Shown here: positions 1-62,411 of the stretch, piece after piece
Layout of the letters: every line of letters starts with the position of its first letter
Numbering within the stretch: position 1 is the first letter of the stretch
DNA from: Magnetococcales bacterium
GTDB lineage: Bacteria > Pseudomonadota > Magnetococcia > Magnetococcales > JADFWU01
Direction: 5' to 3'
Length of the DNA: 62,411 nt
Assembly (NCBI GenBank): GCA_015234045.1
Contig: JADFWU010000017.1
Location: 1-62,411, forward strand
Notes under the pieces: generated by a model
What the model saw: only the letters and a program-made list of their open reading frames with translations
Databases searched by the model: none
What the model was told of the DNA's origin: nothing
Made by a program: the position numbers and the translations under genes

Positions 1-2
1 AT

Positions 3-3000
3 GTGCTCACACCCGTACAGGTCACCGGGCTTTCTGGTGTTGCTCAAATATCTGCGGGCAAGAGCCACTCTTTGGCGCGTAGATCCAACGGTAAAGTGTT
101 TGCTTGGGGGCGGAATAACCGGGGACAGTTGGGTATTGGTTCCTTCAACTCCAAAGCCAATCCCACGCCAGCAGAGGTGGTGAATATTTCCAATATCACC
201 ATCATCCATGGTGGTAACGATCACACCATGGCTTTGAAGAACGATGGAACCGTCTACACCTGGGGTCGCAATGATGCTGGCCAGCTTGGCGATGGTACAA
301 CGGACCGGAGCCATACACCGGTTGAGTTGACCGGTCTGCCCGAAGTGGCGGAATTGGCGGGTGATGATGGTCACTCTTTGGCACTGCTTGCCGATGGTAC
401 GCTGTTGTCCTGGGGTCGTAACAACAGTGGTCAGTTGGGTACAGGTAGTACGACTGACGCGCCCATATTGGCACCAGTTCAGGTGGTGGCTGAGAATGGC
501 ACCGATCCACTGCGTTTGGAGTATTTTGCTGATCTGGTGGTTTCTCAGAGCAATAATCCAGTTGCGGTGATTCAGTATAATGAAGTGGTTTATACCGTGG
601 TCGTATCCAATCAGGGATCTGACACTGCGGTTAATATTGCGTTGACTGACACTTTTCCAAGTGGTGGCATTTTCCTGGGTGTGACAACCAGTCAAGGATC
701 TTGTTCAGAAGTAGACAATACACTGGCGTGTGACCTTAACTCTCTGGAACCCGGTGCTTCTGCCAGCTTGTCACTAACTTTCCGTATGGGTGGTGCTGGT
801 ACGGTAAACAATGTGGTCACGGTTTCCAATGCGGTCACCGAGTTGAACCCGGCTGATAACACCAGTACTCAGGTCACTGAAATCTATCCTGATACCGATC
901 AGGACGGCACGGTTGATCCGCTGGATAACTGCCCGAATCTGGATAATCCACTCCAAGAGGATCTGGATAACGATAATATCGGTGATATTTGCGACGATGA
1001 TGATGATGGTGATGGTGTCAATGACAGCTTGGACCTGTTCCCAAGGGATGGCAGTGAATGGGTTGATACGGATGGGGATGGCACCGGTGATAACGGTGAT
1101 GACGATGATGATAACGATGGTGTCAAGGATAGTGTTGATGCTTTCCCGCTTGATCCCACTGAAACCTTGGACACAGATGGCGATACTATCGGTAATAACA
1201 CCGATAATGATGACGATGGTGATGGTGTTGATGATAGTGAAGACCAATTCCCGTTGGATGGTACGGAATGGATAGATACTGACGGTGACGGTATCGGCGA
1301 TAACAGTGACGATGATGCCGATAACGATGGTGTTAAAGACGAGGACGATGCTTTCCCACTGGATAACACCGAGTCAGTGGATACTGATCTGGACGGTATC
1401 GGTAACAACACTGATGAAGACGATGATGGCGATACGTTCCCTGATACGGTGGATGTGTTCCCTCTGGATGGTACAGAGTGGTTGGATTCTGATCTGGATG
1501 GTATCGGCAATAATGCGGACTTGGATGATGACAATGATGGCACGCTGGATGTGGATGATGACCTGCCGCTTGATCCCACCGAGACCAAAGATACGGACCA
1601 GGACGGTATTGGTAACAACATTGATCCTGATGATGATGGCGACACCTTCAATGATGCGATAGACCGTTTTCCACTGGATGGCACCGAATGGCTCGACACT
1701 GATAATGACGGCGTTGGTGATAACGGTGATGAAGATGATGACAACGATGGCATGCCGGATCTATATGAACTGGATAATGGTCTGGATCCACTCAATATCC
1801 TCGATGGAAACCGAGATGCCGATCAGGATGGTCTGAGCAACTTTGCGGAATATGAGTTGGGTACGCGTGCGGATACCGTGGATACCGATGGCGATGTGAT
1901 GTCCGACTTCTTTGAGGTTCAGCGTGAGTTGAATCCGCTTGATCCCGATGATGGGCGTTTGGACCCGGATGAAGATGGTTTGACCCATTCCGAGGAGTAT
2001 GCGCATGGAACCGCGTTATACAATCACGACACTGACGGCGATGGTATGCCTGATGAATATGAAGTGCGTTTCAGCCTGAATCCGTTGAGTGGTGATGATG
2101 CGCTGCAAGATCCTGATGGAGATGGCATCGTCAACCAGGAAGAGTTCTGGTTGGACGGCAATCCGCGTGACTATGCCAATGTTGGTCGGGTTTTGGAGTC
2201 AGCACATTGGAGTGAGAATCAGGTGCTCGGCCCAAAAGGGGATGCGCCACATGCGGGTGTGTATGAATTTCTTGATCTCACCATCGGTGATGGCATTGAA
2301 GTGGCAAACACCGGTACGTCACAATTGGTGCTGAAAGTACATGGCACGCTGCGTGTTGGCGCAAATGCGGCCATTCGGGTACGCAACCATTTTGATCCTG
2401 AGAGTCCTTCTGTTTTTGTGGATGAGATCACTCAGGACACCATGCATCTCTTAGGGAAAAATGTTGATGGCCGCACCTTCCGCGTATATCCCGGACTTTA
2501 TGGTAAAGGGGGTAATGGTGGTGATGGTACGACCGGTGCTGAAGGGGGTATGGGAACCGGTGGTGCTGGCGGAGGTGGCGGTGGTTCTGGCGGTTTTGGT
2601 GGTGGTCAAGGTGGTGCTGGTGGATTGGGCAATGGTGGCGGACTTGGTGGTGTTGATTTTGATGATGCCGGATTTGGTCGTGATGGTGGATTGGGGCAGG
2701 CCAATGGTTTAGCCAGTGGTATCGCAGGTATTGGTAGTTGCAGTGGTAATGTTGAATTCTGTGGCTGTGCTGGCGGTAACGGTGGTGCCAATGGTGGTGA
2801 CGGTCAGCCGGGTCAACTGGTCAGTGGATTGGCGGCACCTTATGACAGTTGTAACGCAGTACTCGGTGCTGGTGGTGTTGGTGGTGGTGGTGGTGGTTAC
2901 GGTGGTGGTGTGCTCACCATTATTGCTGATCGTATTATCTATGATACCGATAATCCACCCCATTTTCTGGTCTCTGGTCAGCGTGGTGGACGCGCTTTTG

Positions 3001-6000
3001 TGGATGGTCATTGGGTCGCTTCGGGTGAAAATGGTCAAGGAGGTGTCCTGATTGTTCAGAGTTTGAATTACATCTCCAGTGATGACCATTGGAAATTGGC
3101 TGATCAATCCTATGGCGTGCATACCTCATCAGGTGGCCATGGAATTCAGGTGGGTGATCCATCACGTGTATTTGTCAATGTGCACGGTGAACAACTTCAG
3201 CAGGTACGTGGACGAATTACCGATTTGGGCACAGGAGACCCGCTTGTCAATGCTGTTGTTTCTACGGCTTGGGACAAAGCCTTCACCAATGAGAATGGTG
3301 AATACGCGCTTACGCTAAAACCCAGCATCTATGATATCACTGTCGCACATCGTGGTTATCGGCCTCGGACGGTTTCCGGTGTTTCCATCCCTGCGAATAC
3401 GCCTTATGAACTGAGTTTGGCACTGACAAAACCGGTTCCATTGAATATCAGTACGGTTACGCTTCCTGAAGCGGAAGTGGATGTGTCCTGGAATGAAATG
3501 GTTCGGGTTGAAGGTGGTTATGGTCCTTGGAAATGGAAGGTGGCTGATGGTGCATTGCCGACTGGTATTACCTTAAATCCACAGACAGGTGTTCTCTCAG
3601 GCGTTCCGGCTCTGTCTGGCGATGCACAATTCTCTATTGGTGTGACAGATGCCAAGGGTATTTATGCTGAACGTGAGTTTGTTCTTGAAGTGCTCGAGCA
3701 GTTCATTGTTATCACGCGCAGTTTGCCACGTGGTACGCTCAACGATCCCTATGGTGCCTGGATTGAGGTGTTTGGCGGTCGGCAGCCGTACCGATTCTTC
3801 CATACCGGTGGAACATTGCCGGATGGCATGACCTTGGAAACAAACGGTTGGCTCAGTGGTGTGCCGACTTCCATTAATCCAACCCAGTTCAGCGTAGAGA
3901 TCCGTGATGGTTCTGATCGGGTATTGTCGCTTACCATTGGCTTTGAAGTGGATAATCCGCTCCTCATTGAGACCGAACGGTTGGAAGATGGTGTGGTGGG
4001 TCAACAATACAGTCAAACACTGCAAGGCAGCGGTGGTTTTGGTGTCCATCGTTGGGAGTTGCACTCGGGTATTCTGCCTCAGGGGCTTACGCTGAATCGG
4101 TTGACCGGTATTCTTGCCGGTACACCGTTGGAATCAGTGCATAGAACCATCATTATTGCACTGACTGATAGTGCGGGCCGGGTTGAGTATGCCGATTATC
4201 TGTTGCGTGTTCAGCCAGCGCTGAATGTGGCAACCAGCAATATGCCCAACGCGTATAAAGGGCGCTATTATGAAGAGCCAGTGCCCATCACTGGTGGTAT
4301 TGCGCCGTTAAACTTCCAATATAGTGGTCAACTGCCGGTTGGGCTTTATCTGGATCCGGACACCGGTATCATCTCCGGTGTGCCGCGTATCTCCGGTGTG
4401 ACCAATCTGAATTTGACTGTGATCGACAGTGCTTTGCCTGTTCCGCGTTCCATCACGGCGTTGGTTGGCTTGCGTGTCACAGAAAATATGGCGATTGTTA
4501 CGCCAGCCCTGATGCCGAATGGTCGTAAAGATATTCTCTATCCAGGGATCACACTCAAAGCAGAGGGCGGTACAGCGCCTTATGGTTGGCGGCATATCAG
4601 TGGCAGTATGCCAGCGGGTGTTGCTCTGAATGTTGAGAGCGGCACAATCAGTGGTTTGCCGGAAACCGCCGGCATGTATACGTTCACCATTGAAGCGACT
4701 GATGCTCAGAATATCACCGTCGCCAAGACGTTTTTTCTGGATGTTTCCAAACAGTTAAGCATGGTTACCACAGCGATTCCTGATGGTGGTTTGGATCTGG
4801 CCTATGCGTTCGCATTCAACGCCCAGGGCGGCAAACCGCCTTATGCCTGGCGTCTGAGTGGATCCATGCCGGATGGTTTGAGCCTGGATGGTCAGACTGG
4901 TGTTATGTCGGGTGCGCCCAGCAAGTTGGGCAACTACAATTTTTCCATATTGGTTTCCGACAGTGATGAACCGGCTTTGACAGTACAGAAATCCTTCAGC
5001 ATGTCCATTGTTGATGAGCCATTTATTGTGACACCTGATCTGTTGCCGGGTCGGCAGGGTGTGCCGTATTCAACCGTGATTCAAGCGCGTTTGGGTATGG
5101 CACCGTATTCGTGGATCTTGAAAGCGGGTAGTCTGCCTCCGGGACTATCGCTGAAAAACTCAGCCACCAGTGCGTTGATCGAAGGTACACCTACTGCGAC
5201 CGGAACCTACAGCTTTACTGTTAGTGTGACCGATTCGGCCTTACCGTCTCATACTGCTGATAAAGTATTGACCATTCAGATATACGATAGCGTTGTCTTG
5301 AATAGTCTCAGTCTGGATCATGTCCGCCGTGGTGTACCAACAGCGCAGACACTCAGCGTTACCGGTGGTATTCCGCCGCTGAATTTCAGTGTTATTGAAG
5401 GTAACCTGCCAATCGGTATTACCTTAAACAGTGGTTCTGGTCATCTTTCAGGAAGCACGGATGTTCAGGCGGATACCCGCTATAACTTCACCGTTCGTGT
5501 GGTTGATTCCGGCGAGCCATCCAGCTGGGATGAAATGAGCTATCACGTTGATGTTGTAGATTTCCTCAACATCACACCACAGGTGGTTCCTGAAGGAACG
5601 CAGTGGGAAGAGTATGCTGTAACCTTTGAGCATGAAGGCGGATCTCCGCCCTATGTCTGGAGTGTGGTTGAAGGCGTGTTGCCTCAAGGTCTCACACTGA
5701 ACAGTAACACCGGCTTGCTCGACGGAACCTTTGAATCCTGTGGTGTTCACAACTTCAGCATCGGGTTGCGTGACAGCTCCAACGCACCACTGACAGTGCG
5801 TCAGATGTATAATCTGAATATCAATTGTTCGGTGGTTATTGAACATGTTGAACTGCCCAATAAAAATCTTGAAGCCGGTTCGTTGACCGAATGGTTTGCC
5901 AGAGCGAACCAAGAATATGGTCAGATCACGGAATATCGTTGGGACTTTGGCAATGGGGATGTCATCTCAGGCTATCGGGTTCAACATGCCTTTGATACCC

Positions 6001-8378
6001 CAGGACGACACAAGGTTACCTTGACCGTGGAAGCCAGTGATGGTCAAACAACATCCCAAAGCTTTTTAGTGGATATTGGTTTGGCCAAAGGGCGTATTGA
6101 AGGTGTTGTGCATGGTTTGGAGCATGACAGTTCAGCCATTGTTGAGGCACGTTCGGATAAGCTGTTGCATACGGCATCAGTGAAGCTCGTTGGGGGTGTG
6201 GATAACTCGGCACGGAGTTTCATTATCAAAGATCTTCCTGTCTCTGATGATTACCGAATCTACATCCGTTCAGACAATTATCCTGATGGATACTGGGTTG
6301 GTGAGGCGCATGGTGTGGCTGTTCAACCGGGTGCATGGCGACAATCAACTGAGATTGATATTTCCGATGGCCTGTTTGATGGCATTGAACTTGTGCTTAA
6401 TCGTGGCTTCAGCTTGGTTGTCGCGCTGACCAATGTTCAGCCAGGCGATGTGTTTGATATTTCAGCCTGGTCAGAAAAAAGCAGTGGATTCCAGACATTA
6501 CGCCGTGAGAGCACGGGAAGTGTATTGATCGGAACTTTGCATCCTCTGCCTGAGGCGGATGATTATTTGATCAAAGTCGAGTCTGTTGGAAGCAGTTACC
6601 GCAGCGGTTATTTTGTCGGTCCAATGGAGCCGCCGGGTCCAAGCCACAATGCAGAAGTGATTGCATTGGACAAGGATAAGGGTGTCACAATGACAATGGC
6701 TTCTGGTCTGTTCATTTCAGGGCGTATAACGGATTTGCCACCACTGCCAGCCCAGGTTTCCATTTGGTCTGAAAGTACGCGACAGGTTGGTTTCACGGCT
6801 GTGGATGGTGACGGAATCTATGTGATTGATGGTCTGACATCGGTGTCTGATTATGAAGTGTGTCTGGATATTGAGGGTTGGGCCACTGGATGCTACGGCG
6901 GAGAATCGAGTGAGGGTTTGGTTTCTCGTCCGTTGGCACAATGGGTTGATCTGACTCAGGGCAGTGCGACGGCCATTGATTTGATCGTGCCTTCAGGGCG
7001 CAGTGTCAGTGGTGAGGTGCTTGGTCTGAATACCGGTGACATGGCTTTGGTGGAAGTGAGTTCCAATACAGCTGGAATTATGGATAGTGTCATCGTCGAT
7101 GCCGATGGAACATGGCGCATGTTTGGTTTGCCAGCTGTGAATGACCTGATGGTTAAGGTTTCAGCTGAAGGATATACAACATCGCAGGAGGTTAAAGTGG
7201 ATCTGTCTCAGATGGATCAGGAAGCAGTCAATTTTGAACTGTTTCAGGGGGCTGGTGTTTCTGGAACAATCATTGGTGTTGAGCCGGGTAAGCGTGTGAC
7301 TGTTATTGCCCAATCACGCAATGGTTCAGAGCTTGTTCAAACGACGGCCACCGGTCGTCAGGGAGATACAGCGGATTATACGTTGACTGGTCTATCCGCA
7401 CAGGATGTCTATCGTATCTCTTTGGAAACGGATGAAGGGACTTTTTACTATAGCTATACCGGTACGGTGACAAGTAAATCAGAGGCTGAGTTTGTCTTTC
7501 TCAGTACGGGAGTGATGGCCGAAAATATGGACTTCAATGTCACCGGGCAGAATGTCTTCCATACTATTAGCGGTATGATCACTGGGCTTGGTGCTCAGAA
7601 TGATGACCAGGTAGTGACAATCACTGTGTTCTCTCTCTCTTCCGAGAGTGGTGGTTATGGTACGACCATGCGCAGTGGTGATGGTCCGTTTAAAGTGACT
7701 GGTCTACCAGCCGATGCGTATTACATTACCGTTACCTCACAGGATATGGTGGATTTGACCTATAGGGATGGCGTATTCAGTCCAGCTCTATCACATGGTA
7801 CACCGATGGAATTGACTGAATCCGTGTCGGATCTGACTATTGAGATGATCAGCGGTATGACTATTTCCGGTTCTGTGTTGTTGGATGGTGTGCCGGTCTC
7901 TGGAGCCAATGTTACGGCGTGGGATGATGTGAATCAGGTTGGTGGCAATGCTGTGGTACGTAGTGGTGGTTTGTTCCGGGTAACTGGATTGCCAGCGGGT
8001 GACTATACATTGTCTGTCAAAGAGTCCTTTGGACAGGTGACCACGGAGACACCCATAACAGTAACAAATGCCTCTGTGACAGATATTACGTTGAATTTGA
8101 ATCAGCCAGCGGGTCAGATCAGCGGTATCGTACAAGGTGAAGGAGCGGATGGTGCTTTGGTAATTGTGAGTGATATGAATAACAACTTCCTGGTTGCCAG
8201 TGTGGCTTCCGCGAGTGGTGCGTTCACTGTAACCGGCCTGGAGCCGGGACAAAACTATCATTTGGCAGTTGATGTCGATGGTGACTACAGTTCACCTGAA
8301 GGTCAGTTGGATGTCTATGTTGATGAAATACTGTCTGATGTTATCATCCCAGTTACAACAAGCATGACAGCTCAATAG
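3..8378 (+). CDS. Giant multidomain surface/secreted protein, 5'-truncated by the window edge
   Basis: The reading frame is open from the first bases and begins inside an RCC1 repeat, so the true start and any signal peptide lie upstream. At least 2,791 residues are visible. In order: RCC1-type repeats (about 1-165, with recurring WGRN.GQLG motifs), a DUF11/CARDB-like beta domain (about 177-290), Asp-rich thrombospondin-3/EF-hand-like repeats (about 296-720), a Gly-rich stretch (about 833-976), a carboxypeptidase-regulatory-like domain (about 1060-1145), nine Ig-like He_PIG modules of about 90 residues (1145-1950, each with an LP.G..L....G..SG.P core), a PKD domain (about 1967-2025, YRWDFGNGD), then tandem carboxypeptidase-regulatory-like modules to the end. 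The domain types imply an extracellular, calcium-stabilised adhesin or matrix protein; this is inference. No LPxTG, PEP-CTERM or type IX sorting tail is visible at the C-terminus. Confidence 0.9.
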   Translation: MLTPVQVTGLSGVAQISAGKSHSLARRSNGKVFAWGRNNRGQLGIGSFNSKANPTPAEVVNISNITIIHGGNDHTMALKNDGTVYTWGRNDAGQLGDGTTDRSHTPVELTGLPEVAELAGDDGHSLALLADGTLLSWGRNNSGQLGTGSTTDAPILAPVQVVAENGTDPLRLEYFADLVVSQSNNPVAVIQYNEVVYTVVVSNQGSDTAVNIALTDTFPSGGIFLGVTTSQGSCSEVDNTLACDLNSLEPGASASLSLTFRMGGAGTVNNVVTVSNAVTELNPADNTSTQVTEIYPDTDQDGTVDPLDNCPNLDNPLQEDLDNDNIGDICDDDDDGDGVNDSLDLFPRDGSEWVDTDGDGTGDNGDDDDDNDGVKDSVDAFPLDPTETLDTDGDTIGNNTDNDDDGDGVDDSEDQFPLDGTEWIDTDGDGIGDNSDDDADNDGVKDEDDAFPLDNTESVDTDLDGIGNNTDEDDDGDTFPDTVDVFPLDGTEWLDSDLDGIGNNADLDDDNDGTLDVDDDLPLDPTETKDTDQDGIGNNIDPDDDGDTFNDAIDRFPLDGTEWLDTDNDGVGDNGDEDDDNDGMPDLYELDNGLDPLNILDGNRDADQDGLSNFAEYELGTRADTVDTDGDVMSDFFEVQRELNPLDPDDGRLDPDEDGLTHSEEYAHGTALYNHDTDGDGMPDEYEVRFSLNPLSGDDALQDPDGDGIVNQEEFWLDGNPRDYANVGRVLESAHWSENQVLGPKGDAPHAGVYEFLDLTIGDGIEVANTGTSQLVLKVHGTLRVGANAAIRVRNHFDPESPSVFVDEITQDTMHLLGKNVDGRTFRVYPGLYGKGGNGGDGTTGAEGGMGTGGAGGGGGGSGGFGGGQGGAGGLGNGGGLGGVDFDDAGFGRDGGLGQANGLASGIAGIGSCSGNVEFCGCAGGNGGANGGDGQPGQLVSGLAAPYDSCNAVLGAGGVGGGGGGYGGGVLTIIADRIIYDTDNPPHFLVSGQRGGRAFVDGHWVASGENGQGGVLIVQSLNYISSDDHWKLADQSYGVHTSSGGHGIQVGDPSRVFVNVHGEQLQQVRGRITDLGTGDPLVNAVVSTAWDKAFTNENGEYALTLKPSIYDITVAHRGYRPRTVSGVSIPANTPYELSLALTKPVPLNISTVTLPEAEVDVSWNEMVRVEGGYGPWKWKVADGALPTGITLNPQTGVLSGVPALSGDAQFSIGVTDAKGIYAEREFVLEVLEQFIVITRSLPRGTLNDPYGAWIEVFGGRQPYRFFHTGGTLPDGMTLETNGWLSGVPTSINPTQFSVEIRDGSDRVLSLTIGFEVDNPLLIETERLEDGVVGQQYSQTLQGSGGFGVHRWELHSGILPQGLTLNRLTGILAGTPLESVHRTIIIALTDSAGRVEYADYLLRVQPALNVATSNMPNAYKGRYYEEPVPITGGIAPLNFQYSGQLPVGLYLDPDTGIISGVPRISGVTNLNLTVIDSALPVPRSITALVGLRVTENMAIVTPALMPNGRKDILYPGITLKAEGGTAPYGWRHISGSMPAGVALNVESGTISGLPETAGMYTFTIEATDAQNITVAKTFFLDVSKQLSMVTTAIPDGGLDLAYAFAFNAQGGKPPYAWRLSGSMPDGLSLDGQTGVMSGAPSKLGNYNFSILVSDSDEPALTVQKSFSMSIVDEPFIVTPDLLPGRQGVPYSTVIQARLGMAPYSWILKAGSLPPGLSLKNSATSALIEGTPTATGTYSFTVSVTDSALPSHTADKVLTIQIYDSVVLNSLSLDHVRRGVPTAQTLSVTGGIPPLNFSVIEGNLPIGITLNSGSGHLSGSTDVQADTRYNFTVRVVDSGEPSSWDEMSYHVDVVDFLNITPQVVPEGTQWEEYAVTFEHEGGSPPYVWSVVEGVLPQGLTLNSNTGLLDGTFESCGVHNFSIGLRDSSNAPLTVRQMYNLNINCSVVIEHVELPNKNLEAGSLTEWFARANQEYGQITEYRWDFGNGDVISGYRVQHAFDTPGRHKVTLTVEASDGQTTSQSFLVDIGLAKGRIEGVVHGLEHDSSAIVEARSDKLLHTASVKLVGGVDNSARSFIIKDLPVSDDYRIYIRSDNYPDGYWVGEAHGVAVQPGAWRQSTEIDISDGLFDGIELVLNRGFSLVVALTNVQPGDVFDISAWSEKSSGFQTLRRESTGSVLIGTLHPLPEADDYLIKVESVGSSYRSGYFVGPMEPPGPSHNAEVIALDKDKGVTMTMASGLFISGRITDLPPLPAQVSIWSESTRQVGFTAVDGDGIYVIDGLTSVSDYEVCLDIEGWATGCYGGESSEGLVSRPLAQWVDLTQGSATAIDLIVPSGRSVSGEVLGLNTGDMALVEVSSNTAGIMDSVIVDADGTWRMFGLPAVNDLMVKVSAEGYTTSQEVKVDLSQMDQEAVNFELFQGAGVSGTIIGVEPGKRVTVIAQSRNGSELVQTTATGRQGDTADYTLTGLSAQDVYRISLETDEGTFYYSYTGTVTSKSEAEFVFLSTGVMAENMDFNVTGQNVFHTISGMITGLGAQNDDQVVTITVFSLSSESGGYGTTMRSGDGPFKVTGLPADAYYITVTSQDMVDLTYRDGVFSPALSHGTPMELTESVSDLTIEMISGMTISGSVLLDGVPVSGANVTAWDDVNQVGGNAVVRSGGLFRVTGLPAGDYTLSVKESFGQVTTETPITVTNASVTDITLNLNQPAGQISGIVQGEGADGALVIVSDMNNNFLVASVASASGAFTVTGLEPGQNYHLAVDVDGDYSSPEGQLDVYVDEILSDVIIPVTTSMTAQ
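1036..1760 (+). repeat. 105-bp coding tandem repeat (35-aa calcium-type repeats, seven copies)
   Basis: Within the giant gene, seven consecutive 35-residue units each carry a DTDGDGIGDN-like Asp/Asn loop followed by a FPLD...E stretch. The residues closing the unit alternate between G(T/S)EW and (P/N)TE(T/S), which gives a higher-order period of 70 residues (210 bp). Asp-rich repeats of this type bind calcium in thrombospondin-3-like proteins. Confidence 0.85.
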
Positions 8379-8451
8379 TGGGGAGAGGGCGACTATCCTG
8401 CGCGACTGGGATGATTAATTTTTCCGTGGTCCTTACTATGGAGTACATATT

Positions 8452-10113
8452 GTGGATATCAACGCCAGCATCATTGACCAGCAGCTTACAGGTTTGATTG
8501 ACAAGCATTCAAGCTGGCTTCCTCCTGGCGATGATAATAAGAAGCGATCTGCGGCATTTGTTCTTTTATGCATGTCGAACTGCCTGGATATGCCTCTGGA
8601 ATCCTGTGTAGATATGCTGACAGAGGGGGGAAATGATGCCGGTGTAGATGGGTTGCGTATTGGTGAGATTGAAGATGGTGAGTTTTTAATCACAATATTT
8701 CAAGGAAAGTATAAAGTAAAAAATCTTGATGGAACCGCAAATTTTCCAGAAAATGGCGTTAAAAGCGCTGTTAATACAGTGCAAGTACTTTTTGATCCTA
8801 ATAGAGCAATAACATTAAATAATAAAATAGCGCCTGTAGTAGAAGAAATTAGATCGCTAATTCGTGACGGATATATCCCAAAGGTGCATTTTGTTCTCTG
8901 TAGTAATGGTGCTAAATGGAATGGGATTGCCCAGTCGTGGATTGATGAACTGTATAAAGACTATTCTGATAAATTAGAGTTTTCCCACTTCAATCATGAT
9001 TCCATTGTTAAAATATTACAGCGTACAAAACATGTTGATGCAGATCTTCAGTTAAGTGGTAAGATTATTGTTGAAGATATGAATTATATGCGTGTTCTGC
9101 TGGGACGCATTTCTGTCCAGCAGATTGCTGTTCTTTTTGATAAACACGAAGATCGATTATTGCAACGGAATATCAGGCGTTATCTCGGGCTGAGCAGTAA
9201 TCGCGTGAATGCAGCAATCAACCAGACTCTTTGCTCTGATAAATCTGATAAATTTTACTTTTATAACAATGGAATAACAGTAGTCTGTGATAAGTTTGAC
9301 TACAATGCGTTCCAGAAAGAAGATTATAAAGTTCAACTTAAAAATATGCAGATTATTAATGGTGGGCAAACCTGTAAAACAATTCATGAAGCATTAAATA
9401 CATCCACTGGATCGAATCGTGTCGGAGAGTCTTCTTATGTGATGATTCGCATTTATCAGCTTTCCGAAGAAAACAAGGATTTTGTTCAGGATATCACCTA
9501 TGCCACAAACAGTCAGAATCCCGTGGATTTACGAGATTTGCGATCCAATGATCCAATCCAAAAACAATTAGAGATTGGTATGCGTGATCTTGGTTATCAC
9601 TACAAGCGCCAGCGAGAAGCAGGGAGTGGTGGTTCAAATTTCATAACCAGCTCTATTGCAGCAGAAGCAACACTGGCCATTTGGCGGGAAAAGCCACACC
9701 AAGCAAAATTTCGTCGTAAAGAGCATTTTGGAAAATTGTATGAAGAAATATTTAAGACGTTGAATGCTGCCCAGGCTATTTTAGCCGTGCTGATATTTCG
9801 AGAGGTAGAGAATAGACGAAAGCGCCCAAAAGAAGAAACGCCGCCACCGTTCCTGCCCTATGCCTCACATTATCTATCCATGTTGATAACACGTGATCTG
9901 CTAAAAGAGAGTAATATCAGATTAAAAGATATAACGCATAAAAATTACAGTGCGCTCGTGCAATCCTTTCAAGAAAGTTCAGCGGTATATCATGCCAATG
10001 CCGTTGCAAAAGTGACTGAAGCGCTTAATAAGTGCTACGGTGAAAGGGATATTTCGTTGCAGCAACTTTCCGCGACGTTCAGACGGGGAGATCTTCTGGA
10101 AATGTTGGTATAG
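8452..10113 (+). CDS. AIPR (abortive infection phage resistance) family protein with N-terminal nuclease-like motif
   Basis: A 553-residue protein. The central part carries hallmarks of the AIPR family: an F.NNGIT motif (about 268-277), an Q-I-I-NGGQT motif (about 299-306) and an ATNSQNPV..RDLRSND stretch (about 351-367). The N-terminal region has a GVDGL loop (D66) and, on the next strand, FQGKYK (Q84, K86), which resembles the D...(E/Q)xK core of PD-(D/E)xK nucleases. AIPR proteins act in phage defence, alone or with restriction-modification genes; no methylase lies beside this one. The start is GTG with GGAG 8 nt upstream. Codon use is clearly more AT-rich than in the flanking genes, suggesting horizontal acquisition. 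The family call is strong; the nuclease is an inference from motif shape. Confidence 0.85.
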   Translation: MDINASIIDQQLTGLIDKHSSWLPPGDDNKKRSAAFVLLCMSNCLDMPLESCVDMLTEGGNDAGVDGLRIGEIEDGEFLITIFQGKYKVKNLDGTANFPENGVKSAVNTVQVLFDPNRAITLNNKIAPVVEEIRSLIRDGYIPKVHFVLCSNGAKWNGIAQSWIDELYKDYSDKLEFSHFNHDSIVKILQRTKHVDADLQLSGKIIVEDMNYMRVLLGRISVQQIAVLFDKHEDRLLQRNIRRYLGLSSNRVNAAINQTLCSDKSDKFYFYNNGITVVCDKFDYNAFQKEDYKVQLKNMQIINGGQTCKTIHEALNTSTGSNRVGESSYVMIRIYQLSEENKDFVQDITYATNSQNPVDLRDLRSNDPIQKQLEIGMRDLGYHYKRQREAGSGGSNFITSSIAAEATLAIWREKPHQAKFRRKEHFGKLYEEIFKTLNAAQAILAVLIFREVENRRKRPKEETPPPFLPYASHYLSMLITRDLLKESNIRLKDITHKNYSALVQSFQESSAVYHANAVAKVTEALNKCYGERDISLQQLSATFRRGDLLEMLV

Positions 10114-10432
10114 GAAGGCGTACTTGGTAATGTTGTGTAATAAGACAGAGCTGATCTAAGACTATAGCTTCACCTTCATAGAGTCTTACTAAAATCAAAC
10201 TGATATATGGTGGGCACATTGCCCACCATTTTTTTTGGCGTTTTGATGAGGAAAAAAATGAAACATACTGAATGAAATACAGTTTTCAAGTTGTGAATGG
10301 TGTGCTAGGCTATAAACTATTCATTAGCAGAACAACAATATTATATCTCAAATGCGTTGTGGAATTATTATGATGTTCGAATATTTCCATTCTAAAGGTA
10401 ATTTTTTTGTATAAAAAGTGGTATAAAAGGCG
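10114..10432. other. Intergenic region between AIPR gene and ADP-ribosylglycohydrolase
   Basis: 319 AT-rich bases with no credible ORF. The first part holds the perfect terminator hairpin listed separately. The second half must contain the promoter of the next gene, but I could not pick convincing -35/-10 hexamers with normal spacing. Confidence 0.7.
10207..10236 (+). terminator. Rho-independent terminator after the AIPR gene
   Basis: Perfect 10-bp stem, ATGGTGGGCA/TGCCCACCAT, with a 3-nt loop, followed directly by seven T residues. It lies about 95 nt after the AIPR stop and should isolate that gene from the next one. Confidence 0.9.
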
Positions 10433-11203
10433 ATGATGGGTGCCATAGTAGGTGATATTATTGGTTCGGTTTACGAGTGGGATTCTCTAAAATCCAAGAA
10501 GTTTGCCCTTTTTCAGCCCCAAAGTCGTTTTACGGATGACACTGTGCTTTCTGTTGCAGTGGCAGATACCCTTTTGACTCACGGAGATTACGCTCAAAAA
10601 TTGAGGTGCTGGAGTCGGCATTATGCGGATGCTGGTTTTGGAAACCGCTTTAAGGCGTGGTTTGCTTCTGACGATGCTGATGCTTATCAGAGCTTTGGTA
10701 ATGGTTCTGCAATGCGTGTTGCACCGGTGGCATGGGCTTTTGATGATCTCGAAGCGGTGTTGAATGAGGCGCAACGTAGTGCAGAAGTGACGCATAACCA
10801 TCCAGAAGGTGTTAAAGGCGCGCAGGCTGTGGCAGGCGCTGTTTATCTGGCCCGGAAAGGAGGTACACAGAGCACTATTAGACGCTTTATCAGTGAACGT
10901 TTCGGTTATGATTTGGATCGTTCATTGGATGTAATACGACCGGATTACGCATTTGATGTAACCTGTCAGGGATCGGTGCCTGAGGCGATTATTGCCTTTT
11001 TGGAATCAACTGATTTCGAAGATTGTATCCGAAATGCCATCTCCCTGGGGGGGGATAGCGATACACAAGCAGCCATTGCCGGGGCTATTGGTGAAGCCTT
11101 TTATGGTGGGATACCGGAGCCTGTCTTACAGCAGGCATTGACATGTCTGGATAAAAAAATGATCTCTGTCATTGAACGTTTTGTCCAGAAATATTGTCAA
11201 TAG
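10433..11203 (+). CDS. ADP-ribosylglycohydrolase family protein (DraG/ARH-like)
   Basis: A 256-residue protein of the ADP-ribosylglycohydrolase fold, a binuclear-metal enzyme that removes ADP-ribose from proteins or other molecules. Visible motifs are the N-terminal GAIVGDIIGS, the metal-ligand TDDT motif near residue 35, GNGSAMR, a THNHPEG..GAQAVAG stretch and the C-terminal SLGGDSDTQAAIAGAIG signature whose DSDT supplies further metal ligands. All expected ligands are present, so the enzyme should be active; its substrate cannot be read from sequence. Two consecutive ATGs occur (10433, 10436); AAAAGG at 10425-10430 is better spaced for the second. The gene follows an AT-rich defence gene but is separated from it by a strong terminator, so a functional link is only a possibility. 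Confidence 0.88.
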   Translation: MMGAIVGDIIGSVYEWDSLKSKKFALFQPQSRFTDDTVLSVAVADTLLTHGDYAQKLRCWSRHYADAGFGNRFKAWFASDDADAYQSFGNGSAMRVAPVAWAFDDLEAVLNEAQRSAEVTHNHPEGVKGAQAVAGAVYLARKGGTQSTIRRFISERFGYDLDRSLDVIRPDYAFDVTCQGSVPEAIIAFLESTDFEDCIRNAISLGGDSDTQAAIAGAIGEAFYGGIPEPVLQQALTCLDKKMISVIERFVQKYCQ

Positions 11204-11217
11204 TGCAGGTATGGCAG

Positions 11218-11279
11218 TTTGGCACTATTATCTTGAACTGCATGGCCCTATGTTGGTTTGGCCCTATTATTGTTCAAGA
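11218..11279. promoter_or_regulatory. Direct and inverted repeats upstream of ihfA (possible operator)
   Basis: The 14-nt sequence TTTGGCnCTATTAT occurs at 11218 and again at 11257. The outer arms also form a perfect 8-bp inverted repeat, TCTTGAAC at 11231-11238 and GTTCAAGA at 11272-11279. The array lies directly upstream of the ihfA start. Its role as an operator or promoter element is inference. Confidence 0.4.
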
Positions 11280-11316
11280 ATCATACAGACACACATTAAT
11301 TGAGCGGAAAGAACTT

Positions 11317-11604
11317 ATGACAATAACAAGAATGGACCTGGTTGATGCGGTGTATCAGAAGTCAGGCTTTTCTCGTAAAGAGTCGGCAGATCTTGTTGAA
11401 ACCGTATTTGAAATCGTCAAAGAAAATCTGTCAGAAGGTGACCCCATGAAACTGACAGGATTTGGAAATTTCACTGTGCGGTCAAAGAACCCCCGTCCTG
11501 GCCGGAACCCTAAAACCGGCGAAGAGATTGAAATTACTGCTCGAAAGGTAGTGACATTCAAACCCAGTCAAATTTTGCGTAATAAAGTAGACTCTGGAAA
11601 GTAG
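11317..11604 (+). CDS. ihfA: Integration host factor subunit alpha
   Basis: A 95-residue HU/IHF-family DNA-bending protein. It carries the full signature, including KLTGFGNF in the beta core and the PRPGRNPKTGE beta-arm with the DNA-intercalating proline, followed by ITARKVVTFKPSQ. The arm sequence and length favour IHF-alpha over HU or IHF-beta. The reading frame is open further upstream, but the ATG at 11317 has GGAAAG about 5 nt before it and gives the normal family length. IHF acts as an alpha/beta heterodimer in nucleoid structure, replication and sigma-54 transcription; the latter is relevant because an NtrC-type regulator lies in this window. The usual neighbours pheT and merR-like genes are absent. 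Confidence 0.93.
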   Translation: MTITRMDLVDAVYQKSGFSRKESADLVETVFEIVKENLSEGDPMKLTGFGNFTVRSKNPRPGRNPKTGEEIEITARKVVTFKPSQILRNKVDSGK

Positions 11605-11651
11605 TGTTATTGAGTGATTTGTGAGCATGCAATAAGAGAATTTGTAGTAAC

Positions 11652-11683
11652 AAAAAAACCTGTCCTCAGTGACAGGTTTTTTT
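11652..11683. terminator. Bidirectional rho-independent terminator between ihfA and the DUF3683 oxidoreductase
   Basis: Perfect 13-bp stem, AAAAAAACCTGTC/GACAGGTTTTTTT, with a 6-nt loop. The A and T tracts are part of the stem, so it can terminate transcripts from both convergent genes. Confidence 0.92.
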
Positions 11684-11715
11684 GTTTTCTATCCGGTGGA
11701 TGGTGTCAATATGCC

Positions 11716-14700
11716 CTACAGCAGTACATGATCAATGGCACCATTCCTGGCCTGGTTAACAAACTGTTTCTGCCAGTTGGCACCCAACAGTGCTTTAGCC
11801 ATCTCAACAGCCAGAAACTCTGCTTTAATACCCGAAGAGTAACGATAACGGGACAAACCTTGTACACAAGAGGGGCAGGTGGTCAACATTCTGGTTTTCC
11901 GTTTGCGAAAAGCCTTTGAGGACTGATCGGCATCAGGATTTAAAGAGCGTTTGCCCAGGGCGATCTCTTCTTCTTTTCGATAGCGGGCTTGAGTGGCAAT
12001 ATCGGGCCTGTTAACCGCAAAGGTGCCCGCTTCAGAACAACAACGATCCGACAGAAGAACGTGACCCTGTTCCAGATTGAGTAGTTTCTCTGCCACTTCG
12101 GTGGGGTTGTGCTGTTTTGTAGGGGTGTGACAGGGATCATGGAATAGATAACGCCGGTCCTTTTGCTCAGGCAGTGTTAAGCCTTTTTCCATGAGAAATT
12201 CATGAATATCCATGATGCGGCAACCTGGGAATATTGCCTCAAAATCATATTTAACCAACTGATTCATACAGGTTCCGCAAGAGACCAAAACTGTCTTAAT
12301 CTTGAGAAAATCCAACGCTTTGGCCATGCGATACAATAATACACGGTTTCCGGTTACGATTTTTTGTGCGGTATCCAAATCACCAGATGCTTTTTGAGGA
12401 AAACCGCAGCATAGATAACCAGGCGGAAGCACGGTGGGCACTTTGATATGGTGTAGAAGCGCCATAACCGCCAGTGAAATATCACTGTAGAGTCGCTCAC
12501 AACCGCAACCGGGAAAATAGAATGCAGCATCTACTGGACCCTGTTCACTGGTGTTTTTGGTGATTTCAGGATCACGCAACAGCGGAATGATCTGATTATC
12601 TTCAATATTCAGATAGCTCCGGGATGTGGTGCCGGGTAGGTGACGACTCAAGGGGCGCTTGAGGAGGTGGATGATTTCATCTTTTTTTGGGGGGCGGCCA
12701 CAGGTTTGTGGCGGCAATGATTTTTTACCCAAGATGCCGAGCGTTCTGGCAACATTGTGACCGGTTCGCTGTGCGGCATAACCGGGTTTGAGCAGCCAGT
12801 TACGCATCCCACGAATGGCGCGGGGGTCGGTTTTGTTGAGAAACGACATCGCCATTTTTCCGCCAGCGCTGGAAATGCGTTCATTACGCTTTTTCAGAAT
12901 CTCACGCATGCGGATGGTGACTTTGCCAAAGTCGATATCCACAGGGCAGGGCACCACGCACCGATGACAGACGGTACAGTGATCCGCAACATCGTTCATT
13001 TCGTCAAAGTGGTGATGAGAAATGCCGCGCTTAGTCTGCTCTTCGTAGAGAAACGCCTCAATCATCAAACCAAGGCCGAGAATTTTGTTACGTGGTGAGT
13101 AAAGTAGGGTGGCGCGTGGCACATGGGTGGTGCAGACCGGTTTGCACTTCCCGCAGCGCAGACAGTTACGCACCATGTCATTGAGATCACCCAAGGCGCT
13201 GTCACGCAGAATCAATGCCTCTTGCTGGACCAGACGTAACGAAGGAGTGTATGCCTGTTCCAGATTGGAATCGGGCATCAACTTGCCGGGGTTGAAAGCG
13301 TTGTTGGGATCGACCTTGCGTTTATATTCAGCAAACTTTGTTATCTTTTCCGCATCAAGGAAGCCGATCTTGGTGAGACCGATACCATGCTCACCGGAGA
13401 TCTCGCCGCCCAGTTCCAAAGCCAGTGCCATTACCTTTGTTACGATAATCTCTGCTTTGTGCAGCATATCGTAATCATTGGAATTGACAGGAATATTGGT
13501 GTGAATATTGCCGTCACCTGCATGCATGTGCAGGGCTATGAACAGACGACTTGGACGGATTTGCTGATGGATTTCAATCAGCTTGTTTTGGACGGCTTCC
13601 CAGCGTTTGCCGGAGAATAGATTATTTAGCTTGGGAATGACCGCTTCTCTAAAGGAGATGCGAAACGCCCGGCGTAATAACAGATCAAGGATGCGTTCAT
13701 CCGGTTCAAAGGCAACGCCAGCCAGGGCAGGGTGATCGCTGAAAGAACTGGCTGGATTATCCAATCCTTGCAAAATTGAGTGCCATTTATTGTGAAGATC
13801 ACTGACCCAGTTTACACCCTGTTCCACTTTTGCCGTGATGACACCGATCTCTTCTGATTCTCTGTTAGGCAGGATGGCTTGAACAGCGTCTGGTGTCAGG
13901 AAATTTTGAATTGCATTCAGAATATCCAATTTATTCTGAATGGAGTGCTCAATATTGAGTCGCTCGATACCGACATTGTACTCGGCCAACCGCTCCAACG
14001 GGATAACAACATCTTCGTTGACCTTGAAGGCGTTGGTATGGGCAGCAATGGCTGCGGTACGACTGCGGTCAGACCAAAAACGCCTTCTGCCAGCGGCATC
14101 AGTTGCGATGAACGCCTCACCATCTCTGGCTTGGGTGCTGTATTGGACATGGGCAGCGGCTTCTGCAACGGCTTCGGCATCATCACCGATAATATCGGCC
14201 AGTAGAACCATTTTGGGTGCGTTGCCGCGATTGGATTTGGTGCTGTACTTGATCGCTTTAATATAGCGATCATCCAGATGTTCCAGTCCAGCACAGCCTA
14301 CTTTGGGGTGTTGGTCCAGGTAGTCTTTGGTCTCGACAATGGCGGGAACCGCTTTGGAAAGGTCGTGACCGAAAAACTCCATACACACGGTGTAGGTATA
14401 TTTCGGTTTTGGATGGGTGACAAATATGGCACTGGTTACCAAGCCATCACACCCTTCTTTTTGCACACCGGGAAGGCCGCCGAGAAATTTATCGGTGACA
14501 TCTTTTCCCAATCCGGGTTTGCGGATGGCATGGGCGGGAATGGTCAGGATTTCTGGTTCACCTACCGGTGTTTTGCCATCTACTTCATAACGGGTAATGC
14601 TGAAAATCGCCTCTGGAATCGAATGAATTTTGCCCAGATTGTGATTCATCCGCTGGACTTCTATCACATGACCATCCGGCGACACCATGCGCCAGGAGAA

Positions 14701-15591
14701 CAGATTGTCCAGCGAAGTGCCCCACATCACCGCCTTTTTGCCACCGGCATTCATGGCTACATTGCCGCCGATGGTGGAGGCGTTTTGAGAGGTCGGGTCC
14801 ACGGCAAAGATCATCTCTGATTCAGCCGCTTTTTCAGATACTTTTCGGGTGACTGCTCCGGCACCAGCCCGGATGGTTGGGATGGGTTGGTCATGGCCGG
14901 GAATATTGATCTTTTCAACAGGATCAATCGTGTCCAGTTTTTCGGTATTGATCACAACGGTCTCATCGGAGAGCGGAATGCCGCCGCCGGTGTAGCCGGT
15001 TCCGCCACCACGCGGAATGATGGAGAGTCCCAGGTCGATACAGGCACGCACCAATGGCGCGACTTCATTCTCCGTATCAGGAAACAGCACGACCAATGGA
15101 TAATGAACACGCCAGTCAGTGGCATCAGTGGCATGAGAAACGCGAGATAGCGGATCAAAACCAATATTATCAACACGGGTCAAACTGGACAGGCGGGCCA
15201 GGAGGTCTTCTCTGACCCTTTTTTGACGGATAAAACCACTGGCGAAATTTTCTACCGCTTTATCCACAAAGGTCAACAGCTCTGTGACCAGTTCTTCGGC
15301 ACCTTGACCAATACGGGACCTGATCTGATCAACCCGCTCCTTAAGAGTATGAACCAACGCATGTTGGCGGGTGTCATCGTTGAAGAGATCATCCTGAATC
15401 ATTGGGTTGCGTGACACAATCCACATGTCGCCCAGGATTTCAAACAGCATATGCGCTGAACGGCCCGATTTCCGATGCGCGCGCAGCTCTTGCAGAATGG
15501 CCCAAGCCCTTTTTCCCAGAAAACGGATGACTACTTCCCGGTCTGAAAAGGATGTGTAGTTATAGGGAATTTCCCGAATGCGTTTGGACAC
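11716..15591 (-). CDS. DUF3683 / GlcD-type FAD oxidase / GlcF-type Fe-S fusion oxidoreductase
   Basis: A 1,291-residue fusion. Residues about 1-130 match the DUF3683 N-terminal domain. An FAD-binding type 4 (PCMH) domain follows (about 145-370, with PRGGGTGYTGGG), then the FAD-oxidase C-terminal domain with HAGDGNIHTN and GEHGIG. Next is a 2x[4Fe-4S] ferredoxin-like domain (CLRCGKCKPVC and CTVCHRCVVPCP), then two CCG cysteine-rich domains of the GlcF/HdrB type (FPGCGC...CCGFP and HDPCH...CCSEAG). The protein joins in one chain what glycolate or D-lactate dehydrogenases carry on separate subunits, so it is probably a membrane-associated 2-hydroxyacid dehydrogenase feeding the quinone pool; the substrate is not determined. 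Start is GTG with an AGAAGAGA-like ribosome site. It appears monocistronic. Confidence 0.88.
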   Translation of the reverse strand: MSKRIREIPYNYTSFSDREVVIRFLGKRAWAILQELRAHRKSGRSAHMLFEILGDMWIVSRNPMIQDDLFNDDTRQHALVHTLKERVDQIRSRIGQGAEELVTELLTFVDKAVENFASGFIRQKRVREDLLARLSSLTRVDNIGFDPLSRVSHATDATDWRVHYPLVVLFPDTENEVAPLVRACIDLGLSIIPRGGGTGYTGGGIPLSDETVVINTEKLDTIDPVEKINIPGHDQPIPTIRAGAGAVTRKVSEKAAESEMIFAVDPTSQNASTIGGNVAMNAGGKKAVMWGTSLDNLFSWRMVSPDGHVIEVQRMNHNLGKIHSIPEAIFSITRYEVDGKTPVGEPEILTIPAHAIRKPGLGKDVTDKFLGGLPGVQKEGCDGLVTSAIFVTHPKPKYTYTVCMEFFGHDLSKAVPAIVETKDYLDQHPKVGCAGLEHLDDRYIKAIKYSTKSNRGNAPKMVLLADIIGDDAEAVAEAAAHVQYSTQARDGEAFIATDAAGRRRFWSDRSRTAAIAAHTNAFKVNEDVVIPLERLAEYNVGIERLNIEHSIQNKLDILNAIQNFLTPDAVQAILPNRESEEIGVITAKVEQGVNWVSDLHNKWHSILQGLDNPASSFSDHPALAGVAFEPDERILDLLLRRAFRISFREAVIPKLNNLFSGKRWEAVQNKLIEIHQQIRPSRLFIALHMHAGDGNIHTNIPVNSNDYDMLHKAEIIVTKVMALALELGGEISGEHGIGLTKIGFLDAEKITKFAEYKRKVDPNNAFNPGKLMPDSNLEQAYTPSLRLVQQEALILRDSALGDLNDMVRNCLRCGKCKPVCTTHVPRATLLYSPRNKILGLGLMIEAFLYEEQTKRGISHHHFDEMNDVADHCTVCHRCVVPCPVDIDFGKVTIRMREILKKRNERISSAGGKMAMSFLNKTDPRAIRGMRNWLLKPGYAAQRTGHNVARTLGILGKKSLPPQTCGRPPKKDEIIHLLKRPLSRHLPGTTSRSYLNIEDNQIIPLLRDPEITKNTSEQGPVDAAFYFPGCGCERLYSDISLAVMALLHHIKVPTVLPPGYLCCGFPQKASGDLDTAQKIVTGNRVLLYRMAKALDFLKIKTVLVSCGTCMNQLVKYDFEAIFPGCRIMDIHEFLMEKGLTLPEQKDRRYLFHDPCHTPTKQHNPTEVAEKLLNLEQGHVLLSDRCCSEAGTFAVNRPDIATQARYRKEEEIALGKRSLNPDADQSSKAFRKRKTRMLTTCPSCVQGLSRYRYSSGIKAEFLAVEMAKALLGANWQKQFVNQARNGAIDHVLL

Positions 15592-15706
15592 GAATGATTC
15601 TCTTCTAGGAGGAACAGTGACGGGTTTCTGTCATGGTACTAAATTATTGCCCAGCGCAGATAGGCCCGTAAGATGATATGAGGATATGGAGGTTTGACCT
15701 TATTGA

Positions 15707-16975
15707 TCAAGGGTTGATACGTTCCAGTTTACTCTCAATCCGCTTCAAACGCCGCTGAAATCGTTCATTTGATGGCTGTTGAGCAAGCATGAGCGTTGTA
15801 TATTGCCGGGCTTGTTGAAGATCATGAGACTGATGTTCATGATATTTTGCCAAACGTTCCATAGCCTCCAAATGGTTGCTTTGCGCTAGATGTTGCCAGA
15901 TTCTTATAGCCTGTTGCCACTGTTGTTGACGACGAAAATGTGCGGCCAGTTCCATCAATCCATTGGCATCCAGATGGCTTTGGCAGTTTTTTAGCAATCG
16001 AATAGCTAAATCTGTTTTGCCATGACGGCAATAGGCCCGTGCAATGGATACTGGATCACCAGTCTGGCTATTTGGCACTGGTGCGCTAGAAATCTTAAAA
16101 ACCTCAACCAAAGCGGAGAGCAAGGCCGCCAAGGTTAATAAATCATCCCGATTATGTGAGAATACGCGAGGTAGTTGCCGACTTTGGCCAAAGCGTAGCC
16201 ACCATTGCCACACCTCAGGCACTTGAGCGCCGGGCAGGTCGTCAGTACGGAAAAAGCCTAAGAGCCGATTCTCAGCCGTTTGAAGACGGCAATTGTCCCA
16301 CCGGTTGGCAAAGGCTACGCGGGTTGGATAGAGCAGATCAAGATGGGCAAGCGTTTCGGCAATCGGGTGAAGACCGTTTAGGCGCAGGCGGGTCTGAAGG
16401 AGCGGAAGATCAAAGCGTTTTCCGTTGTAACTCACCAGAACAGTGTCCGGTTCAATCAATGCCAGAATTTTTTCAAGATACGCCGTTTCCGCACTGGGAC
16501 GGGTCATCATCAATTGAATCAGTTCAAACCGTCCTTGACGAAAGCGACCCGCACCAAATAGAAAAGCGTGTGTACCGACACCACCGGCCAGACCGGATGT
16601 TTCAGTATCCACAAAGAGATAGTTTTCACGCTCCAGTGTTTGGCCTTGGCTGATTGGTTCAGGTATTGACGTTGTTTGAATCGGTTGAAGGGTCTGCTTG
16701 CCGTGGAGATAGGGAACAGGCCAGCTGTGGATACTTTGAATCACGCCATCATCAATGACAGTACCGTTGAGGATGTGAGCCAGTTCATGGTCTGTCAGGT
16801 TTCGTTTCTGTTGCTGTGGCACGTTTGACTGTGGTCTCAAGCGTTGAATGCGTTCGCTGATTGAGGTGGCTTGAGAAGGTTTTTCCAAAACGTTTTTTGT
16901 GGTGGGCGTGCTCTGTGTACCAGACTGATTACGTAGGGCGTTCAAGCGAGATTTGAGATCAACGAGTGATTTCAT
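15707..16975 (-). CDS. mrfB: MrfB/YprB-like DEDDh exonuclease with C-terminal TPR-like repeats
   Basis: A 422-residue protein with an RNase H-like exonuclease domain (about 115-295) and helical TPR-like repeats after about 310. The DEDDh catalytic set is intact: D123 and E125 in DTETSG, D189 in NGKRFDLP, H274 and D278 in SHNRDD. Domain order and length match Bacillus subtilis MrfB (YprB), the exonuclease partner of the MrfA helicase in UvrA-independent excision of mitomycin C damage. A matching MrfA-like helicase lies 2.8 kb upstream in the same transcription unit. The ATG overlaps the stop of the sensor kinase gene (ATGA), so translation is probably coupled. Family assignment is firm; the repair role is inferred from the B. 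subtilis pair. Confidence 0.82.
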   Translation of the reverse strand: MKSLVDLKSRLNALRNQSGTQSTPTTKNVLEKPSQATSISERIQRLRPQSNVPQQQKRNLTDHELAHILNGTVIDDGVIQSIHSWPVPYLHGKQTLQPIQTTSIPEPISQGQTLERENYLFVDTETSGLAGGVGTHAFLFGAGRFRQGRFELIQLMMTRPSAETAYLEKILALIEPDTVLVSYNGKRFDLPLLQTRLRLNGLHPIAETLAHLDLLYPTRVAFANRWDNCRLQTAENRLLGFFRTDDLPGAQVPEVWQWWLRFGQSRQLPRVFSHNRDDLLTLAALLSALVEVFKISSAPVPNSQTGDPVSIARAYCRHGKTDLAIRLLKNCQSHLDANGLMELAAHFRRQQQWQQAIRIWQHLAQSNHLEAMERLAKYHEHQSHDLQQARQYTTLMLAQQPSNERFQRRLKRIESKLERINP

Positions 16976-19683
16976 GGCTGGGCAATCTGATCAATTAACT
17001 CAAGCAAGCGACTTTTTTTGATGGGTTTGGACAGATAATAACTGCATCCCGCTTCAAATGCTTCTTCTGAGGCTTCTTTCATGGCATGGGCGGTGAGTGC
17101 CACAATGGGAACAGGTATTCGGTTGCTCTCTATTTCCCAATTACGGATTGTTTTGGTTGCTGTCAAGCCATCCATCACTGGCATTTGCAGATCCATCAAT
17201 ACCAGATCTGGTAGCTGTTCTTTATAACGATCAACAGCTTGTTGACCATCTTCAGCGATAATCAGGCTGTGTTGGGTTTTCTTCATATAAGCCTGGACGA
17301 GGAATCGATTATCTTCGGCATCATCCACCAACAGAATATTGAGTCTTTTCAGATCGATTTGACTGGAAGGTGAAATTATTTGCAAGCCTGATTGAGGCTG
17401 ACTATTGGACGTTTCATGTTGCACTGTGCTGTTCGGGGTTGTGGCGGGCAGGATAGCGGTAAAATAGAATAGGCTGCCCTGACCGGGTTGACTCTCTACC
17501 CCCATGGTGCCACCCATCAGATTTACCAGACTCTGACAGATGGTCAATCCCAGTCCAGTACCGCCATACTCACGGGTGGTGGAATGATCGGCTTGAGTGA
17601 AAGGACGAAAAATCGTTTGCTGTTTTTCCGGGGCAATGCCGATACCACTATCCCGCACCGAGAAGCGGATAAGATCTGCCTTGTCTGGCTCAACAGCCAA
17701 ATGGATCGTGCCTGATGGTGTGAACTTTATGGCGTTGTTCATCAGGTTGAGTACTATCTGTCTCAAGCGATTGGCATCACCGGAAACATGATTGGGTAAA
17801 TCGGGATGGCAGAAAGTGGTCAGTGATAGATTTTTCTCTTTGATGGGAAATACGAATAAGTTTGTTATCTCTTCAATGGTATCAGTCAAATTAAAAGGAA
17901 CATGTTCAAAGTCCAGTTGATTGGCTTCAATTTTCGAAAGATCAAGAATATCGTTGATCAGGGATTGAAGTGATTCACTGGCACTTTTGAGAATAGTGAC
18001 ATATTTGGACTGTTCAACGGTGAGTTGTGTTTCAAGTAGGAGATCACCCATGCCGAGAATGGAGTTGATTGGTGTTCGGATTTCATGGCTCATAGTGGCC
18101 AAAAAGGCACTTTTTGCTTTGTTGGCCGCTTCGGCTTGCAGTTTTTCCTGAGCCAGACGTTCTGACCTTTTCCGGCTGCTTAGATCTTCAACAGTAGACC
18201 AGATGAAACGCTCGCCATCCTGCTCAATAATCAGACCAGACAGCAGAACCGGAACATGGTGACCATCCTTATGAATATATACTTTTTCGTAGGGTCCGTA
18301 CCGACCATTTCGTTCCAGTTGAAGCAGTTGTTCAGACTCCTGGTCAGCGTAACTTATTGGTGTCAGTTCCCAGTAGGTCAACTGCTTTACCGAGTCGGTA
18401 TCGTAGCCAATAATCGCTGCATAGGCTGGATTAACATCCACCAGTTGGCCATCCATGCGGCAGAGTGCCAGCCCGATAACCGAATGTTCGAACAGCATGC
18501 GATTATAGGATTCACTGTGGCGCAGGGCTTTTTCAACAGCTTCGCGCTCAGTGATTTCCATGGTAAGTTTTTGGTTGATGGTTTGAAGTTCAGTTGTGCG
18601 TTCAATCACCCGTTTTTCCAACGTTTCATTGAACGCTTGTAAGCGCGTTTCATTCTGTTTACGTTCGGTAATATCCCGAAGGAACAGGGTGGTGATGGTG
18701 TCATTTTCAGTCGAAATTCGAGAAGCGGTAACTTCTAAATATCGCGGTGAGCCATCGGCGTGACTGGTTATAAACTCATGGCGGTTCTCTGCTTGGACCC
18801 GATCAGACTGGAGCGTGTCCAACAACGATTGCCAGCGTTTTCCCTCTTCCGAAGAGCGTACCAACGGTGTTTTGATCAGTTGCAGATGGGTGATTGATTT
18901 TGCTGTGATACCAAAGGTGTGTTCAATGGTTGGATTGGCATCAATGATATAGCCGCGACTATCGAGAATAAGGATAGTGTCCAGCGCAGTATCCATCATT
19001 GCCCGGAGACGGGATTCACTGGTGTGAATCTGTTTTTCAATGATCTCTCGGCGTTTCAGGCTAATGCTTTCCCGGCGTAGGGCCATGGCAATGATGAAAA
19101 CCAAAGCCGAGGCGATAATCAACAATGCCAGAGAGGCCATCCATATCAGATTTTCCAGTTGCTCTTTTTGTCGTGTTATATCCCAATAAATTTCAAAAGC
19201 ACCGAGAAATTGTTTGTCACTCATGATCGGGATGTAGGTCTCAATAACATCTTGACCTGTGATAACGCCTTCCATGGTTTTATGTGATTTTGAAACGCTC
19301 TTCGAATAGATTCTTCCTTTGGCAACCTGATCATGGAAGTAGGCATTTGTATTGAGAACACCGATCTCATTGACATCAGAAGAGTAAACAATCTCACCTT
19401 CCGGTGTGAATACACGAATCTTATACAGAAAAAAATCAGTACGAATCAGCTGAATTTCATCATAAAGTTTTGGAGTGAGTGTGATTGGGCAGTCAGTGCA
19501 GTGCGTTTCATCATGGAGGTAAGAGGCAAGATGGTTGCCCAGCAGGTGAGCTTGATTCTGTTTATCTTGTTCAAGAAAGGCCATGAAGGCCGGATGGATA
19601 AAGAAAAATGAGGTCAACGGGAATGTGATGGTAACCAAAATGGCACCGATAAACGTGTTCCTCAGCAATTTATTTTGGAACAT
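16972..19683 (-). CDS. Hybrid sensor histidine kinase (sensor-PAS-PAS-HisKA-HATPase-REC)
   Basis: A 903-residue membrane kinase. TM1 is at about 12-34, a periplasmic sensory domain at 35-175, TM2 at about 176-200. Two PAS domains follow (about 222-345 and 387-500) linked by coiled coil, then HisKA (H533 in MSHEIRTP), a HATPase (GTGLGL) and a C-terminal receiver with phosphoacceptor D831 in LMDLQMP. No HPt or output domain is attached. The periplasmic part has an HCTDC motif (C62, C65), a possible metal or disulfide site. The gene sits between mrfA-like and mrfB-like genes: 59 nt after the helicase and overlapping the nuclease start by 4 nt. Its receiver is very similar to that of the hybrid kinase at 56101-58596, implying paralogy. 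The signal is unknown. Confidence 0.9.
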
Positions 19684-19742
19684 GATACACGCTTCCCCTT
19701 TTTTGCAAACCCAGCTGTCATTGTGAAGGGAATTTGTGTTGA

Positions 19743-22103
19743 TTAAAAGAGAGAAAGCAATTCAAGTGCTGATTTTTTTGGTGATTCGTCCGGGCGCTCA
19801 TCAGATCTGAGTATGGGGCCAACACAGGCAGGACAGCCAAAACGGCAGGAACAGCCTTCAATCAGGGCATGAGCACTTTGAATTAATATATTTCTTTGTT
19901 CGAACAAAGGTTCAGATAGTCCAATGCCACCGGGAATATTGTCATACAGAAATAGAGTGGGTTGGAAACGGCGTGTTTGAGTATCAAACATATCAGGGTC
20001 CATCTGATTGCCGTCACGATCACGCATTGTGCCCCGTTCTCGGGCGTTGACTGAGGCGAACCAACCGGCATCTTGATCGCCAACCGCACGTCCCAAATCA
20101 CTCATTTCAGACATTGTGTGCATGGCGGCAACGGTATGTAGGCAATAGGCTGCACCCAGAAATCCGTCCAAAGCGTGCCAACGATTGGAGAGTCGTTCTG
20201 CCAGTGCTTCTGCATCCGCACGCCACCATACAGCCGTGGTGTGCATCTCTTGATCAGGCAGATTGATGGCACCAAACCCGATGTTCTCATGGGTATGAAA
20301 ACGGATTTTCTTGAAACCGGAGATGCGCCGGACCAGATGCACTTCACCATGGCCGGTCAAACTTGATTTTTTTTGATCGATATCAAAGTCATCAAGTATT
20401 TTCAATTTGGTGTAGTCAATGGCATCGGTATAATAATCGGCTTGAGTGCGGCGTACGAAGGCTTTTCTTCCTTCCCAATCCAGTCTTTCTACTTGATAAG
20501 GTTGGGCATGCACCATGTAGATCGCTTGTTCATAGAGTGTCATTGCAGCGCTGGCGAAGTCGGTTTCAGCGATGATTTTTTGACCACCATCGGTGATATC
20601 CACCACGACAAAATTACCATCCGCTACCGAACGCAGTGAGACCGCATTGGCTGGATAACTGTCATCAATCCAGTGCCAGCGCTGGCGGTCCAGGTGTACC
20701 ACGCCTTCTTCTGCAAGGTAGTGCAACAATTCTTCAGGATCCACAGTGCCAAACAGCGAACCCTGAATAAACGGCAGTTCAAAGGCGGCACAGCGGATGT
20801 GATCCAAAAGAATCAACAAATGGTCCGGCGCAATGCGGGCATGTTCTGGTGATTGCCCCATGAAAAAATCCGGGTTTTGCACGATATATTGATCCAAAGG
20901 CTGAGAGGAGCCGATCAACACGCCTAAAGAGGTGCGATTGCGCCGGCCAGCGCGTCCCAATCTTTGCCATGTCCCAGCAATTGTGCCGGGATAGCCATTG
21001 AGCAGGCAGATATCCAATGCACCGATATCCACACCCAGCTCCAGCGCCGATGTGGTGACCACACCATCTACAGCGCCAGCACGCAGTGCTTTTTCAATTT
21101 TGCGGCGCTCACTGGGCAGATAGCCGCCGCGATAGGCGGAAATTCGGGATGGTTTGCGTGGATCTTTATCAAATACCTCTTTGAGATATTTGGTAATCAC
21201 CTCCACCATCAATCGCGTACGGGTAAAGATGATGGTGCTTAATCCCGCTTCAATAGCGCGACGGGCGATGCGGGTTGTTTGTGAACGGGCAGAGGCCCGG
21301 ATACCGAGATCCGGGTTGATTACCGGAGGATTCCACAATAACAGATGGCGCTCACCTTGTGGCGCACCGGATTGCGTAATGGCATGCACAGGCTGACCGA
21401 TCAGCTGATGGGCCAGCTGTTCCGGGTTGGCAATGGTGGCCGAACAGAAAATAAATACCGGGTCACTGTTATAAAATCGACAGATACGCTGCAACCGTCG
21501 AATTACATTGGCCATATGAGCACCAAATACACCCCGGTAGATGTGCATCTCATCAATGACCACATGGGTGAGACTCTCAAAAAACTGCGCCCATTTGGTG
21601 TGGTGGGGCAAGATGCCCTGATGGAGCATATCCGGGTTGCTGACGATGATATCACCTTTGACGCGCACCGCTTTTCGGGCATCCGCTGGAGTATCACCAT
21701 CGAAGGTGTGGGCGCGGATGTTGAGATCACCCAGACGACTCAGCGCTAATAATTCAGATACCTGATCCTGTGAAAGTGCTTTGGTAGGGAAGAGATAGAG
21801 CGCTTTGGAACGATTGTGCAGTGCATCTTGAATAACGGGCAGATTGTAACAGAGGGTTTTTCCCGAGGCGGTAGGCGTGGCGATGACACAGTTTTTCTTA
21901 TTGCGAATCAGTGACCACGCTTCGCCCTGGTGGCTGTAGAGTTGGTTCATGCCACGGGCTTGAAGCAGTTTGATAAGTCGTGCATCCATATCACTGGGAT
22001 AATCCACAAACGCACCATCTTCGGCGGGAAGAGAGACATGACCGGTGATCAGATTGCGATTGCGGGATTGAAGTGCTGTTGCCAGCTGTTTGGGATTCAT
22101 CAC
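19743..22103 (-). CDS. mrfA: MrfA/YprA-like DEAD/DEAH-box helicase with DUF1998 domain
   Basis: A 786-residue superfamily 2 helicase. Visible motifs are Walker A (TPTASGKT), motif II (VIDEMH), motif III (SATIANP) and motif VI (QRLGRAGRR). The C-terminal DUF1998 region ends in a zinc-binding cysteine cluster, CSCRFGCPAC (CxCx3Cx2C). This is the architecture of B. subtilis MrfA (YprA), a 3'-5' helicase that works with the MrfB exonuclease in nucleotide excision independent of UvrABC. The start is GTG at 22103 with GGAG 11 nt upstream; an ATG follows immediately at 22100. It begins 8 nt after the L,D-transpeptidase stop, so the two are almost certainly cotranscribed. Specific function in this organism is inferred. 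Confidence 0.85.
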   Translation of the reverse strand: MMNPKQLATALQSRNRNLITGHVSLPAEDGAFVDYPSDMDARLIKLLQARGMNQLYSHQGEAWSLIRNKKNCVIATPTASGKTLCYNLPVIQDALHNRSKALYLFPTKALSQDQVSELLALSRLGDLNIRAHTFDGDTPADARKAVRVKGDIIVSNPDMLHQGILPHHTKWAQFFESLTHVVIDEMHIYRGVFGAHMANVIRRLQRICRFYNSDPVFIFCSATIANPEQLAHQLIGQPVHAITQSGAPQGERHLLLWNPPVINPDLGIRASARSQTTRIARRAIEAGLSTIIFTRTRLMVEVITKYLKEVFDKDPRKPSRISAYRGGYLPSERRKIEKALRAGAVDGVVTTSALELGVDIGALDICLLNGYPGTIAGTWQRLGRAGRRNRTSLGVLIGSSQPLDQYIVQNPDFFMGQSPEHARIAPDHLLILLDHIRCAAFELPFIQGSLFGTVDPEELLHYLAEEGVVHLDRQRWHWIDDSYPANAVSLRSVADGNFVVVDITDGGQKIIAETDFASAAMTLYEQAIYMVHAQPYQVERLDWEGRKAFVRRTQADYYTDAIDYTKLKILDDFDIDQKKSSLTGHGEVHLVRRISGFKKIRFHTHENIGFGAINLPDQEMHTTAVWWRADAEALAERLSNRWHALDGFLGAAYCLHTVAAMHTMSEMSDLGRAVGDQDAGWFASVNARERGTMRDRDGNQMDPDMFDTQTRRFQPTLFLYDNIPGGIGLSEPLFEQRNILIQSAHALIEGCSCRFGCPACVGPILRSDERPDESPKKSALELLSLF

Positions 22104-22111
22104 CGTGGCGA

Positions 22112-22651
22112 TTACTCCAGACTGGGCGGATTGGATAGGGATGCGTGGATCTCAATGGGTGTGCCATCGACAACCGACTGCCAGATCTCAGCCATTTCGG
22201 CATTGGTCACCGCAATACAGCCATCGGTCCAGTCACCGGTCGGTAGAATACCTGGCAGCCAGCCAAGTCCGTTGGGCGCACCATGAATCATGATTGCGCC
22301 ACCAGGAGAGACCCCTTTAGCCTCGGCGGTAGCTTTGTCCTGTGTATTGGGATAGGAGATGTGTAGCGAGCGGAAAAAACGGCTGTTAGGATTGCGCCAG
22401 TCCAGAGTGTAAGTCCCTTCCGGCGTTCTTGAATCGCCTTCCTGAACCTTATGGTTTTCTGGGTTTTTTCCCATGCCCATACTATAGTGACGAACAGCTT
22501 TACCCTGATGCATGAGATAGAGTTGGCGGGCTTGTTTATCAACAATCACACGATCCACCGCGTCAGGCGGATTGGCAAGCCAAAAAGGCAGGTGACGGTC
22601 GGCACCGTAAATCGTGCCTGCTACCAGCGTCAGAATAAGCAGGATAGACAT
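22112..22651 (-). CDS. L,D-transpeptidase (YkuD family), exported
   Basis: A 179-residue protein with an N-terminal hydrophobic signal sequence (about 1-17, cleavage probably after IYGA). The YkuD catalytic region has MIHGAPN and the active-site motif TDGCIAVTN, with the nucleophilic cysteine in GC. Such enzymes form 3-3 cross-links in peptidoglycan or attach proteins to it; some small members trim or modify murein. It starts 12 nt after the stop of the upstream lipoprotein gene and ends 8 nt before the helicase, so it is part of a tight operon. Which L,D-transpeptidase reaction it performs is not shown by sequence. Confidence 0.88.
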   Translation of the reverse strand: MSILLILTLVAGTIYGADRHLPFWLANPPDAVDRVIVDKQARQLYLMHQGKAVRHYSMGMGKNPENHKVQEGDSRTPEGTYTLDWRNPNSRFFRSLHISYPNTQDKATAEAKGVSPGGAIMIHGAPNGLGWLPGILPTGDWTDGCIAVTNAEMAEIWQSVVDGTPIEIHASLSNPPSLE

Positions 22652-22663
22652 ACGCTGTACGCC

Positions 22664-24379
22664 TTATTTCTTGATAGTATCGTTAATAACTGTCCAGCCT
22701 TGTTCTAAAACCAGCCCTTCGGCAATATTGGCATTCCGAATGCGTTGCATATCTGCTTTGAGTTCTGCTGATTGTTTGCCATAGCGATCAATAAACGCCT
22801 GAGCTTCCTTAGGTTCGCCATTAAACTGAATTGATAGAATTTTACGACCCAACCGGGTGATGGCATTGATCATTACCGGCAGATCGACAAAATAGAGTCC
22901 ATCCTGTGTGCGTAACAGTGCGCCCTGTTCGCGGAAGTAGTTGAAGCGAATTAAGGCGGCTTGACCATGGGCGCTTTCGGTACCAAAACGCATGGTGCGA
23001 AACAGTGAGGCTGAACCGGTAATCAGTGCGTTTTCAAGGGTGATATCCAACAGCTTGCCCTGTTGGTTCAACCAATGTGCCATATAGAGGCCTACGGCAT
23101 CGGCTTTACTCTCTTCAAAGAGCAGATGTTTGGATTTCAGGCTGTTTTGAACGGTAGAGCCGTCTTGAGTTATCTTAACGCCTACACCGTGGGACAGTTC
23201 ATGAAGTAGCGTGTTGGTAAAGAATGCGGAGAAGCGCACTTGACCGCGTTGTTCTGGAACCAACATGACTTCGGTGATTGGGCGGAGCATATGGTTGAAT
23301 TTGGCACGCATCAAATTGACAAGTTGAATGCTGCGCGTACCGATGGTGCGTTGAATATCAATGTTGTTTGGTAGGTTGAATGCAATGGCTTTGGCACCGG
23401 CATTGGCTTGGCCGGTGAGGTAGACGGCATCAAAGGCTTCCAGACTGGCTTGAAAATCATTTTCCGGCCTCTGATTACTCAGGCCAGAGAGTGGTAAGGC
23501 AGTCTGAAGATCAGCCAAAAACGGCTCATAATGGCGCAGACGACTGCTCCAGAGTGTATTACGAATCAGAATATACGCTTGATGGGCTGTTTTTTGATTC
23601 AGCAGATAGTCGTCATAGCGCTCAATTGGACCAGCGACAAAATCCACCGCAGAAAGTGGCGAGGCAGCGGTTTCTTCTGAGCGGGGCAGCAGTGCCCAAG
23701 CCCGTTCAGCGGGTTCGTAATTATTATCCAGCAGAGCTTGAGCCAGTTTATTGAAGTAGTCTGCTTGTTCTTTGGACTGGGTCAGTTTGGCGGCTTTACG
23801 GAGATCTTCCGCTGCTTTTTGATGTTCTTTGCCAAAGGCATCACTGTAGAACCGGGCTTTGAAGCGGTTATCAGTGTCTTGGAGAACCAGTGAGTAAGGT
23901 GATTTCAATTGAGCATCGTTGATTATTGCTTTTTCCAAGGCGATTTTATCGACACCGACTGGGTAAAAACCAACACCGGGTGGGCGGGCAGAAAAGCCTG
24001 GTACCTGAGATTCTGAACTGAATTCATAACGATCCCATGGGCCATAGTTGATGGCCATCCATTTACGGGCAACAGGATCTCTGGTCTGATCAAGAATTGT
24101 ACGGCCATATTGACCGTGTAGCTGTTTCCAGAACACGGTATCCATTTGATCCGCGGCATCCATTAACAGCGTTAAAAGCGCTTTTTCCCAGGGTTTGAGT
24201 GCGTCAATACCTGTATTCAGTCGTATTGTGACCAATTTGTCGAGGCGTTTTTCCAGCGAATAGGCGGATGATTCGGTTGCTTTGGGTGCAACCGCTTGAC
24301 TACAGCCGTTTAATAGAACAGCCGCATTCAACAGAATGGCGGGAAGGAAAATCAGTAGATAAGGGCGTGAAAATTTCAT
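22664..24379 (-). CDS. M49-like zinc metallopeptidase lipoprotein
   Basis: A 571-residue lipoprotein precursor: signal peptide followed by lipobox LLNGC (Cys near 26). Near residue 391 it has HELSH, a standard HExxH zinc motif, followed about 30 residues later by EESKAD, whose first glutamates fit the third zinc ligand. This pair resembles bacterial proteins of the dipeptidyl-peptidase III (M49) clan, though classical DPP III has the longer HELLGH form. It should act in the periplasm, anchored to the inner or outer membrane (a serine follows the Cys, giving no clear inner-membrane retention signal). It is first in the short-spaced run of genes leading to the transpeptidase and helicase. Peptidase activity is inferred. 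Confidence 0.72.
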   Translation of the reverse strand: MKFSRPYLLIFLPAILLNAAVLLNGCSQAVAPKATESSAYSLEKRLDKLVTIRLNTGIDALKPWEKALLTLLMDAADQMDTVFWKQLHGQYGRTILDQTRDPVARKWMAINYGPWDRYEFSSESQVPGFSARPPGVGFYPVGVDKIALEKAIINDAQLKSPYSLVLQDTDNRFKARFYSDAFGKEHQKAAEDLRKAAKLTQSKEQADYFNKLAQALLDNNYEPAERAWALLPRSEETAASPLSAVDFVAGPIERYDDYLLNQKTAHQAYILIRNTLWSSRLRHYEPFLADLQTALPLSGLSNQRPENDFQASLEAFDAVYLTGQANAGAKAIAFNLPNNIDIQRTIGTRSIQLVNLMRAKFNHMLRPITEVMLVPEQRGQVRFSAFFTNTLLHELSHGVGVKITQDGSTVQNSLKSKHLLFEESKADAVGLYMAHWLNQQGKLLDITLENALITGSASLFRTMRFGTESAHGQAALIRFNYFREQGALLRTQDGLYFVDLPVMINAITRLGRKILSIQFNGEPKEAQAFIDRYGKQSAELKADMQRIRNANIAEGLVLEQGWTVINDTIKK

Positions 24380-24469
24380 GAGTCCATTCTCTGTTTCTTC
24401 CTATTTTGACAACATTATTCCCCTCTATTTTATACGTTTCAGTGTCTTGAGGCTCGGAAAAAACAAACT

Positions 24470-25594
24470 TTATTTCAACACGGGATAGACAGCGCCCAAA
24501 ATGGTCGCTTTGGATGCACCGGTGACTTCAGGATGGGTAGCGATTTGGCCATTGCGCGTGCGTACGGCAAACCAGGCAAACGCCTGGGCTTCCAGACTGT
24601 CAGCATCTACACCGCATTCGGTGCTGGTGACCACTTTGGTGGTGGGTAATCGGGCCTGAAAACGGCGCAGCATCTCTGCATTTTGTGCACCGCCTCCGCA
24701 TAGAATCAGACGGTGTGGCGGTTGATTGAACAGGGTGTCGCATGCGGTGGCACAGCTTTCAACGGTCTGTTGCGTCAGAGTTGAAAAAAGTGTTGATTCA
24801 GGAAGGTGGGCAAACTTTTTCATAAATTGCTTAAGATAGGCTTGACCAAAAATCTCCCGACCTGTGGATTTGGGAAAGGGGTGTTGAAAATAGTCATGGT
24901 CCATCAACCAAGCCAGCGCCGATTCATCCACCACACCCGCAGCAGCGGACTCACCGTTGGTATCGCAGCAGCGTTCACCATTGCTCAATACTTCAGCCAG
25001 ATGGTCGAGCAATGTGTTGGCTGGGCCAGTATCACCCCCTGTGACTGGCAGGTGCGTTTCACCGGGTAGTGCGGTGAGATTGGCAATACCACCCAGATTG
25101 AGAACACCGACATTTTTACCTGATTCGCCAAACACTGCGCTGTGTAAAAAAGGGGCCAAAGGCGCACCATCACCACCAGCCATCATGTCAGCCGGTCGGA
25201 AATCACCCACTGTGGTAATACCGGTTTCCGCTGCAATGGCAAATGGTGAAGCGATCTGAAGTGTAAAGACGGGTGGTCGATGACGGATGGTTTGACCATG
25301 GGAGCCGATCACGGAAATCTCTTTTGGTGTCAGGCCCGCTTTCTGGATCACTGCCAAGGCGGCTTTTGCAAACAGATGGCCCAGTTTACGATCAAGTACG
25401 CCCATTCGGTCGATCTCGTTTTCACCGGGTTCATAAAGCCCAATAATCTCCTGGCGGATCTCTTCCGGGTAGGGGGTGGCCATGCTGGACAGCAGTTCAG
25501 GGCGGTCTTCGCCAGTGGTGCGAATCACCACTGCATCAATCCCATCCGCCGATGTGCCAGAGATCAGTCCCACTGCCAGATGTTGCTGTGCCAT
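24470..25594 (-). CDS. anmK: Anhydro-N-acetylmuramic acid kinase
   Basis: A 374-residue sugar kinase. The N-terminus has the phosphate-loop motif GLISGTSADGID and the middle has NLGGIANLT and GGDTGPANTLLD, diagnostic for AnmK. The enzyme opens and phosphorylates 1,6-anhydro-MurNAc from recycled peptidoglycan to give MurNAc-6-phosphate. It lies 90 nt upstream of the lipoprotein gene and may head the cell-wall/DNA-repair operon, although a separate promoter in that gap is possible. It is divergent from tyrS, an arrangement also known in Pseudomonas. Confidence 0.95.
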   Translation of the reverse strand: MAQQHLAVGLISGTSADGIDAVVIRTTGEDRPELLSSMATPYPEEIRQEIIGLYEPGENEIDRMGVLDRKLGHLFAKAALAVIQKAGLTPKEISVIGSHGQTIRHRPPVFTLQIASPFAIAAETGITTVGDFRPADMMAGGDGAPLAPFLHSAVFGESGKNVGVLNLGGIANLTALPGETHLPVTGGDTGPANTLLDHLAEVLSNGERCCDTNGESAAAGVVDESALAWLMDHDYFQHPFPKSTGREIFGQAYLKQFMKKFAHLPESTLFSTLTQQTVESCATACDTLFNQPPHRLILCGGGAQNAEMLRRFQARLPTTKVVTSTECGVDADSLEAQAFAWFAVRTRNGQIATHPEVTGASKATILGAVYPVLK

Positions 25595-25700
25595 GACAGC
25601 TCCCTTAGAGTCGTGTTAACTTTTGTTGAAAGGGGATTCCTTTGTCCCTGGCAACATGTTGATTCTTTCAGATGTAGATCCAAGAAGGTCGATTACTACT

Positions 25701-26927
25701 ATGAGCAGCCGCCCATCCGTTCAGGAACAAATGGATCTGATTCGCCGGGGAACCGTGGATCTGATCTCCGAAGAAGCGTTGGAAAAAAAGTTGACCAAGG
25801 CTTTGGAAACCAATACGCCGTTACGTATCAAGGCCGGATTTGATCCAACCGCCCCGGATTTGCATCTTGGACATACGGTTTTAATACAAAAAATGCGCCA
25901 GTTTCAGGAGTTGGGCCATCAGGTTCTGTTTCTGATTGGTGATTTTACCGGTTTGATCGGTGATCCTACCGGAAAGAGTGAAACCCGAAAAACGCTGACA
26001 CCTGAACAAGTAGCAGTGAATGCAGAAACCTATAAAAATCAGGTGTTCAAGATCCTGGATGCGGACAAAACAGAGGTGATGTTCAACAGTACCTGGATGA
26101 ATAAGATGACCGCAGCCGAAATGATTCAGCTGGCCGGTCGTTACACAGTCGCTCGAATGCTGGAGCGGGATGATTTTTCCAAGAGATACAAAGAGAACCG
26201 CTCCATTGCCGTGCATGAATTTCTCTATCCATTGGTGCAAGGCTATGACTCTGTGGCCATGCGTGCCGATGTAGAGCTTGGTGGTACGGATCAGACATTT
26301 AATTTGCTGGTCGGTCGTGAGTTGCAGCGGGCTTATGGTCAGGAATCACAGGTTGTGATTACCATGCCGATCCTTGAAGGGTTGGATGGTGTCAACAAAA
26401 TGTCCAAATCGTTGGATAACTACATCGGTATTCAAGACCCGCCGCGTGAGATTTTTGGTAAAACCATGTCGGTGACGGATGATTTGATGTGGCGCTACTA
26501 TGAACTGCTCTCCAGTGCGTCCATGACCGAGATTGCGGCAATGCGTGCGGATGTTGAGGGCGGTCAGTTGCACCCCATGGAAGCCAAGAAAAAATTGGCT
26601 GAAGAGATGGTGAGCCGCTTTCACTCACTGGACGATGCCCAGCAGGCGCGTTCCGAGTTTGAAAACATGTTCCGTAAAAAGGGGTTGCCCGATGATATCC
26701 CTGAAAAGACGCTCTCAGGCAATGCCGAGGGATTGGGCTTGCCGGCTGCGTTGACAGCCGCTGGTTTGGTGAAGTCCAACAGCGAGGGGATGCGTATGAT
26801 CCGCCAGAATGCGGTTTCAGTGGATCAAGCCAAGGTAACCGATACACGCTACCAGTTGGTCACGGATCAACGTTATCTGCTGCAAGTGGGTAAACGGCGC
26901 TTTGCCTATGTCACTGTTTCTGGTTAG
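25701..26927 (+). CDS. tyrS: Tyrosyl-tRNA synthetase
   Basis: A 408-residue class I aminoacyl-tRNA synthetase. HLGH near residue 55 is the HIGH motif and KMSKS is near residue 233. An S4-like RNA-binding domain forms the C-terminus. The frame is open 26 codons further upstream (TTG at 25623), but the ATG at 25701 gives family length and a typical N-terminus; AGAAGG lies 12 nt before it, a slightly long spacing. The sequence is of the shorter TyrZ-like type ([14 protein letters not shown]). The stop codon lies inside the first unit of a 17-bp tandem repeat (see 26914-27012). Confidence 0.96.
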
Positions 26928-27012
26928 TTGCTGTTTCTGGTTAGTTGCTGTTTCTGGTTGGTTGCTGTTTCTGGTTGGTTGCTGTTTCTGGTTGGTTGCT
27001 GTTTTTGGTTGA
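26914..27012 (+). repeat. 17-bp tandem repeat overlapping the 3' end of tyrS
   Basis: Five full copies and a partial sixth of CTGTTTCTGGTT(A/G)GTTG. The first copy contains the last tyrS codons and the TAG stop. The first two copies have A and later copies G at position 13. A unit length not divisible by 3 and the gradation of variants point to slippage growing out of the tyrS end. Confidence 0.92.
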
Positions 27013-27328
27013 ATGAATGAGTGTGGTCAAAACCACAACTAAACCGCGTCCAGTTTGAAACGTGTAATTTGTGACTTCGAATACGCCCCTGCGGGGCTAC
27101 AATAAACAACGAAATTGGCCCGCACATAAAGTCGGCCCTACGAGCCTCCAATTGTGTGGCTCTTCGAGCCACGGCGCTACGCATTTTCCGCGCTTTGCGC
27201 AAAAAATGCTCCGTATGCTAACGCGCCATTTCGTTTAATGTGGGCGTTGCCCACACCCAGCAGAGGCGGCACAGCCTCCTCTGCACTCCAACCAGTTTTA
27301 GAACTGTGTTTTTCTAAGTTGGTGCGGT
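27013..27328. other. Palindrome-rich intergenic region between tyrS and the TauE/SafE gene
   Basis: No ORF is credible here. The stretch is a mosaic of short perfect hairpins, including GTGGCTC-TTC-GAGCCAC, GTGGGC-GTT-GCCCAC, GCCCC-TGC-GGGGC and GTGGT-CAAA-ACCAC. At 27260-27284 is a stem GCAGAGGCGGC/GCCTCCTCTGC with one mismatch, which recurs at 45408-45441. Function is unknown; between convergent genes such structures can end transcripts. Confidence 0.6.
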
Positions 27329-28126
27329 TTAGAGAAGCAGTTTGGCACCAACGATCAACAGAAAAAGACCAAAACTGCGCTTGAGGATATGTGGATCAAG
27401 GCCGTGGGCCAGTCGAACACCAAATGGTGTGGTGATCAGTGTGCCGATGATGATGCCAATGAATACTTCCGGCACCACAAAGCCCCAGCTGTGAGTGGGC
27501 AGGGCGGCATTATTCCAACCGGCATGGATAAATCCACCGGCACCGGCCATGGCCAATGCCACACCGATGGCGGAGGAGGTGCCAACAGCCATGCGGATTG
27601 GGAGTTTGTTGATCATGTTGAGCACGGGTACGGACAGTGTGCCGCCGCCAATGCCAAACATGCTGGAGACGGTTCCAATTCCAATAGCAAAAGTGCTGTT
27701 GAGTAGAGTGTTTCCCTTGATGGCTGTGGTGCTCTCTGCCGCAGTTCCAGAGAAGATCATCCGCAATCCCACCAGGATTTCAAAGGCACCAAACAGCTGT
27801 TTGAGCATTTGTCCGTCCATGACAGCAGCAATGATGGCTCCCAGCCATGCACCGATCAAAATACCGGGCGTAAATTGAAAAAAAAGCTGCCAATGAACGC
27901 TATTACGGCGCTGATGGTTCCATGTGGCGCTGATATTGGTAATAATGATGGTGGCTAGAGATGTGCCCACCGCAAGCTGCATGGAAAAGGCGGGATTAAA
28001 GCCGTCCAGATGGAAAAGAAACAGCAGTACCGGCACAATGATGATGCCACCACCAACGCCAAACAGACCGGCGACAACACCAGCGGCTAAACCGGTTATC
28101 ACTGAGCCTATCAGAAGAGACGACAT
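27329..28126 (-). CDS. TauE/SafE family permease (sulfite/organosulfonate exporter-like)
   Basis: About 265 residues with roughly eight hydrophobic segments. It has the duplicated TauE/SafE motif: GLFGVGGGIIIVP near the N-terminus and SSMFGIGGGTLSVP in the middle. This family moves small sulfur-containing anions and related compounds across the inner membrane; the substrate here is not known. An earlier in-frame start exists at 28159, but the ATG at 28126 has GGAG about 8 nt upstream and begins the hydrophobic core directly. It is divergent from the small gene at 28141. Confidence 0.9.
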   Translation of the reverse strand: MSSLLIGSVITGLAAGVVAGLFGVGGGIIIVPVLLFLFHLDGFNPAFSMQLAVGTSLATIIITNISATWNHQRRNSVHWQLFFQFTPGILIGAWLGAIIAAVMDGQMLKQLFGAFEILVGLRMIFSGTAAESTTAIKGNTLLNSTFAIGIGTVSSMFGIGGGTLSVPVLNMINKLPIRMAVGTSSAIGVALAMAGAGGFIHAGWNNAALPTHSWGFVVPEVFIGIIIGTLITTPFGVRLAHGLDPHILKRSFGLFLLIVGAKLLL

Positions 28127-28140
28127 ATTCGTATGCTCCG

Positions 28141-28440
28141 ATGAAGCGCAAACAGACACGACACACCAGCCTGACCGATAAAGCTGCCAAGGTATGCCGA
28201 CAACTGCGCCGGGCGGGTTTTCATCCGCATCCCGGACCCATTAGCGCCCGTGGTGGTCATGGTGGTGCGCTACGTATCAAGATCAGTGCCGAGCCAAATC
28301 GTATCCGGCTTCGGATCGCTGGTAGTGGTGTCCAGGAGGTGTTCCTCTATGGTCCTATCGTGTTAAATGACCTGATTCGTACTGTGCAAGATCAATTCGG
28401 CAAGCGGTCCATAGAATCCGTTATTCGTTCTGAGATGTGA
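28141..28440 (+). CDS. Hypothetical basic protein, 99 aa
   Basis: A small basic protein with an Arg/Lys-rich N-terminus, a Gly-rich ISARGGHGGALRI segment and a C-terminal alpha/beta-looking part. I do not recognise a family. It starts 15 nt from the divergent permease start and its stop abuts the convergent purN stop exactly, so it fills the only gap between two real genes. The ribosome-binding site is poor. A real gene is plausible but not proven. Confidence 0.5.
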   Translation: MKRKQTRHTSLTDKAAKVCRQLRRAGFHPHPGPISARGGHGGALRIKISAEPNRIRLRIAGSGVQEVFLYGPIVLNDLIRTVQDQFGKRSIESVIRSEM

Positions 28441-29109
28441 TCAACAGGTTGGAGCAGGATTGATAATCGCTGCTTCCGGAGTCTCATCCGTGGGCGCATC
28501 AATCCGAACCCGCCGTCCTTCCAATTTAAGCCGTCCTTCAGCGAATAAGCGTACTGAAAGCGGATAGATTTGGTGTTCCTGTTTTAAAATTCTTGCGCCC
28601 AGTGTTTTGGCATCATCACCATCAAGGATAGGCACCACGGCTTGAGCAATGATTGGTCCGGTGTCCACGCCTTCATCAACGAAATGAACCGTGCACCCTG
28701 AAAACCGCACACCCGCATCAATGGCTGCTTGCTGCACACCAAGACCTGGAAAATTCGGCAGCAGGGCAGGGTGGATGTTGAGTAGGCGACCGGTAAAGTG
28801 TCGGACAAATTCAGCCGTTAGAATACGCATGAAACCTGCCAGACAGACCAGATTTACCTCAGCTGCATCCAGAACACGGATCAATTCCTGATCAAAGGCT
28901 GCACGATCAGGAAACGCACCATGTTGCACTACCTGCGTTTTGATGCCTGATTTTTCGGCGCGTTCCAGACCGTATACACCGGGTTTATTGCTCACAACCA
29001 GAACGATCTCAGCGGGAATCGTACCATCAGCACATCGATCAATAAGAGATTGCAGGTTGGAGCCACTGCCGGACACCAACACAGCAATACGCATAGGTGC
29101 GCTATTCAT
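28441..29109 (-). CDS. purN: Phosphoribosylglycinamide formyltransferase
   Basis: A 222-residue enzyme that uses 10-formyl-THF to formylate GAR in purine synthesis. Motifs are VLVSGSGSNLQ at the phosphate-binding N-terminus, LAGFMRIL, the catalytic NIHPALLP (Asn and His), HFVDEGVDTGPII with the catalytic Asp. It starts 5 nt after the purM stop, forming the standard purMN pair. A C-terminal extension rich in Pro/Ala beyond the fold has no apparent motif. Confidence 0.97.
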   Translation of the reverse strand: MNSAPMRIAVLVSGSGSNLQSLIDRCADGTIPAEIVLVVSNKPGVYGLERAEKSGIKTQVVQHGAFPDRAAFDQELIRVLDAAEVNLVCLAGFMRILTAEFVRHFTGRLLNIHPALLPNFPGLGVQQAAIDAGVRFSGCTVHFVDEGVDTGPIIAQAVVPILDGDDAKTLGARILKQEHQIYPLSVRLFAEGRLKLEGRRVRIDAPTDETPEAAIINPAPTC

Positions 29110-29114
29110 GATAC

Positions 29115-30176
29115 TTAATCCTCAATGGTGACTGACTCTTGACCGATATCCCGACTGTGGACATGACCGATCAATGTGGCGGTTTCGCCTGCTTCGTTGA
29201 GCAGTTTCAATGCGTCATCCGCTTCAGTGTTGGGCAGAATGACCACCATGCCGATACCACAATTGAAGGTTCTGAGCATTTCATGTTCTTCGATATTGCC
29301 CAGTTTTTGAAGAAGATCGAACACTTCTGGGCGATGCCATTGGCTCTTGTGCAGCGTCACACGCGCATCTTGGGGCAGAATGCGGGGAATATTATCCCAG
29401 AATCCGCCGCCGGTGATGTGGATCAGACCACGGACATCATGCTGTTTAGCCAGGGCCAATAGAGATTTAACGTAGATTTTGGTGGGTGCCAGCAGGGCAT
29501 CGCCTAACGTACCATCGTTGAATGGTGCATCCAGGCCGGGACCGTCCTCACCGAGTATCAGGTGCCGAATCAATGAATACCCATTGGAGTGCGGACCGGT
29601 AGAGGCCAAGCCGATTATCGCATCACCAGCGGTAATCCGCCGTCCATCAATGACATTGGGACGATCAACCATGCCCACTGCAAATCCAGCCAGATCATAC
29701 TCGCCGGGATCATAAAAATCAGGCATTTCAGCGGTTTCACCACCGATCAATGCACAGCCGGATTGACGACATCCTTCGGCAATTCCTTCCACAACGGCTG
29801 CCGCATGTTTAGGATCTAGGTGACCTGTGGCAAAATAGTCCAAAAAGAAAAGCGGCTCTGCGCCTTGGACGATCAGGTCATTGACAGACATGGCCACCAA
29901 GTCGATACCAACCGTATCATGACGGTTCATCAGAAAGGCCAGTTTCAGTTTTGTACCCACACCATCGGTGGCTGAAACGAGCATAGGCTCGGTCATGTTG
30001 GAGATATCGGGTGCGAACAGTGCGCCAAATCCACCAATATCCGAGCGTACCTCTGGTCGATGGGTCGAGGCGACGGATCGACGAATCAGTGAGACGAGCC
30101 GGTTACCAGCGTCGATGTTAACGCCTGCATCCCGGTAGGTCATGGCAGGACGTTTTTTCGATTTATCTTGAGACAT
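29115..30176 (-). CDS. purM: Phosphoribosylformylglycinamidine cyclo-ligase
   Basis: A 353-residue AIR synthetase, step five of purine synthesis. It has the N-terminal YRDAGVNIDAGN motif, the GGFGALF loop, ATDGVGTKLK, GGETAEMP and HITGGGFWDN motifs of the family. The gene is first in a two-gene operon with purN. The 274-nt region upstream holds a palindromic insertion (30301-30405). Confidence 0.97.
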   Translation of the reverse strand: MSQDKSKKRPAMTYRDAGVNIDAGNRLVSLIRRSVASTHRPEVRSDIGGFGALFAPDISNMTEPMLVSATDGVGTKLKLAFLMNRHDTVGIDLVAMSVNDLIVQGAEPLFFLDYFATGHLDPKHAAAVVEGIAEGCRQSGCALIGGETAEMPDFYDPGEYDLAGFAVGMVDRPNVIDGRRITAGDAIIGLASTGPHSNGYSLIRHLILGEDGPGLDAPFNDGTLGDALLAPTKIYVKSLLALAKQHDVRGLIHITGGGFWDNIPRILPQDARVTLHKSQWHRPEVFDLLQKLGNIEEHEMLRTFNCGIGMVVILPNTEADDALKLLNEAGETATLIGHVHSRDIGQESVTIED

Positions 30177-30300
30177 GACAAGGTCTTCCTTAGATGCTGT
30201 TGTCTTTTTCCCTGGCAGGGTACACTAGGGTATCGAAACACGCACTAGTTTTTGATGGAATTGCTTTACCGGTACTCAAATTTTGGCCATTGTCAATATC

Positions 30301-30405
30301 AGGAGTTACGCAGTTGAATGAATTTTATACCCGTTATTCCCGCTTCCGAGTGAATGGATGGTACGCACTTTGATATCTGTTTCAACCGGCAACTGCGTAA
30401 CTCCT
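30301..30405. repeat. 105-bp MITE-like element with perfect 16-bp terminal inverted repeats
   Basis: The ends AGGAGTTACGCAGTTG (30301-30316) and CAACTGCGTAACTCCT (30390-30405) are exact reverse complements. The interior has no coding capacity. A diverged single end of the same type (GTTTCAACC.GCAA....TAACTCCTAA) recurs at 55748-55776. The structure is that of a non-autonomous element; no clear target duplication is visible and no transposase lies in the window. Confidence 0.8.
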
Positions 30406-30450
30406 AAATATATCCTGGTTGTTGAACTGTTCAATAGAGTTATGATTTTT

Positions 30451-31626
30451 ATGAAGTCCCGATTTATGCCTTTGTGGTTTACGCTTGTAGTGACCGTATT
30501 GTCGGCTGTTATATCTGCTCCGGTCCTGGCTCAGACATCGGCCTATTTGTTGGAAGGTGTTCCAGTGGTAGTGCCGTTACCTCTGGATGATGGGTTGCGG
30601 CCTCGACAGGTGGCGATTGTTGAAGCGGAAAAAAAGGCCTGGTCTCGTTTTATGAGCCGTGCTGTTGCGCGCAGTGAACAACGTGAAAAGGCTAACCTGT
30701 TCAACATGTTGCAAAAAGATCTCGGCCCGTTGGTCAAACGCACCATTGTTCAGTCTGAGCGCCGTAAGGTGGATGGCAGTGCGATCAATTATGTTGTCGA
30801 TGTGGAATTCTCTCGCAAGGATGTTCTGCACGTTTTTCGCAAAGAGCATGTTTCCTATAATGAAACACCCTATCCACAGGTGCTGATGGTCACCGCACGT
30901 AAAAAGGGCAATGAATGGCAGCGTTACTTTGATCCGATGGATAGTATGGTGATGGCCTTTCAAAAGGCGGCCGCACCTTTGGGATTGAACGTTGTCGTGC
31001 CGTTGGGTGATGTGGATGATATGGTCAACTTGCCCTGGTCGCAGATTGAGCAGGGTTCCCCGGGTTTGCAAAAATGGGCAGATAGTCGCTACGGTGCCGG
31101 GCAGGTGTGGGGCGTGGGTATGACCGTATCGCCACTCTCCAGCAAGGAATCCAAGGTCGGAAAAGTGGCTGAGGGACAGCTTCCGTCCACACATAAGGCC
31201 TACGGTATGTTACTCGCTTTTGATCAAGATGGAGGTGTAACGTCTCACAAAGCATCAGCAGAGGGGCTCCCCCTGGGGCAGCATCTGTTGCAGGATTATC
31301 CGAGCGTACAGGAAATAGTGGCAGCCAAACTGATGCAACGGGTAGTGGATCAGTGGGTTCAAGATAATTCTGTTGTGCCGGGTGATGCCCATGGTGTGGA
31401 GATTGTTGTGCGCCACAATACGGATCTGAAGCGACTCGCAGTATTTATGCATTTGGTTCAGCGTTTGCCAGGTATTACCGATTTGCTGCCCGCACAATTG
31501 AGCGCTCAGCAGAGTGTGTTACGGGCGACTTATCAAGGTGCGGATCAACGGTTGATGGATACGTTGATTCGCAAGGGTTGGGCCACCCAATCAGCGGATG
31601 GAAAATTGATCGTACAGTTTCAATGA
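30451..31626 (+). CDS. DUF2066 family exported protein
   Basis: A roughly 391-residue protein with a signal peptide ending near PVLAQT. The body resembles DUF2066 proteins, which in many proteobacteria precede pgsA and hda, as here. The start is uncertain: ATG at 30442 and 30451 are both in frame, with AGAG at 30436; 30451 gives the better spacing. The longer frame from 30358 would begin inside the MITE-like element and is unlikely. The stop overlaps the pgsA start (ATGA). Function is not established; it is likely periplasmic. Confidence 0.82.
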   Translation: MKSRFMPLWFTLVVTVLSAVISAPVLAQTSAYLLEGVPVVVPLPLDDGLRPRQVAIVEAEKKAWSRFMSRAVARSEQREKANLFNMLQKDLGPLVKRTIVQSERRKVDGSAINYVVDVEFSRKDVLHVFRKEHVSYNETPYPQVLMVTARKKGNEWQRYFDPMDSMVMAFQKAAAPLGLNVVVPLGDVDDMVNLPWSQIEQGSPGLQKWADSRYGAGQVWGVGMTVSPLSSKESKVGKVAEGQLPSTHKAYGMLLAFDQDGGVTSHKASAEGLPLGQHLLQDYPSVQEIVAAKLMQRVVDQWVQDNSVVPGDAHGVEIVVRHNTDLKRLAVFMHLVQRLPGITDLLPAQLSAQQSVLRATYQGADQRLMDTLIRKGWATQSADGKLIVQFQ

Positions 31627-32153
31627 ATCTACCCAATACACTGACACTATTTAGAATTATCCTGGTTCCCGTCTTTCTCTGGTATGTTATGGAACATAAC
31701 CATCAAGTTGCGTTCTGGCTGTTTGTAGTGGCGGGTGTAACAGATGGGGTGGATGGATTTATTGCTCGGCGTTTCAACCAGATGACCGCATTGGGAGCCA
31801 TCTTGGACCCGCTTGCGGATAAGGTGTTGATTATCTCTGGTTTTCTGGTGTTGGGTATGCTGGAATATCTACCTTACTGGTTGGTGCTGTTGATAGTAGG
31901 GCGGGAATTGGTGGTGTTTACAGGTGCATTGGCCATTCGGGTGATTGATCCTGACTCCAGCTTGAAACCGACTGGTATCGGTAAATTAAATACATTGTTA
32001 CAGATCTCGTTGCTGGCGGTTGTGCTTGGTTCCTCTATTGTGACACTGCCCGGTTGGTTGGTTTCCGTCTTAATTATTATGGTGGTTTGCACCACGATAT
32101 TGTCTGGATTGATCTATCTTTGGCGATGGGGCAGTAACTCTTTTTTGATATAA
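31623..32153 (+). CDS. pgsA: CDP-diacylglycerol-glycerol-3-phosphate phosphatidyltransferase
   Basis: A 176-residue membrane enzyme of the CDP-alcohol phosphatidyltransferase family, which makes phosphatidylglycerophosphate. The signature DG..AR........G...D...D is intact in DGVDGFIARRFNQ...LGAILDPLADK. Several hydrophobic helices surround it. The ATG overlaps the DUF2066 stop by 4 nt, which settles the start over a longer in-frame version, and implies translational coupling. Substrate is by homology; other CDP-alcohol transferases share the signature. Confidence 0.9.
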   Translation: MNLPNTLTLFRIILVPVFLWYVMEHNHQVAFWLFVVAGVTDGVDGFIARRFNQMTALGAILDPLADKVLIISGFLVLGMLEYLPYWLVLLIVGRELVVFTGALAIRVIDPDSSLKPTGIGKLNTLLQISLLAVVLGSSIVTLPGWLVSVLIIMVVCTTILSGLIYLWRWGSNSFLI

Positions 32154-32173
32154 GGGCTACGGAAAAAAATTAT

Positions 32174-32917
32174 ATGGATCCTCAACAATTCATTCTTGAT
32201 TTCCCAATTGATCCGGTTTGCGACTTCGATAACTTTGTCGTAGATGCGGATAATCAATGGATTGTTGATGCCCTTCAACAGTCGGATAACGCCAAAGCTA
32301 CCTGTGTAACCATAGTCGGTGAGGCCGGTATTGGCAAAACGCATTTATTGCAGGCTGCTGTGCATGATTTTCATGTTGCTCATGGTCAGGATGAAGCCGT
32401 CTATCTGGACTTGAACCGGTTGGCGGATCATTTGAACATTGATTCAGGCTCTACACATGCCTCGGAAGAAGCGCTGACACAGTTTCTATCCCGTTTTGGT
32501 AATCATGGCCTGGTGGCCATTGATGAATTGGAACGGCTGGAAACAAGTCCCGCCCTTCAGGAAGGGGTGCTCTTTCTATTCAATATGTTGCGGCAAAAAG
32601 AGAAAAAGATGATCTGCGCCGGTCGCACACCACCCAATGTGCTGATCGGTTTGCGTGATGATTTACGTACACGCCTGCTTTGGGGGCCGGTATTGACGCT
32701 TAAACCGCCCAGTGAAGAGGTGTTGGTCGGTATTCTTGGCAAGATGGCTGATGATCGACAGGTGCGGGTGAGTGAGGATGTGCTACGTTTTCTCTGTCGG
32801 CGTTTGCCCCGTTGTGTGCCGGATCATGCTGAAGCGTTGGCTAAACTGGATCAAGAAGCCCTGCGACTGAAACGACCACTGACTATCCCTTTGGCAAAGA
32901 AAATTCTTCATTTGTAG
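32174..32917 (+). CDS. hda: DnaA-related regulator (Hda-like)
   Basis: A 247-residue AAA+ protein with Walker A GEAGIGKTH near residue 52 and Walker B VAIDELE. The N-terminus carries QFILDF (residues 5-10), a match to the QxxLxF sliding-clamp-binding motif that Hda uses to dock on DnaN and trigger DnaA-ATP hydrolysis. It has no C-terminal DnaA DNA-binding domain. It follows pgsA by 20 nt; the pgsA-hda order is common in Alphaproteobacteria and relatives. Confidence 0.87.
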   Translation: MDPQQFILDFPIDPVCDFDNFVVDADNQWIVDALQQSDNAKATCVTIVGEAGIGKTHLLQAAVHDFHVAHGQDEAVYLDLNRLADHLNIDSGSTHASEEALTQFLSRFGNHGLVAIDELERLETSPALQEGVLFLFNMLRQKEKKMICAGRTPPNVLIGLRDDLRTRLLWGPVLTLKPPSEEVLVGILGKMADDRQVRVSEDVLRFLCRRLPRCVPDHAEALAKLDQEALRLKRPLTIPLAKKILHL

Positions 32918-32939
32918 TTTCACTTTCCCTGCATGCTCA

Positions 32940-32989
32940 AAGGGCGTGACAGATGTTTCAGTGATAACTGATTCATCCGCCACGCCCTT
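32940..32989. terminator. Inverted repeat between hda and the chemoreceptor gene
   Basis: A perfect 9-bp stem AAGGGCGTG/CACGCCCTT encloses 32 nt with a small inner hairpin (CAGT-GATA-ACTG). It lies between convergent genes but lacks a T-tract, so a terminator role is only likely. Confidence 0.4.
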
Positions 32990-33033
32990 GACTATTGCGA
33001 TTGTGTGGAGCTGATTGTTTGTTTGATCAGGCT

Positions 33034-35055
33034 CTAGAACTTCTCAAACTCATCATCTCCCATACTCATGTCCAAATCCGCACCACCGCCTGATGAGACA
33101 GGTGCAGGCAGTGCTTTTTTAGGTCTTGCGGGTGGTTTTGGTGTTGCTGCTCTAGCGGTTGTGGTGGCGACCGGTCGTCTTGGTGCTGGAGCCGATCTTG
33201 TCTGGGTTCTTGCGCGATTGATTTTGAAAAAGCCGATGGAGTTATCCAGTTCAGCCGCTTCTCTGGAAAGTTCATCCGCTGTTGCAGCCATCTCTTCGGC
33301 TGCACCGGCGTTTTGTTGAATAACTTGGTCAAGTTGCTGAATGGCAGAGTTGATCTGGCTGGCACCCTGATTCTGTTCCACACTCGCCGCAGCAATTTCT
33401 TGAATCAGATCAGCGGTCTTTTTGATGTCCGGTACTACTTGGTTGATGATGCCGCCAGCTTTTTCTGCCACATTGACACTGGATGTGGAAAGACTGCTAA
33501 TTTCACCCGCAGCTGTTTGGCTGCGTTCAGCCAGTTTACGCACTTCAGCAGCCACGACCGCAAAACCTTTACCATGTTCACCAGCCCGTGCCGCTTCAAT
33601 AGCGGCATTCAAAGCCAGCAGGTTGGTTTGACGGGCAATCTCTTCGATGATGTTGATTTTCTCGGCAATCTGCTTCATAGCGGTGACGGCTTCTGAAACA
33701 GCTTCACCGCCTTCAGCCGCATCTTTGGCTGCTTTCTGGGCAATCTTCTCAGTGGTTTGGGCGTTTTCAGTGTTTTGCAGAATATTGGAAGACATCTCTT
33801 CCATGGCGGAAGATGTTTCTTCAACAGAGGCGGCTTGCTCTGTAGCACCTTCAGAAAGCCTCTGTGAAGCCTCTTGAAGTTGCGCACTACCGGAAGCAAC
33901 TTGATCTGCCGAATGTCGAATATCTCCGACTACTTTGGTCAAACTGTCTACCATATCCAGCAATTTTCCATATGCTCCTTGTTTGGTTTTTGTAACTGTA
34001 GCACATTCGGCAGAACCGACCATGTCGCCACGAGAGAGATGCTCTGCCAAACAGTTCATCTCGAAAGGTTCGCCACCGATGGGTCTCACCACCAAGCGGG
34101 TGATGTACCATGCGAGGAAAATTGCAATCAATAGTGCAATAAGCGAGACAATGACAACAATTGTCACTGTTTCTTCATTATGTGCCTGAACGACTGGACC
34201 CAGCGCATCCTGATCCTTTTTCACGGATAGTTTGGCATCTTCCACAGCGTTGGCGATTTGGGGGCCAAGGCGATCAAGTGTATTTTTGATGACATCGTTT
34301 CGCGCTAAAATAATGCGTACGACATCTTTAAATGCGGAATGATATTCGTCACGTGCATGGACAAACGTTTTTAATAACCGCCGCCGTTCGGGGTTTTGTA
34401 GCTCTTGATCCATGGTTGCAATGAGGTGATTCATCTCATCCTGAAGCTCTTTATCAACCCGCTGGGCATCTTTGGTATTGTTGGACTGCAAGAACTTGGC
34501 AGCATATAGTCTGCCTAAGAGTACATGTTCCTGAGCGCGTCCAGAATAGTATGCGCCTTCGGGGTCTCCGTCTTTAAAAGCGGATTTCATGATCGAAGTC
34601 AGATCTTTACGCATGGTGAGGCCATTGGGATCCATGCGTTTGAAAACCACATCATTACGCTCAACTCGAAATGCTTTGATTTTTTCAAAGCCTTGCTCAT
34701 ATTGCTTGACCGCATCCGCAACAAAGCGGATTTTCTCTGCCCGGTCCGGTTTCTGAATTTCTCCTTTGGCTTCTTCCAAAAAGGTGGTCATTTTCTCCAA
34801 ATATTGCTCATATTCGTTGATATCTTTTTGGCTGCCGGTAATATTGAAGTCTTTGACGTTCATACGGACCATCAGCATATTGGCCTGAAGGCGTCCAGCT
34901 AAATTAGTGTCACGTGCGAGTCCACGATATTCTTGGAACCCATCCACTGCACTGTTAAGACCGTTGTAGGCAACACCGGCAACGATCAGCAGAAGCACAA
35001 TGGCAATGCCAAACCCCAAACTGATCAGTGAAGAAATACGTAAATTTTTCATCAT
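33034..35055 (-). CDS. Methyl-accepting chemotaxis protein with helical periplasmic domain and CheR-docking-like tail
   Basis: A 673-residue chemoreceptor. TM1 is near residues 8-30; an all-helical periplasmic region of about 270 residues resembles the HBM-type helical bimodular sensor domains; TM2 is near 300-322, followed by HAMP. The signalling hairpin has the conserved tip, [20 protein letters not shown], and methylation-type helices with [13 protein letters not shown] Pro/Ala/Arg-rich linker leads to a C-terminal DDEFEKF, which fits the x-F-x-x-F pentapeptide pattern that tethers CheR and CheB. Two CZB-like genes lie directly upstream on the same strand. No che kinase genes are in the window. 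Ligand unknown. Confidence 0.93.
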
Positions 35056-35198
35056 GCTTCTCCTGGTTGGATCTTTTTGGAATTTGATCCGTCAAGTAGA
35101 GTGACAACTCTGAATTTTATAAATGACATCCGCTTTACTGATTCTGTAATCATGCCCAAATTCCTTTTATTACAATGGAAAACGATTATAAATGTATC

Positions 35199-35525
35199 TC
35201 AATGGAGTGTTGGTGTTGTCCCTGTCAGATCACTCAACAGAAATACCTCAACTGAAGGCGCTACTCTGTCTGTGTTTGATAGGACAGTTTTTTTCCTCGT
35301 ACCAATATGTCGAATCTGCTGATTCATCTCCTTAAACAAACGCGTATTTTCCCTAATCTGTAAACTCAAGGCGACAAGGCGTGCATTGGCTTTATGCAAC
35401 GCTTTTCCTCCTGCGCTGAGTTCGTTACACGCTTTATGGATTTCATCCCATACATTTTGCGGTCGATCGAACGGCTCTGAAAGCATTTTCCAGCCATACC
35501 AAGCACCTAAAGGGCGGTGTCTCAT
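35199..35525 (-). CDS. Small helical protein, degenerate CZB-like
   Basis: A 108-residue helical protein. Its N-terminal part, HRPLGAWYGWKM...VWDEIHKACNEL, aligns with the CPLGAWL...VWEIQRIHHQLH core of the preceding protein, but the zinc-ligand cysteine is replaced and only one of the paired histidines remains. It therefore looks like a CZB relative that has lost metal binding. It starts 4 nt after the stop of the preceding gene, with GGGAGA 8-9 nt upstream, and precedes the chemoreceptor gene. The CZB relation is my reading of motifs. Confidence 0.6.
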   Translation of the reverse strand: MRHRPLGAWYGWKMLSEPFDRPQNVWDEIHKACNELSAGGKALHKANARLVALSLQIRENTRLFKEMNQQIRHIGTRKKTVLSNTDRVAPSVEVFLLSDLTGTTPTLH

Positions 35526-35529
35526 GATT

Positions 35530-35928
35530 CTATCTCCCGATCTGTCTACTCTCCCCTCGGTTTATCTCTTCGACCTCATCTCTAAAGCGGTGCAGCATGT
35601 CATTAAATTGTGACCATTTTTTTTGAAAAATCTGCATTCTGGTAATAGCGTCGCTGTGGTTGTCTGTTCCTCGTTTAATTACTATTTCTCGTGCTGAATC
35701 ATGTAATTGATGGTGTATTCTCTGAATTTCCCATACAAGCGGCATTTGCCGATATCGGATCAATCCTTCTCTAACCAGCCAAGCACCCAGTGGGCACTCT
35801 CCACGTTGTGTGACACCAGCAAGCAGTTGGTCGCTCATTTCATGGATTAGGGCACAGGCTGGCACATGATTTCTCTCTTGTTCTCCCGTTTTTTTTGTAT
35901 TGGTAGACAAGACGATCACCGTGGCCAC
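35530..35928 (-). CDS. Stand-alone CZB-like (chemoreceptor zinc-binding) protein
   Basis: A 132-residue soluble helical protein with the pattern H29...C45PLGAW50...H72/H73..H76, which matches the 3-His/1-Cys zinc site of CZB domains (typically C.LG.W and H...H). CZB domains normally form part of chemoreceptors or diguanylate cyclases and sense zinc or HOCl. Here the domain stands alone, immediately upstream of a small homologue and a chemoreceptor, which suggests a separate sensory subunit. Start is GTG with a GGAGGAGG-like site about 12 nt upstream; a later GTG at 35919 is possible. Confidence 0.68.
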   Translation of the reverse strand: MATVIVLSTNTKKTGEQERNHVPACALIHEMSDQLLAGVTQRGECPLGAWLVREGLIRYRQMPLVWEIQRIHHQLHDSAREIVIKRGTDNHSDAITRMQIFQKKWSQFNDMLHRFRDEVEEINRGESRQIGR

Positions 35929-36323
35929 CTTTCACAGTAGCCTCCTCCCAGGAAGTCCACGTTTTCGGTGTTCCCTGCAAACTCATTTGGAGATATTTCA
36001 AGCAGCATTCAATTCTCCCTGTTCACCGAATAATGTTTCATGATTTATACCAGATTGTAATAGTTTGAAATAATTCTTTATAATCAAATGGATGTATTGT
36101 TCTTACGATTCAGAGTAGTACTATATAGTGGTGTTGCATTCTGATACGGCATTGTTGATTAATGAAAGGCAGTTTTGTATTAGTAGTTTGTTTTTCCATA
36201 GGGATATTTGACTTCTTTCAGGAGAGATGGACAAAGGATAAAACAGTACACTGTAATAAAATGGTACACCCCTTTTTCGGTCCATAATAAGAGGGTTTTA
36301 TGGATGTTCCGAGACCAATATCA
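35929..36323. other. 395-bp intergenic region upstream of the CZB genes
   Basis: AT-rich, with no credible gene on either strand. It should carry the promoter of the CZB-chemoreceptor genes (minus strand) and the 3' end region of the NtrC-type regulator. No strong terminator hairpin is seen. Confidence 0.6.
36044..36052 (-). promoter_or_regulatory. Candidate extended -10 promoter for the CZB-chemoreceptor genes
   Basis: Read on the minus strand the sequence is TGGTATAAA, an extended -10 (TGnTATAAA). It lies about 110 nt before the GTG of the first CZB-like gene. No clear -35 accompanies it. Confidence 0.3.
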
Positions 36324-37742
36324 TCACTTAATCTTCTTCATTCTCCGTATCAATGTCTGGCGGGAGATGCCTAAAAGTGAAGCCGTGAGTGATTGGTTGC
36401 CTTTGGCGCGACGTAGTGCCTCTTTGATCAGATCATTGTTGGCACTATCAAGGCTGGGTAATGGATCGGGGAAAAGTTGATACACATTGGGAGGGGTGAG
36501 TGGTGATTCTGCATTTGTTTGAGTCGTGCCAGGATGGCTTCTTTGAATGGCACGTTTAAAACTCTGCAAAGACAATATATGGGATCGGTGTTGAGCCACT
36601 GCATCATGGATCATGCCGCGAAGCTCGCGGATATTGCCGGGAAAGGAATAGTTTTCCAATAAAGTCATGAGCGCTGGTGGTGGTGTCGGACGCTTCTTTA
36701 CCTGTGCTTGTGCTGCTTCATCCAGAAAATGGTGGATTAGAAAAGGCAGATCCTCTTTTCGGCTCCGCAGCGGTGGAATCGTCACTTTGTGGGCGGACAG
36801 TCGGTAATAAAGATCGCTGCGAAATTGACCACTCTCAGTGAGTTGATCCAGATCACGATTGGTGGCGCACACGATTCGCGCGTTGGATAAGCGTGGCAGA
36901 TCAGAACCGATAGGAAAGTATTGGCGCTCTTGCAACAGTCGTAATAATTTAACCTGAAGCACACTATCCAGATCACCGATCTCATCCAGAAACAGTGTGC
37001 CGTCATGGGCTTCGGCAATCAGACCTTGGCGTGTTCGGTCCGCGCCGGTAAAAGCGCCTTTACGATGACCGAACAGCGTATCGGAAAAGGTGGATTCATC
37101 CAGTCCGGCCACATTAAAAGCGATCAGCTTGCCTTTTCGATTGCTCACTTTGTGTAATGCATTGGCAAACAACTCTTTGCCGACACCGGTTTCACCTTGG
37201 ATCAATACAGGCTCTGCCGAATGGGCAATGGCTTCAAGATATTGAAAGATACCGCGTATTTTTTTGCTTCGGGTAATGATGGGTGTAAAGGCTTCTTCAT
37301 TTTGCAGAGTATCATTGGTCAGATAGCCTTGTAGGCGTTGAAGTTGTTCCTTTAGCGAACGCATTTCACTGGCTTTTTGGATGGTGGCAATTAATCGGGA
37401 TTCCTCAACGGGTTTGACCAAGTAGTCAAAGGCTCCGGATTTCATGCATTCCACAGCAATATCCAAAGTATTCAAAGCGGTCATAATGATTACTGGTATT
37501 TCCGGGAATTGATTTCTGATCTCTTTGAGCAGTTCCATGCCGGACACTTTGGGCATGACCAAATCCAACACCACGACCAAACCACCATGGGTATTCAGAA
37601 TATTGACCAGTGAACGGCCATCTTCCAAACAGATGATCGGTGAAATATTGCGGGATTCCAATAATATGCTGGTGGCATTGAGCACTTCTGTCTCATCATC
37701 CACCAGAACCACTGGCATGGTTATGGCTCGTTCATGATTCAT
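36324..37742 (-). CDS. Sigma-54-dependent response regulator, NtrC family
   Basis: A 472-residue regulator. A receiver domain comes first (VVLVDDE, phosphoacceptor Asp in LDLVMPK, conserved Lys in LVKPVEE). The AAA+ sigma-54 activation domain has Walker A GETGVGKE, the sigma-54-contacting loop GAFTGA, and Walker [12 protein letters not shown]. The C-terminus is a Fis-type helix-turn-helix ([20 protein letters not shown]). The start chosen, ATG 37742, overlaps the stop region of the kinase gene by 11 nt, implying coupled translation; a second ATG at 37718 is also possible. Targets are unknown, and no obvious -24/-12 promoter was found next to it. Confidence 0.94.
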
Positions 37743-39531
37743 GGTACACCGGTAAAATAATGGAAACCATGGTGCCACGGTCCTCTTGAGAATCGAACTG
37801 CAAGCGCCCACTGTGATTTTGGATGATGGTATCTGAGATGGATAGACCCAATCCGGTACCGCCATCCATTAATCGAGTAGTGAAAAATGGTTCGGTAATG
37901 AGTGGAAGATCGGTGGAAATGATCCCGCATCCCTGGTCATTAACCATCAGACATACTTCATGATTGGTCATATCATAAGTACCCGTAATGGCCACCTGAT
38001 CTTGAGGTGTTTTCAAAGACTGTAACGCATTGAGAATAATATTGATAAGAACTTGTTCCAACTGTTGATAGTTGCCCCAAACCAGAGGTATAGGTTCAGG
38101 TAGATTGACGACAAAATTGTTGGTATGTTTGGTAATCTGGTTTTGTAAAATCATCCGGGCGGATTGTAGGACTTCCGAAAGGTTGACCGCTTCGGTCAAT
38201 GCACCACTATCTTGACGTGACATTTGTTTGAGATTGGCAACAATGTCTGTGATGCGTTGGGAACTTTTGCTGATTCCTTCCAGGAGTTCAGGTACTTTTT
38301 TTGCAGCGCGTCTTGGAGATAGTCCACCCAATTGGAAACTGCCCATTTCAGCTTCCACCTCATCCAGCAGACGGGCCGTATCCAACCAGATTCGAGAGAG
38401 TACGCTGGCATTGAAGGAAATGGCGTTGTTGGGATTGTTGATCTCATGGGCAACGCTGGCTGAAATCTCGCCCAAAGAGGCTAATCGCGCACTGTGGATG
38501 GTTTGAGCCTGGAGTTTTTCCTGCTCGTCTTCCATCTCTTTACGGTGTGTGATATCCCGCATGGCTACCAAAATGCCTTCGATACCTCCCTTGGAATCTT
38601 TGAAAGGTGTATAGGAAATATCCAAATATCGCGTTCCTATGCCAGGTAGTATGCGCTGTTGCTGAAAGTTGATGACTTGACCGGAAAGGCAGAGTTCAAG
38701 CTTGGGTCTAATGGTCTGATAGGTGGCCGTGCCGAGAACCTCTTTCACCTCTTGTCCAATAACGGCTTGTTTAGTAGAGGAAATGGCTGATAAGTAAGCA
38801 TCATTGATGGCGCGATAAATAAACTGATGATCCAGCAATGCCAACATATCGCGTGAGGCGGTAACAATTGAGGCATAGATGTGAGCCTCTCTCTGTTGCT
38901 GAGTTGATTTTTCTTCTCGTTGTCTTCGTAAGGAAATATCACGGATAATAGCGGAAAAATATATATCATCTTGCTCACACCAGCTGGATAGTGCCAGCTC
39001 AATGGGAAACTCTGAGCCATCTTTACGTAATCCGTAAAGCTCTATGATTTGGCGTTGTATCTGCTTTGTTTGTAAAATTTTGGCAAAAGCGCTCAAATGG
39101 GTCTGTCGAAAGGCTTCGGGGATGAGTAATAGCAGAGGCTGGTTGATGATTTCATCGGCACTGTAACCAAAAATATTGTCGGCACCATAGTTCCAAAATA
39201 TAATCTGACCCGCTTTATTGACACAGACAATGGCATCGAGCGTTGAATTGGCAATTGCTTGAAATCTTTGTTCACTCTGTTGTTTTGCCAATCTGTTGGC
39301 TGTTATTGATTTATATAAAATCCAGGCCACAAGCAAAATGATACATAAGAAAATAATCGGTAACTGAACGAATGGATTACGGATTCCTACAATTTCGATC
39401 AGAACCTGACGCTCTTGTTCAAAGGCAAGTTGATAGAAAATAAAAATGGATACGACACTGACTGTCGTTGCCACAAAGGCCAATACGATCAGGAGTGAAA
39501 AGGCTCGGGAATTATGGGTGAATTTCTCCAT
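37732..39531 (-). CDS. PAS-containing sensor histidine kinase, NtrB/AtoS type
   Basis: A 599-residue membrane kinase with two N-terminal TM helices (about 12-33 and 52-72) and a very short periplasmic loop, so sensing is probably through the two cytoplasmic PAS domains (about 85-210 and 220-345). The HisKA box has H362 in VAHEINNPN, typical of kinases that pair with NtrC-type regulators. The HATPase has N, G1 (DQGCGI) and G2 (GTGLGL) boxes. It forms an overlapping two-gene operon with the sigma-54 activator. Confidence 0.93.
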   Translation of the reverse strand: MEKFTHNSRAFSLLIVLAFVATTVSVVSIFIFYQLAFEQERQVLIEIVGIRNPFVQLPIIFLCIILLVAWILYKSITANRLAKQQSEQRFQAIANSTLDAIVCVNKAGQIIFWNYGADNIFGYSADEIINQPLLLLIPEAFRQTHLSAFAKILQTKQIQRQIIELYGLRKDGSEFPIELALSSWCEQDDIYFSAIIRDISLRRQREEKSTQQQREAHIYASIVTASRDMLALLDHQFIYRAINDAYLSAISSTKQAVIGQEVKEVLGTATYQTIRPKLELCLSGQVINFQQQRILPGIGTRYLDISYTPFKDSKGGIEGILVAMRDITHRKEMEDEQEKLQAQTIHSARLASLGEISASVAHEINNPNNAISFNASVLSRIWLDTARLLDEVEAEMGSFQLGGLSPRRAAKKVPELLEGISKSSQRITDIVANLKQMSRQDSGALTEAVNLSEVLQSARMILQNQITKHTNNFVVNLPEPIPLVWGNYQQLEQVLINIILNALQSLKTPQDQVAITGTYDMTNHEVCLMVNDQGCGIISTDLPLITEPFFTTRLMDGGTGLGLSISDTIIQNHSGRLQFDSQEDRGTMVSIILPVYHES

Positions 39532-39556
39532 TACAATGATTTCACAGTGTTATAAA

Positions 39557-39619
39557 AGCCTGTTTAGAAACAGAGAGAGACTCAACATTTCAAGAAGAGA
39601 ATGCGTTCCTAAACAGGCT
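39557..39619. repeat. Palindromic element with AGCCTGT termini
   Basis: AGCCTGTTTAG (39557-39567) pairs perfectly with CTAAACAGGCT (39609-39619), extended by a few more pairs after one mismatch. It fills the gap between aroB and the sensor kinase gene. A related hairpin, with the same outer bases, lies at 60821-60866. Confidence 0.65.
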
Positions 39620-39625
39620 CGAAGA

Positions 39626-40729
39626 TCATCTCTTCGGCTGTAAATTGTTGTTGATGGCACTTTTAATCAGCGCAACGTCCACCTCTGAATGGATGGATGA
39701 TTTGCCAATGCCATCAACCAGAATGTAGCGGATTTTGCCATGCTCGACTTTTTTATCTCGTGCCATGGCACTCAAGTAGTTATCCGCTGAAAAAGCAGGG
39801 CCTTTAGTCGGCAGACCGGAACGCTCAATCAATGTGGAGATGCGCGTCAGATCCGCTTTGTCACAGAGTCCCATCTGTTGAGAAAGATCCGCCGCCATGA
39901 TCATACCCACAGCAACTGCTTCACCGTGTAGGTAGGTTTCATACCGCGTCAATGTCTCAATGGCATGACCAAAGGTGTGCCCGAGATTGAGCAGGGCGCG
40001 TTGACCTTGTTCCCGTTCGTCTGCCGCCACGATATCCGCCTTGATGGCGCAACAGCGATGAATGACTTCTGCCAGTACTGTTGTGTCGGTCTCCAAAATG
40101 GCATCCAGCTTCTCTTCCAACAGTGAAAACAGATCCGCATCCCAGATGATGCCGTATTTGATCACCTCAGCCAGACCCGCCAACAGTTCACGGCGTGGTA
40201 GGGTTTTCAAAGTGTCCAGATCAATTGCCACCATGCGTGGTTGGTAAAAAGCACCGATCAGGTTTTTACCAAGCGTATGATTGATGCCGGTTTTTCCACC
40301 AACAGAGGCATCTACCTGAGCCAGCAGAGTTGTTGGGATTTGAATAAAGGGCACTCCGCGCAAATATGAAGCGGCGGCAAAGCCTGTCATGTCACCAATG
40401 ACACCACCACCCAGGGCGATAAGTGTGGACGTGCGTTCAAAACGATTTTCAATCAGGGCGTTGAAAATGGTCTGCAATGTGGTCCAGTTCTTATGTTCTT
40501 CACCATCTTCCAAAATGATCGGAAGTACTGAAAAACCGCCTCGGCGTAATACCGAGAGCAGTCGATCCAGATAGAGTGGCGCAACCGTGGTGTTGGAGAC
40601 AACCGCCACCTGACGGCCAGTAAGGATAGAGCTCAGGGCTTTATCCAGACCAGAGAACAGATCATTGCCAATCAGGATATTATAGCTGCGTGAGCCGAGT
40701 TCCAACGGAAGCGTATGCTTGGTCTGCAT
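39626..40729 (-). CDS. aroB: 3-dehydroquinate synthase
   Basis: A 367-residue NAD-dependent enzyme of the shikimate pathway converting DAHP to 3-dehydroquinate. It has the nucleotide-binding GGGVIGDMTGFAA motif, the PTTLLAQVDASVGGKTGIN active-site segment and the zinc-binding LNLGHTFGHAIE motif. The ATG at 40729 is preferred to an upstream in-frame TTG at 40744. The usual partner aroK is not adjacent. Confidence 0.96.
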   Translation of the reverse strand: MQTKHTLPLELGSRSYNILIGNDLFSGLDKALSSILTGRQVAVVSNTTVAPLYLDRLLSVLRRGGFSVLPIILEDGEEHKNWTTLQTIFNALIENRFERTSTLIALGGGVIGDMTGFAAASYLRGVPFIQIPTTLLAQVDASVGGKTGINHTLGKNLIGAFYQPRMVAIDLDTLKTLPRRELLAGLAEVIKYGIIWDADLFSLLEEKLDAILETDTTVLAEVIHRCCAIKADIVAADEREQGQRALLNLGHTFGHAIETLTRYETYLHGEAVAVGMIMAADLSQQMGLCDKADLTRISTLIERSGLPTKGPAFSADNYLSAMARDKKVEHGKIRYILVDGIGKSSIHSEVDVALIKSAINNNLQPKR

Positions 40730-41012
40730 GGTCTGTTTTCTCAATCGGTTTCATGTGGATGGTTGGGAGTAATGGAACCTTATTATGGAGAATTGCGCCA
40801 TCACACGCCAGTAACTGTTACCATACATTGTGAATGTATCCTGTAAAGGTGGTGGAAATGGGTGAATCCTGTTACAGGATGGGGTACACTGCCCATTTTC
40901 AGATGATGGCGGATTTTTGGCTGGAGATACTATTCTGGGTATCGACTGAGAAAATCGTTTTTTATTTACTATGGCGCTTTGATAAAAGCCGTAACAGAGC
41001 GGAATTAAGATT

Positions 41013-43544
41013 TTGGCAACCCCTGAAAATGGACGCAAAAAGGGTCCGACATCTGCTGATAAAACAGAAAAAAAGCCGCGTAAACGCCGTTGGCTGCGCT
41101 TTTTTCTGCTGTTTTTTGTGCTATCGACCATTGGTGGCGGTCTTTATGGCTTTGCCGTTTATATGCGCTACTCCAAAGATCTGCCAACCCTGCGTGATCT
41201 CGCCAACTACCATCCTAGTTTGGTAACCCGGTTTTATTCGCGGGATTATCAGTTGCTCGGCGAGTTTTTTGTTGAACGCCGTCAGTTTATCACCTTTAAA
41301 GAAATGCCTTCCCGGTTGGTTAGAGCCTATTTGGCTATTGAAGATGCCAGTTTCTATGAACATTTTGGCCTCAATCCCAAAGGTATTCTGCGTGCGGCTA
41401 TTGCCAATGTGGTTGCTGGACGTGTTGTTCAAGGTGCTTCGACTATTACCCAACAGGTAGCCAAGACCTTCTTGTTGACCTCTGAGCGCAAAATTAAACG
41501 AAAGATCAAAGAGGCAATTCTTTCTCTCAGAATTGAAGAACGCTTTACCAAGGATGAAATCCTGGAGCTTTACCTCAACCAAATCTATTTAGGTGCGGGT
41601 GCCTACGGTATTGGTGCGGCTGCTCGGATCTACTTCAATCGGGATGTCTCAGAACTCTCTTTGTCGCAGATGGCGATGTTGGCTGGTCTGCCCAAAGCGC
41701 CCAGTCATCTCAATCCTTGGCGTTATCCAAAACGGGCTAAGGCACGGCGTGCATTGGTGTTAAAACGCATGGTTGAGGTGGGTGAGATCACCAGCGCTGA
41801 AGCCGAAGCGGCGTTGAATGAAGAACTGGAACTGACCTCAGCAAGTCGCCCATTGGAAAATATTGCACCTCATTTTCGTGAACATGTCCGCCGTCAGGTT
41901 CAAGAAGAGTGGGGCTACCGCCAACTCAATCGCGGTGGTTTGCATGTATTTAGCACGGTAGATCCCGAATTGCAGGACGCAGCACAGAATGCGGTACGCA
42001 ACGGTTTGATTGATCTGGATCGTCGTCACGGATATCGTGGTGCCCTGGCACAGTTACCTTCAACATCAGAAGAGGCACAACAGGCCTGGTTGGGTGAGAT
42101 ATCCCGTGAACCGGAAAAAGGTCTCATTGGTGTGCCCGGTCGGCTTGGCTACTACCAGAAGGCGCTTGTGCTCTCTGTGAATGATAAGGCTAAAGCTAAA
42201 GAGGCGCATAAGAAAGATAAACCGGGATTGGCTACTCTGCTCCTTCACGATGGCCGGGAGATCTTTCTTACCTTTGACGATGTTGAGTGGGCTCGTGCTC
42301 AGACGAAAAAACGTTATTTGGGTGAGAAAATTAAAAAAGTGTCCGATGTGCTCCATTCCGGTGATGTGGTGTTGGTGGAGGAGGAGACTGAAGGCGGTTT
42401 CGAATTGGCCCAAAATCCTGATGCTGAGGCTGCCTTGGTGGCGATGGATCCGCATACCGGTCAGATTGTTGCCATGGTGGGTGGCTACGACTTCAGCCAA
42501 AGTGAATTCAACCGTGCCACTCAGGCCAAGCGCCAGCCCGGCTCCTCATTCAAACCGATTATCTTTGCTGCGGCCTTGGATAAGGGCTATTCACCGGTGG
42601 ATAAGGTCGATGATAGCCCGATTCCCATGCGTTATCGTGATGCTGATACCGGTGAATTGAAAACATGGCGTGCGGAGAATTATGAGCACAAATTTTATGG
42701 ACCAACCACATTGCGCGTGGCTCTTGAACATTCACGAAATCTGGTGACTATTCGGTTGCTCAAGAGCATTGGTTTTACCTATGCCACCAATTATTTGGAT
42801 CAGTTTGGTTTGACCATCCCCGCCCATCGTCGGGATCTGTCCATTGCGCTGGGTTCTGTGGGCTTTACACCGTTGGATATGGCCTCTGCTTATGCCATTT
42901 TGGCCAATGGTGGTAAGCGGATCAAACCGGTCTATATCGCTCGTATTCAGGATCGTTTCGGACGTACTGTTCAACGTCATGGTGGTGGTGATTGTTTGCT
43001 GTGTCATCGTGAGCCAAAGAAAAGCCCGCTTAAATCGGTTCAAGAAAGCTCCAGCCATCTGTTTGGCACTCGGGTTGTCAGTCAGGAAACAGCGTATCAG
43101 ATGACCGCCATGTTGAAAGGCGTTATTGAACATGGTACGGGTCGTAAGGCGAAAAAATTGAATCGCGCTTTGGCAGGTAAAACCGGAACCACCAATGATC
43201 TGCGTGATGCATGGTTTCTGGGATATAGTCCATCGTTGGTTGTTGCGGTTTGGGTTGGTCGAGATGACAGTTCAGCTTTGGGCCCGCGTGAGACCGGTTC
43301 AAAAGCAGCGCTGCCTATCTGGATTGATTTTATGAAAACAGCCTTGGAAGACCGTTTGGATACCGATTTTGTCCTACCACCGGGAATTCATCTTGAAGCC
43401 ATTGACCACTACAGCGGTGAATCCGTTGGCAATGAAACCAAGCATATGATTCTTGAAGCTTTCAAAGATGGGCAGGGACCAACCCCACGTCAAGCCGCCG
43501 CAATGCCGGAGTTGGAGCTTGATATGGATGGTGGACTGTATTGA
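41013..43544 (+). CDS. mrcA: Penicillin-binding protein 1A (bifunctional transglycosylase/transpeptidase)
   Basis: An 843-residue class A PBP. One TM helix (about 28-50) follows a basic cytoplasmic tail. The GT51 glycosyltransferase domain has its catalytic Glu near residue 110 in EDASFYEHFG, plus QGASTITQQVAK. The transpeptidase domain has SxxK (GSSFKP, near 511), SRN (near 574) and KTGTT (near 723). An OB-like insertion lies between the two. It polymerises and cross-links peptidoglycan in the periplasm. The start is a TTG with GCGGAA upstream; no ATG is near the expected N-terminus. The C-terminal part has a CLLC motif inside the transpeptidase domain (CLLCHREP), which is uncommon. Confidence 0.95.
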   Translation: MATPENGRKKGPTSADKTEKKPRKRRWLRFFLLFFVLSTIGGGLYGFAVYMRYSKDLPTLRDLANYHPSLVTRFYSRDYQLLGEFFVERRQFITFKEMPSRLVRAYLAIEDASFYEHFGLNPKGILRAAIANVVAGRVVQGASTITQQVAKTFLLTSERKIKRKIKEAILSLRIEERFTKDEILELYLNQIYLGAGAYGIGAAARIYFNRDVSELSLSQMAMLAGLPKAPSHLNPWRYPKRAKARRALVLKRMVEVGEITSAEAEAALNEELELTSASRPLENIAPHFREHVRRQVQEEWGYRQLNRGGLHVFSTVDPELQDAAQNAVRNGLIDLDRRHGYRGALAQLPSTSEEAQQAWLGEISREPEKGLIGVPGRLGYYQKALVLSVNDKAKAKEAHKKDKPGLATLLLHDGREIFLTFDDVEWARAQTKKRYLGEKIKKVSDVLHSGDVVLVEEETEGGFELAQNPDAEAALVAMDPHTGQIVAMVGGYDFSQSEFNRATQAKRQPGSSFKPIIFAAALDKGYSPVDKVDDSPIPMRYRDADTGELKTWRAENYEHKFYGPTTLRVALEHSRNLVTIRLLKSIGFTYATNYLDQFGLTIPAHRRDLSIALGSVGFTPLDMASAYAILANGGKRIKPVYIARIQDRFGRTVQRHGGGDCLLCHREPKKSPLKSVQESSSHLFGTRVVSQETAYQMTAMLKGVIEHGTGRKAKKLNRALAGKTGTTNDLRDAWFLGYSPSLVVAVWVGRDDSSALGPRETGSKAALPIWIDFMKTALEDRLDTDFVLPPGIHLEAIDHYSGESVGNETKHMILEAFKDGQGPTPRQAAAMPELELDMDGGLY

Positions 43545-43588
43545 GTGCCGACCGTATTGGGTGAAAAGTAGCGGCTTTTCAGGCAAAA

Positions 43589-43626
43589 AAAACAGGCTTG
43601 CACATAATTAATGGCAAGCCTGTTTT
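43589..43626. terminator. Bidirectional terminator between mrcA and rpoH
   Basis: Perfect 13-bp stem AAAACAGGCTTGC/GCAAGCCTGTTTT with a 12-nt loop. A-tract before and T-tract after serve both convergent genes. Confidence 0.88.
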
Positions 43627-43651
43627 CTTATGAGTCAAACATCCGCGCTAT

Positions 43652-44494
43652 TTAATGCATACTGCCTTTCAGCGCTTCTTGCAGTTTTTGGAGTGCACGT
43701 TTTTCAAGCTGACGGATACGTTCACGAGAGACACCCATCTCTTGGCCCAGTGCTTCGAGTGTCGTTGCTTTATCAGTCATAATGCGCCGTTGGATGATGA
43801 TCTGTTCCCGTTCATTCAATTGACTCAAGGCTTGAGTAATCATCTCTTTGCGAAGATATGTTGACTCGTGAGAAAGCATAGTCGCTTCTTGATCTGCCTT
43901 ATTATCGGTCAAGAGATCTTGTATCTCATCGCCGCCTTCAATAGCCTGACGGTTCAGAGAATCGTCAGGGCCAGAGAGTCGTCCATCCATCTCAAGCACC
44001 AGTTCGGTCGAGACACCAAGACGCTCACCAATGACCTGTGCTTCGCTCTGGTCGAGACGGTCAATGGTCTCCTTGCTCTTGCGGAGATTAAAGAATAATT
44101 TACGCTGTGCCGTGGTGGTGGCAATCTTAACCAGACTCCAGGAGCGTAGAACATACTCCTGAATGGACGCGCGTATCCACCACATGGCGTAGGTGGCAAG
44201 ACGAAACCCTTTATAGGGATCAAACTTCTTAACCGCACGCATAAGACCAATGGATCCTTCCTGAATCAGATCCATCATCTTCAGGCCGTATCCATTGTAC
44301 TCGCGGGCTATTTTAACCACATAGCGCAGGTAGGACGTGACCAACGTGTGGGCAGCGTCACGATCTTGATTTTCCCAGTAGCGTACGGCAAGATCGTACT
44401 CTTCGGTTTGGGTAAGAAAGGGATATTTTTCAATGTCCGCCAGGTAAGCACTCACTTCCTGATAATCGGAGACATGGACCAGCGCGTTTGACAT
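43652..44494 (-). CDS. rpoH: RNA polymerase sigma-32 factor
   Basis: A 280-residue sigma-70 family factor of the heat-shock class. Region 2 has LVTSYLRYVVKIAREY and DLIQEGSIGLMRAVKKFDP; the RpoH box (QRKLFFNLRK) is present; region 4 has GVSRERIRQLEKRAL. The frame is open from 44548, but ATG 44494 has GGAG 5 nt upstream and the normal N-terminus. It directs transcription of chaperone and protease genes under heat or folding stress. No mRNA thermosensor structure was established by eye. Confidence 0.95.
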   Translation of the reverse strand: MSNALVHVSDYQEVSAYLADIEKYPFLTQTEEYDLAVRYWENQDRDAAHTLVTSYLRYVVKIAREYNGYGLKMMDLIQEGSIGLMRAVKKFDPYKGFRLATYAMWWIRASIQEYVLRSWSLVKIATTTAQRKLFFNLRKSKETIDRLDQSEAQVIGERLGVSTELVLEMDGRLSGPDDSLNRQAIEGGDEIQDLLTDNKADQEATMLSHESTYLRKEMITQALSQLNEREQIIIQRRIMTDKATTLEALGQEMGVSRERIRQLEKRALQKLQEALKGSMH

Positions 44495-44661
44495 ATGATC
44501 TCCAAATAGATTACAGACTTGAAGGAAATGCTGGATATTGAGATCCAACGGTTAACACCTAACAGCACCACAACTACAGAATCTATCGTTTATTTTTTTA
44601 TCGAAACTTTGGACCCTGTGCAACATATAAAAGTTTCATCCCGAAAAAACAAGGTGGCAGC

Positions 44662-45390
44662 ATGATAATTATGATCCGTTCGGCACTTTTTTTCATCTCC
44701 TTCATCATAGGGATCATTTTCTTTGGCTTGTTGATTGTTCTGGTGTGGCCGGTTACGTCACTGCATATTCGGCAACATCTTTCTGTCGTTTGGTCACGAT
44801 TCAACGCCCATATTCTGCGACTTGTCTCCGGGCTGGATCTTGAAGTGCATGGCATGGAAAACCTACCGCCACGACCGTATCTCATTGTTGCCAAACATCA
44901 ATCAGCCTGGGAAACAGTAATATTTCCTGTCATATTTTACAAGTGTACATGGGTTCTCAAACAGAGTTTAGGGATGATTCCGGTGTTTGGATGGGCGTTA
45001 AAAGGAACAGGGCAGATTTTTGTAGACCGCAGTCGCGGTATTGATGCGGTACGTAAGATGAACAGCAGAGGGCGTGAGATTTTGCAAAGTGGTGGGGTTG
45101 TGGTGGTGTTTCCAGAAGGAACCCGCGTTGATCCCGGTGTGGTTGGTGACTATAAATCCGGTGGAATCAGTTTGGCCATGTCTGCCAAGGTGCCCATTGT
45201 GCCGGTTGCCCATAATGCGGGCGAGTTTTGGCCGCGAAAGACTTTTCGTACCAAGCCGGGCGCTGTTCAGGTGCGTATTGGTAAGCCTTTGGTCACTGAA
45301 GGCTCGAACCGGCGTAAACTGTTGGCAGAGGCTAAGGTGAGTATTGAGGCCATGATGGATGAGATTGAGCATTCCAAGTCTTTGAGTTGA
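44662..45390 (+). CDS. plsC: 1-acyl-sn-glycerol-3-phosphate acyltransferase (PlsC family)
   Basis: A 242-residue membrane acyltransferase. An N-terminal TM segment (about 5-28) is followed by the catalytic motif KHQSAWET (His plus Glu in place of the usual HxxxxD), a GQIFVDRSRG substrate motif and VFPEGTR. Members with this HQSxWET variant acylate lysophosphatidic acid or related lysolipids. ATG with AAGGTGG 7 nt upstream. It stands alone between rpoH (divergent) and rsmA (convergent). Confidence 0.88.
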   Translation: MIIMIRSALFFISFIIGIIFFGLLIVLVWPVTSLHIRQHLSVVWSRFNAHILRLVSGLDLEVHGMENLPPRPYLIVAKHQSAWETVIFPVIFYKCTWVLKQSLGMIPVFGWALKGTGQIFVDRSRGIDAVRKMNSRGREILQSGGVVVVFPEGTRVDPGVVGDYKSGGISLAMSAKVPIVPVAHNAGEFWPRKTFRTKPGAVQVRIGKPLVTEGSNRRKLLAEAKVSIEAMMDEIEHSKSLS

Positions 45391-45407
45391 TATCTTCCTC
45401 TAACTTG

Positions 45408-45441
45408 GCAGAGGAGGCAGAGGCAGTATAGCCTCCTCTGC
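45408..45441. repeat. Hairpin shared with 27260-27284
   Basis: Perfect 11-bp stem GCAGAGGAGGC/GCCTCCTCTGC with a 12-nt loop, just after the plsC stop. The same arms, with one change, occur at 27260-27284, both followed by ACT. Confidence 0.7.
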
Positions 45442-45447
45442 ACTTTA

Positions 45448-45587
45448 GGCCCTGTTGACATTCACCATCTTTCGGCCCCTGGCGGCGTTAAATCCGCCTC
45501 AAAATGCTCACGTACTACAAGTACGCTCCGCTTTTTCGTTGGATTTGCCTTGCCAGGAACCGAAATCTGGCGAATGTCAACACGCCC
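45448..45587. repeat. 140-bp imperfect palindromic element between plsC and rsmA
   Basis: The ends TGTTGACATTC and GAATGTCAACA are inverted repeats, and the homology continues inward (TTTCGGCCCCTGGC against GCCAGGAACCGAAAT). The centre is CGTACT-ACA-AGTACG. There is no ORF. The right end abuts the rsmA stop codon. It looks like a mobile palindromic intergenic element that may also end convergent transcripts. Confidence 0.75.
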
Positions 45588-46459
45588 TAATCCGTTTTAG
45601 ACTTTTTTCCGAGGTGCTCAGATTCGGTATCGGGCCGTGTTTTAGCCAGCCGGGCAAACTCTTCCAGCGAAAGCGTCTCACCACGCCGCTTTGAATCAAT
45701 ATCCGCCCGCGCTAACCAATTTTCAGACGCTTCATGGACCCGCTTCATCGAGTTCCGCAACGTTTTGCGGCGTTGGTTAAAAGCCGCCCGAATCACCTCA
45801 CGATAGCTTTCAATATCATCAATATCGACAGCAGGCTCTTGCAACATAGTAAAATGAACCACAGCGGAGTGGACTTTTGGTGGTGGTAGAAAAGCACCAG
45901 GTGGAACAGTCAGCACTTTTTTAGGTACGGTCCACGTTTGACACTGGACGGATAGAGATCCGTACGCCTTGGTCGCTGGTTTTGCAACCAATCTATCGGC
46001 GACTTCACGCTGAAACATCAATGTCATGGTTTTAATTGAACGCCAATGGGCCAGCAGTTGTAATAGAATCGGTGAGCTGACTTGATAGGGCAGATTAGCC
46101 ACAATGTGGATTGGACCGCCCAAGCGATTAGCCAGTTCGGTATAGTCCATGGTAACGCCGCTACCGTGAATTACTTCCAGCGTGCCGATGCCTTCAAGGC
46201 GTTCTTTGAGCGGTGGAATCATACGTTGATCCTGCTCAATCGCTACGATATGCCCTGCTTTTTCCAATAGTGGCTGGGTTAGACTACCCAAACCGGGACC
46301 AATCTCAACCACGCGATCGCCGGCTTTTACACCGGATAATTCTACGATGCGCCAAGCAGTGTGTTCATCCTTGAGAAAATTCTGTCCCAGACTTTTACGC
46401 AGTCCAAGGCGTTGCTTTCGCAGAATGGTTCCGATAGATACGGGCCGGGGTGTGGTCAT
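45587..46459 (-). CDS. rsmA: 16S rRNA (adenine1518-N6/adenine1519-N6)-dimethyltransferase
   Basis: A 290-residue SAM-dependent methyltransferase (KsgA) that dimethylates two adenines near the 3' end of 16S rRNA during 30S maturation. Motifs are KSLGQNFL, the SAM-binding VVEIGPGLGSLT and the catalytic NLPYQVSSPI. Its ATG overlaps the tcdA stop by 4 nt. It is last in a tatD-tcdA-rsmA operon, whereas many proteobacteria couple rsmA to pdxA; here pdxA is 7 kb away. Confidence 0.96.
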   Translation of the reverse strand: MTTPRPVSIGTILRKQRLGLRKSLGQNFLKDEHTAWRIVELSGVKAGDRVVEIGPGLGSLTQPLLEKAGHIVAIEQDQRMIPPLKERLEGIGTLEVIHGSGVTMDYTELANRLGGPIHIVANLPYQVSSPILLQLLAHWRSIKTMTLMFQREVADRLVAKPATKAYGSLSVQCQTWTVPKKVLTVPPGAFLPPPKVHSAVVHFTMLQEPAVDIDDIESYREVIRAAFNQRRKTLRNSMKRVHEASENWLARADIDSKRRGETLSLEEFARLAKTRPDTESEHLGKKSKTD

Positions 46460-47196
46460 TGCGTGTCTGCTTTCGGGTTCAGAATGGATTGAATGATCAT
46501 GCCGGCCATGGTGAGGCCAAAAAGAGCAGGAAGATAGCTGATGGTACCATTGACGGCCCGTGGTCGTCCCTGGCTGGTGGGTTCTGGTGGTAACGGTGGC
46601 AATGCAGGCTCAGTGGTCCATATGGCCGTTACGCCGCGATCACCGCCGCGACGACGCAACCGCTTGCGCACCTCACGGGCTAAGGGACAGGAGTGGGTAT
46701 CCATCAGGTCGTTGACCTTAATCTGAGTTGGATCAAGCCGACCACCAGCACCCATGCTGCTGATGACGGGATAGTGTCGGTTTAACGATTCAATCAACAG
46801 GCTGACTTTGCAGTTCAGAGAGTCGATACCATCGGCAACCCAATCCGGTTGGACCGCATCAAGGAAATTGGGAATTGTCTCTGTGGTGAGAAAGATCTCT
46901 CGCGGATTTAACACGCAGTTCGGGTTAATGTCCTGAATGCGGTCAACCATCAAATCGACCTTTTTCTTGCCGATTGTTGATTGCATGGCGTGCAGTTGTC
47001 GATTCAAATTAGAAGGGGCAACCACATCGGAATCCACCAAGGTGAGTTGACCAATGCCCGCCCGTGCCAGAGCCTCAGCCGCATAACTGCCAACACCTCC
47101 CAGACCTGCCACCAGAACATGGGTTTGGTTCAAGCGGTGTAAACCAGCATCGCCCAGTAGGATTGATGTGCGCTCGAAAAGAGCCGAAGGGTTCAT
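46456..47196 (-). CDS. tcdA: tRNA threonylcarbamoyladenosine dehydratase
   Basis: A 246-residue E1-like ThiF-fold enzyme (CsdL/TcdA) that cyclises t6A37 to ct6A in tRNAs. It has the ATP-binding loop GLGGVGSYAAEALARAG, the LVDSDVV/NLNRQ motif and the conserved CPLAREVRKRLRRRG segment. A hydrophobic C-terminal helix (LPALFGLTMAG) is typical of the family and may tether it to membranes. It overlaps both neighbours by 4 nt. Confidence 0.93.
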   Translation of the reverse strand: MNPSALFERTSILLGDAGLHRLNQTHVLVAGLGGVGSYAAEALARAGIGQLTLVDSDVVAPSNLNRQLHAMQSTIGKKKVDLMVDRIQDINPNCVLNPREIFLTTETIPNFLDAVQPDWVADGIDSLNCKVSLLIESLNRHYPVISSMGAGGRLDPTQIKVNDLMDTHSCPLAREVRKRLRRRGGDRGVTAIWTTEPALPPLPPEPTSQGRPRAVNGTISYLPALFGLTMAGMIIQSILNPKADTQ

Positions 47197-47957
47197 TGTG
47201 ACTGCTCCAATTGGAGAATAACATGGGCATTGTTGTTGGTCATTTCGATGATGCGTGATTGATCCACCTGTCGCAACTGTGCCAGAGTCTCTACCACCTC
47301 TGTCAGGTAGGCAGGTTCATTGCGTTGGCCCAAATGATTTTCAGGCGGTAGATCAGGGGCATCAGTCTCCAGAACCAGGGCATCATCCGGTAGAGTCTGA
47401 GCCAGCTGCCGAATGCGTTTTGCCCGTTGTCGAGTTACAACACCACCAAATCCCAGCTTAAACCCAAGAGCCAAATAACCATTGGCTTGCTGAATACTGC
47501 CGTTAAACGCATGAACAATGCCTGCACAACAGAGCTTGAAATGACGTAGACGCGATAATACCTGGTCATGGGCTTTGCGAACATGCAGTAGAACGGGCAG
47601 CTTATGGTGCTTGGCAAGCGCCAGTTGCTGGTCCAGCAACAGCGCTTGAGCCGCATGGGTTTCAATCGGTGCCATATAATCCAGACCAATTTCACCAATA
47701 GCAACCGGTTTTTCCCGGATAATCCATGTTTCCAACTGTTCAATATCACGCGCACCATGATCTGTCATAAACATCGGATGCAGCCCCAATGCCGGGAGGA
47801 TTCCCGGTTCTTGCAAAGCATATATACGGGAAAAATCCTGCAAACGCACGCCGGGCACAACCCAGTGATTCACGCCAGCCTGACGGCTTCGAGCAATAAC
47901 GGCCTGTCGGTCAATGTCAAAGTCTGAAAAATCCAAATGGCAGTGCGTGTCGATCAT
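47193..47957 (-). CDS. tatD: TatD family metal-dependent deoxyribonuclease
   Basis: A TIM-barrel hydrolase of about 254 residues. Metal-binding motifs are all present: DTHCHLDF, GEIGLDY, LLHVRKAHD, VHAFNGS and LETDAPDLPP. Related TatD/YcfH proteins are 3'-5' exonucleases on DNA and possibly act on other nucleic acids. The ATG at 47957 is preferred over an in-frame GTG at 47966, because no ribosome site precedes the GTG. It is the first gene of the tatD-tcdA-rsmA operon and divergent from lptD. Confidence 0.93.
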   Translation of the reverse strand: MIDTHCHLDFSDFDIDRQAVIARSRQAGVNHWVVPGVRLQDFSRIYALQEPGILPALGLHPMFMTDHGARDIEQLETWIIREKPVAIGEIGLDYMAPIETHAAQALLLDQQLALAKHHKLPVLLHVRKAHDQVLSRLRHFKLCCAGIVHAFNGSIQQANGYLALGFKLGFGGVVTRQRAKRIRQLAQTLPDDALVLETDAPDLPPENHLGQRNEPAYLTEVVETLAQLRQVDQSRIIEMTNNNAHVILQLEQSQ

Positions 47958-48171
47958 CAGAATCACTCAGCAAGTTGAAAAAGGTATGCTATCAACGCAT
48001 TTTTGATAGACAAGCGTGGGTCCAGACTACGCATTTAACCTGTGATGTGGTTTAATATGTGGCGCTTCATGGGCTAACGCACATAAAAAGGGGTTACATC
48101 CCTGACTATGAAAGCGCTCAGTATGATTTTTACGGTACTATTTTTGTTAAACAATAAATCGGTTGACCAGA

Positions 48172-50394
48172 ATGACCCTACCATCAATACGCAAAAGCAC
48201 CAGGATTGATAGCAGCACGGATCAGTATCGATCAATTTGGAGCCATGCTGGGATAACTGTTTCAGCATTGACATTGGGCTTTTTTCTGGCCATTCCGGTT
48301 GAGGCTGGCGGACGCATTCCTGTCAATGTGGAAGCAGATTCACTGGTGCATGATCCTGATAATTATCGGATTACAGCATCAGGAAATGTCCGTATTTCTC
48401 ATGGTGATGTCCTGGAGATGAAAGCCGATAAGAGCGAATACCGCACCCTTGAGCATGCAATCTCGGCTTCGGGCAATGTCGAGTTGCGATATAAGGAAGA
48501 TCGGCTCACTGGTGACCGATTGGATATGAATCTGATAGAAGAGTCTGGTCTGTTGGAGAATGTCTCCTTGGAGTTGTCTCGAAAAAAGGGGCACGCTGAG
48601 GCAAAATCCATTGAGATTCATGATCGTAACCATGCAACAATGCATGAAGCCCGTTTCACAAGTTGTGATTGTGAGATTCCGCCTTGGTGGCTCAGTGCGG
48701 GTAAGTTGGATGTCGATTACGAAGAGAACCGTCTTACTGCCCGTAATCTAACGCTGAAACTGAAAGACGTACCCATTGCCTATCTGCCATGGTGGCGCTA
48801 TCCGCTGAAAAAAACCAGAGAGAGTGGTTTTCTTACACCGCGCCTTCAGGCCAGTGATGCCAGCGGTTTTGAAGTGGATGTGCCCTATTACTGGAATATT
48901 TCGCCACAACGGGATGCAACCATCACCTTACATCCCACCACCGAACGCGGCATGATGTTAAAGTTTCAATACCGCTATTTGGGCGCAAACTATCAAGGCA
49001 TGTTGGAAACCCATGACATGCTGGATAGTAAGGAAGATACCTATCGTGGTTTGAAATATGTGGATCATCGTCATCAGTTGGGCAATTGGCGGCTTCAAGC
49101 CCATGTGGAATCCACGCAGACGAGAGATTTTATCAATGATTTTCATCAAGATCTGCTTGATGAAAATAGTCGGAATCTCGAATCCTATCTGTTTACTGAT
49201 CGAATCTGGAACCGGACCAATGGTTTCTCAAATCTGGAAATCGGTACCCGATGGAATCAGGATCTGGAAAGCAATACCAATGAGTTAACCGTTCAGCGTC
49301 TGCCCTATGTCACGTTGCTTGATCATCGTCCTTTGAATTGGCTGGGCGATAACTGGCGTTTGGAAACTCAAGCACAGTTGGATAATTTCTATCAATTGGC
49401 TGGCAACCATTCCCGACGTATCCATATCGCACCGTCAGTGAACTATCGGCATCCGCTCCATTTTGGTTCGTTCAGCGCCAAAGCAGGTATTCAAGAGACG
49501 GCGTATTGGGTTCAAAGTGATCCTTTGGCAGCGGGCAACACCAATGTCGAGGATTTTAGTCAACGCATCGCTTCTACCATTGATCTGCGACTCAATGGTT
49601 ATTTGGAAAAGACCTATCAATCTGACAGCGATAAAAGCTGGTACCATGTCCTGAAAAACACCATTGAACCAACGTTGCAATATGTGGTCAATACTGCTCA
49701 TGGCGAAGATGAAACCCCCAATTTTGATGCCACGTTGGAAGAGATTTCAGTACACAATCTATTCTCCGATAATCTCTATCTGGGCGTTGACCGTATGAGC
49801 CGTGGACACTGGCTCGCCTTGGGCATTACCTCTCGGTTGATTGGGCGTCTGAAGCCTACCGATCCGGTTCGTGAGATTGCCGCGTTTTCCATTGGTCAAC
49901 GTTGGGCACCAGAGGGCAGCCGTGAATACCAGAATGATAATGCCATGTCTGATCTTGTCGCAGGATTACGGACCCATCTTTCCAAACGTTTGAGCGCATC
50001 TGCCAGCGCTCGGTTTGATCCCTATCTGGAAGAGATGCGTACCGTTGATAGCCTTGCCACCTACGCTCACACTAAAACAGATAAATACAGCATGGGTTAT
50101 CGACTCAAACGAGCCGATGTTGGCGCGGTCAGTCAAGCCGATACGGAAGATCTGCTTTGGCGTTCAGAGAATATGCTGTATGGAGACTGGCGTTGGAATC
50201 TCCATCTGGATTACTCTTTGGAAGAGGAAGATGTCAAAACATGGCAGAGTGGGTTATCCTATATCCATGATTGTTGGTCATTCGAGTTCACTGGTGGTCG
50301 TCGTTTGTCGTCGGATAGCAGTAGACACAATGGTGCTTGGATTGGATTTATGATCTCTTTTAAAGGGTTGGGTGGCTACAGATTCACACCCTGA
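48172..50394 (+). CDS. lptD: LPS-assembly protein LptD
   Basis: A 740-residue outer-membrane protein that, with LptE, inserts lipopolysaccharide into the outer leaflet. A signal-anchor-like segment ends near VEAGG; the OstA/LptA-like beta-jellyroll domain covers about 45-230 (VEADS, SGNVRISHGD); the long beta-barrel follows, with the family motif AYLPWWRYPL...SGFLTPR and YYWNISPQRDATIT. Only three cysteines exist: C165 and C167 (SCDCE) and C701 (HDCW). E. coli LptD has four forming two long-range disulfides, so at most one long-range bond is possible here. ATG 48172 is chosen; an in-frame TTG lies 9 nt upstream. It is followed by surA. Confidence 0.95.
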   Translation: MTLPSIRKSTRIDSSTDQYRSIWSHAGITVSALTLGFFLAIPVEAGGRIPVNVEADSLVHDPDNYRITASGNVRISHGDVLEMKADKSEYRTLEHAISASGNVELRYKEDRLTGDRLDMNLIEESGLLENVSLELSRKKGHAEAKSIEIHDRNHATMHEARFTSCDCEIPPWWLSAGKLDVDYEENRLTARNLTLKLKDVPIAYLPWWRYPLKKTRESGFLTPRLQASDASGFEVDVPYYWNISPQRDATITLHPTTERGMMLKFQYRYLGANYQGMLETHDMLDSKEDTYRGLKYVDHRHQLGNWRLQAHVESTQTRDFINDFHQDLLDENSRNLESYLFTDRIWNRTNGFSNLEIGTRWNQDLESNTNELTVQRLPYVTLLDHRPLNWLGDNWRLETQAQLDNFYQLAGNHSRRIHIAPSVNYRHPLHFGSFSAKAGIQETAYWVQSDPLAAGNTNVEDFSQRIASTIDLRLNGYLEKTYQSDSDKSWYHVLKNTIEPTLQYVVNTAHGEDETPNFDATLEEISVHNLFSDNLYLGVDRMSRGHWLALGITSRLIGRLKPTDPVREIAAFSIGQRWAPEGSREYQNDNAMSDLVAGLRTHLSKRLSASASARFDPYLEEMRTVDSLATYAHTKTDKYSMGYRLKRADVGAVSQADTEDLLWRSENMLYGDWRWNLHLDYSLEEEDVKTWQSGLSYIHDCWSFEFTGGRRLSSDSSRHNGAWIGFMISFKGLGGYRFTP

Positions 50395-50475
50395 CGTTTC
50401 GACAAGGCTGGTTTTACATAGATTATTGAAAAGGCGTGTTGGTCGCCGGAGTATCCATAAAGGAATCCCATCAAC

Positions 50476-51792
50476 GTGAAAATCACGCACACTCTATCAG
50501 TATCAATATATAAATTTGCCTCAGTGAGTGCCTTTGCACTCCTGTTTTTTGTCCTATCGGCTACTTCGGTTCAAGCCAGAATGGCAGACCGAATTGTCGC
50601 GGTAGTGGATGATGATGTGGTCACACAGACCGAAGTGGAAGCCATGGCGCGTGGTGCGATTGAGCGCATGGGTGCTAAGTTGGATAAAGGAGCGTATCGT
50701 CTGATTCTTAAAAAAGCGTTGGATCAGCTCGTTATGCAGCGCTTACGTGCTCAAAAGGCCCAAACATATGGAATCGAAGTCACTGAATCTGAAGTCGATC
50801 AGTTGATGCGGCAGGTGGCTCGAAAAAATCAGATGACACTGGCCGGTCTGAAGAGCGCTTTGGAGATGGATAGCGTGGATATGGATCTCTATCGGGAAGA
50901 GCTTCGTGATCAGGTTATCAAGCGTCAATTGGTTCAGAAAGTGATTCGCCCTTTGGTGACCGTCTCGGATCAAGAGATTGCTGATCTCTACCAACTGACC
51001 AACAAGGGCGGAGTGAAACCCGAAGAAGTACACCTTGGACAGATCCTCGTTCGTCTTTCTGAAAGTGCTTCTTCTTACCAGGTGGATGAGGCTAAACACA
51101 AAGTGGACCTGCTTTTGACTCAGATCCGCAATGGTGAATCTTTTGCCAATTTGGCCAGTCAATACTCTGATGATAGCAGTGGGCTCAATGGCGGTGAGAT
51201 TGGATGGTTCCAACGTGGCTCGCTCTCCAAAGAGATGTCGCAGGTGGTGTTTGGTCGGTCAGTAGGGCAGGTTGTCGGTCCGGTTCGGACTGCTCAGGGA
51301 TTGCATATATTAAAGATTCTTGATCGGCGTAATGTGTCAGCCTCCAGCGAGAAAATCTATCGTATTCGTGCCAGTCATATATTGATTCGACATGGCAGTA
51401 ACTCACCTGAAAAGGGTGATGCTCGTACACAAATTGATCTGCTCCATCAACGATTGAAAAAAGGCGCGTCGTTTGAAGCGTTGGCAAAGCAGTATTCTGA
51501 TGATACCACGGCTAAAGAGGGTGGTGATCTGGGCTGGTTTGGTCCAGGACAGATGGTGCCAACTTTTGAGCAAGTGGCCAATAGCCTGGAACCCGGACAC
51601 TACAGCCAACCGGTACGTACCGAGTTTGGTTGGCATTTGATTCTGGTTAACGAGAAAATCGAGATGGATCCGAACTCACTGGATGCGCGTAAAGAAGTCT
51701 TAAAAAAACAGATTCATGAGAAAAAGACCCAAGAGCGCTATAATCAATGGCTTCGAGATGTGCGTATGCGGGCATTTGTTGAGTTACACTGA
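50476..51792 (+). CDS. surA: Periplasmic chaperone / peptidyl-prolyl isomerase SurA
   Basis: A 438-residue protein with a signal peptide (cleavage near SVQA-RMADR), an N-terminal SurA chaperone domain (IVAVVDDDVVTQTEVE), two parvulin (PPIC) domains (about 180-280 and 292-395; each with QYSDD and GG..GWF motifs) and a C-terminal helix. SurA guides outer-membrane proteins, including LptD, to the BAM complex, consistent with the adjacent gene. Start is GTG with AAAGGA 11 nt upstream; it begins 81 nt after lptD. Confidence 0.95.
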   Translation: MKITHTLSVSIYKFASVSAFALLFFVLSATSVQARMADRIVAVVDDDVVTQTEVEAMARGAIERMGAKLDKGAYRLILKKALDQLVMQRLRAQKAQTYGIEVTESEVDQLMRQVARKNQMTLAGLKSALEMDSVDMDLYREELRDQVIKRQLVQKVIRPLVTVSDQEIADLYQLTNKGGVKPEEVHLGQILVRLSESASSYQVDEAKHKVDLLLTQIRNGESFANLASQYSDDSSGLNGGEIGWFQRGSLSKEMSQVVFGRSVGQVVGPVRTAQGLHILKILDRRNVSASSEKIYRIRASHILIRHGSNSPEKGDARTQIDLLHQRLKKGASFEALAKQYSDDTTAKEGGDLGWFGPGQMVPTFEQVANSLEPGHYSQPVRTEFGWHLILVNEKIEMDPNSLDARKEVLKKQIHEKKTQERYNQWLRDVRMRAFVELH

Positions 51793-51955
51793 ATGATCAT
51801 GAAAAGCGTGTAGCGCTTTTTATAGTTGAATAATGAGGGAGGCTTTCCCCTTCATAATGCTAGAGTCTGATAGTCCGAGCTGATTTATAAGGTCTGTAAG
51901 GCTCTTTGGGAACCAAATGGAGAGCAGGTAGCCCAACTTGTAGGAGGCACGAAAC

Positions 51956-52819
51956 ATGGCTAAAAAGGGCAAAAGAAAGTCAGTTGATCCAGAGATGGAA
52001 CAGGCGATTGAAAAGAAGAAAAAGGAGAAGGGTAAGCCGGACCCTCAAGTCACAGCCCTCCTTACGCGGATTGCCGTTCTTGAGACCAAAGCAGATTCTC
52101 AGTTGCAGCAACTTGCTGACCGTCAGGCTGCACTGCTGCGTAAACTGAGTTCCCGTGCAAAAACAGAACAGGATGTTGACGATAAGATTCAACAGGTTGC
52201 TGATCGTCATGATGCGCTGCTGCGTAAGATGAGCAATTACGAGAACATGGAAGTGGGTTTTAACGAAAAACTCCAACAGCTGTCTGATCGTCAAACCGCT
52301 ACCTTGCGTAAGTTGAGTAGTCAGCAAAACATGGAAGAGATGATCCATGAGCAGGAAGAGCGGATCAATGATCAGCTTCAACAGCTCTCTGATCGCCAAG
52401 CTTCTCTTGTGCGTAAAATGGGTCAGCATGACCAAATGGAAACAGAAATTGAGGAAAAACTTCAACAGCTTGCAGAGCGACAGGACGCTGTGTTGCGTAA
52501 GCTCAGTTCTGTTGATGGGCTGGAATCAGACCTCAACGACAAGTTGGCTCAACTCTCTGAACGTCACGCGGCGGTAATGCGTAAGATCGCTGATCACAAG
52601 CAGTTGGAAACCGATGTGGGTGATAAGTTGGACCAATTGTCACAGCGCCAGGAAGCCACATTACGCAAGATCGCTGTTGAAGAGAACGCTGAACCAGCGG
52701 TAGAACAGAAGTCTGAAGAGGCTCAAACTGAGCAGAAACCAGCCGCCACTCAGAATAAACCGGCACCAAAAAATACAAATACACATCGTAAACGGGGTTC
52801 CCGTTCAAAAAGACGTTAA
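51956..52819 (+). CDS. Coiled-coil protein with seven 28-residue repeats
   Basis: A 287-residue protein with no recognised family. After a Lys-rich N-terminus (1-30), seven tandem repeats run from about residue 47 to 250, with consensus DKLQQL(S/A)(D/E)RQ.A.LRK(L/M)S.......E. Six are exactly 28 residues (four heptads); the third has 35 (one added heptad), so the coiled-coil phase is kept. The tail is Glu/Ala/Pro-rich and ends in a basic THRKRGSRSKRR patch that could bind nucleic acid or membranes. No signal peptide or TM segment: probably a cytoplasmic rod-like structural or scaffold protein. A strong AGGAGG lies 8 nt before the ATG and a hairpin terminator follows, so it is a well-expressed single gene. 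Confidence 0.85.
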   Translation: MAKKGKRKSVDPEMEQAIEKKKKEKGKPDPQVTALLTRIAVLETKADSQLQQLADRQAALLRKLSSRAKTEQDVDDKIQQVADRHDALLRKMSNYENMEVGFNEKLQQLSDRQTATLRKLSSQQNMEEMIHEQEERINDQLQQLSDRQASLVRKMGQHDQMETEIEEKLQQLAERQDAVLRKLSSVDGLESDLNDKLAQLSERHAAVMRKIADHKQLETDVGDKLDQLSQRQEATLRKIAVEENAEPAVEQKSEEAQTEQKPAATQNKPAPKNTNTHRKRGSRSKRR

Positions 52820-52826
52820 GTCGCTT

Positions 52827-52860
52827 ATGGGTGCTCTGACTTGTGCGTCAGGGCACCCAT
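52827..52860 (+). terminator. Terminator after the coiled-coil gene
   Basis: A 14-bp stem ATGGGTGCTCTGAC/GTCAGGGCACCCAT with one G-T wobble and a 6-nt loop, starting 8 nt after the stop. The downstream T-tract is interrupted (AAATCTTGCTTTT). Confidence 0.7.
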
Positions 52861-52933
52861 AAATCTTGCTTTTCTTTCTGGTAAAGTTCACAAACCACCG
52901 GCCTTGGTCGGTCAGCTTCAGCACCGTTATTAT

Positions 52934-53000
52934 CGCAAAAACATCACCAAGGCTTCCACTCAGATTGTGATTAATTGTCAAATTTTGGATCGAAAGTGCT
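52934..53000. repeat. Diverged right half of palindromic repeat family A
   Basis: CGCAAAAACATCACCAAGGC and the following 45 nt match the right half of the element at 54087-54240 with scattered changes. The left half is decayed. It lies directly upstream of pdxA. Confidence 0.7.
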
Positions 53001-53051
53001 GTGTTGGATTGGAATGACCCTATCTAATTTTGAGTCGCAATCGCTATAACA

Positions 53052-54071
53052 ATGAGTAAAGTGACAGGCGCTATGCCGATATTGGCTATTACCATGGGTG
53101 ATCCGGCGGGTGTTGGGCCGGAAATCGTTTTGCGTGCTTGGCAAAATCGGCAAAAAGGGCAGCATGTTTGGCTCTATGTGGCTGATCCTCAGGTCGTGGC
53201 ATGGACTGCTAAGGCCTTAAATATTAATGTTGATTTTGCCATCGTTGAAAGCCCGGATCAGGTCGATTCTCTGGATGAACGGCGATTAGCCATACTGTCC
53301 ACACAATCACGATGTGATCCAGATAGTCTGGCATTTGGAAAACCCAATTCAGGCCATGCAGCGGCGACGTTTGAAAGTATTCAACAGGCGTGTAGGCTGG
53401 TTAAAGGTGGTCAGGCAGTAGCAGTTGTTACACCACCGATTAATAAATCCGTACTGCATGCAGGTGGTTTTGATTTTCCTGGACATACAGAGATGTTGGC
53501 CCATTGTGCTGGGGTTGAAAATCCGGTGATGATGCTGGCTGGTAAAGGGTTGCGGGTTGTGCCGGCCACGATTCATCAATCCATCCGTTCTGTACCGGAT
53601 TCCCTGACTTGGGATCATCTTTTGGATGTGCTGAGTGTAACGCATAACGCACTGTCACGGGATTTTGGTCTGAAAAATCCACGCATTGCCGTGGCAGGAC
53701 TCAATCCCCATGCAGGCGAAGAGGGTGCGTTTGGCCAGTGTGAAATCAAGCTGATCCAACCGCTATGCGATCATCTACGCCAAGAGCGTGGATGGCATAT
53801 TCTCGGACCCTTGCCAGCGGATACCCTGTTTCATCCTCAGGCACGTGCCCGCTATGATGCCGCGGTGTGCATGTACCATGATCAGGCCTTGATTCCCTTG
53901 AAAATGCTCGCATTTGGCGAAGCGGTTAATATCACGTTGGGTCTGCCCATCGTGCGTACCAGTGTGGATCATGGCACAGCCTATGATATTGCTGGATCGG
54001 GTAAGGCAGAATATAGCTCCTTTCTTGAGGCTGTCGTATTGGCTGGTGAAATTGCTCAAAACCGATTGTGA
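53052..54071 (+). CDS. pdxA: 4-hydroxythreonine-4-phosphate dehydrogenase
   Basis: A 339-residue metal- and NAD-dependent enzyme of the DXP-dependent pyridoxal phosphate pathway. Motifs include MGDPAGVGPEI, FPGHTEMLAHC with the metal-ligand His, AGLNPHAGEEGAFG, MYHDQALIPLK and the C-terminal TSVDHGTAYDIAGSGKA. It is monocistronic here and flanked on both sides by family A repeats, upstream (52934-53000) and downstream (54087-54240). Confidence 0.96.
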   Translation: MSKVTGAMPILAITMGDPAGVGPEIVLRAWQNRQKGQHVWLYVADPQVVAWTAKALNINVDFAIVESPDQVDSLDERRLAILSTQSRCDPDSLAFGKPNSGHAAATFESIQQACRLVKGGQAVAVVTPPINKSVLHAGGFDFPGHTEMLAHCAGVENPVMMLAGKGLRVVPATIHQSIRSVPDSLTWDHLLDVLSVTHNALSRDFGLKNPRIAVAGLNPHAGEEGAFGQCEIKLIQPLCDHLRQERGWHILGPLPADTLFHPQARARYDAAVCMYHDQALIPLKMLAFGEAVNITLGLPIVRTSVDHGTAYDIAGSGKAEYSSFLEAVVLAGEIAQNRL

Positions 54072-54086
54072 TATCAGTATGATATC

Positions 54087-54240
54087 GTTCTCTCGTCTAA
54101 AATTTGAACAGTCAACCGTTCCAGCCCTGGTGATATTTTTGCTCTGATGATCTGCTTCGCATATCAAAAGCGGCGCAAAAACATCACCAGGGCTTACACT
54201 CAGGTAGTGATTCATTGTCAAATTTCGGATCGAAATCACT
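54087..54240. repeat. Palindromic repeat family A, full copy
   Basis: A 154-bp imperfect palindrome. Outer arms: CTAAAATTTGAACAGTCAAC against ATTCATTGTCAAATTTCGG. Inner arms: CCCTGGTGATATTTTTGC against GCAAAAACATCACCAGGG. The central segment CTGATGATCTGCTTCGC is unpaired. It lies between convergent pdxA and mgtE. A near-identical copy begins at 62307. Confidence 0.85.
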
Positions 54241-54264
54241 ACATGACGACTTGTTGAGCGCGCG

Positions 54265-55656
54265 TCAAACCAAGTGTTTCATCATAAAAGAGGCCATACT
54301 CAACACCAGGAAGAATCCGGCCATATCCGTGATGGTGGTGAGCAGTGGTCCAGCCGCAACCGCAGGATCAACATTGAATCGTTTGAGAATCAAAGGTACA
54401 AGCCCACCCACTGAGACAGCAATCAAGGTGTTCATTGTCAATGCAGATCCGATGACAAAGCCCAAAGCCGCACTGTCTTTCCAGAACCACGCCACACAGC
54501 CGATTAATATGCCAAGCACAACACCGTTGATCAGACCGACACTGACCTCTTTGATCCAGACCTGGAACATATCCTTCGGAGAAATCGCTTTCAAAGCCAG
54601 TTCACGCAGGCTCACAGCAACGGCCTGATTCCCTGAGCATCCACTCATATCACTGACCATTGGTAGAAAAATAGCAATGGCGATGACAGCGGCTAGTGTT
54701 TCTTCATAGGCTGCAATAACGCTGGCCGCTAGAATGTTAAGTAGGATATTAGCCGACAACCAGGAGAGTCGTCGTCTTGCGCGTAACCAAACGGGCATGG
54801 TTCGGGTTTCATCACCAACCACACCCGCTGTTTTCATCGCGTCGGAACCGGCCCGCTCAATGAGTGCTTCCTCAACCGTTTGGCGGTTGATGATGCCAAG
54901 AATTCGATTATCGTCATCAACAACTGGCAGATTGAAGAAGGTGTGTTCTTTAAATAAGTTACCTAAAGAATCGAGATCGGTGTCCGCTGTGACCGTCACT
55001 GCGGATTTCATCGTGTTTATGGCGGGGGTCGTTCTATCCTCACTTAACAGGTTGAGAATGGAGAGAACGCCTAATATTCTTCTCTGTTCATCAATTACGT
55101 AAGGATAAAACTGTCCGCTATAGCGCTTGAAGTTCACATCTTCAGAACCAAGATAGCGCAGAACTTTGCCAACTGTTTCAGTTTTTGGAATAACCAATAC
55201 CTGCAACAGCATCATATGACCGGCTGTACCAGGTTTATAATTTGCTTTCTGGCGAATTTTTGCGGCTTCATTCTCGTCGTCAATCAGACCAAGTAATCTG
55301 TCAATACTACTATCTGCAACATGACTGACGATTTCTGCTTTGTCGTCCATGTCCAGAGTGGAGAAGAAAGCTTTCGTCTCCCGATCATCCATTCTCTGCA
55401 TAACAGAGGTCGCCTGATCAATAGGAATATGTTTTATCAATTTTGCCGCAACCTGCGGACTCATCTGGGAAAACAGCTTTTCATGTTCTTCAGGGTTCAG
55501 TCCCTGGATTACATGGGCAGTCTTTTCAAAACCCAGATTTTCAACGACTTCTGTGACTTTCAAGTCATTACTGGGATCAATGGCCTGTAGAAGTGCCTGT
55601 TTTGGTGGTGATGTGTGTGATATGGCAGAGAGATTCTCTGAATTATTGTCAGTCAT
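54265..55656 (-). CDS. mgtE: Magnesium transporter MgtE
   Basis: A 463-residue Mg2+ channel. The N-terminal MgtE_N helical superhelix (about 15-135) and two CBS domains (about 150-275) form the cytoplasmic magnesium sensor. Five TM helices follow (about 285-460), with the conserved PMVSDMSGCSGNQA pore motif and a C-terminal DPAVAAGPLLTTITD segment holding the Mg-coordinating Asp. When cytosolic Mg2+ is high, the sensor closes the pore. It stands alone with its own long upstream region. Confidence 0.95.
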   Translation of the reverse strand: MTDNNSENLSAISHTSPPKQALLQAIDPSNDLKVTEVVENLGFEKTAHVIQGLNPEEHEKLFSQMSPQVAAKLIKHIPIDQATSVMQRMDDRETKAFFSTLDMDDKAEIVSHVADSSIDRLLGLIDDENEAAKIRQKANYKPGTAGHMMLLQVLVIPKTETVGKVLRYLGSEDVNFKRYSGQFYPYVIDEQRRILGVLSILNLLSEDRTTPAINTMKSAVTVTADTDLDSLGNLFKEHTFFNLPVVDDDNRILGIINRQTVEEALIERAGSDAMKTAGVVGDETRTMPVWLRARRRLSWLSANILLNILAASVIAAYEETLAAVIAIAIFLPMVSDMSGCSGNQAVAVSLRELALKAISPKDMFQVWIKEVSVGLINGVVLGILIGCVAWFWKDSAALGFVIGSALTMNTLIAVSVGGLVPLILKRFNVDPAVAAGPLLTTITDMAGFFLVLSMASFMMKHLV

Positions 55657-55747
55657 GGAAGCTTTCCTCTACCTGAAGTATTTTGCCATTTATATGAAAA
55701 TTCAATCAAAGAGTATATTGAGCTTACAGTATTAATCTATGATGCGT

Positions 55748-55776
55748 GTTTCAACCAGCAATTATCTAACTCCTAA
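55748..55776. repeat. Diverged solo end of the 30301-30405 element
   Basis: GTTTCAACC.GCAA then TAACTCCTAA matches the right end of the MITE-like element, with changes in the middle. No matching left end lies nearby. Confidence 0.5.
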
Positions 55777-56041
55777 GTGTGACAGATTTGCCATAAAATA
55801 GCATGTTTTGCTACAGAACGGGCAAATGCTTACGCGTATAGTCGTTCCAAAAAAATTGAACACAGGCTGGTCATTCTCTCAATGGCGGAAATCCCTTTTA
55901 AAACCAGTTAGATTTCCACGTTCGCAGAAGTGGCGGGAGTAAGATGGTCTGTTCAATATTAGATCGAAATTACTATATTATTATTGCCAGCTGTATAACG
56001 CCTGGACAAGTCGAAAATGATAATAATCAGAGAGTGATATA

Positions 56042-56050
56042 TGCTATAAT
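56042..56050 (+). promoter_or_regulatory. Extended -10 promoter of the hybrid kinase operon
   Basis: TGCTATAAT is a perfect extended -10 (TGnTATAAT). No good -35 lies 16-18 nt upstream, as is usual for extended -10 promoters. Transcription would start near 56057, about 20 nt before the leader ORF. Confidence 0.55.
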
Positions 56051-56076
56051 GAAAACTTGTGGAAGGGAGGGGATAG

Positions 56077-56097
56077 ATGAATAAGTCGAGAATATAG
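56077..56097 (+). CDS. Six-codon leader ORF (MNKSRI) upstream of the hybrid kinase
   Basis: ATG at 56077 follows a strong purine-rich site (GGAAGGGAGGGG). It encodes six residues and stops at TAG, 3 nt before the kinase ATG, which has no ribosome site of its own. This arrangement suggests that kinase translation depends on re-initiation after the leader. Read from sequence; function is inference. Confidence 0.45.
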   Translation: MNKSRI

Positions 56098-56100
56098 ATA

Positions 56101-58596
56101 ATGATTAGAGTTCCGATTTATATCTTTATGATTGTAAATATTTTGTGTTGGGCAACGCTGTCCAACCGAGTCCACGCTATTGAGCATGTACAATCTGATG
56201 TTATTGAGGTGGGGAGTGAGCTGGACTATCCACCTTTTGCCGTTGTTGATGGTCAGGGTGAGGCTGATGGCTTTACTGTTGATTTGTTCAAGGCGGTAGC
56301 CAAGGTCATGGGGCTGAAAGTGCATTTCCGGGTTGGTCCTTGGGATGAAGTTCGGACTGCCTTGGAGCGGGGTGAGCTCGATGCTCTGCCTTTGGTTTCC
56401 TACTCTCAGGAACGCGATAAGCTGTTTGACTTTACCACGCCGCATACCGTTTCCTATGCCACTGCTTTTGTTCGGGATGGGGATGATCTGATTCAGACTG
56501 AAGATCAGATGCATGGGCTCAAAATTATCGCCATGCGCGCGGATGCGACACATGATTATCTCGTCAAGCATAAGATTACTGATCACCTCATTCTGGCAAA
56601 AACCGTTGCGGATGTCTTGAGATTGCTCGCATCCGGTAAAGGCGATATGGCATTGGCACCGCGTTTGGTGGGTTTGCTGACGATTCAGGAATTTGGTCTG
56701 AAAAATCTGATCAGCAGTAATTTACGTCTCAATGTTTATGGTCGAGGGTATGGATTTGCGGTCAAGGAGGGTGATAGTCAGCTGCTTGACCATCTTAACC
56801 AGGGGTTGAGTATTGTAAAAGCGTCTGGTGTTTATGATCAGCTCTATGACAAGTGGTTTGGTGTAGTAGATCCCAAAGGTCTTGATCACGCAGTAGTGAA
56901 GAGATATGCCATCATCGTTTCTGTCATCGTTGTTGGTTTTTTTCTACTGGTCATTTTTTGGTTCAGAATACTGAAAAGACAGGTGAAATTACGCACCAAA
57001 GAGTTGTTCGAAGCAAATAAAGCTTTGCAAAAATCAGAAGCCCGATTTGCGGATCTTTATGATCATGCACCGGATATGTATGTTTCGGTGGTTGCGGCAA
57101 CCGGTACAATACGTCAGTGCAATCAGACATTGGCAGATAAATTGGGTTATCACAAATCCGAAATAGTAGGCAGGTCCATTTTATCTCTGTATCACCCCGA
57201 TTCATTGGTCAAAGCCAACGAAGTGTTTCATCGCTTTGTTGAGACTGGAGAAGTGCATAATGCAGAGTTGCAATTACAGTGTAAGACTGGTGAAAAAATA
57301 GATGTGACTCTCAATGTGACAGCCGTACGCGATGATGCGGGAAAAGTACTATACAGTCGCTCTTGCTGGATTGATATTTCCAATCGAAAACGGATGGAAG
57401 AGCAGTTGAGAAGCGCCATGCAGGCTGCTCAATGGGCCAATCAGGCCAAGAGTGCATTTCTTGCCCATATGAGTCATGAAATGCGTACACCTCTGAACAG
57501 TATCATTGGTATGGGTGATCTGTTGGAAGAGACTGAACTGAATGAGGTTCAAAAAAAATATCTGGCGGTTCTGGTTCGTTCTGGAACCAATTTGTTGGCC
57601 ATTATCAATGATGTGCTTGACCTTTCCAAAATTGAAGCGGGTGAGTTGGTATTGGAAAGCGCCCACTTTTCGATAAAGAAACTGCTGGAAGAGGTTGAGG
57701 AGATTTTTGCGCTGAAAGCCAAAGATCGGGATATTGCGCTGACAATTAATCTTTCAGACACGCTACCTGCTGTGGTTGTTGGTGATACCCAAAGGCTGAA
57801 GCAGATTCTGATTAATCTGCTCGGCAACGCCATGAAGTTTACCGTGAAAGGGTCTGTGGTTGTTCACGTCTCGAGATTAGGTGATGACCTGTTTCAGTTT
57901 GATGTTACTGATACGGGAATCGGTATTTCGGATGGCAAGCTCAAAACCATTTTCGAGCCGTTTGTTCAAGCAGATGTGTCAACAACTCGGAAATATGGTG
58001 GTACAGGGTTGGGTTTATCCATTTGTCAGCAGTTGTTGGAGCAGATGAAAGGCCATATCTGGGCGGTTTCGCATAAAGGGCAGGGCAGTACTTTTTCATT
58101 TAAGTTGCCACTGATTGTGCTTGATGATGTTGAGATAGACCATGAAGAAAAGTCGAGGCCCGCGCCACAACTTCCGGTAGCAAAAGATCCATATAAGGTA
58201 CTGCTTGTAGATGATGCAGAAGATAATCGTCTATTGATCCAGGCTTTTCTAAAAAAAGGACCGTTTGTATTCGAATCGGCCTGTAATGGTGCAGAAGCAG
58301 TTCAGAAATATATGTCTGGCCATTTTGATCTTGTGTTGATGGATATTCAGATGCCGATTATGGACGGTTTCACCGCTACAAAAGCCATTCGGAATTGGGA
58401 GTTGGAGAATAAAATCAACTCTGTCCCTGTGATTGCTCTGACCGCTTTTGCAATGAATGAAGATAAGGAAAAGGCGCTCGAAGCTGGCTGTAATATCCAT
58501 CTCGGCAAGCCCATTAAGAAAGGTCTATTGTTTGCCACGATGATTGATCTCCTTGAAAAAGAGAATGTTAGGGAAAGTAATCACGATGTTCAATGA
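56101..58596 (+). CDS. Hybrid sensor kinase with periplasmic solute-binding (SBP3) domain
   Basis: An 831-residue kinase of BvgS/EvgS-like layout with one sensor copy. A signal/anchor segment (about 5-25) is followed by a type 3 solute-binding domain (about 35-262; begins IEVGSELDYPPFAV), TM at about 269-292, one PAS domain (about 310-430), HisKA with H458 in MSHEMRTP, HATPase with GTGLGL, and a receiver with D747 in LMDIQMP. The SBP3 domain probably senses an amino acid or similar small solute. There is no HPt, so a separate phosphotransfer protein is needed. Its receiver is close to that of the kinase at 16972-19683. The gene for a 57-aa Cys-rich protein overlaps its 3' end. Confidence 0.93.
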   Translation: MIRVPIYIFMIVNILCWATLSNRVHAIEHVQSDVIEVGSELDYPPFAVVDGQGEADGFTVDLFKAVAKVMGLKVHFRVGPWDEVRTALERGELDALPLVSYSQERDKLFDFTTPHTVSYATAFVRDGDDLIQTEDQMHGLKIIAMRADATHDYLVKHKITDHLILAKTVADVLRLLASGKGDMALAPRLVGLLTIQEFGLKNLISSNLRLNVYGRGYGFAVKEGDSQLLDHLNQGLSIVKASGVYDQLYDKWFGVVDPKGLDHAVVKRYAIIVSVIVVGFFLLVIFWFRILKRQVKLRTKELFEANKALQKSEARFADLYDHAPDMYVSVVAATGTIRQCNQTLADKLGYHKSEIVGRSILSLYHPDSLVKANEVFHRFVETGEVHNAELQLQCKTGEKIDVTLNVTAVRDDAGKVLYSRSCWIDISNRKRMEEQLRSAMQAAQWANQAKSAFLAHMSHEMRTPLNSIIGMGDLLEETELNEVQKKYLAVLVRSGTNLLAIINDVLDLSKIEAGELVLESAHFSIKKLLEEVEEIFALKAKDRDIALTINLSDTLPAVVVGDTQRLKQILINLLGNAMKFTVKGSVVVHVSRLGDDLFQFDVTDTGIGISDGKLKTIFEPFVQADVSTTRKYGGTGLGLSICQQLLEQMKGHIWAVSHKGQGSTFSFKLPLIVLDDVEIDHEEKSRPAPQLPVAKDPYKVLLVDDAEDNRLLIQAFLKKGPFVFESACNGAEAVQKYMSGHFDLVLMDIQMPIMDGFTATKAIRNWELENKINSVPVIALTAFAMNEDKEKALEAGCNIHLGKPIKKGLLFATMIDLLEKENVRESNHDVQ

Positions 58597-58759
58597 CAGT
58601 GATACACAAGAGCGCCAACCCTGTGTAGGGTGTGGTTTACCTGTTGTGGTCGGTTTGCTGGTTACCTGTGATCTGTGCGACCTGCCACAACTGTTTTGTC
58701 AGGGGTGCTATTGGGATCATATTGAAGAGGCGCATGGGCAGGCGTGTTGTTCAGATTGA
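58586..58759 (+). CDS. Small zinc-finger-like protein, 57 aa
   Basis: The ATG lies inside the last codons of the hybrid kinase gene (11-nt overlap) and has AGGGAAAG upstream, so it is probably translated with the kinase. The protein carries CVGC, CDLC and CQGC pairs, then DHIEEAH and a terminal CC: a CxxC-x14-CxxC-x7-CxxC-x3-H-x4-H pattern, as in treble-clef, B-box or ZZ-type zinc sites. I know no bacterial family for it. A regulator or partner of the kinase is a reasonable guess. Confidence 0.7.
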   Translation: MFNDSDTQERQPCVGCGLPVVVGLLVTCDLCDLPQLFCQGCYWDHIEEAHGQACCSD

Positions 58760-58925
58760 GAAACTCGAATTTAGGCTAGACATTATGCAATTGTGAAGCG
58801 ACTTGAAAAATATGCATATTATAAAAATATCTTGAAAATGTAATAATATTCTCTCTCTTTGGTCACATTTTACGTTAATATCATTGTATTTTTTATATCT
58901 CCTGGTTCAGCTTTAGGGGTACGTC

Positions 58926-60797
58926 ATGGTTACACTACAGCGTTTCGCATCACTGTCGTTTGGTTATCGCCTTTTGACATTGTTGGCGATATTCGGTTTT
59001 TCACTGCTGTTCAGTGCTGAGGTGTGGGCTTCGTCGTCCAATGTGTCTCTGGATTTCGCCAGTTTGCTTATGGGGTTGTTTGGAGGATTGGCGATTTTTC
59101 TCTATGGTATGGAGAAAATGAGTACTTCTTTGAAGCTCGTTGCAGGCGAGCGGATGAAGACCATTTTGGCCAAGTTGACCGTCAACCGCATCATGGGCAT
59201 GATGACCGGTGCGTTTGTTACAGCGATTATTCAATCTTCCTCTGTAACAACGGTGCTACTGGTTGGATTCGTCAGTGCTGAATTAATGACGCTGGCACAG
59301 GCGATAGGCGTTATCTTCGGTGCCAATATTGGTACTACAATTACCGCTCAGGTCATTGCTTTCAAAGTTACTAAATACGCATTGTGGATGATCACCAGTG
59401 GATTTTTGGTGGTTGCTGTAGGCAAAAATGAAAAAACCCGCCAATATGGCCATCTACTGCTTGGTTTGGGCATGGTCTTCTTTGGCATGGGACTGATGAG
59501 CGAAGCCATGCAACCGCTACGTTCGTTCCCTCCGTTTATGGACCTGATGCAGACCGTTTCAAATCCATTGGTTGGTGTGGCTGTGGCGGCGGGTTTTACC
59601 GCATTGGTACAATCTTCTTCAGCCACAACCGGTGTGATTCTGGCGTTGGCCATGCAGGGTTTGGTCAGCCTGGAAGGTGGTATCGCGTTGACCTTGGGTG
59701 CCAATATCGGCACCTGCGTGACCGCTGGTCTGGCTTCCATTGGCAAACCCCGTGAAGCGGTTAGAGTGGCGATTGCTCACACTACTTTCAATGTCATGGG
59801 TGCATTCCTGGTGGTTGGGTTCATCCCCTGGTTTGCCGATTTGGTTCGACATATCTCACCCGTACATCCTGAACTGACTGGACTTGAGCAGCTGGCTGCC
59901 GAGGTGCCTCGGCAGGTTGCCAATGCACATACCATTTTCAATCTGACAATGGCGGTGGTTTTTCTGCCTTTTACCGGTTTGATCGCACGGTTCTGCATGA
60001 TGGTGGCACCTGATCGGCCAGAAGGTGATAAGGGTATAAAATCAACAGGTTATGCAACTACTTATACGCCGCGTTATCTGGATAGTACACTGCTTTCAAC
60101 GCCTTCCATCGCGTTGAGCATGGTGCGCCGTGAGATCAGTGTCCTGGTTGATCTTACTGAGAAAATGATCAAAGATTCATTCAGAGCCATTATGAATGAT
60201 GATCGAGAAATGATGGATGCTTTAAAAGGTCCCTATAGTGAGTTGGGCCTTGCTCATGGCTATTTAACACAGCATTTGTCCAAGATGGGTAGCCGTAACC
60301 TGCCGCGTCAGCTTTCAGATGAATTGTTGGCCTCGTTGGCTGTGATCATTGAGATCAAATATGTTGGGGATGTCATCAAGCACAATATGCATCAGTTGAT
60401 AGAGATCAGCCAGGAAGATCAGGTTGATCTTGATGCACATGAACAAGAGACATTGGAGAAGCTTCATTCGTCTGTTGTCTGGTCATTCCGTTCAGCCACG
60501 GCCGCTTATCTGACCGATAACCAAGAAGCAGCGGATATGGTTATTGAAATGAAAGATTCCATCGTGAGCATGGATATGGAGTTTCGCGCCAATCAGATCA
60601 AAATGATACACGAAGATGGTGAAAATATTGATCTGTCGTCCTATACACTCTACATGGAAGTGCTAGACTTGCAGAAACGGATCTTCTATCACGCCAAACG
60701 TATCGCACAATTGGAACGGCGTGAGCGCAAGGTGCTGGCATGGTTATCGCCCAGTGATCAAGCTGATTCAATTCCGGTAAATCCGCTCACCAAGTAG
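58926..60797 (+). CDS. Na/Pi cotransporter family protein with PhoU-like domain
   Basis: A 623-residue membrane protein. After an N-terminal hydrophobic segment resembling a signal peptide, two inverted Na_Pi_cotrans repeats each carry QSSS (near residues 101 and 228), the sodium/phosphate site, with GANIGTT and GANIGTC motifs. The C-terminal 220 residues form a PhoU-like helical bundle, which in relatives links transport to phosphate sensing. Start ATG with AGGGG about 8 nt upstream. It imports or exports phosphate with sodium; direction is not determined. Confidence 0.92.
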   Translation: MVTLQRFASLSFGYRLLTLLAIFGFSLLFSAEVWASSSNVSLDFASLLMGLFGGLAIFLYGMEKMSTSLKLVAGERMKTILAKLTVNRIMGMMTGAFVTAIIQSSSVTTVLLVGFVSAELMTLAQAIGVIFGANIGTTITAQVIAFKVTKYALWMITSGFLVVAVGKNEKTRQYGHLLLGLGMVFFGMGLMSEAMQPLRSFPPFMDLMQTVSNPLVGVAVAAGFTALVQSSSATTGVILALAMQGLVSLEGGIALTLGANIGTCVTAGLASIGKPREAVRVAIAHTTFNVMGAFLVVGFIPWFADLVRHISPVHPELTGLEQLAAEVPRQVANAHTIFNLTMAVVFLPFTGLIARFCMMVAPDRPEGDKGIKSTGYATTYTPRYLDSTLLSTPSIALSMVRREISVLVDLTEKMIKDSFRAIMNDDREMMDALKGPYSELGLAHGYLTQHLSKMGSRNLPRQLSDELLASLAVIIEIKYVGDVIKHNMHQLIEISQEDQVDLDAHEQETLEKLHSSVVWSFRSATAAYLTDNQEAADMVIEMKDSIVSMDMEFRANQIKMIHEDGENIDLSSYTLYMEVLDLQKRIFYHAKRIAQLERRERKVLAWLSPSDQADSIPVNPLTK

Positions 60798-60820
60798 GTG
60801 CGGTGTATCAATTTTTCTAG

Positions 60821-60866
60821 AGCCTGTATGAAAACGCGCAAAAATGGATGCGTTTTCATACAGGCT
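60821..60866. repeat. Perfect 17-bp hairpin with AGCCTGT termini
   Basis: AGCCTGTATGAAAACGC (60821-60837) and GCGTTTTCATACAGGCT (60850-60866) are exact complements around a 12-nt loop. Same outer bases as the palindrome at 39557-39619. It may also terminate the transporter transcript. Confidence 0.8.
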
Positions 60867-60907
60867 CAAATCGTTCGAAACAGGATATCCTGGCTAAAGA
60901 ATCAACC

Positions 60908-61150
60908 ATGAAAAAGATTATCCACCGATTAGCCCATAATCCCTACGCCACACTGTTTGTTGGTATTGTCGTCTGTCTGACTGGCTTCATTGAAGTATGG
61001 GAAACCATAGTAGAGGATCTGGCTGAAGGAGATGTGTCCGGTCATCACGGTGTGATGGTGCTTGGTTTTTGGCATATGATCCGCGCAATTGCTGAAATCA
61101 TCCACTCTACGGAATATCTGGATGGTGGTATGAGCGCAGGAGAAGATTAG
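60908..61150 (+). CDS. Small membrane protein, 80 aa
   Basis: The ATG at 60908 opens a short protein with a hydrophobic helix (about 12-32) and a second amphipathic segment (GVMVLGFWHMIRAIAEIIH), separated by an acidic/His patch (EDLAEGDVSGHH). A longer frame from 60848 would start inside the palindromic repeat and is rejected. No family recognised. Confidence 0.65.
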   Translation: MKKIIHRLAHNPYATLFVGIVVCLTGFIEVWETIVEDLAEGDVSGHHGVMVLGFWHMIRAIAEIIHSTEYLDGGMSAGED

Positions 61151-61172
61151 CGCATTGTTTTGTTAAAGTTTT

Positions 61173-61367
61173 TTATTGATCGATTGTCTGTTTGATTGGC
61201 ATGTTGTGTTGATCATCTGCTTTCGGTGGTAGCAAAATATCCGGTGGATTAAATAACACCCAACACCCACCAAGCATTATGGCAAGAACCAAAGAACCCG
61301 ATATGCTGGCCACGGTCCACCGGATGATATTTTTCCAATCCCGCTTTTTTGTCATGACCAGTCTCAT
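61173..61367 (-). CDS. Small single-TM hypothetical protein, 64 aa
   Basis: A basic N-terminus (KKRDWKNIIRW) is followed by one TM helix and a short Pro/Asp-rich tail facing the periplasm. ATG at 61367 or 61355; ribosome sites are weak. It is divergent from gluQ and convergent with the 80-aa protein. No family recognised. Confidence 0.45.
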   Translation of the reverse strand: MRLVMTKKRDWKNIIRWTVASISGSLVLAIMLGGCWVLFNPPDILLPPKADDQHNMPIKQTIDQ

Positions 61368-61429
61368 TCTTACGAAGGGTATGTGATGGTTGTCATTATG
61401 GCGCTTTTTCCCTGTGGGGCATAGAGTCC

Positions 61430-62284
61430 ATGATTATCACACGTTTTGCACCCAGCCCAAGTGGATATCTCCATCTTGGTCACGCTTATTCGGCACTACT
61501 CGCTTATCATACCAGTCAGCAACAGGGCGGTCGGTTCATCCTGCGTATCGAAGATATTGATATTGGGCGGTGTCGGACGGAATTTGATCACGCTATTCGA
61601 GAGGATCTGGCTTGGTTGGGTATCCACTGGCAGGAGCCAGTACGTCGTCAGTCCGAACATCTGGATGATTATGCGGCTGGCCTTGAGAGACTAACCGCTA
61701 TGGGACTGCTCTATCCCTGTTTTTGTACCCGGAAAGAGATCATCCGGGAAGCGGCCAGAGCCAATCAAGCACCGCATGGACCAGAGGGCGTACTCTATCC
61801 AGGCACATGTCGAACCCGGACCGATGCAGAGCGCAAACAGCGCATTGATGCAAGTGAGCCGCATGCGCTACGACTGAATATGAAACAGGCGGTGGATCTG
61901 GTGGCTGAATCGTTGACCTGGACTGATGCAGAGCAGGGTACGATTATCGCTGATCCTTTGTCCTTTGGTGATGTGATATTGGCTCGTAAGGAAGCACCTA
62001 CCAGCTATCATCTATCGGTCAGCCTGGATGATCATCTCCAGGGCATTACGCATGTTATCAGAGGTGTTGATCTGTTCGGCAGCACGCATGTGCATCGCCT
62101 GCTACAGGCGTTATTGAATCTTTCTACGCCCACTTATCACCATCATAAACTGTTGAATGATGAGGAAGGGAAACGCTATGCCAAACGGCACAAAGCGTTG
62201 ACGTTGCGTGCGTTGAGAGAATCCGGTGTGACCGCTGAAGAGATTGTCCAGCGTGTTGGACTGGTAGATCTTATGAATGATTAG
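61430..62284 (+). CDS. gluQ: Glutamyl-Q tRNA(Asp) synthetase
   Basis: A 284-residue truncated GluRS paralogue without the anticodon-binding domain. It charges glutamate onto queuosine-34 of tRNA(Asp). HLGH (HIGH motif) is near residue 16 and KRYAKR replaces KMSKS near residue 248. A CFC...YPGTC cysteine set fits the zinc site of the family. Length and the lack of a C-terminal domain exclude full GltX. Confidence 0.95.
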   Translation: MIITRFAPSPSGYLHLGHAYSALLAYHTSQQQGGRFILRIEDIDIGRCRTEFDHAIREDLAWLGIHWQEPVRRQSEHLDDYAAGLERLTAMGLLYPCFCTRKEIIREAARANQAPHGPEGVLYPGTCRTRTDAERKQRIDASEPHALRLNMKQAVDLVAESLTWTDAEQGTIIADPLSFGDVILARKEAPTSYHLSVSLDDHLQGITHVIRGVDLFGSTHVHRLLQALLNLSTPTYHHHKLLNDEEGKRYAKRHKALTLRALRESGVTAEEIVQRVGLVDLMND

Positions 62285-62306
62285 ATCTACCAGTTGTTTT
62301 GATTAT

Positions 62307-62411
62307 AGTGCTTTCGCCTAAAATTTGAACAGTGAACCGTTCCAGCCCTGGTGATATTTTTGCTCTGATGATCTGCTTCGCATATCAAAAGCGGCGCAAA
62401 AACATCACCAG
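62307..62411. repeat. Palindromic repeat family A, copy cut by the window end
   Basis: From AGTGCTTTCGCCTAAAATTT onward it is nearly identical to 54087 onward. The left arm and centre are present; the rest lies beyond the window. Confidence 0.85.

Follow-up and report, generated by a model that had tools for sequence, protein, structure and literature searches.

A gene for a hybrid sensor histidine kinase was found between the genes for a helicase and an exonuclease that resemble the MrfA-MrfB repair pair of Bacillus subtilis, in the genome of a Magnetococcales bacterium. This arrangement raises the question of whether the kinase ties DNA repair to a signal from the envelope, as the initial annotation had proposed, or whether an unrelated gene has entered a repair operon. 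The DNA analyzed (hereafter the window) is the whole 62,411-nt contig JADFWU010000017.1, which corresponds to contig 26 in a draft genome of 3.65 Mb. The explanation that we consider very probable is that an ordinary MrfAB pair has had a generic orphan hybrid kinase inserted into its operon in this lineage.

Organization of the locus

The three open reading frames occupy positions 15707-22103 on the minus strand of the window and are transcribed in the order mrfA (19743-22103, 786 aa), kinase (16972-19683, 903 aa) and mrfB (15707-16975, 422 aa). A 59-nt spacer (19684-19742) separates mrfA from the kinase gene, and the stop codon of the latter overlaps the start of mrfB by 4 nt (ATGA, 16972-16975, also on the minus strand); the coordinates, the strand, the gap and the overlap had all been read correctly in the initial annotation. 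Upstream of mrfA and on the same strand, a gene for a YkuD L,D-transpeptidase-like protein (22112-22651; Pfam YkuD, E=5.7e-21) ends 8 nt before the mrfA start, and a gene for an M49-peptidase-like lipoprotein (22664-24379) ends 12 nt before the YkuD gene. Motif and hydropathy reading of this lipoprotein revealed a hydrophobic segment at the N-terminus and a HELSH motif, and its match to Pfam Peptidase_M49 was weak and below the cut-off. Both genes are probable members of the operon, i.e., the transcription unit likely reaches upstream of mrfA and is longer than had been described. Elsewhere in the window, positions 11716-15591 encode a 1291-residue fusion of an FAD-linked oxidase with an iron-sulphur protein (DUF3683 and DUF3400), and a 2791-residue open reading frame (3-8378) runs off the window start.

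A Shine-Dalgarno-like sequence, AGGGGAAG, is present in the spacer ahead of the kinase ATG, and no such site was observed in the inspected sequence upstream of mrfB. When the spacer was scanned, no terminator-like site was detected, and the single promoter-like site there lies across the start codon of the kinase. Promoter-like sites were rarer in the locus than in shuffled sequences, and none above the chance level was found inside the locus; terminator and promoter scans of this type provide weak evidence. The kinase gene is probably co-transcribed with mrfA and mrfB. Furthermore, because the stop and start codons overlap and mrfB has no ribosome-binding site of its own, the translation of mrfB is probably coupled to that of the kinase.

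Identity of the helicase and the exonuclease

The product of mrfA is an SF2 DNA helicase in which the DEAD, Helicase_C, WHD_HRQ1 (HRQ1-type winged helix) and MZB (DUF1998/MZB zinc domain) regions were each recognized above the Pfam cut-off. A PDB search matched it to B. subtilis YprA/MrfA (6znp) at E=5.7e-213, with an alignment over residues 14-630 and then again over the zinc cluster, which together span nearly the full length. The CxCx3Cx2C cluster on which the first assignment had been based corresponds to Cys 751/753/757/760 (codons 19824-19853). The YprA family comprises a repair branch, which is associated with MrfB, and a defence branch (DISARM, Dpd and Druantia). The helicase goes with the repair branch, since the match to YprA/MrfA is far stronger than those to the DrmA, DpdJ and DruE defence helicase models, and MrfB is present. 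These scores led us to reject an anti-phage role, and no further defence genes were found among the five genes scanned. The identification of MrfA, as judged from these matches, can be regarded as solid; its identity to relatives is 61-65%. In the MrfA tree the deep branches had too little resolution to tell vertical descent of mrfAB from transfer within the order. A metagenome record titled Klebsiella pneumoniae (L152) also encodes an MrfA, 62% identical to that of the window; this title is probably misassigned.

The mrfB product matched Pfam RNase_H_2 at E=2.7e-37 and the solved core of B. subtilis MrfB (PDB 8un9) at E=4.3e-24. All five DEDDh residues are kept (D123, E125, D189, H274 and D278, from the alignment and the motifs), and they are the counterparts of the catalytic residues D107, E109, D172, H258 and D262 of the B. 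subtilis enzyme (PMC11194089). The initial annotation had described a DEDDh exonuclease with TPR-like repeats, of which the nuclease part stands; the repeats were detected weakly, as residues 316-416 of the C-terminal tail weakly match a TPR-containing family and no Pfam TPR was above the threshold. To judge from the sequences, then, MrfA and MrfB of the window are a genuine, ordinary MrfAB repair pair. By orthology, MrfA would act as a 3′-5′ DNA helicase that opens the DNA around a lesion (bulky or cross-link), as in B. subtilis, and MrfB as a 3′-5′ DEDDh exonuclease that degrades the DNA opened by MrfA. The published B. subtilis pathway is said to repair mitomycin C damage without UvrABC. 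The initial annotation repeated this description, which is apt for B. subtilis; the genome analyzed here does encode UvrA and UvrC, so that MrfAB would work alongside the canonical pathway.

The kinase interrupts a strongly conserved gene order

In 77 pooled Pseudomonadota loci (duplicates removed, both genes detected by BLAST), mrfB lies directly after mrfA in 76, and the exception is the window, where immediate adjacency fails because the kinase gene is interposed. The distance from the MrfA stop to the approximate MrfB start ranged from -57 to +463 nt in the 76 loci, against 2,768 nt in the window. MrfB was detected in 75 of the best 80 MrfA loci from the GTDB contigs, each time directly after MrfA, and in the remaining five the sequence ends before MrfB could appear. 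Within the order, mrfB immediately follows mrfA in five genomes (G005, G019, G022, G027 and G033), and none of these carries a kinase gene between the two. Adjacency is nevertheless the usual and not a strictly defining property of the pair, given that two genomes of one genus (G010 and G023) carry mrfA and mrfB at separate loci (L068, L069, L070 and L071); the mrfB of G023 has beside it, on the opposite strand, a gene for another hybrid kinase of 917 residues. When 398 genomes of the phylum were analyzed, MrfA was found in 16 and MrfB in the same 16 and in one further genome, where it lies at a contig edge. This near-perfect co-occurrence in the sampled Pseudomonadota supports a joint function of the two proteins, even where their genes are separated.

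The conservation of the helicase-kinase-exonuclease order, proposed initially as a check, was then not observed: the order was absent in 150 near relatives, in the 398 phylum genomes and in the best 80 GTDB MrfA loci, and neither a kinase nor any other full gene was found between mrfA and mrfB in the other loci checked. The initial annotation had named an insertion unique to this strain as one result that would refute its proposal, and this is what was obtained: within the collections, which include no second genome of this family, the insertion is unique to this genome and may be specific to the strain, the genus or the family. Since the pair stays together in nearly all related genomes and none of those examined has a kinase at this position, the data argue for a one-lineage insertion rather than for a conserved link between repair and signalling. 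In the literature library searched, no paper joined mrfA, mrfB and a histidine kinase.

The surroundings of mrfAB are otherwise fluid in the order. A dinB/Pol IV-type (impB/mucB/samB) gene is located directly upstream of mrfA in G027 (L063:10753-14298) and G022 (L064:8658-12235), so that translesion synthesis is paired with MrfAB in these genomes. A FIST sensory gene overlaps or abuts mrfA from upstream in G033 (L065:8222-11838) and G019 (L066:6318-9997), and this FIST-mrfA-mrfB unit was found in one family of the order. The kinase is one of several different genes now adjoining mrfAB, and the sole one found between the two. Given the FIST gene in two genomes of the order, the presence of signalling genes close to mrfAB may be more than a matter of chance, which counts against a purely generic insertion.

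The kinase and its sensor module

The description of the 903-residue protein as a hybrid kinase was borne out. Its reading frame is intact and encodes two PAS domains, HisKA, HATPase_c and a receiver (Pfam), and the phosphotransfer residues H533 (HisKA) and D831 (receiver) and the motifs are intact; the kinase is complete and probably active. Its core is most similar to generic hybrid kinases (45-53% identity). Hydropathy predicts a first transmembrane segment at residues ~10-33, a periplasmic sensor of ~140 residues (~34-175) and a second segment at ~176-207. Weak dCache matches were obtained for the sensor fold in a profile search with its homologs, and the single-sequence structure model was of low confidence (pLDDT 52).

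The sensor module (residues 1-200; 19084-19683 of the window) belongs to a family that is spread across the order and has no Pfam family, and its nearest matches are 30-40% identical. The copies of this module are carried mostly by diguanylate cyclases (GGDEF; in G007, G011, G022 and on contig C21 of the same genome) and by other kinases (on contig C95 of the same genome and in G011). The sensor half is most similar to a protein of G011, a genome without an MrfA ortholog, and among the copies for which the gene neighbourhood was inspected, none was next to mrfAB. No gene for a partner response regulator adjoins the kinase. The genome encodes 100 HisKA domains, roughly one per 36 kb, and therefore it is not surprising that a kinase gene should adjoin mrfAB by chance. 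The codon usage of the kinase gene is as near the window average as that of its neighbours, and its GC content also fits theirs. Marks of insertion (flanking repeats, foreign codon usage, terminators) were sought, and nothing convincing was found.

Passenger or partner of the repair pair

An orphan hybrid kinase gene would thus have been inserted exactly between mrfA and mrfB in this lineage, where it would share their transcript and couple mrfB translation to its own. The kinase would most likely sense a periplasmic cue via its putative Cache-like domain and phosphorylate a response regulator encoded elsewhere; nothing that we could read in the sequence connects this output with repair. What speaks against such a generic passenger is the tidiness of the insertion, with both repair genes intact, a ribosome-binding-like site for the kinase and the ATGA overlap; a tidy insertion together with this overlap suggests selection maintaining co-expression.

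A refinement of, and compatible with, this explanation is that the kinase gained a ready operon and hitch-hikes on its expression, and that the sole effect on repair is an altered MrfA:MrfB ratio, the two genes now being 2.7 kb apart. We put this forward tentatively. The overlap of mrfB with the kinase stop, the missing Shine-Dalgarno-like site of mrfB and the failure to find a promoter better than chance in the locus are in its favor, but internal promoters of other types are possible.

The proposal of the initial annotation, a functional coupling in which an envelope or periplasmic signal adjusts repair, or in which the target of the kinase is a regulator of the operon, finds no support in these data and is unlikely. 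The tight spacing, the ATGA overlap, the likely operon shared with the YkuD and M49-like envelope genes, and the FIST gene that immediately precedes mrfAB in another family of the order (f13) are consistent with it. However, the arrangement occurs in 0 of the 76 other loci, relatives of the kinase are present without mrfAB, no partner response regulator adjoins it, and this genome is very rich in kinases. Its stronger form, in which a Magnetococcales family has a dedicated envelope-sensing kinase in the MrfAB operon and the overlap ties exonuclease synthesis to this kinase so that repair answers an envelope signal, would be more improbable still. Finally, an assembly artefact at the junction can practically be dismissed: the junctions are known from one genome, a draft of 117 contigs (93% complete, 1.8% contamination), but they coincide precisely with the ends of genes, including the overlap of 4 nt, the kinase gene fits its neighbours in codon usage and GC and has no convincing flanking repeats, and a chimera would also require that both mrfAB halves were rejoined in the correct order.

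Comparison with known systems

The locus resembles B. subtilis MrfA-MrfB (YprA-YprB) in the helicase architecture and zinc cluster, in the DEDDh exonuclease, whose TPR-like tail is weakly detected here, and in the strand and order of the genes, but it differs in the 2.7-kb hybrid kinase gene between them and in the envelope genes upstream. The gammaproteobacterial and other Magnetococcales mrfAB loci have MrfA proteins 61-68% identical to that of the window and mrfB downstream on the same strand; in those loci the two genes are directly adjacent, often overlapping, with no kinase between them. The members of the order-wide sensor family (for example, in G011:C61 and on contigs C21 and C95 of the same genome) share the N-terminal, weakly Cache-like membrane module, whereas their output domains and their neighbours are others. 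A link between the kinase and repair would be of importance only if sister lineages proved to have it too. These comparisons add a further Magnetococcales lineage to those known to have the MrfAB pair, and indicate that the adjacency of mrfA and mrfB, although strongly conserved, tolerates both insertion, as in this genome, and separation, as in G010 and G023.
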